The notes below the pieces were generated by a model that saw only the letters and a program-made list of their open reading frames with translations, did no database searches and had not been told where the DNA came from. A stretch of 22,534 nucleotides of DNA from a virus, in the IMG/VR virus record IMGVR_UViG_3300031825_000074, positions 1 to 22,534 of that record; one strand, given 5' to 3'. Shown in pieces: positions 1-22,534 of this stretch. Numbering within the stretch: the stretch's first letter is position 1; the number at the start of each line of letters is the position of its first letter. Made by a program: the position numbers and the translations under genes.

Positions 1-528
1 GATCGTCTGCCAGATCCGGTCGTCCTTGCGCCAGATTCGGCCGTTGAGGGCGGCGTGGCTGGGCCGCGTGCGGCCGTCCATGATCGCCACGTACATCAGG
101 TACGGGAAAGCGTCGGCCTGCATCTGCGCCTTGGCGCGCCCGGCCATGTAGGCGCTCTGCAGGTTGGTCTGGTAGATCGTCTTGAGCCGGTGCGGGCTTC
201 CCAGCTGCACCAGCTGCGCCTGGCCGTCCTTGCCGACCACCATCTGTTGGCCCCACCACCCTTTGGCCTGCAGCAGCGGCGTCAGATCGGACTCGAACTG
301 CCGCAGCGTCTTGCCTTCGCGCATCGCATCCAGCAGGCCGCCGCGGATGTCGCGCACCACATCCAGGCGCATGGCCTTCGCAACGGTGAAAGCGCGCGCG
401 TGGGCCTCGTCCAGCATCTCCTGCCAGTTGAAAGTGAGGCGCAGGCCCTTGCTTTCGAGATGAGCGATCGCATCAGCCGGTGGCTGATCGATCAGCACCT
501 GCAGGAGACCGGCGTCAGTCGTTGCCAT
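1..528 (-). CDS. Phage head morphogenesis protein, Mu gpF/gp30-like (C-terminus off window)
   Basis: Minor head protein of the Mu F / SPP1 gp7 family, which sits at the portal vertex and helps start procapsid assembly. The 176 visible residues begin MATTDAGLLQ and run to the left edge, so the C-terminus is missing. The stretch YVAIMDGRTRPSHAALNGR near residues 144-162 is the family signature (a D-x-RTRP-x-H core). The ATG at 528 overlaps the portal stop by 14 bp, as in Mu-like genomes where gp30 directly follows gp29. The order and the motif make the assignment firm. I cannot tell whether the gene is intact beyond the edge. Confidence 0.88.
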   Translation of the reverse strand, partial: MATTDAGLLQVLIDQPPADAIAHLESKGLRLTFNWQEMLDEAHARAFTVAKAMRLDVVRDIRGGLLDAMREGKTLRQFESDLTPLLQAKGWWGQQMVVGKDGQAQLVQLGSPHRLKTIYQTNLQSAYMAGRAKAQMQADAFPYLMYVAIMDGRTRPSHAALNGRIWRKDDRIWQTI

Positions 529-2056
529 GCAGGCGTCCCCACACCGCGGCCGCGAACATCAGGCGCGCCAGGCGCTCCTGCAGGGCGGGCTCGTCGGCGT
601 TCGGGAACTGCTCGGCCAGCCAGCCCAGCATGGCCTGCGGGTCGGGATCGCGCTTGAGGCGCTCGAAAACCGGCGCCAGAAGCCGCTCCATCTGCCCCTG
701 CAGCTGCTCGGGCGGCATCGCGTCCAGCACGGCGTCCAGCGCGGCCTGGTCGGCGATGGTGGCGCCGGGCTCGGCGAAGTTGGGCGAGCCGTTGGCATTG
801 CCCGGTGGCTGACCCGCAAGCGGCGCGCCCGGCGCGGGCGGCGGCGGCGCTGCCTTCTTGCTCCAGCCCTCGCCGTAGCGCGCGCGGACCGTGTCCAGGT
901 CCATCTCGAAGCCCATGTCGCTGACGATCTTGTCGGCCTCGGCCATCGCCTTGAGGTCGGCTTCCTGCTTGATCTGGCGATACACCTGGCACGGCGCCAG
1001 GCCGTTGTATTCGCAGATCCACGCCAGCAGCGTCGAATTGAGGGTTTCGCTGAGCAGGTCGCTGTCGGCCTGCGTCAGATCCTCGCGCACGTCCTGGCGC
1101 TCCTTGCTGGCGGCCGCCAGCGCGCCACCGCCCGAGCTGCGCGCCTCCTGGCCGGTCAGCACCCCGGCGATCCAGTCATCCATGTACTCGCACAGGGCCT
1201 GCTGGGTGGTCACGTTGCCCGAGAGCTTGCTTTCGAGGAGCGCGATCTCCACGCCCTCGGGCGTCATGAAGTAACCGTCGTTGCTCATGGCGCGCATCGC
1301 ATCGGCCAGCGTGCCCTTTTCCTTCGGACCGGCATTGCGCGGGTATTTGGCGTGCGGCGTGGGCGAGCCGAAGCGGTCGCAGAGCTTGTTCCACGCGACC
1401 ACGCCCTTGCGCTTGAAGAAGACCGGCCAGTACAGCTGCAGGCCCAGCCCAGTGCCGTAGGGGTTGTCGTCCTGGGGATTGACGCGGTGCACGATGAACT
1501 TGCGATCGGGCACCGGCTCGCCGGTGAGCATGTTCGCGCGCGTGAGCAGGTGCAGCTGCGGCGGCGTGTTCTCGTCGATCTGGACGTACCGGAAGCGCCG
1601 CTGCGCGCGCTGGATGATGCGGGCGGGCACCAGCAGGTTGTCGCGCACCGTCCAGACGATCTCGGCGACCGCGTAGCCCGCCAGCAGCGCCTCCAGCAGC
1701 TCGCTGCACAGCCGGTCGAGGTTGCAGGCTTTCAGGATGCTGGTCACCTTCTCGGCGTCGGCCGTGCCGCCGGGGTGGTTCTTGTCCACCGGCTCGACCT
1801 GCCAGGGCTTGCCGATCAGGGCCAGCTGGCGCTTTTGCAGGCCGTCGAACACCTTGCCGTCGCGCCGCAGGTCGCGGTAGATCTCCACCTGGTCGCCGCC
1901 GCGCTCGAGCAGCAGCGGATCGTTGGTGCGCAGCACGCCCATGTAGGACGTCTCGAACGGGTCGCGCAGGCGGTTGGCGAACTCGGTGTCGAGCTCGGGG
2001 CGAATGCTGGCGCCCGCCGGGGGCGAGCCACGTGTGGGGCGGGTGCGTTTAGCCAT
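515..2056 (-). CDS. Portal protein, DUF935 family (Mu gp29-like)
   Basis: Dodecameric portal through which DNA enters and leaves the head; it docks the terminase and the neck. The 513-residue product has the usual DUF935 length. Family features include an N-terminal segment with DPFETSYMGVLRTNDPLLLE, a central RFRYVQIDENTPPQLHLLTR region, and the block NPYGTGLGLQLYWPVFFKRK followed by WNKLCDRFGSPTPHAKYPR. The C-terminal 110 residues are Pro/Ala-rich and poorly conserved in look. The start overlaps the large terminase stop by 8 bp, and the stop overlaps the F-like start by 14 bp, giving the standard 28-29-30 Mu order. No frameshift is visible. Confidence 0.93.
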   Translation of the reverse strand: MAKRTRPTRGSPPAGASIRPELDTEFANRLRDPFETSYMGVLRTNDPLLLERGGDQVEIYRDLRRDGKVFDGLQKRQLALIGKPWQVEPVDKNHPGGTADAEKVTSILKACNLDRLCSELLEALLAGYAVAEIVWTVRDNLLVPARIIQRAQRRFRYVQIDENTPPQLHLLTRANMLTGEPVPDRKFIVHRVNPQDDNPYGTGLGLQLYWPVFFKRKGVVAWNKLCDRFGSPTPHAKYPRNAGPKEKGTLADAMRAMSNDGYFMTPEGVEIALLESKLSGNVTTQQALCEYMDDWIAGVLTGQEARSSGGGALAAASKERQDVREDLTQADSDLLSETLNSTLLAWICEYNGLAPCQVYRQIKQEADLKAMAEADKIVSDMGFEMDLDTVRARYGEGWSKKAAPPPPAPGAPLAGQPPGNANGSPNFAEPGATIADQAALDAVLDAMPPEQLQGQMERLLAPVFERLKRDPDPQAMLGWLAEQFPNADEPALQERLARLMFAAAVWGRLHGND

Positions 2057-3449
2057 AGATGAAGTCCGAAAAATCGCGGGCGCTGTGGCGCGGGTCGCCG
2101 CTCATGAACTCGATGGGCGCGGAAGGCATGGACGCGGCGTGCTTGGCCAGCGCCAGCGCCCAGAAGTGGTCGGCGTGGCCGTCCGGTGTGCGTTCGGCCG
2201 TGAAGCGGATGTTGCCGGCGGGCGTGACAACCTTAGTCACCTGGCGCAAATCAGCGCGGACCTTCGGGTCATAGGGGATGCGCAGCGCCCGGTCCTCGAA
2301 GTCGCCGCGCAAGGGATAGGCCAGCGCCTCCTTCACCGGGCCGGTGAAGGTCACGCCCTCGACGCGGCCCTCGCCGAACTTGTCCTGGGCGTCATCGACC
2401 CAGCCGATACCCAGGCCGGTCATGTCCCAGCAGCTGCGGTCGCAGCGCTCGATCCACGGCCAGATGATCTTCTCCTGCTCGCTCTTGCGCATGTTCTGCA
2501 TGCGCTCGACATGCCGCGTGTACAGCACGTCGCCCAGCTGCTCGAGCACCCACAGCACCGTCAGGTCCTTCTTGCGCCCGATGTCGATGCCGGCGAACAG
2601 GCGCCCGCCCTCGAGCCGCTGCCAGTCGGTGCCCGCGGAGTATTCGCAGGCCGTGATCAGCTGGTACTCCAGGAAGGCGACGTCGTCGTCGGCCGGGTTG
2701 CACATGTACTCCTGCTCGAACGACTCGGCGTCGGCGCACCCCGACTTGACGAAGTCGAAATAGGCCGCCTCGTCCATCGCCTGGCGCTCGTCGTCGGCCG
2801 GCAGCATCTGCTGCAGCTTGAAGAGGAACCCCTGGTCCAGCGCATCCTGCAGGGTGACGCGGTGCAGGCTGATCCCCTTGGGGTTGCCGTGCTCGCGCAC
2901 CTCGCGCACCAGCTGGTTGAAGAAGTTGTACGAGCCCCGGTGCGTGCTGACCAGCTCCATCGAGCCGCCCCAGGTGATGCCGGGGTAGGCGATCGCCCAC
3001 AGCTTGCGCGGGTCGGGGTGCAGCGCGAATTCGTCCAGGATGCGCCCGCCGCGCTTGCCGGCCTGCGCGTCCGGGTTGCTGCTCATCGAATGGATGCGCT
3101 TGCCGCTGGCGAACTCGATCACATAGGCGCTGATGCGGTCCTTCGGGTCCAGCACCACCTCGCCCAGGTCCTTGGCGGCCAGGTTCATGATGCCCGCCCA
3201 CATCTTGCAGTCTTCGATGAACAGGCGCGCCTGCAGGTCATCGCGGCTGCTCACCCATTGGTCATGCCTGGCGCCTTGGGCGGCCGTGCGCTCGTCGGCC
3301 GCATAGGCCGTGGCCCAGCTCAGGCCGATCTGGCGCGACTTCTCCATCAGCTTCAGCCGGCTGGTGTCCTTGATCCACTTCGACTGGAACGGCAGGAAGA
3401 TGCCGTCCGGGTTGGCCGGGATGACCTTGGCGTTGCCTTTGCGCTGCAT
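2049..3449 (-). CDS. Terminase large subunit (Mu gp28-like)
   Basis: ATP-driven DNA packaging motor and headful nuclease. In the 466-residue product, EKSRQIGLSW (36-45) is a variant Walker A typical of large terminases, and GGRILDEF (134-141) is Walker B with catalytic Glu140. The C-terminal half has an RNase H-like nuclease pattern: GIDIGRKKD with Asp289, WDMTGLGIG with Asp342, and HADHFWALALAK with Asp427. Both catalytic domains therefore look complete. It starts 9 bp after the small Cys-rich gene and overlaps the portal gene. In Mu-like phages this enzyme packages host-integrated copies by headful packaging. The family call is very secure; residue roles are assigned by analogy. Confidence 0.94.
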   Translation of the reverse strand: MQRKGNAKVIPANPDGIFLPFQSKWIKDTSRLKLMEKSRQIGLSWATAYAADERTAAQGARHDQWVSSRDDLQARLFIEDCKMWAGIMNLAAKDLGEVVLDPKDRISAYVIEFASGKRIHSMSSNPDAQAGKRGGRILDEFALHPDPRKLWAIAYPGITWGGSMELVSTHRGSYNFFNQLVREVREHGNPKGISLHRVTLQDALDQGFLFKLQQMLPADDERQAMDEAAYFDFVKSGCADAESFEQEYMCNPADDDVAFLEYQLITACEYSAGTDWQRLEGGRLFAGIDIGRKKDLTVLWVLEQLGDVLYTRHVERMQNMRKSEQEKIIWPWIERCDRSCWDMTGLGIGWVDDAQDKFGEGRVEGVTFTGPVKEALAYPLRGDFEDRALRIPYDPKVRADLRQVTKVVTPAGNIRFTAERTPDGHADHFWALALAKHAASMPSAPIEFMSGDPRHSARDFSDFIYG

Positions 3450-3458
3450 GTTGGCCCG

Positions 3459-3701
3459 CTACTTGTGATCGCTGCCGCACGTCGGCCCGCCATCGCACTC
3501 ATAGCCCTGCCCGCAACGTGGCGACAACGCCTGGATGCTCGAAATGCAAGGCGCGCAGAGGTGACGCTCAACGTGCCTGGCCGGGCGTTCTTCCCAGGCG
3601 CGGCCGTTCCAGTAAAGGCCGATCGCCTTCTTGCCGTACAGCCCGTCCAGTGACAGCCCCTCGCCGCACATGTCGCATCGATAACTGCGTTGCACCGCCA
3701 T
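3459..3701 (-). CDS. Small cysteine-rich protein, possible zinc ribbon
   Basis: Unrecognised 80-residue protein between small and large terminase genes. Seven Cys lie at 9, 12, 49, 52, 63, 69 and 75. The two CxxC pairs (YRCDMCG and LCAPC), about 37 residues apart, are a plausible four-Cys zinc site. The ATG at 3701 shares its A with the TGA of the small terminase gene (TGATG), so translation is probably coupled. A GTG one codon upstream is an alternative start. The stop is 9 bp before the terminase start, and its place in the packaging operon suggests a packaging-linked or nucleic-acid-binding role. That role is inference from context only. Confidence 0.75.
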   Translation of the reverse strand: MAVQRSYRCDMCGEGLSLDGLYGKKAIGLYWNGRAWEERPARHVERHLCAPCISSIQALSPRCGQGYECDGGPTCGSDHK

Positions 3702-4273
3702 CACACGATCCCCAGCGCCTCGCGGATCGCGCGCTTGGTGTCCTCAGTCACGCCGCCCTTGCTTCCCATCGCGTCCAGCTTGGCGCGCTGCTCTTCGAGC
3801 AGCTTCTTGCGGGTGTTCTCTTCGACCTCGGCCTGGAACTTCTTCAGGTTCACGCTGCTGCGCGTGAGCGTGGCTATGTTCTTGGCGGCTGCACTGAGCA
3901 TGCCGACTCGCTCGCCTGGGTCCAGTTCCGGATCGTCGGCCTCCTGCAGGTTCAGGATGGCCTCGAACAGCTCGGTCTGCACCAGCGCCGTCAGGGCCTC
4001 GCTGCGCGCGTCCTGGCTGTCGCCCGCGTGCGCCTGGATCATGCGGGCGGCCTCAGTGCTGGCCTTGATGGCCGACAGGCGCCGTTCCAGTTTCAGGCCA
4101 TAACGCCCGATCGCGCTGCGGCTTGGCAGCGTGCCCGCGTGGGCCTCGCCTGGATAGCGCTCCTGCAGGTCGGCGATCAGCTCGTCGAGCGTCTGCGCGC
4201 CCGTGGCGAGCATGGCCTCGATGTAGGCCTTGACCTCCAGCGGCAGGCGAGTGATCGAGCTCTTACGGCCCAT
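3701..4273 (-). CDS. Terminase small subunit, DUF3486 (Mu gp27-like)
   Basis: 190-residue product with the DUF3486 look: an N-terminal MGRKSSITRLPLEVKAYIEA, then a predicted HTH-like segment (TLDELIADLQERYPG ... PSRSAIGRYGLKLERRL, about 28-66). A long helical region follows, with NIATLTRSSVNLKKFQAEVE near 132-151. In Mu-like phages this protein is next to the large terminase and acts as the DNA-recognising small subunit. It starts 3 bp after the gp26-like stop. Its TGA overlaps the next ATG. Length, sequence style and position all agree. Confidence 0.9.
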   Translation of the reverse strand: MGRKSSITRLPLEVKAYIEAMLATGAQTLDELIADLQERYPGEAHAGTLPSRSAIGRYGLKLERRLSAIKASTEAARMIQAHAGDSQDARSEALTALVQTELFEAILNLQEADDPELDPGERVGMLSAAAKNIATLTRSSVNLKKFQAEVEENTRKKLLEEQRAKLDAMGSKGGVTEDTKRAIREALGIV

Positions 4274-4276
4274 GAC

Positions 4277-4585
4277 TCACCAGTACTTGGCCGGGCGCGC
4301 GATGCCGGGCTCGCAATCGACCGTGTATTCGGCCACGTCGGTACCGAACCGCGTCAGGTCGGCATGCCAGCGGCCGCTGGGTTGCTTGTCCAGCTTCACC
4401 AGCTCGCGGTCGGCCAGGTAGTCCAGCTCGCGCCGCAGCTCCAGCTGGGTGGCGTCGGGGTACTCGCTCTGCGCCACCGACAGGATGGGCATCTCGAACG
4501 CACCGATCGGGCGCGCGTTGTTCAGCGTCAGCAGAATCAGCCAGCGCAACGCCTCGCGCCGCACCTTGGCCTGGTCGATGATCAT
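4277..4585 (-). CDS. Mu gp26-like winged-helix protein
   Basis: 102-residue protein with a predicted winged-helix fold: helices in REALRWLILLTLNNARPIGA, then LELRRELDYLADRELVKLD and a short beta wing (SGRWHADLTRFGTDVAEY). The Mu gp26-type protein occupies this position, between gp25 (DUF2730) and gp27 (DUF3486). Its molecular role is not established, and a part in packaging or late regulation is only possible. ATG 4585 overlaps the upstream TGA (ATGA), and GGAGGG lies about 6 nt upstream. A complete gene with no oddities. Confidence 0.82.
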   Translation of the reverse strand: MIIDQAKVRREALRWLILLTLNNARPIGAFEMPILSVAQSEYPDATQLELRRELDYLADRELVKLDKQPSGRWHADLTRFGTDVAEYTVDCEPGIARPAKYW

Positions 4586-4968
4586 GATTTCCCTCCGTTG
4601 ATGATTCCGCGCAGCTGGGCGTTCTCCAGCTTGGTGGCCAGCCCATCGAGCTTGGCCTCGATCACGCTCTGGCCGCGGATGTAGTCCTCACGCCGCACGT
4701 AGTGCACCGGCAGCTCGGCCTGGAACTTCAGCAGGTCACGCTCCACGCGCTGCCATTGGTTCGACTCTTCCCGGTTTGCCACTTCGATGCCATCGAGCCG
4801 CTTGGACAGCTGGTCGTGATTGGTGGTGCGCGCCTCGTCCTGCGCCTTGAAGCGCTCGTCCAGGTGCCGTTGCGTCTGCGACAGCAACAGCTTGCCGGCG
4901 GCCGCACAGGCCGCGAAGAACGCGAGGAGCAGCAGCACCAGCTGCCAGAAATCAACCTGCAAAGTCAT
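4582..4968 (-). CDS. DUF2730 family membrane-anchored protein (Mu gp25-like)
   Basis: 128-residue protein. An N-terminal TM helix (FWQLVLLLLAFFAACAAAG, about 7-25) is followed by a long charged helix with coiled-coil character (QTQRHLDERFKAQDEARTT onward). This is the layout of the DUF2730 family of Mu-like phages, whose function is unknown. I chose the ATG at 4968 over in-frame upstream starts because it overlaps the Rz1 stop as ATGA, and because the upstream extension is only the shadow of the spanin frames. The stop overlaps the gp26-like start by 4 bp. Confidence 0.85.
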   Translation of the reverse strand: MTLQVDFWQLVLLLLAFFAACAAAGKLLLSQTQRHLDERFKAQDEARTTNHDQLSKRLDGIEVANREESNQWQRVERDLLKFQAELPVHYVRREDYIRGQSVIEAKLDGLATKLENAQLRGIINGGKS

Positions 4969-5231
4969 TGCTGCCCTTCGTCGATCCAGTCCAGCAGATC
5001 GACCATGCGGCCGGCGCAAATGCCGTACTGGTCGAACAGCTCCTTGAGCGTTGCCGCCACGGGGTCAACCTCACCGCTTAGCGGGGGCGCTGGCGGGGGC
5101 GCGGGGCACCGCACTGCGTATTCCGCCGGCAGCGGCCTGGGCAGCGCGGGCTTGGGCGTCGGCGAGCTGGCGCATGACGCCAGCAGGAAACACGCAGCCA
5201 GCGCGATCGCCAGCGGTAGCCTTGAGCGCAT
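4965..5231 (-). CDS. Rz1: Outer-membrane spanin lipoprotein, Rz1-like
   Basis: O-spanin of the lysis cassette. The 88-residue product has a signal segment (LPLAIALAACFLLASC) with a lipobox LASC, lipidated Cys20, and a Pro-rich periplasmic stretch (SSPTPKPALPRPLP), the hallmark of Rz1 proteins. It would sit in the outer membrane inner leaflet and bind the Rz coil to fuse the membranes. ATG 5231 lies inside the Rz gene in another frame; the genes share 161 bp and Rz1 extends past the Rz stop. An upstream ATG would add 13 basic residues before the signal and is less likely. Confidence 0.88.
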   Translation of the reverse strand: MRSRLPLAIALAACFLLASCASSPTPKPALPRPLPAEYAVRCPAPPPAPPLSGEVDPVAATLKELFDQYGICAGRMVDLLDWIDEGQQ

Positions 5232-5487
5232 CCTTGAACTCCTGAGTGGTTTGGGCGTCCTGCGCGGCACGCTGTCCGATGGCCGAGCGCATGGCCTTGC
5301 TGGCCGCGCCCGCTTGCTTGATGAGGCCCTTGTGCGCGTCGATCAGCTCGGTGAGGTCCTTGACGGCTTGGCCGTCGCGCTTGGCCGATTCGGCCACCTC
5401 GCCCGTGTGCTGGCCGTAGAAGAACCCGCCTACGGCGCCCGCCAGGCCGGTGGCCATGGCGAGTAGCGCGAGGGTGGCGCGGCTCAT
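5071..5487 (-). CDS. Rz: Inner-membrane spanin, Rz-like
   Basis: I-spanin. The 138-residue product has an N-terminal TM anchor (LALLAMATGLAGAVGGFFYG, about 6-25) followed by an alpha-helical periplasmic domain. Near the end GCVFPAGVMRQLADAQ (97-112) matches the Cys-containing motif common in phage Rz C-termini. ATG 5487 overlaps the endolysin TGA (ATGA), which sets the start. The 3' part overlaps Rz1 in another frame. With Rz1 it would span the periplasm and disrupt the outer membrane after peptidoglycan is degraded. Confidence 0.88.
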   Translation of the reverse strand: MSRATLALLAMATGLAGAVGGFFYGQHTGEVAESAKRDGQAVKDLTELIDAHKGLIKQAGAASKAMRSAIGQRAAQDAQTTQEFKDALKATAGDRAGCVFPAGVMRQLADAQARAAQAAAGGIRSAVPRAPASAPAKR

Positions 5488-6197
5488 ACGCCGGCGCCCC
5501 AACTGGCGTAGCGCGGCTGCAGCACCACCAGGATCCGCTCGGGGTAGCCCAGGTTTTCCTTGCAGTGCGAGCGGGCCCGCCGGGCCGTGCCGCACGCGGC
5601 GTCGACGTCGGCGCGGGCCGGCGAGGCGGCGTTTCGCGCCTCGGCCTGCCAGTGCCCCAGCCCGCCGTTGTAGGCGCGCAGCGCCACCCACATGCGGTCG
5701 CGCCGGCTGTAGCCGGCGGGCGTGCGCTCGAACAGCCACTGGTCGTAGGTGACCAGCGCGCGCATCGCCCAGGCCGTGTTGAAAGGCTGGTTGGCCTGCA
5801 GCTGCGGGTCCAAGCCCGCAATCCACTTGCTGGTGGCCGGCATGAACTGCGCCAGGCCGGCCGCGCCCGCCTTCGATACCGCGTCCGGCCGCCAGCCTGA
5901 TTCCTGGTGAAGCTGTCCTGCGAAGGCAGCGATCGGCGCCTGCATGCCCCACACGACGCGCGCCGTGCGGATCAGGTCGGCACGAAAGGGCAACGCCGCG
6001 CGCGGCACGGATGCGGGCGACACTTCGGGCGCCGCCCCCGTTGCAACTGGTGCCACCGTAGCCGGAGGCGCTTGCACGCTCGGGGGCGCGGGCGGGCCAT
6101 GCTCAGCCTCGCCGTTGCAGCCGGCCAGCGACATCGCCACGGCGCAAAGCGCCATGACGGCCACTGCGGTCGCAAAGTTGACCAGGGAGCGCCGCAT
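5484..6197 (-). CDS. Lytic transglycosylase endolysin (SLT fold) with N-terminal export signal
   Basis: Peptidoglycan-cleaving enzyme of the lysis cassette. The C-terminal catalytic domain shows the SLT motifs in order: QLHQESGW with catalytic Glu100, GLAQFMPAT (115-123) and RAYNGG (175-180, numbered from the GTG). The N-terminus has a hydrophobic segment ending in LAGC, then a Pro/Ala-rich linker of about 40 residues. It may therefore be a lipoprotein or a signal-anchor-release endolysin that does not depend fully on holin for export. ATG 6197 shares its A with the holin TGA; an adjacent GTG at 6200 is an alternative. It is followed by Rz/Rz1. The fold is confident and the export mode is inference. 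Confidence 0.88.
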   Translation of the reverse strand: MRRSLVNFATAVAVMALCAVAMSLAGCNGEAEHGPPAPPSVQAPPATVAPVATGAAPEVSPASVPRAALPFRADLIRTARVVWGMQAPIAAFAGQLHQESGWRPDAVSKAGAAGLAQFMPATSKWIAGLDPQLQANQPFNTAWAMRALVTYDQWLFERTPAGYSRRDRMWVALRAYNGGLGHWQAEARNAASPARADVDAACGTARRARSHCKENLGYPERILVVLQPRYASWGAGV

Positions 6198-6559
6198 CAC
6201 AGGCCCAGCGCCATGCCGATGACGAGCGCGCCCACGATGACGGCGCGCCGGATCATCGCCGTGCAGAAGGCCGTCATGTGGCCCGCCACCACGCGAAAGT
6301 CCGCGTCCCCCGCGGGCTCGTCGGTGCCATGGCGCCAGTCGTGCTCCAAGTAGCCGTCAGGTCGGGCGTAGGGGAACAGCGCGCGGTCGAGCCAGTAGCC
6401 CAGCACAGCGGCCAGCGCGATCAACGATGCCTTGTACAGCACCACGGGCAGCTGGGCCGGTGACGTGATCGCGATGAGCGCCAGCAGCACTAGCGCGAGC
6501 GCGAGCCAAAGGGAGTTGCGCGGAGCGCGCAGCCAAATGGGGGTGACGGATGAGTTCAT
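6197..6559 (-). CDS. Putative holin
   Basis: 120-residue membrane protein with three predicted TM segments (about 17-33, 40-57 and 103-119), the last two separated by a polar loop rich in Asp, His and Arg (YLEHDWRHGTDEPAGD). It resembles the putative holins placed before SLT endolysins in Mu-like phages of Burkholderia and Pseudomonas. It would form the inner-membrane lesion that times lysis. The stop overlaps the endolysin start (TGATG). No strong ribosome site lies before ATG 6559. The holin call rests on topology and position. Confidence 0.8.
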   Translation of the reverse strand: MNSSVTPIWLRAPRNSLWLALALVLLALIAITSPAQLPVVLYKASLIALAAVLGYWLDRALFPYARPDGYLEHDWRHGTDEPAGDADFRVVAGHMTAFCTAMIRRAVIVGALVIGMALGL

Positions 6560-6623
6560 GCACGGCAGGATGCCGCGCGTGCGCGATGCCCCCTAAATGG
6601 AGGGCTTCATTGTTTGAGGCGAG

Positions 6624-7133
6624 TCACAAGAAGTCAGCCAGCAGGCGACGCGGAAAAGGCTGCTTGGCGACATGGTTCGGATGACCGTCAGCGGTGGCCT
6701 GCTCGCGCTCGCACATCAGCGTCAGCGTCTTCAGAGTTGGCGGCGACTTCGAGCAGAGCCGGGCGTAATCGGCGGCCCATGCCGCCGTTTTGATTGCCGA
6801 GAGTTCGCCAGCGGGAACCTGTTCGATGGCGGCGATCAATGCGGCCGCTTGTTCGGCCAATTCCTTATGCAATTGCTTGCGGTCACCGTAGCCGAAGACC
6901 AGGGCGAGCAAGCCCAGAGCTGAGATGGTCGAAGCAACATAGGGCAGCAGTTTCTGCAGCTCCTGGCCCAAAAGCGAAGCGCCCAGCAGCACCGTAGCGG
7001 CCTTGGTCATTTTGTCGACCAGATCAAAGAACCGCTGGCGGCGGCGCTGGTAGCGCAACTGCACCCAAGCTTGGTGCAGCAAGCCACAGCGCCGTTTCCA
7101 GACCGGGTCTTCTTCGACGGGTTCGTTCGCCAT
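6624..7133 (-). CDS. Two-TM membrane protein with SLATT-like layout, accessory phage gene
   Basis: 169-residue protein. A basic amphipathic N-terminus (VQLRYQRRRQRFFDLVDKM, about 24-42) is followed by two closely spaced hydrophobic helices (about 43-57 and 64-82) and a cytoplasmic helical tail ending HPNHVAKQPFPRRLLADF. That plan (helix, two TM, helical domain) resembles SLATT-type two-TM effectors, though I see no diagnostic residue. Similar proteins occur between repressor and lysis genes of other Mu-like prophages. A superinfection-exclusion or defence role is plausible but unproven. I chose ATG 7133, since the upstream in-frame extension is an Arg-rich shadow of the polyproline gene. A 64-bp gap separates it from the holin gene. 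Confidence 0.78.
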   Translation of the reverse strand: MANEPVEEDPVWKRRCGLLHQAWVQLRYQRRRQRFFDLVDKMTKAATVLLGASLLGQELQKLLPYVASTISALGLLALVFGYGDRKQLHKELAEQAAALIAAIEQVPAGELSAIKTAAWAADYARLCSKSPPTLKTLTLMCEREQATADGHPNHVAKQPFPRRLLADFL

Positions 7134-7167
7134 GGCGCTTATTGTGGCACTGCGCTCGCCCACGTGG

Positions 7168-7353
7168 CTACTTCGGCTTCGGCGGCGGCGGCGGCGGCGG
7201 GGAGAAATAGACGGTATTGTCTTTGTTCTTCGCGCTCTCGCTAAAACTGCGATACCCCGAGTCCTTTGCAGGTGCACGCGGCGCCGGCGCCGGCGCCGGC
7301 TTCGGCGGTGGCGGTGGCGGTGGCGGTGGCGGCGGTGCCTTCGGGTTCGTCAT
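7168..7353 (-). CDS. 61-residue protein with polyproline blocks at both ends
   Basis: Unrecognised mini-protein. MTNPKA leads into 11 consecutive Pro, then an Ala-Pro run (KPAPAPAPRAPAK), a polar centre (KDSGYRSFSESAKNKDNTV), then 7 consecutive Pro and KPK. ATG 7353 is preceded by AAGGAG at good spacing, which supports real translation. The long Pro runs would stall ribosomes and need EF-P. The matching DNA is a near-perfect CCG/CCA triplet array, so its length may vary. It lies between a secreted protein and the two-TM protein, probably in one transcript. The only function to suggest is a ligand for a Pro-binding partner. Confidence 0.62.
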   Translation of the reverse strand: MTNPKAPPPPPPPPPPPKPAPAPAPRAPAKDSGYRSFSESAKNKDNTVYFSPPPPPPPKPK

Positions 7354-7393
7354 TTTTGCGTTCTCCTTCTTGAATCTTGGTAGTTGCGCAGGG

Positions 7394-7918
7394 TTAGTCG
7401 ACAGACCATCCCGCCCTCTTGGCGTGAATCTTCGTCCAGTCTTGGTCGAGCCTCCCATTGATGAACTCGCAGGCCGCGGGCCTGGTGACGTAGCCGCCAT
7501 AGCCGTTGGTGGCGTGCACGGTGATGCTGACCACCCTGCCTTCCTTCGATGGTCCGGTGAGGTACGCCCCGGCAGGATCTCGCAACGCAGGCCGATACCA
7601 GGCCAGGCAAGCCGCGGATTCGACTTGCAGCGGCGTCGGCTCTTCCGACCGGGGCTGCTGCGCGAGAGGCGCTGGCGGCGTTGGGGCAGCGGGGGCAGCG
7701 GTCGGCGATGGTGGTGGTGAGGCCTTGGCCCCGGTGTTGCCCGATAAGCTTGCCGGCCGCGCCGGCCCCGCTGCCGGCCGCACATCAATTCTCGCGCCCT
7801 GGCCCTCACACGGCGCGTCCTGAAACGAAACCTTGCCGTCTGGCCCGGTGCACTTGTTGATGGCCCAGGCCGGTGCGGCCAGCGCGGTCGCGGCCACCAG
7901 GATCAATAGCGTTTTCAT
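7394..7918 (-). CDS. Secreted DUF4124-like protein, phage accessory gene
   Basis: 174-residue protein with a clear Sec signal peptide (MKTLLILVAATALAAPAWA, likely cut after residue 19). INKCTGPDGKVSFQDAPCEG follows, a DUF4124-like periplasmic motif with Cys23 and Cys37. A Pro/Ala-rich linker then leads to a C-terminal domain with NGYGGYVTRPAACEFINGR and DWTKIHAKRAGW. ATG 7918 is preceded by GGGGGA. The frame stays open to a GTG at 8065, adding 49 residues with a different character, which I treat separately. Such proteins are common in Burkholderiales chromosomes; here it is likely a lysogeny-expressed passenger gene. Function unknown. Confidence 0.8.
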   Translation of the reverse strand: MKTLLILVAATALAAPAWAINKCTGPDGKVSFQDAPCEGQGARIDVRPAAGPARPASLSGNTGAKASPPPSPTAAPAAPTPPAPLAQQPRSEEPTPLQVESAACLAWYRPALRDPAGAYLTGPSKEGRVVSITVHATNGYGGYVTRPAACEFINGRLDQDWTKIHAKRAGWSVD

Positions 7919-8065
7919 CAGGCGTCCCCCGTCGAATGTGGGAACGCGCTGGCTCGAGCTCCCACAGGTTGCCGCATACGGGCATTGAAAAATGGTCACG
8001 TTGCCATGGACGCACCCCACCTGAACGGCGCCCGCCCCGCTGTTGAACTGCTGGTACTGCTTCAC
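7919..8065 (-). other. In-frame upstream extension with a glycine/GAVQVG motif
   Basis: From a GTG at 8065 the frame runs without a stop into the secreted protein gene. It encodes MKQYQQFNSGAGAVQVG, then CVHGNVTIFQ and a Cys-containing stretch. An AGGGGG-type ribosome site lies about 10 nt before the GTG. The segment resembles the C-terminal tail of the neighbouring repressor (QVNQGHGAVQIG). It may be a short gene joined to the next one by loss of its stop, or a true alternative N-terminus that would hide the signal peptide. Confidence 0.35.
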
Positions 8066-8140
8066 CCCAAAATCCCCCTGTAATTATTTGTATTTTGGCG
8101 TTGCGGCGTATTGCTGTGCAGGGGGAAAGCCCGCTTGCGA
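8066..8140 (-). promoter_or_regulatory. AT-rich gap between repressor and accessory genes
   Basis: The 75-bp gap holds an unusually AT-rich patch (about 8080-8097) in an otherwise GC-rich window. On the minus strand it reads AAATACAAATAATTACAG, which has -10-like sequence (TACAAA, AATAAT), but I find no matching -35. It may promote the accessory genes independently of the repressor promoter. Confidence 0.25.
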
Positions 8141-8551
8141 CTACCCGCGCCGCTTGGGCGGCGGAGCGTTGGTGCTGCCGATCTGTACCGCTCCATGGCC
8201 CTGGTTGACCTGGCTTAAGCCTCCGGCGCCCACTGCTCCGGCCGCTCCCAGCAGCGCGCCCAGGGCCGCGCGCCGGGCCTCCTTTGACGCGTCGCGGAAG
8301 TAGGCCAGCAGGGTCTGCTCTTCGGGGTTGAGCGTGTTACCGCCTGTCTGGCCGGTGACGACGTAGAGCACGTCGGCGCCTGCGGTTGCGATGGCGGCCA
8401 AGTACTCCGCGTCCGGAAAGCGCTCGCCCGCTTCGTAAAGCATCTGCGTCTTCTTGGTGACACCGGCCACTTCGCCCAGCGCAGGTTGACTCAGGCCTAA
8501 CCGAAGTCGCTCTGAGCGCAGTCTTTCTCCAATGGAAACCGATTGGTTCAT
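8141..8551 (-). CDS. XRE-family phage repressor
   Basis: 136-residue HTH regulator, the likely lysogeny repressor in the BcepMu gp17 position. The XRE domain covers about 5-60, with GLSQPALGEVAGVTKKTQML as the helix-turn-helix. It is followed by YLAAIATAGADVLYVVTGQ, typical of small XRE repressors. The tail (about 113-136) contains QVNQGHGAVQIG and ends PPKRRG; there is no peptidase domain, so it is not a LexA-type self-cleaving repressor. I chose ATG 8551 because the HTH domain begins there. A strong AGGAGG at 8609-8614 instead fits a TTG (8599) or ATG (8596) that adds 15-16 residues. It diverges from the early operon, and two palindromes lie at its 5' end. Confidence 0.85.
   Translation of the reverse strand: MNQSVSIGERLRSERLRLGLSQPALGEVAGVTKKTQMLYEAGERFPDAEYLAAIATAGADVLYVVTGQTGGNTLNPEEQTLLAYFRDASKEARRAALGALLGAAGAVGAGGLSQVNQGHGAVQIGSTNAPPPKRRG
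8537..8548. promoter_or_regulatory. Candidate operator O2 (weak palindrome)
   Basis: AACC-GATT-GGTT is a 4+4+4 inverted repeat with the same AACC-N4-GGTT core as the stronger palindrome at 8565-8582. Centre-to-centre spacing is 31 bp, about three helical turns, which suits cooperative binding by repressor dimers. It lies at the repressor start codon. Confidence 0.5.
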
Positions 8552-8558
8552 AAAGTCG

Positions 8559-8587
8559 TTGACAGGGAACCAAACGGTTCCCATAAT
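8559..8587 (+). promoter_or_regulatory. Early promoter (sigma70) toward transposition genes
   Basis: A perfect -35 TTGACA (8559-8564) and a five-of-six -10 CATAAT (8582-8587) are separated by exactly 17 bp. It faces right, toward the gp16-like, HTH and transposase genes. Its spacer is almost entirely the palindrome at 8565-8582, so repressor bound there would block RNA polymerase. Confidence 0.75.
8565..8582. promoter_or_regulatory. Operator O1, perfect inverted repeat in promoter spacer
   Basis: GGGAACC-AAAC-GGTTCCC is a perfect 7-bp inverted repeat with a 4-bp spacer. It lies exactly between the -35 and -10 boxes of the early promoter, the classic place for a repressor operator. The likely ligand is the divergent XRE protein, or a Ner-like early regulator. 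Confidence 0.7.
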
Positions 8588-8608
8588 CACACCCATCAAG
8601 CCCTAACG

Positions 8609-8614
8609 CCTCCT
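8609..8614 (-). promoter_or_regulatory. Strong ribosome binding site deciding the repressor start
   Basis: On the minus strand AGGAGG lies 9 nt before a TTG (8599) and 12 nt before an ATG (8596), both in frame with the repressor. No comparable site precedes ATG 8551. If used, the repressor gains the leader MGVIMGTVWFPVNDF and its own coding start covers operator O1. Confidence 0.4.
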
Positions 8615-8638
8615 AGACACACACCAAAGGCCCAAAAA

Positions 8639-8863
8639 ATGCCCACCCTCATGGAACGCATCTCCGAGTTGGCCGGCCCCGATGTCGCCGAATGGATCCG
8701 CGCCGAGTTCGGGGGCAACTCCCACTACATCGCCCGCGCCGACGCGGCCCCTGTGCAGACCGAAGCGCAGCGCGCCCGCAGCGACGCGGCCGTGCACGCC
8801 GTGGAAGAGGCGCTCCGCCGCGGGGCGGCGCAGCTCGCGCCCCTGGCGGCCACGCAACCGTGA
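8639..8863 (+). CDS. Small early protein, unknown function
   Basis: First gene downstream of the early promoter, 74 residues from ATG 8639. The N-terminal half (MERISELAGPDVAEWIRAEF) is helical and followed by GGNSHYIARAD. This faintly recalls the GG-x3-YIP turn of Mor/C activators, but there is no HTH after it. The C-terminal half is Ala/Arg-rich helix. It occupies the position of a Ner-type regulator. I do not recognise the family, and any Mor link is speculative. Confidence 0.6.
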   Translation: MPTLMERISELAGPDVAEWIRAEFGGNSHYIARADAAPVQTEAQRARSDAAVHAVEEALRRGAAQLAPLAATQP

Positions 8864-8915
8864 GCCGCGCGGCCCACCCGCTCGCTCGTTCCTCAGTCTT
8901 CACCCCTCCTTGTCT

Positions 8916-8934
8916 GTCACACCAAGTCACACCA
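8916..8934 (+). repeat. Tandem 9-bp direct repeat before the gp16-like gene
   Basis: GTCACACCA occurs at 8916-8924 and again at 8926-8934, a 10-bp period, ending 2 bp before ATG 8937. One-turn spacing suits side-by-side protein binding or translational control. No promoter boxes or good ribosome site are seen nearby. Confidence 0.5.
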
Positions 8935-8936
8935 TT

Positions 8937-9194
8937 ATGACCAAGCTCCGAACCGCTGCCGAGGCCCGAGCCTGGCTGGACTACCAGGGCATCAGCGTGG
9001 CCCAGTGGTCCCGCGAAAACAAAGTGCACCAGAGCCTGGTGCGCGAGATCCTCGCGGGCCGCAAGAAATGCCTGCGCGGCATGAGCCACAACATCGCCGT
9101 GCTGCTGGGCATGAAGGCCGGCGTGCTCACCACGCGGCCCGCCCGCGTGTCCCCCGCGCGCCCCCAGGCGCAAGCCGCGGGCGCGGCGGCATGA
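8937..9194 (+). CDS. BcepMu gp16-like DNA-binding protein
   Basis: 85-residue HTH protein of a type found beside the repressor in BcepMu-like phages (BcepMu gp16 family). TAAEARAWLDYQGISVAQWS (7-26) and VHQSLVREILAGRKKCLRG (30-48) form the predicted helix-turn-helix. GMSHNIAVLLGMK follows, then an Ala/Pro/Arg-rich tail. Known members are about 80 residues, so it is full length. It is probably an early-region regulator expressed from the 8559 promoter. ATG 8937 directly follows the 9-bp repeats. Confidence 0.82.
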   Translation: MTKLRTAAEARAWLDYQGISVAQWSRENKVHQSLVREILAGRKKCLRGMSHNIAVLLGMKAGVLTTRPARVSPARPQAQAAGAAA

Positions 9195-9379
9195 ACAGCG
9201 CAGCTGCCCGCGACGCGCAGGGCTTCGCGCTCAACGCGCCCGTGATTGGCGCACTGCGCGCGCCTCGTCCAGCCGATCCGCCATCTCTTGCAGCACGCAG
9301 CGAGACGCCAGCAGCGCCCCCTGCGCCTGCGGCTGCACCGACGCGCGCCACATCCTCGACAGATGGGGGCCGTCGATGA
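9191..9379 (+). CDS. Doubtful 62-residue ORF overlapping an antisense gene
   Basis: ATG 9191 overlaps the gp16-like TGA (ATGA), which would allow coupling. The product starts MNSAAARDAQGFALNAPVIG and then becomes Pro/Ala-rich low complexity. Most of it lies opposite the minus-strand gene at 9231-9473, which looks more like a real protein. Only the first dozen codons lie outside that overlap. Confidence 0.25.
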   Translation: MNSAAARDAQGFALNAPVIGALRAPRPADPPSLAARSETPAAPPAPAAAPTRATSSTDGGRR

Positions 9380-9473
9380 CGCCCTGCATCTCCAGCGCCG
9401 CAGCCAGGTGCATCACGGCGCGCGCCACGCCGTCGACGCGCCCGGCCAGTTCCTCGAACTCGTTGGGGTCCAT
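9231..9473 (-). CDS. 80-residue helical protein on the opposite strand of the early operon
   Basis: The product begins MDPNEFEELAGRVDGVARAV and has heptad-like hydrophobic spacing (VARAVMHLAAALEMQG), then GPHLSRMWRASV and QEMADRLDEARAVRQS. The composition is balanced, unlike the low-complexity plus-strand frame over the same DNA. AAAGGGAG lies about 8 nt before ATG 9473; an ATG at 9494 is an alternative. It faces against the early operon, so it could be made in the lysogen or act as an antisense brake. Family not recognised. Confidence 0.58.
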   Translation of the reverse strand: MDPNEFEELAGRVDGVARAVMHLAAALEMQGVIDGPHLSRMWRASVQPQAQGALLASRCVLQEMADRLDEARAVRQSRAR

Positions 9474-9578
9474 GACCCGCTCCCTTTGTTGCATGGCGTC
9501 ATTGTTCCGGCGCGCCGCGGGCGGCACCAGCCCCAGCGGCGCTATTTGTTTGGAAGCCTCCCGGCGGGGGCATTTCCA

Positions 9579-10049
9579 ATGACGCGCCGCAACTGGAAAC
9601 GGGTGCGCCCGAATAGCCTGGTCGAGGCCCTGCGCCTGTGCAAGGAGTTCGCGCAGGAGCGGCACAACCTGTCGATCGAGCGCATCGCCGACCGCATGGG
9701 CGTCACGCACGACAGCCTGTACAAGTGGCTGGCCACCGGCCGCCTGCCGGCCATCCTGATCCCGGCCTACGAGCTGGCCTGCGGCTGTCACTTCGCCAGC
9801 GAATGGCTGGCCGTCAGCGCCGGCAAGCTGGTGATCGACATGCCCACCGGCCGCAAGGGCGGCACCGACGATCTGCTGGCCGTCAACAGCAGCTGCGCCG
9901 CCGCGCTGCAGCTGCTCACCGCCTTCTACGCCGACCCGGCCGCGGCCGACACCGACGCCACGCTGGCCACCCTGCGCGGCCACCTCGAGCAGGTGGCCTA
10001 CCACCACCACAACGTGGCGCGCTATGTCGCGCCGGAACTGGAGTTCTGA
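9579..10049 (+). CDS. HTH regulatory protein of the early region
   Basis: 156-residue protein. RVRPNSLVEALRLCKEFA opens a DNA-binding domain whose helix-turn-helix is SIERIADRMGVTHDSLYKWL (32-51). IPAYELACGCHFASEWLAVS and a helical C-terminal half of unknown role follow. I recall this layout (PNS-x-EAL ... LIPAYELACGCHFA) from proteins just upstream of the IclR-like gene in B3/BcepMu-like phages. It probably regulates early transcription. The stop at 10049 is 3 bp before the next gene. The upstream in-frame extension to 9246 is antisense shadow and is excluded. Confidence 0.8.
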   Translation: MTRRNWKRVRPNSLVEALRLCKEFAQERHNLSIERIADRMGVTHDSLYKWLATGRLPAILIPAYELACGCHFASEWLAVSAGKLVIDMPTGRKGGTDDLLAVNSSCAAALQLLTAFYADPAAADTDATLATLRGHLEQVAYHHHNVARYVAPELEF

Positions 10050-10052
10050 GCC

Positions 10053-10715
10053 ATGGCCAGCAAGTACACCAACGCCGCCCAGCAGCGGCTGATCAAGCTG
10101 GTGCTGGCCCTGTTCGGCGACGTGGTCAACGGCTTCGCGCCGACCGCGCTCGCCAAGGCCGTTGGCTGCTCGGCCAGCGCCATGACGCGCGACCTGGACA
10201 ACCGGCGCCAGCTGCGCCTGGTGCGCGCGCTGCCCGAGGACAAGCGCGAAGCCGTCCAGTCCGCGCTGCAGTCGACCAACAAGGCCGAGGTGGCTGCCCT
10301 GGTCGAGGACCTCGCCGCGCAGTTGGCGGAAGCGCAGGAAGCCACCGCCGAAGCACAGGCCGAGGTCGAAGCCAAAGACCAGCTCCTGACCGACAAGAAC
10401 AAGCGCATCGACCAGCTCAAGGCCGCCCAGAAGCGCATCGACAAGCTGCCGCCCGACGAGGCGCTGGCCGAGCTGCAGAAGGAGGCCACCGCCCTCATGA
10501 ACGACGCGGTGGGCGCCATTCGCGGTGGCCTGCGCCAGGCGCTGATCGCCTTGCAGAACCAAGGCGACGAAGACAACAGCGTGTTCATGGCCGGCCTGGT
10601 CGGCCAGCTGCAGGCCGACCTGAAGGCACTGCGCGACGAGTTCAACCTGCCGGACGTATCCAACGCGGCCGACCTGCAGCTGGCGCGCGATGTCAACGAG
10701 TGGGCGGGCAAGTAA
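10053..10715 (+). CDS. IclR-like HTH plus coiled-coil early protein
   Basis: 220-residue protein with an N-terminal winged-helix-like domain: QQRLIKLVLALFGDVVNGFA, then PTALAKAVGCSASAMTRDLD and RLVRALPEDKREAV (about 10-70). A long Ala/Glu/Gln coiled coil follows (about 78-130), then a helical C-terminus. Comparable proteins precede the transposase in BcepMu/B3-like genomes, where they are annotated as IclR-like. The position suggests a role in transposition or its control. ATG 10053 is 3 bp after the previous stop. The 28-bp gap after it leads to the transposase. Confidence 0.8.
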   Translation: MASKYTNAAQQRLIKLVLALFGDVVNGFAPTALAKAVGCSASAMTRDLDNRRQLRLVRALPEDKREAVQSALQSTNKAEVAALVEDLAAQLAEAQEATAEAQAEVEAKDQLLTDKNKRIDQLKAAQKRIDKLPPDEALAELQKEATALMNDAVGAIRGGLRQALIALQNQGDEDNSVFMAGLVGQLQADLKALRDEFNLPDVSNAADLQLARDVNEWAGK

Positions 10716-10743
10716 GCCGCCGGTTCAACCCTTCCCACCAACG

Positions 10744-11775
10744 ATGTCACGCAGCCCCGCCATGACACAACGCCTGGTCGAAATCGCCCGTGATGCCTTC
10801 GCCGCCGGCCACGGCAACAAGGAAGCCGTCTACGCGGCCGCCTGCGCCGAGCTGGGCATCAGCCGGGCCACGCTGATGCGCGCGCTCTGCGAGGTTTCCG
10901 TGCGCGCGGCGCGCCGCCAGCGCAGCGATGCCGGCGACGTGGCGCTCGCTCGCCCAGAGGCCGTGCTGATCTCCGCCCTGGTCATGGAGACGATGCGCAA
11001 GAACGGCAAGCGCCTGTACTCCATCGGCCAGGCCGTGGAGATCCTGCGGTCCAACGGCGAGATCCGCGCCGAGCGCATCGACGCGGCAACCGGCGAGTGC
11101 CTGCCGCTGTCCGAGGGCGCGATCGCCCGCGCCCTGCGCACCTACAGCCTGCACCCGGACCAGCTGCTCAAGCCGGCCCCGGCGCGCGAGCTGCGCAGCC
11201 TGCACCCCAACCACGTGTGGCAGATCGACGCCTCGCTGTGCGTGCTGTACTACCTCAACACCACCAACCCGGCCGAGATGGGCCTGCAGGTGATGGACGC
11301 CAGGCGGTTCTACAAGAACAAGCCGGCCAACTTGAAGCGCATCGAGAACGACCGCGTCTGGAGCTACGAGGTCACCGACCACAACAGCGACGCCATCTTC
11401 GCCACCTACGTGCTGGGCGCCGAGAGCGGCACCAACCTGGCCGAGAGCTTCATCGCCGCCATCCAGCAGCGCGGTGCCGATCCGTTCTACGGCGTGCCGC
11501 AGATCCTGATGATGGACATGGGCAGCGCCAACACCAGCGGGCTGTTCAGCAACGCCATCCTGGCCTACGTGCCCAAGGTCGGCGCTGGCGGCACCAGCGA
11601 CATCAGCCTGGCCGAGCCCGGCTTCGGCTTCACCAACGTGCTGGAAGGGCACCCGTTCGCCGAGGCGCCGTACTACGAGAACGGCACCAAGAGCTGGATC
11701 TACGGCGCGACCTACGAGCGCCGGCCCAACGTGGCCTACAACACCGCCGGCTTCCTGTTCACCAACCCGAAGTAA
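10744..11775 (+). CDS. In-frame chimera: truncated BcepMu/B3-type transposase fused to major capsid C-terminus
   Basis: Residues 1 to about 270 are a Mu-type transposase of the BcepMu/B3 class. An N-terminal HTH region includes AVYAAACAELGISRATLMRAL. The DDE core has HPNHVWQIDASLCVLYYL (Asp162) and ILMMDMGSANTSG (Asp258). Just after the second Asp the transposase match stops. The third catalytic residue (Glu in a GQVEKAN-type motif) and the C-terminal domains are missing. Instead, from about residue 271, AILAYVPKVGAGG then GHPFAEAPYYENGTKSWIYG and YERRPNVAYNTAGFLFTNPK read like a phage capsid C-terminus. The genes that follow are those expected after a capsid gene. Transposase activity should be lost. 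Start 10744 is the first good ATG after the upstream stop; 10762 is an alternative. Confidence 0.8.
   Translation: MSRSPAMTQRLVEIARDAFAAGHGNKEAVYAAACAELGISRATLMRALCEVSVRAARRQRSDAGDVALARPEAVLISALVMETMRKNGKRLYSIGQAVEILRSNGEIRAERIDAATGECLPLSEGAIARALRTYSLHPDQLLKPAPARELRSLHPNHVWQIDASLCVLYYLNTTNPAEMGLQVMDARRFYKNKPANLKRIENDRVWSYEVTDHNSDAIFATYVLGAESGTNLAESFIAAIQQRGADPFYGVPQILMMDMGSANTSGLFSNAILAYVPKVGAGGTSDISLAEPGFGFTNVLEGHPFAEAPYYENGTKSWIYGATYERRPNVAYNTAGFLFTNPK
11557..11775 (+). pseudogene. Major capsid protein, C-terminal fragment only
   Basis: This 3' part of the chimera encodes about 72 residues resembling the C-terminus of a Mu/B3-like major capsid subunit, with strand-rich YYENGTKSWIYGATYERRPN and NTAGFLFTNP at the end. 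The capsid N-terminus is nowhere in the window. It should lie left of position 1, on the minus strand after the F-like and protease genes, if the packaging half continues normally. The identity rests on recalled sequence style and on the gene order that follows. Confidence 0.62.
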
Positions 11776-11805
11776 CACCCTGAAGCGGCGGGCCGGCAAC
11801 GGCCT

Positions 11806-11846
11806 GAAACCACCCCCGCAGGCCTGAGCGCCTGCGGGGAGGTTTC
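11806..11846 (+). terminator. Long hairpin after the capsid fragment
   Basis: An inner perfect 10-bp stem (CCCCGCAGGC 11814-11823 with GCCTGCGGGG 11830-11839, 6-nt loop) continues outward past a small internal loop into GAAACC/GGTTTC (11806-11811 with 11841-11846). That makes a 16-bp stem in all. There is no U-tract, so it may be a partial terminator or an mRNA 3'-end stabiliser that keeps capsid message high relative to downstream genes. Confidence 0.5.
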
Positions 11847-11900
11847 GGAAGAGCCTGGTGCAGGCCTTTCCTAAACCTCATCCTTTGAAGGAAATTCGAC

Positions 11901-12227
11901 ATGGCAAAACTGATCGCGATGGTGGCCACGGCGGTGCTGATCGACGGCGTGCGAACCGTCATCAAGCCCGGCGAAGAGCTGCCGGATCTGCCCAAGCACG
12001 ACCAGGGCGAGCTGCTGGCCTCCGGCGCAGCCAAGGACCAGGCCGCAGCCGACAAGCAGGCCGCGGCCGAAGAGAAGTTCGAGCGGGCCGCGCAAGCCGC
12101 CTTCGAGCGCGAGCGCAACCAGGTGCGCCAGGCGCAACAGTCCACCGCCACGGCCGACGGCGATGCCGCGGCGGGCGCCGCCAAGGGCAACACCCCCGGC
12201 AAGGGCAACACCGCCAAGCGCGCGTAA
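11901..12227 (+). CDS. Capsid-adjacent protein (Mu gp35 position)
   Basis: 108-residue protein. A short beta-like N-terminus (MAKLIAMVATAVLIDGVRTV, then IKPGEELPDLPKHD) is followed by a long Ala/Gln/Glu/Lys helical tail ending GKGNTAKRA. The start has a GAAGGA site about 9 nt upstream. It lies just after the capsid gene, where Mu-like phages carry gp35, a small virion-associated protein. I recognise the position rather than the sequence. It could be a capsid-binding or head-completion factor. Confidence 0.68.
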   Translation: MAKLIAMVATAVLIDGVRTVIKPGEELPDLPKHDQGELLASGAAKDQAAADKQAAAEEKFERAAQAAFERERNQVRQAQQSTATADGDAAAGAAKGNTPGKGNTAKRA

Positions 12228-12264
12228 GCGCACCCCCAGCCCGTAACTCCAGGAGCAATCTCTC

Positions 12265-12645
12265 ATGGCATCTCAGAACAACGCCGGCCGCCAGTTCGAC
12301 AAGCGGCACGCGGTCACCCTCATTGCCGCCGCCGCGCTGGCGGCCAACCGCTTCATCGGCTACGACGGCAACTACGCCACCGCAGCCGGCGGCGTCAAGG
12401 ACATGCAGGGCGTGACCGAGAACGCTGCCGACGCGGGCGAGGCTGTCAGCTGCGTCACGGGCTACAGCTACCTGGTCGAGGCCGACGCGGCGGGCCTGGC
12501 CTTCGGCGACTACGTCAAGCCCAGCCTGGACGGCTTGGGCAAGGGCGCGGTGGGCACGCTGGCCGATCACTGCGGCCGCGCCCTGGGCGCGGGCGCAGCC
12601 GGCCAACTGGTCGAGGTGCAGCTGGTCAAGCACGCCCACGCCTGA
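12265..12645 (+). CDS. DUF2190-like capsid decoration protein
   Basis: 126-residue protein resembling the DUF2190 capsid-cement group. FDKRHAVTLIAAAALAANRF, then IGYDGNYATAAGGVKDMQGV and EAVSCVTGYSYLVEADAAG give a Gly/Ala-rich beta-barrel-like pattern. The end (GRALGAGAAGQLVEVQLVKH) is the usual closing strand. Such proteins bind the outside of the head and stabilise it. AGGAGC lies about 10 nt before ATG 12265. It follows the gp35-position gene and precedes gp36-like DUF1320. Family assignment is from memory of the sequence style. Confidence 0.72.
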   Translation: MASQNNAGRQFDKRHAVTLIAAAALAANRFIGYDGNYATAAGGVKDMQGVTENAADAGEAVSCVTGYSYLVEADAAGLAFGDYVKPSLDGLGKGAVGTLADHCGRALGAGAAGQLVEVQLVKHAHA

Positions 12646-12666
12646 CCCCGCTGACCGGCCCGCGCC

Positions 12667-13164
12667 ATGAACTACGCCATCGTCCAGGACATGATCGACC
12701 GCTTCGGCGAGCTGGAGATGATCCAGCTCACTGCGGGCGCCGACGGCGTGGCGGTGCAGGCCGTCACGGCCGAGCGCGCGCTGGCCGATGCGCAGGCGTT
12801 CGCCGACGGCTTCGTGGGCCGCGTGTACCGCCTGCCGCTGGCCGGCTGCGCCAAGCCGGCGCCGACGTCCGAGGCGCCTGACGCGGTGCAGTACGTGGCG
12901 CCGCCGCAGCTGGCCCGCGCGGTGTGCGACGTGGCGCGCTACTACCTGTACGACGACCTGGCGCCCGAGCATGAGGTGTACCTGCGCTACAAGGCGGCCG
13001 AGCGCGAGCTGCAGGCCATCGCCGACGGCAAGGCCGTACTGGCCTGCCCCTGGGGCGGTGCGCCCGGCACGCTGGTGGCCGGCGACGCGCCGGGCGATGC
13101 CGAGGTGTTCTACAGCTTCAGTCCGCGCCGCATCACGGACGACAGCACGGCGGGCTACCGGTGA
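12667..13164 (+). CDS. DUF1320 head-tail connector (Mu gp36-like)
   Basis: 165-residue protein of the Mu gp36/DUF1320 family, a connector between portal and tail. The signature is clear: MNYAIVQDMIDRFGELEMIQ at the start, VTAERALADAQAFADGFVGR in the middle, RVYRLPLAG, then a helical block with QLARAVCDVARYYLYDD and RYKAAERELQAIADGKA. The stop overlaps the next GTG start (GTGA). Length is near the upper end for the family, owing to a short C-terminal extension (VFYSFSPRRITDDSTAGYR). Confidence 0.9.
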   Translation: MNYAIVQDMIDRFGELEMIQLTAGADGVAVQAVTAERALADAQAFADGFVGRVYRLPLAGCAKPAPTSEAPDAVQYVAPPQLARAVCDVARYYLYDDLAPEHEVYLRYKAAERELQAIADGKAVLACPWGGAPGTLVAGDAPGDAEVFYSFSPRRITDDSTAGYR

Positions 13165-13619
13165 GCGAGGTCCACGCCAACAACTTCCTTGCGCCCGAGC
13201 CGCACATCGTCGCGCGGCTCAAGGGCGCCCTGGCCGACCTGCAGCCCGCGGTGCACGTGCTGACGGCGGCCCAGCTGGCCGGCGTGAAGGAGGCGGCGCA
13301 ACTGACGCCGGCAGTGCACGTGGTGTGGAACGGGTTCCGGGTGACCGATACGCGCAGCGATGGCGCTATCGCCAAGCTGGATCACACCTGGCTCGTCGTC
13401 GCGGCCGTGCGCAATGTGGCGGGCACGCGCAACGGCGCCGCCGCCCGGCGCGATGCCGGCGAGCTGGCGGCGCGCGCGGGTGCGGCGTTGATGGGCTTTC
13501 GCCCGCCCAACGTGGCCGGGCCGATGCGCCTGGCGCCAGCGCCGCCCGCCGGCTACAGCGGCGGCTACCTGTATTTGCCGCTGGCCTTTCTGGTCGAGTC
13601 GGTTTTCAGGTCCGCCTGA
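13161..13619 (+). CDS. Mu gp37-like tail completion/terminator protein
   Basis: 152-residue protein starting at a GTG that overlaps the DUF1320 stop. The fold pattern fits Mu gp37-like proteins: HIVARLKGALADLQPAVHVL, then VHVVWNGFRVTDTR, a strand HTWLVVAAVRNVAG, a helix RRDAGELAARAGAALMGFRP, and terminal strands YLYLPLAFLVESVF. In siphoviruses the equivalent protein caps the tail tube and joins it to the head. Its neighbours (DUF1320 before, tail tube after) support this. Confidence 0.8.
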   Translation: MSEVHANNFLAPEPHIVARLKGALADLQPAVHVLTAAQLAGVKEAAQLTPAVHVVWNGFRVTDTRSDGAIAKLDHTWLVVAAVRNVAGTRNGAAARRDAGELAARAGAALMGFRPPNVAGPMRLAPAPPAGYSGGYLYLPLAFLVESVFRSA

Positions 13620-13648
13620 CGTTTCCCCTTTTTCAACGGAGCACATCA

Positions 13649-14392
13649 ATGGCCCTCATCAAGCAAATCTACAAGCCGCAATGGACCGTCGGGCAGGTAT
13701 ACGCCCGCCCCTGGGGCGTGGCCGCCGCGCCGCGCACGCCCGTGGGCAACGTGCTCCTGCTGGAGCTGTCGCACGAGGAAGAAGTCAAGAAGCAGGCGGA
13801 CATGACGCGCCTGGGCGGCGGCACCTACGCGCAGGTGCGGCGCATCAGCGGTGTCGCCGTGAAGATGGATCTGGCCGACTGGAACCCGGTGAACTTCGCC
13901 CGTTCGACATTCGGCACTTCGGCCGTGCTGGCGGCCGGCGCCGTGGTCGACGAGCCGCACAAGGCGCACCTGGGCGGGCTGATCCGCCTGGCGGGCCTGC
14001 AGCCCAGCCTGGTGACCATCAAGATCGGCGTCGCCGCCGTGGACGCCAGCGCGTACGAAGTGCGGCCCGAGGGCATCTTCATCCCCGAGGGCTCGGTGGG
14101 CATCGCCGAAGACGATGACCTGCTGATCAGCTACACGCACCCCGAGATGGTCAGCGTGGAGGCGCTGACCAGCGCCGCGCCGGAGCTGGAGCTGAGCTTC
14201 GGCGGCCTGAACGAGGCGGACAGCGGCAAGCCGGTGGTGGTGGACATCTGGCGTGTGTCGTCGGGCATCGCCAAGACGCTGGCGCTGGTGCAAAGCGACT
14301 TCGGCAAGTTGTCGATCGAGGGCGAGGTGCTGAAAGACCCGACGAAGGTCGGCGTTGGCATCAGCCCGTACTACCGCACGCAGATGGTTTAA
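13649..14392 (+). CDS. Major tail tube protein
   Basis: 247-residue protein, likely the tube subunit of a non-contractile tail. It starts MALIKQIYKPQWTVGQVYAR with ACGGAGC about 8 nt upstream of ATG 13649. The C-terminal part (ELELSFGGLNEADSGKP, then VVVDIWRVSSGIAKTLALVQ and FGKLSIEGEVLKDPTK) has the strand order of tail tube domains. No sheath gene precedes it, so a Siphoviridae-like tail is inferred. The in-frame region upstream of 13649 is out of register with real genes and is excluded. Confidence 0.78.
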   Translation: MALIKQIYKPQWTVGQVYARPWGVAAAPRTPVGNVLLLELSHEEEVKKQADMTRLGGGTYAQVRRISGVAVKMDLADWNPVNFARSTFGTSAVLAAGAVVDEPHKAHLGGLIRLAGLQPSLVTIKIGVAAVDASAYEVRPEGIFIPEGSVGIAEDDDLLISYTHPEMVSVEALTSAAPELELSFGGLNEADSGKPVVVDIWRVSSGIAKTLALVQSDFGKLSIEGEVLKDPTKVGVGISPYYRTQMV

Positions 14393-14571
14393 GGGCCGTA
14401 GCGGCCGGCTGGCCTGGCAGGGGCGCACCAGCGCACGAACCCCCAGGCCAGCACCGCCGCCGGCCCCAGCACGCCCAGCGCAAGCAGCCAGGCGCTATGC
14501 CAGCCCAACCCGAAGCTGGCGCCGATGACCAGCAGCCAAAACGCCGCCGACAGGTAGTTCATCTCGCACAT
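14389..14571 (-). CDS. Small two-TM membrane protein on the opposite strand inside the tail operon
   Basis: 60 residues (MCEMNYLSAAFWLLVIGASF then GLGWHSAWLLALGVLGPAAV and LAWGFVRWCAPA) with two predicted TM helices, rich in Trp. It fills the 183-bp gap between tail tube and tape measure, where a tail assembly chaperone would normally be read on the plus strand. Its stop overlaps the tail tube stop, and its start abuts the tape measure start. No ribosome site is visible for 14571; 14562 and 14577 are alternative ATGs. The coherent hydrophobic pattern argues for a real gene, but a chance reading of GC-rich DNA is possible. Confidence 0.45.
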   Translation of the reverse strand: MCEMNYLSAAFWLLVIGASFGLGWHSAWLLALGVLGPAAVLAWGFVRWCAPARPAGRYGP

Positions 14572-14575
14572 TGTC

Positions 14576-17500
14576 ATGGCTGAAAAGATCGTCGAATACA
14601 AAGTCACCGTCAAGACCGACGGCTCCGCGTCGGCGGTGGATGCCCTGCATCAGAAGCTGCAGAACGTGGTGGGCGAACAGGGCTCGGTTGCCTCGGCGGC
14701 CGAGCAGAGTTCCGCGCGCCAGGTCGCCTCGCACCGCAAGGTCGGCGACGGCGTGCAGTCCGTCAGCGCGCAGCTGGCGAGCCTGAAGACCCAGATGCTG
14801 GGCCTGGTGGGCATCAACATCGGCGCGCAAGGCATCAAGGACCTGGTCGCGCTGGGCGATGCCTACAAGAACCTCGAGGCCCGCGTCAAGTTGACAACGG
14901 GCGAAGGCAAGGCGTTCGACGCGGCGTTCGAGGGCGTGTTCGACGTGGCCACGCGCACCAACAGCGCGGTGGCCGAAACCGGCCTGCTGTTCACGAAGCT
15001 CAATGACGCTGGCAAGGCGCTGGGCCGGTCGCAGCAGGATGCGCTGCACCTGACCGAGACCATCAACCAGAGCATTCAGCTCAGCGGGGCTAGTGCCGAG
15101 GCCTCCAAGGCCGCCATCGTCCAGCTGGTGCAGGGCCTGCAGTCGGGCGTGCTGCGCGGCGACGAGTTCAACTCCGTCATGGAGCAATCGCCGCGGCTGG
15201 CGAAAGCGCTGGCCGACGGCTTGGGCGTGACGATCGGCGAGCTGCGTAAGCTGGCCGAAGCCGGCGACCTGACCAGCACCAAGGTGATCAGCGCGCTGGA
15301 GAAACAAAGCGACGCGATCGCGACCGAGTTCAGCCAGCTGCCGCTCACGGTTGGCCGGGCCATGACCAACCTTTCGACCGAGTTCACCCGCTTCGTGGGC
15401 GAGACGGACGCGGCCGGCGGCTACACCACCAAGCTGGCCGGCGCGGTCGACCTGCTGGCCGGCAACCTGGGCACCGTGGCCACGGTGATGATCCACACCG
15501 GCCAGGCGCTGGGCGCCATGAAGCTGCTGTCGATGGCGCAGGACTGGCTGGCGGCCGGCGCTGCCATCAAGGCCACGGTGCCCGCCACCGAGCAGGCCAC
15601 GGCGAGCACCACCCGGCACACGGCCGCGGTGGTGGCCAATGACGCGGCGTTCAAGAACCTGCAATGGGACGTGGCCAGGCACACGGCCGCCCTGCGGGAG
15701 AACACGGCGGCGCAAGGCACCAACGCCGCGGCCACCAGCGGCGCGGGCCGGGCCGCCGCAACGGCCGAAACGCAGGTCACGGCGTTCGGCTCGGCGCTGA
15801 AGTTCCTCAAGGGCTTCGCGGTTCTGGACATCGCCCTGAACTTCAAGTCCTACGGCACGGCGATCGGCGAGGCCGCGGCCAAGCTGATGGGCTACAAGGA
15901 CCGCACGGAAGAACTGGCGCGCGCGGACAAGCTGGCCGCGGAAATCGCGCAGGACAACATCAAGGCACGGCGCGACCAGGCCGCGGCACTCAAGGAGGCC
16001 ACGGACCGCTCATTCGAGCTGGGCAAGGCCGGCAACGACCTGGTGGGCAAGTTCGACGAGATGCGCGTCAAGGGCGACAGCGCCGCCGAGGCGATCGGCA
16101 AGATCGGCAAGGACTTCGACCTGGCCACGGTGCCCGGCATCAAGACGGCCGCGGCGGTGCTGGACAAGCTGCAGGCCGACGGCAAGATCGCCGCGGGCGA
16201 GTTTCAGAAGGCGTGGGCCGACGCGCTCAAGGGCCAGGACCTGGCGGTGTTCGAAACGCAGGCCCGCGCGGCGTTCTCGGGCACGGCGCGCGAAGCCGAG
16301 CGCGTTGCGCAGCTGCTGGACGCCTCGGTGCGCGAAGCCGTGCGGCGCACCGGCATGGACATGGACCTGATCAGCGGCGGCATGGGCCGGGCCGCGCGCA
16401 GCGCCATCAACGACACCGAGGCCATCATCAAGGGCCTGGACCGGCTCAAGGCCATGGGCGTGGACACCGGGCAGGCCCTGGCGGCCAGCCTCACCAAAGG
16501 CATCGACACAGCGGACAGCCAGCGGGCGCTGGACGTCGTGAAGACGCAGATCGAGGCGATGCGCAAGGCGCTGGGCGACAAGGTGGCCGACGGGCTGCTC
16601 GACCAGGCCAAGCAGAAGGCCCTGGAGCTGGGTGACGCGCTGGACAAGGCGAAGCCTGGCGTCAGCAGCCTGCGCGAGGCCATGAAAGAGCTGGGTCTGC
16701 GCTCGCGGGAAGACCTGGATGCCACGGCCAAGAAGGCGCGCGAGGCATACGACCAGATCATCAAGGCAGGCCAGCAAGAGGGTGAGTCTTTCGTGGGCTG
16801 GCAGGCCCGCAAGCAGCAGGCGGCAACCGTGATGCTGCAGCGGATGATCGAGGCCAACAGCGGTGTGGCCAACGAGGCGATCCGCACGCGGGCGTCTATG
16901 GAAGGCCTGGAGATTCAGGTCGACGGCACTGGACGTGCGATCGTGCGGGCGATGGGCAGTGGCGCGGACGCCGCGAAGGCCCTGGGCAGCGCCGTGGGGC
17001 TGACCACCGAGCAGATCCGCGCGCAGGAGGATGCGCTCGACCGCGTCGCAATGAAGTACAAGCTGACGGCCGACTACACCGAGCGGCAGATCGCCTTGCT
17101 CGAACGCGAGGCCGCGCTGATGGAGCGCATGGACACGATCGAGCGCAAGCGCCAGGGCATCGACAAGAACGGCTTCTCCACCGACAAGAGCGGCAACACG
17201 GTGGTGGCCGGCGGCGACCTCACGACCTTGACCGGCATCGCGGCCTTCCTGAAGTCCGCGGGCGTGGCCGACGACAAGGCCGCCCGCGACATCGCCCGCG
17301 AGTTCGCCGACGCTAAAGGCGACATCCCGTACTTCAGCAACCCCGGCCAGATGAAGTACGGCGGGGCGGGCTCGACGATGTCGCAGGCGCTCCTGAAAGC
17401 GGCCGAGCGCTACACCTTCGGCTCGGGCGCGGCGGTTGGCAGAGTGGGCGCCACGCCGCCCCCGGCCACGATCCCCGAGCAAACGCGCACCGTCAACATC

Positions 17501-17611
17501 AACCTCAATGGGGCCTCACTCGGCACGGTGCGCACCGACGATGCCGGCGACGCCACGCTACAGCGCCTGATGGACGAACTGGCCCGCTCCAAAGCCGCGG
17601 CCCAAGGGTAA
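14576..17611 (+). CDS. Tail tape measure protein
   Basis: 1011-residue tape measure. The N-terminal tape_meas_nterm-like region (about 80-275) shows ALGDAYKNLEARVKLTTGEG, VLRGDEFNSVMEQSPRLAKA, LGVTIGELRKLAEAGDLTST and LPLTVGRAMTNLSTEFTRFV. It is followed by a hydrophobic segment (about 285-335) and long Ala/Lys/Glu helices. At roughly 0.15 nm per residue, a known rule of thumb, the tail would be near 150 nm. It occupies the lumen of the tail, sets its length and is ejected with DNA. No ribosome site is obvious before ATG 14576, and no plus-strand chaperone precedes it. Confidence 0.93.
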   Translation: MAEKIVEYKVTVKTDGSASAVDALHQKLQNVVGEQGSVASAAEQSSARQVASHRKVGDGVQSVSAQLASLKTQMLGLVGINIGAQGIKDLVALGDAYKNLEARVKLTTGEGKAFDAAFEGVFDVATRTNSAVAETGLLFTKLNDAGKALGRSQQDALHLTETINQSIQLSGASAEASKAAIVQLVQGLQSGVLRGDEFNSVMEQSPRLAKALADGLGVTIGELRKLAEAGDLTSTKVISALEKQSDAIATEFSQLPLTVGRAMTNLSTEFTRFVGETDAAGGYTTKLAGAVDLLAGNLGTVATVMIHTGQALGAMKLLSMAQDWLAAGAAIKATVPATEQATASTTRHTAAVVANDAAFKNLQWDVARHTAALRENTAAQGTNAAATSGAGRAAATAETQVTAFGSALKFLKGFAVLDIALNFKSYGTAIGEAAAKLMGYKDRTEELARADKLAAEIAQDNIKARRDQAAALKEATDRSFELGKAGNDLVGKFDEMRVKGDSAAEAIGKIGKDFDLATVPGIKTAAAVLDKLQADGKIAAGEFQKAWADALKGQDLAVFETQARAAFSGTAREAERVAQLLDASVREAVRRTGMDMDLISGGMGRAARSAINDTEAIIKGLDRLKAMGVDTGQALAASLTKGIDTADSQRALDVVKTQIEAMRKALGDKVADGLLDQAKQKALELGDALDKAKPGVSSLREAMKELGLRSREDLDATAKKAREAYDQIIKAGQQEGESFVGWQARKQQAATVMLQRMIEANSGVANEAIRTRASMEGLEIQVDGTGRAIVRAMGSGADAAKALGSAVGLTTEQIRAQEDALDRVAMKYKLTADYTERQIALLEREAALMERMDTIERKRQGIDKNGFSTDKSGNTVVAGGDLTTLTGIAAFLKSAGVADDKAARDIAREFADAKGDIPYFSNPGQMKYGGAGSTMSQALLKAAERYTFGSGAAVGRVGATPPPATIPEQTRTVNINLNGASLGTVRTDDAGDATLQRLMDELARSKAAAQG

Positions 17612-17614
17612 GCA

Positions 17615-18010
17615 ATGATCACACTCGATTTGAGCGGAGTCACCGTGCAGCTGGGCGATCGCCTGGCCTGGGTTGACGAGTTCGATTGGCGCCCGGTGGA
17701 GCAATCCATTGAGTACAGCACCACGGGCGCGATGCACGTCGACGTGGGCGTCAAGCAGGCCGGCCGGCCGATCACGTTGCAAGGCAGCGAAACCGAGGCC
17801 TGGATCACACGCGAGGTGAGCACCACGCTGGCCGCCTGGGAAGCCCTGCCTGGCGCCGTGTTCACCCTGACGCTGCGGGGCGTGGCACGCCAGGTCATCT
17901 TCGACCATGAGCGGGGCGGCTTCGTCGCCCAGCCGGTCTGGCGCCTGCTCGATGGCGAAGAGACCCCCGACCAGCTTTTTGTGCCGACATTTCGATTCCT
18001 GGAGGCGTAA
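17615..18010 (+). CDS. Tail-tip protein, unknown family
   Basis: 131-residue protein directly after the tape measure, a position used by distal tail or tip proteins. It is beta-rich: MITLDLSGVTVQLGDRLAWV, then SIEYSTTGAMHVDVGVKQAG, RPITLQGSETEAWI and LTLRGVARQVIFDHERGGFV. Its TAA overlaps the next ATG (TAATG), and GGAGG lies just before that. AAGGGTAA before ATG 17615 may serve as ribosome site. I infer a Dit-like or baseplate role from position only. Confidence 0.7.
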   Translation: MITLDLSGVTVQLGDRLAWVDEFDWRPVEQSIEYSTTGAMHVDVGVKQAGRPITLQGSETEAWITREVSTTLAAWEALPGAVFTLTLRGVARQVIFDHERGGFVAQPVWRLLDGEETPDQLFVPTFRFLEA

Positions 18011-20118
18011 TGCCAATCACCGCAGCCGATATCAAACTGCTCGCCTCCGAGCGCATGACCGACACCAGCGACGGCGGCGGCCGGCGCACCAGCAACGTGA
18101 TCGTCGACGGGGTGGCTGGCAACATCTTTCCGCGGGTGTCGCGCCTGGATGTCACCTACGGCAAGGTCAATCTGCGCAAAGTGTTCGCGGCGGTCCAGAC
18201 GCCTACCGTGGGCACCTATGCGGGCGCGCATGCGGTGATCATGGACGCGCCCGACAACGACAAGATCCACGTCAACATGTTCTCGACGGGCAGCGGCTTC
18301 GACACGCGCACCGCGGCGCGCGACCGGATCGAGTCGTATGTGATCGCGGGCCCCGAGAGCCGGATGATCGTGTACGGGCGGCAGTTGGTCGGGCAGCGGG
18401 CGCTCATGGCGTACCAGCGGGAGGAAGAGCCGCTGCCCGAGGTTGGCGAGGTGTTTTGCCTCTCGAAAGAGACGGCCGGGGTGGTGGATTACCAGCAGTA
18501 CGTGCGCGTCGAGGACGTGGATCACGAGGTGCGCAGCTTCGCCGACGTCAACGGCGAGTTCAAGCGGCGCGTGGTCACGCTGACTCTCAGCTCGCCGCTT
18601 CGCTACGAGTTCCCCGGCCAGGACGCGCCGCTGCGCTTCGCGAACGAGGCGCACCCGTCGCTGATCCGGCGCACCACCGCGGCGGACGCGAGCCGCTATT
18701 TCGGCATTCAGCCGGTGGCCGAGGCGGCACTGGCCGACGCGCTCACGATCAAGGTCGCCTCCGTCTACTCGCCGATCGTTCCGACGACGCAGCGCGAGTC
18801 GCCTGTGAGCAACGCGCAGATCGCGGGGGCCACGCATGTTGAAGCGGCAGGCACCGGCCCCGTGGGTCATGCAAGATATGGCGAAGCGTTCCCGCCGGGC
18901 GTGAATACGCGCAAGACGCAGACGATCAATCTGGGCGGCGGGGTCAAGCCAGGCTCGCTTCGTGTGCGAATGTTTGCGCTCGACAGTAAGGTGTTCGTTG
19001 GCCCAGAGGTCACCGATGACGGCGATGGCAACATCCACGCGGATACGAGCGATCTCTGGGGCAGGGTTTACGGCGGCACCGTGGACTATGAATCGGGCGT
19101 CGCCACGGTAGACGCCTACTACGCGGGTCTGCCGCCAGGGGGGGCGTTCCAAGAGGGCAAAGTGTCCATCGACCGCATCCATGCTGTCGCGGTGTCGCAG
19201 CCCGCTCACACGCTAGATCTGCCCATCACGCTCGCTACGCGCGGCACAGTGTTCGTGCGGACGCTGTCACCCATCCCGGCGCCGGGGACCCTGAACCTCG
19301 ATTTCCGAGCGCTCGGCAAGTGGTACAGGCTGCGCGACGACGGCCAGGGGGCCGTGCGCGGCGACGATCCGGCCTATGGCGTGGGCACGATCGACTACGT
19401 CACCGGCGCCCTCGTCTCGACCATCGGCGCGCTGCCGGACGTCGGATCGAGCGTGCTGCTGTCGTGGGGCTCGAAGGTGCATTACGCGATTCGCGCGGGC
19501 GCGACATCGGACGCCGGCACGCGCGTGAAGCAGCGCATTCAGTTGACCGCGCTGCCGGTCAAACCTGGCACGGCAGCGGTGGAATACAAGGTCGCTGGCG
19601 TGTCCGTCGTGGCGCTGGCCGATGCGAACGGCGTCATCACGGGCGGCAATCTGGCGGGCGCCGTGAACCACGCGACCGGTGAAGCGGACGTCGAGTACAT
19701 GTCGAAGCTGCCAGACATGGAGACGCTGGTCACGGTGACCTATGACCAGGAGGTTCCCACCACGGCGGCGCCCACCTCGCTGGCGGGCGACATCACCGTG
19801 ACGGACCCGACCGACATCGCGATCCCGGTCGACACGTCCGAGATCGCGCCCAAGGGCTTGCGCCTGCGCGCTCCCATGCAGATCAGCGCCGGCCACGTCG
19901 TGCAGGTCGATCTCGCCGACAACGGGCTGGGGAGCGTAGTGACGCTGGATCAGGCGTTCGAGGCACCGCGCGGCAGCGCATGGATCGTCGGCGGCCAGGT
20001 TGCCGGTACCGTGAACTACGCGACCGGAAAGGTGTCGCTCGACCCGGCCGGCATCAGTTACGACTACTACGCGTGGGACTTCAGCACCAGCCGGTGGTTT
20101 GTTGCGAGCGCCGGCTAA
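18010..20118 (+). CDS. Large tail-tip/baseplate protein with repeated Gly-Thr-Ile-Asp-Tyr motifs
   Basis: 702-residue tail protein typical of B3/D3112-like siphophages. The N-terminal part (1-210) is beta-rich, with SNVIVDGVAGNIFPRVSRLD. The rest contains four copies of a motif G-T-[IV]-[DN]-Y-x-[TS]-G: GGTVDYESG (355-363), GTIDYVTG (459-466), GAVNHATG (550-557) and GTVNYATG (666-673). Each is followed by strands such as LVTVTYDQE or YYAW. These look like repeated small domains. It is translationally coupled to the previous gene. Function by analogy: part of the tail hub or tip. Confidence 0.72.
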   Translation: MPITAADIKLLASERMTDTSDGGGRRTSNVIVDGVAGNIFPRVSRLDVTYGKVNLRKVFAAVQTPTVGTYAGAHAVIMDAPDNDKIHVNMFSTGSGFDTRTAARDRIESYVIAGPESRMIVYGRQLVGQRALMAYQREEEPLPEVGEVFCLSKETAGVVDYQQYVRVEDVDHEVRSFADVNGEFKRRVVTLTLSSPLRYEFPGQDAPLRFANEAHPSLIRRTTAADASRYFGIQPVAEAALADALTIKVASVYSPIVPTTQRESPVSNAQIAGATHVEAAGTGPVGHARYGEAFPPGVNTRKTQTINLGGGVKPGSLRVRMFALDSKVFVGPEVTDDGDGNIHADTSDLWGRVYGGTVDYESGVATVDAYYAGLPPGGAFQEGKVSIDRIHAVAVSQPAHTLDLPITLATRGTVFVRTLSPIPAPGTLNLDFRALGKWYRLRDDGQGAVRGDDPAYGVGTIDYVTGALVSTIGALPDVGSSVLLSWGSKVHYAIRAGATSDAGTRVKQRIQLTALPVKPGTAAVEYKVAGVSVVALADANGVITGGNLAGAVNHATGEADVEYMSKLPDMETLVTVTYDQEVPTTAAPTSLAGDITVTDPTDIAIPVDTSEIAPKGLRLRAPMQISAGHVVQVDLADNGLGSVVTLDQAFEAPRGSAWIVGGQVAGTVNYATGKVSLDPAGISYDYYAWDFSTSRWFVASAG

Positions 20119-20133
20119 AACGAAAGCAAAGCA

Positions 20134-21684
20134 ATGCCGAAACTCACTCCGCTCACGGGCACCTACACCTACACCGCGCGCACGACCGCCGCGAGCACGG
20201 CAGTGCCCCAAACATTTGCCGCGGACCCGCTGGGCAACGCGCCGTTGAAGCTGGACCTGACCCAGACCATCGTCAGCGACGTCGTGCCCGGCTCGGTCGC
20301 CTTCACTGCCACCGGCAAGCAGTTCATCGAGCGCAATGGCGTGCTCTATACGGACCTCAATCCTGTGGATGCGTCGGGCACGCCATCGGGCACCATCGAT
20401 TACGGCACCGGCAAGGCGTCGCTCACCCGCTGGGGCAACAACACCGCCCTCGGCGTGTCGGTGCAGGCGTGCCTGACGCGGTTCGGCGACTGGCCTGCGC
20501 GCGAGATGTCGTTCCGCACGGCGGGCTCACCGATTCGCAACTCGTCGGGCTACGTGCAGGTGACCGCCGACGACGGCGAGGTGCTGACGGCCACGTCGGA
20601 CGCCGATGGCGTGCTGAGCGGCCCGCATGCGCGCGGCCAGGTCAATCAGCAGATGGGCACCGCGCACATCGAGTGGGGCGAGATGGTGCCGGCGGCCGGC
20701 AACGAGACGCAAGAGTGGTACGACCCTGCCAAGGTGGTCGGCGCGAACGTCTGGAAGCCGCGCAACGTGATCCCCAGCACCATCCGCTACAACTGCGTGG
20801 TGCTGAGCAACCTACCGCTCAACGCCGACATCCTCGGCCTGGAGCCGGTACGGCTGCCCAGCGACGGACGCGTGCCGATCTACCGGCCCGCCGACGTGGT
20901 GGTGATCCACAACACCAAGAGCCTTGAACTGCCGAATCCGGCCGCGGCTGGCGCCACGTATGCGGCCGGGCGTGCGGACCTGTCGGAAGCATGGTTGCTC
21001 GACGCATCGGGGGCGCGGGTCGCCGCCAGCAAGTACGTCGCCGACCTGGCCGCCGGAACCGTGACGATGGCGGCCGACCTTGACCTGACCGGCGTGCCCC
21101 AGCCGCTGGTGCTGCGGCATCGGATCGAAGAGCTCAACTTGCTCTCGGACGTGCAGATCAACGGCGAGCTCGGGCTCACCGGGGCGCTCTCGCGCGACTT
21201 CGACGCGGACACCTTCGTATCGTCGGCGATGCTGTTCGGCGACATGTTCGCGCGGGTGTCCAACGTATTCGACCAGGTGACATGGACCGGTGTGTGGTCC
21301 GACGCGCGCATCGGAGCCAACGCGACGTCCGAATACGATGCCGTGAACTACCCGATCACCGTGCTCAATGACGGGGCCGTGCCCGAGCGCTGGCGCGTCA
21401 ATTTCACCAGCGCTAACGCTTTCCAGGTGATCGGCGAAAACCTCGGCGTGATCGCTACCGGCACCACGGCCGCCGACCTCATCCCGGTGAACGCGCTGAC
21501 CGGCAAAGCCTACTTCACCCTCAGCGCGGCCGGCTGGGGCGCCGGTTGGGCCGCCGGCAACCAACTGCGCTTCAACACCGTCGGCGCGACGGCGCCGATC
21601 TGGATCGCACGCACAGTGCTGCCGGGCGCCACGCTCGATGGCGACAGCCTAGACCTGCAACTGCGCGGCGACGTGGACGCCTGA
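20134..21684 (+). CDS. Tail protein, baseplate/tip component
   Basis: 516-residue protein, beta-rich throughout. It opens TPLTGTYTYTARTTAASTAV and contains a fifth copy of the repeat motif (SGTIDYGTGKASL, about 85-97), linking it to the preceding gene. The middle has WYDPAKVVGANVWKPRNVIP and LGLEPVRLPSDGRVPIYRPA. The C-terminal third has the polar beta pattern of tail proteins (WRVNFTSANAFQVIGENLGV). It lies between the large tip protein and the tail fibre gene. The exact family is not recognised; a structural tail role is nearly certain from context. Confidence 0.72.
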   Translation: MPKLTPLTGTYTYTARTTAASTAVPQTFAADPLGNAPLKLDLTQTIVSDVVPGSVAFTATGKQFIERNGVLYTDLNPVDASGTPSGTIDYGTGKASLTRWGNNTALGVSVQACLTRFGDWPAREMSFRTAGSPIRNSSGYVQVTADDGEVLTATSDADGVLSGPHARGQVNQQMGTAHIEWGEMVPAAGNETQEWYDPAKVVGANVWKPRNVIPSTIRYNCVVLSNLPLNADILGLEPVRLPSDGRVPIYRPADVVVIHNTKSLELPNPAAAGATYAAGRADLSEAWLLDASGARVAASKYVADLAAGTVTMAADLDLTGVPQPLVLRHRIEELNLLSDVQINGELGLTGALSRDFDADTFVSSAMLFGDMFARVSNVFDQVTWTGVWSDARIGANATSEYDAVNYPITVLNDGAVPERWRVNFTSANAFQVIGENLGVIATGTTAADLIPVNALTGKAYFTLSAAGWGAGWAAGNQLRFNTVGATAPIWIARTVLPGATLDGDSLDLQLRGDVDA

Positions 21685-21706
21685 TCGCAACACCTGGAGA
21701 ATTTGA

Positions 21707-22120
21707 ATGGCCGTTTTGAAACTTCTTGTCGCCGATCGCACGTCTCTCGCAGCCGAATTGCTCGCACTGTGGGACTCAGCCGGGCCTTGCCTGCTGGAGT
21801 TCTACACCGGGGCGATTCTTGCCGGCCCGGCCGGGGCAATCACGACGCAGGTAAAACTCGGCACGACCACCTGTAGCGACCCGCTGGGCAGCGTGGCTGC
21901 TGGCGCTCTGACGTTCGGCCCGATCACGCAAGACAACGCGGCCGACAATAACGGCGACGCAACTTGGGCACGCCTGGTTGACGGTGACGGGGTGCCACGA
22001 GCGGTGATCGACGTGACCGGGTTGACCGGCAACGGCACCTGCAAGCTGAACACCGTCACCATCTACGCGGGCGGGCCAATCCGGGTCGAGTCCTGCGTGC
22101 TCACGTTCGGTGGAGCGTGA
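21707..22120 (+). CDS. Small tail-associated protein
   Basis: 137-residue protein: MAVLKLLVADRTSLAAELLA, then LWDSAGPCLLEFYTGAILAG, QVKLGTTTCSDPLGSVAAGA and FGPITQDNAADNNGDATWAR. It is beta-rich at the C-terminus (IYAGGPIRVESCVLTFGG). Proteins of this style precede the tail fibre gene in B3-like siphophages. It starts after a CTGGAG site. The role is unknown; a fibre-attachment or tip part is likely from position. Confidence 0.7.
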   Translation: MAVLKLLVADRTSLAAELLALWDSAGPCLLEFYTGAILAGPAGAITTQVKLGTTTCSDPLGSVAAGALTFGPITQDNAADNNGDATWARLVDGDGVPRAVIDVTGLTGNGTCKLNTVTIYAGGPIRVESCVLTFGGA

Positions 22121-22123
22121 TCC

Positions 22124-22534
22124 ATGGCGCACATCATTGCCGATCGAGTCAAAGAGACAACCACTTCCGAGGGCATCGGTCCGCTGACCTTGCTGGCGGC
22201 GGTTCTCGGATTTCGACGATTGTCGGCGGTGCCGGCCGTCGCCGTGGGGGACACGCTTTTCTATACGGCTGAGGCCATTGATGGTTCCGGCGCGCTCACG
22301 GGAGAATGGGAAGTGGGGCTTGGCACCTACTCAGCAGCCAACACGCTGACCCGCACCACGATCATTGCGTCCAGCAACGCGGGTGCCGCCGTCGCCTTCG
22401 GCCCGGGCACGAAGAACGTGTTTATCACGGTCCCTTCAACACAGGCGGCGTGGATACGCGAGCGTTTGCTGGCGCCCCGCACCTATTACGTGCGCACCGA
22501 CGGCAACGACTCGAACACCGGCCTGGTCAACACG
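22124..22534 (+). CDS. Tail fibre/spike protein, N-terminal part (runs off window)
   Basis: 137 visible residues from ATG 22124. The N-terminal domain is the widespread virion-attachment module: IADRVKETTTSEGIGPLTLL, then GEWEVGLGTYSAANTLTRTT and ASSNAGAAVAFGPGTKNVFI. After a short linker, RTYYVRTDGNDSNTGLVNT begins what looks like a right-handed beta-helix (pectate-lyase-like) domain, typical of enzymatic tail spikes. The C-terminus lies beyond the right edge. It would recognise, and possibly cleave, a surface polysaccharide. Confidence 0.85.
   Translation, partial: MAHIIADRVKETTTSEGIGPLTLLAAVLGFRRLSAVPAVAVGDTLFYTAEAIDGSGALTGEWEVGLGTYSAANTLTRTTIIASSNAGAAVAFGPGTKNVFITVPSTQAAWIRERLLAPRTYYVRTDGNDSNTGLVNT

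Follow-up and report, generated by a model that had tools for sequence, protein, structure and literature searches.

The window, that is, the whole stretch of 22,534 bases analysed here, is a complete IMG/VR virus record related to the Mu-like phage B3, and the ends of the contig fall within phage sequence. Mu-type terminase, portal and F are present, and two arms diverge from an HTH repressor (8141–8599, minus strand, assigned by profile matches), as in a B3-like transposable phage. The left arm, on the minus strand, carries a Mu F-like head protein truncated by the contig end (1–528; Phage_Mu_F) and intact genes for the portal, TerL and TerS (515–4273; Portal_Mu, Terminase_6, Phage_Mu_Gp27); TerL has 92% protein identity to that of locus L049, which lies in the viral contig G001. 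At about 7166–7390, also on the minus strand, a short predicted protein contains two long stretches of proline. The plus strand carries an intact CII-like activator (9246–10049; phrog_101, 89% to L049), two chimeric ORFs described below and, at 11901–21684, the head-tail adaptor, tail tube, tape measure and tail genes, which are open and in the order seen in relatives. The ORFs at 18010–20118 and 20134–21684 jointly cover phrog_6128 (1–654 and 707–1199 of 1200), two genes for one profile.

The ORF at 10744–11775 (plus strand) is open throughout and encodes 343 residues. In PHROGs, residues 1–268 match a transposase (phrog_310, 3e-53, profile positions 126–358 of 696) and residues 270–342 match a major head protein (phrog_1005, 6e-11, 245–313 of 315); Pfam gave no match for the ORF. 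As the TnpA of an intact relative covers phrog_310 from 130 to 683 and an intact capsid protein covers phrog_1005 from 2 to 313, the ORF consists of the N-terminal part of TnpA, a B3-type DDE transposase (residues 1–269, 10744–11550), and the C-terminal ~74 residues of the major capsid protein (11551–11775), joined at codon 270 (AAC, 11551–11553). The in-frame fusion reported in the preliminary description is thus confirmed. B3-type TnpA proteins are 56–76% identical to the first part (B3 itself 56% over residues 1–270), and the match to them ends at residue 270 in nearly all of the phage-genome matches listed. An intact hybrid in phages, in which the transposase match reaches residue 299, was considered and rejected; the annotated case checked (KP12) is a full transposase. 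An in-frame ATG is also present at 10690, yet the relatives begin at the equivalent of 10744. D162 and D258, which the same description had recognised, are both present and are invariant in 36 of 36 aligned relatives. The catalytic Glu, which is E294 in the protein from L049, follows with D-X35-E spacing in all 36 and lies beyond the join, so it is missing from the window and the catalytic triad is incomplete; the description was also correct that the C-terminal domain is absent. The capsid part, less than a quarter of the whole protein, is up to 89–91% identical to intact capsids and matches PDB 3bjq, a phage-related protein (2.7e-11).

A second fusion, missed in the preliminary description, lies about 0.5 kb upstream. 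The ORF at 10053–10715 (plus strand) joins codons 1–50 of a Ner/IclR-like regulator (10053–10202; 59–76% identity to the separate ner ORFs of relatives) in frame to the C-terminal ~170 residues of a DUF3102 protein (10200–10715; 50–59% identity from codon 50 onward). The ner match ends at codon 50–53, and wherever both parts could be placed in relatives they are two separate ORFs. Some 0.58 kb is absent at this join, the two points being 575 bases apart in L049. The remaining genes of the window were screened for further joins and none was found. A further deletion, between the genes for the tail tube (ending at 14392) and the tape measure protein (starting at 14576), was considered and rejected, as no gene occupies this interval in the relatives checked; in this region only the N-terminus of the tape measure protein varies among them.

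Neither architecture was found elsewhere. The TnpA–capsid fusion is absent from 80 genome loci, 399 genomes of the order to which G004 belongs, viral contigs, phages and plasmids, and in the genomes, the 399 genomes, the phages and the plasmids the matches never cross the join as one hybrid. Full-length homologues, which would have made this a normal protein, were therefore not encountered in the collections searched. Exact and degenerate junction patterns had no match in viral contigs. The Ner–DUF3102 hybrid was not found in phages or viral contigs and is seen only in this contig, the one contig from which the virus record is known.

Relatives retrieved from viral contigs and bacterial genomes establish the normal arrangement. 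In 45 distinct intact loci tnpA and the capsid gene are separate genes on the same strand, the matching parts starting 6.9–10.4 kb apart as against 0.8 kb in the window, and each matching part adjoins the rest of its own gene, apart from a few short ORFs where the retrieved sequences end. Aligned with G001, the window runs to 11548 (G001 15948) and resumes at 11547 (24878), with 8.93 kb absent. The isolate prophage G002 is likewise collinear with the window to either side of the join; about 7.8 kb of it is absent from the window, a stretch that holds the TnpA C-terminus, TnpB, DUF3164, GemA, the protease and the greater part of the capsid gene. The TnpB ATPase, present beside TnpA in both G001 and G002, is absent from the window. 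The preliminary description had treated an early and a late gene sharing a frame as the anomaly. That observation stands in qualified form: the two genes normally lie on the same strand 7–10 kb apart, a simple deletion is therefore enough to join them, and theirs is one of two such joins.

The terminase and portal genes lie on the opposite arm in 18 distinct intact loci, as they do in the window. In these 18 the head genes are split, with the TerS–TerL–portal arm opposite to that of the protease, capsid and tail and with the repressor and early operon between them; the corresponding regions of the window are 1–4273 (minus strand) and 11551–21684 (plus strand), and in G002 F and G are seen on the TerS–TerL–portal arm. 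Intact relatives share this two-arm division of the head genes, which does not belong to the damage. One group (TG1) of Leptospira transposable prophages is reported to have a separated TerS–TerL–Portal block (PMC8705779). A third gene order occurs in Rhodocyclus tenuis (locus L199), where the capsid gene is upstream of tnpA on the opposite strand and a weak TerL match lies downstream on the tnpA strand.

Both joins could be placed to within a few bases. At the downstream one, relatives read TTC NNN AAC CTG on the tnpA side (LFxN|L) and GGC AAC AAC GCC on the capsid side (WGNN|A); the window reads TTC AGC AAC GCC, such that the CAAC at 11550–11553 can come from either parent. At the upstream one, ner relatives read GAC AAC CTG, DUF3102 relatives CTG AAC CGG and the window GAC AAC CGG, and the AACC at 10200–10203 can belong to both. 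These putative 4-bp microhomologies (both plus strand) are deduced from aligned relatives at 60–90% identity, which stand in for the true parent sequences. Repeats this short are consistent with slipped replication or end joining, and also with template switching during amplification; at ~4 bp they are probably too short for k-mer collapse in assembly.

We suggest that the ORF at 10744–11775 was probably left behind by an internal deletion in a B3-like transposable phage or prophage, that a second deletion of ~0.58 kb accompanies it and that the element is defective. Some 8–9 kb, from tnpA codon 269 to capsid codon ~246, would have been lost, with joining at the 4-bp repeat CAAC in the manner of slipped replication or end joining; the second deletion, at AACC, would have fused ner to the DUF3102 gene. 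What would remain is an element without an active transposase, TnpB, GemA and other early genes, the protease or a whole capsid protein. Both flanks align collinearly with the closest relative, so that one deletion of ~8–9 kb accounts for the tnpA–capsid join; another join of this kind within the window supports the reading. Comparison with relatives shows that the genes were lost by deletion, and defective prophages that have lost genes are common. When 44 right arms are ranked by how closely their tetranucleotide signature matches that of the window's left arm, the window's own comes second (correlation 0.68, mean 0.38), and for two intact relatives the same test places their own right arms first and third; this pairing is compatible with one source genome. 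The closest relatives of the arms vary gene by gene, and the arms could yet be two similar related phages joined. This variation counts against a deletion, as do three further observations: the remaining genes are all open, with no further sign of decay; the window is a single contig; and both joins are in frame, which has a chance of about 1 in 9, so that selection is not required to explain it.

The single contig also counts in favour of the principal alternative, a laboratory or assembly chimera in which one or both junctions stem from template switching (in whole-genome amplification or during library preparation) or from a join made by the assembler, and the real virus is intact. The short shared bases at both joins resemble those of amplification chimeras, in which the overlap peaks at 6 nt (PMC4595205), and neither join occurs in any natural relative. 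However, in amplification chimeras the inverted form arises more easily and most joins fall within 5 kb (PMC4595205), whereas both joins in the window are direct and one spans ~9 kb. The shared stretches are also far too short for k-mer collapse, and the explanation requires either that two joins formed independently within 22.5 kb or that there was one amplified molecule. We regard such a chimera as a genuine possibility, though the less probable one, and infer that the deletion is of cellular, not laboratory, origin and marks a defective prophage or deletion variant.

The remaining alternatives are improbable. It is very unlikely that the element is a B3-like deletion derivative parasitic on an intact helper (like mini-Mu), keeping the terminase, portal, lysis and tail genes and retaining the in-frame hybrids for interference or regulation. 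Slightly less credible still are functional hybrids under selection, with the DNA-binding part of TnpA on a capsid fragment and Ner–DUF3102 as a hybrid regulator: both ORFs are in frame and open over their full length, but neither architecture has a homologue in any collection searched, the transposase part ends before the catalytic Glu and so little of the capsid remains. Least likely of all is an inversion within a B3-type genome bringing genes of opposite arms together, our first model from the B3 map, where tnpA and the capsid gene are on opposite strands and a single inversion would yield the window order; we rejected it since the closest relatives, isolate genomes included, are naturally oriented as the window on both sides of the join and none is needed.

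The most likely conclusion is that the fusion reflects nothing more unusual than a deletion in a dead phage, or else a sequencing chimera, and is not a new kind of protein, the chimeric ORFs being most likely by-products without function. Of the preliminary interpretation, a rearrangement or sequence chimera is upheld; the idea that a hybrid protein is made or important is not, the searches having turned up no homologue of this architecture. Its suggestion that the element could not transpose on its own agrees with the lack of both the catalytic Glu and TnpB. From the known biology of Mu and B3, the element would be unable to replicate by transposition or to form heads unless a helper supplied these functions. 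Essential genes are lost relative to intact relatives, as in a defective prophage or deletion variant. The case serves chiefly as a warning. Annotation would call the two ORFs a hybrid transposase–capsid and a hybrid regulator; comparison identifies them as deletion joins and, if the joins are real, the window holds an inactivated transposable phage.

By descent the element is, as far as its sequence indicates, a B3-like transposable phage that falls short on the catalytic triad and TnpB and is thus a defective derivative. It is like G001 (IMGVR_UViG_3300031825_000056; loci L049 and L091) in layout and is collinear with it on both sides of the join, but in G001 tnpA and the capsid gene are intact with 8.9 kb between the join points, and ner and DUF3102 are separate. 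The 37.1-kb isolate prophage G002 (IMGVR_UViG_2908794071_000002) shares the split layout and has a TnpA 68% identical; unlike the window it is complete, with TnpB, DUF3164, GemA and protease lying between the tnpA and capsid genes. Pseudomonas phage B3 (NC_006548) resembles the window in its TnpA and has homologues of the repressor, DUF3102, TerS and TerL, whereas its genes are intact and its head and tail genes are all on one arm, opposite to tnpA. Stenotrophomonas phage phiSHP3 (MT872956) has a related capsid (34%) and a B3-type gene set, but it is intact and follows the B3 gene order, with head and tail genes on one arm.
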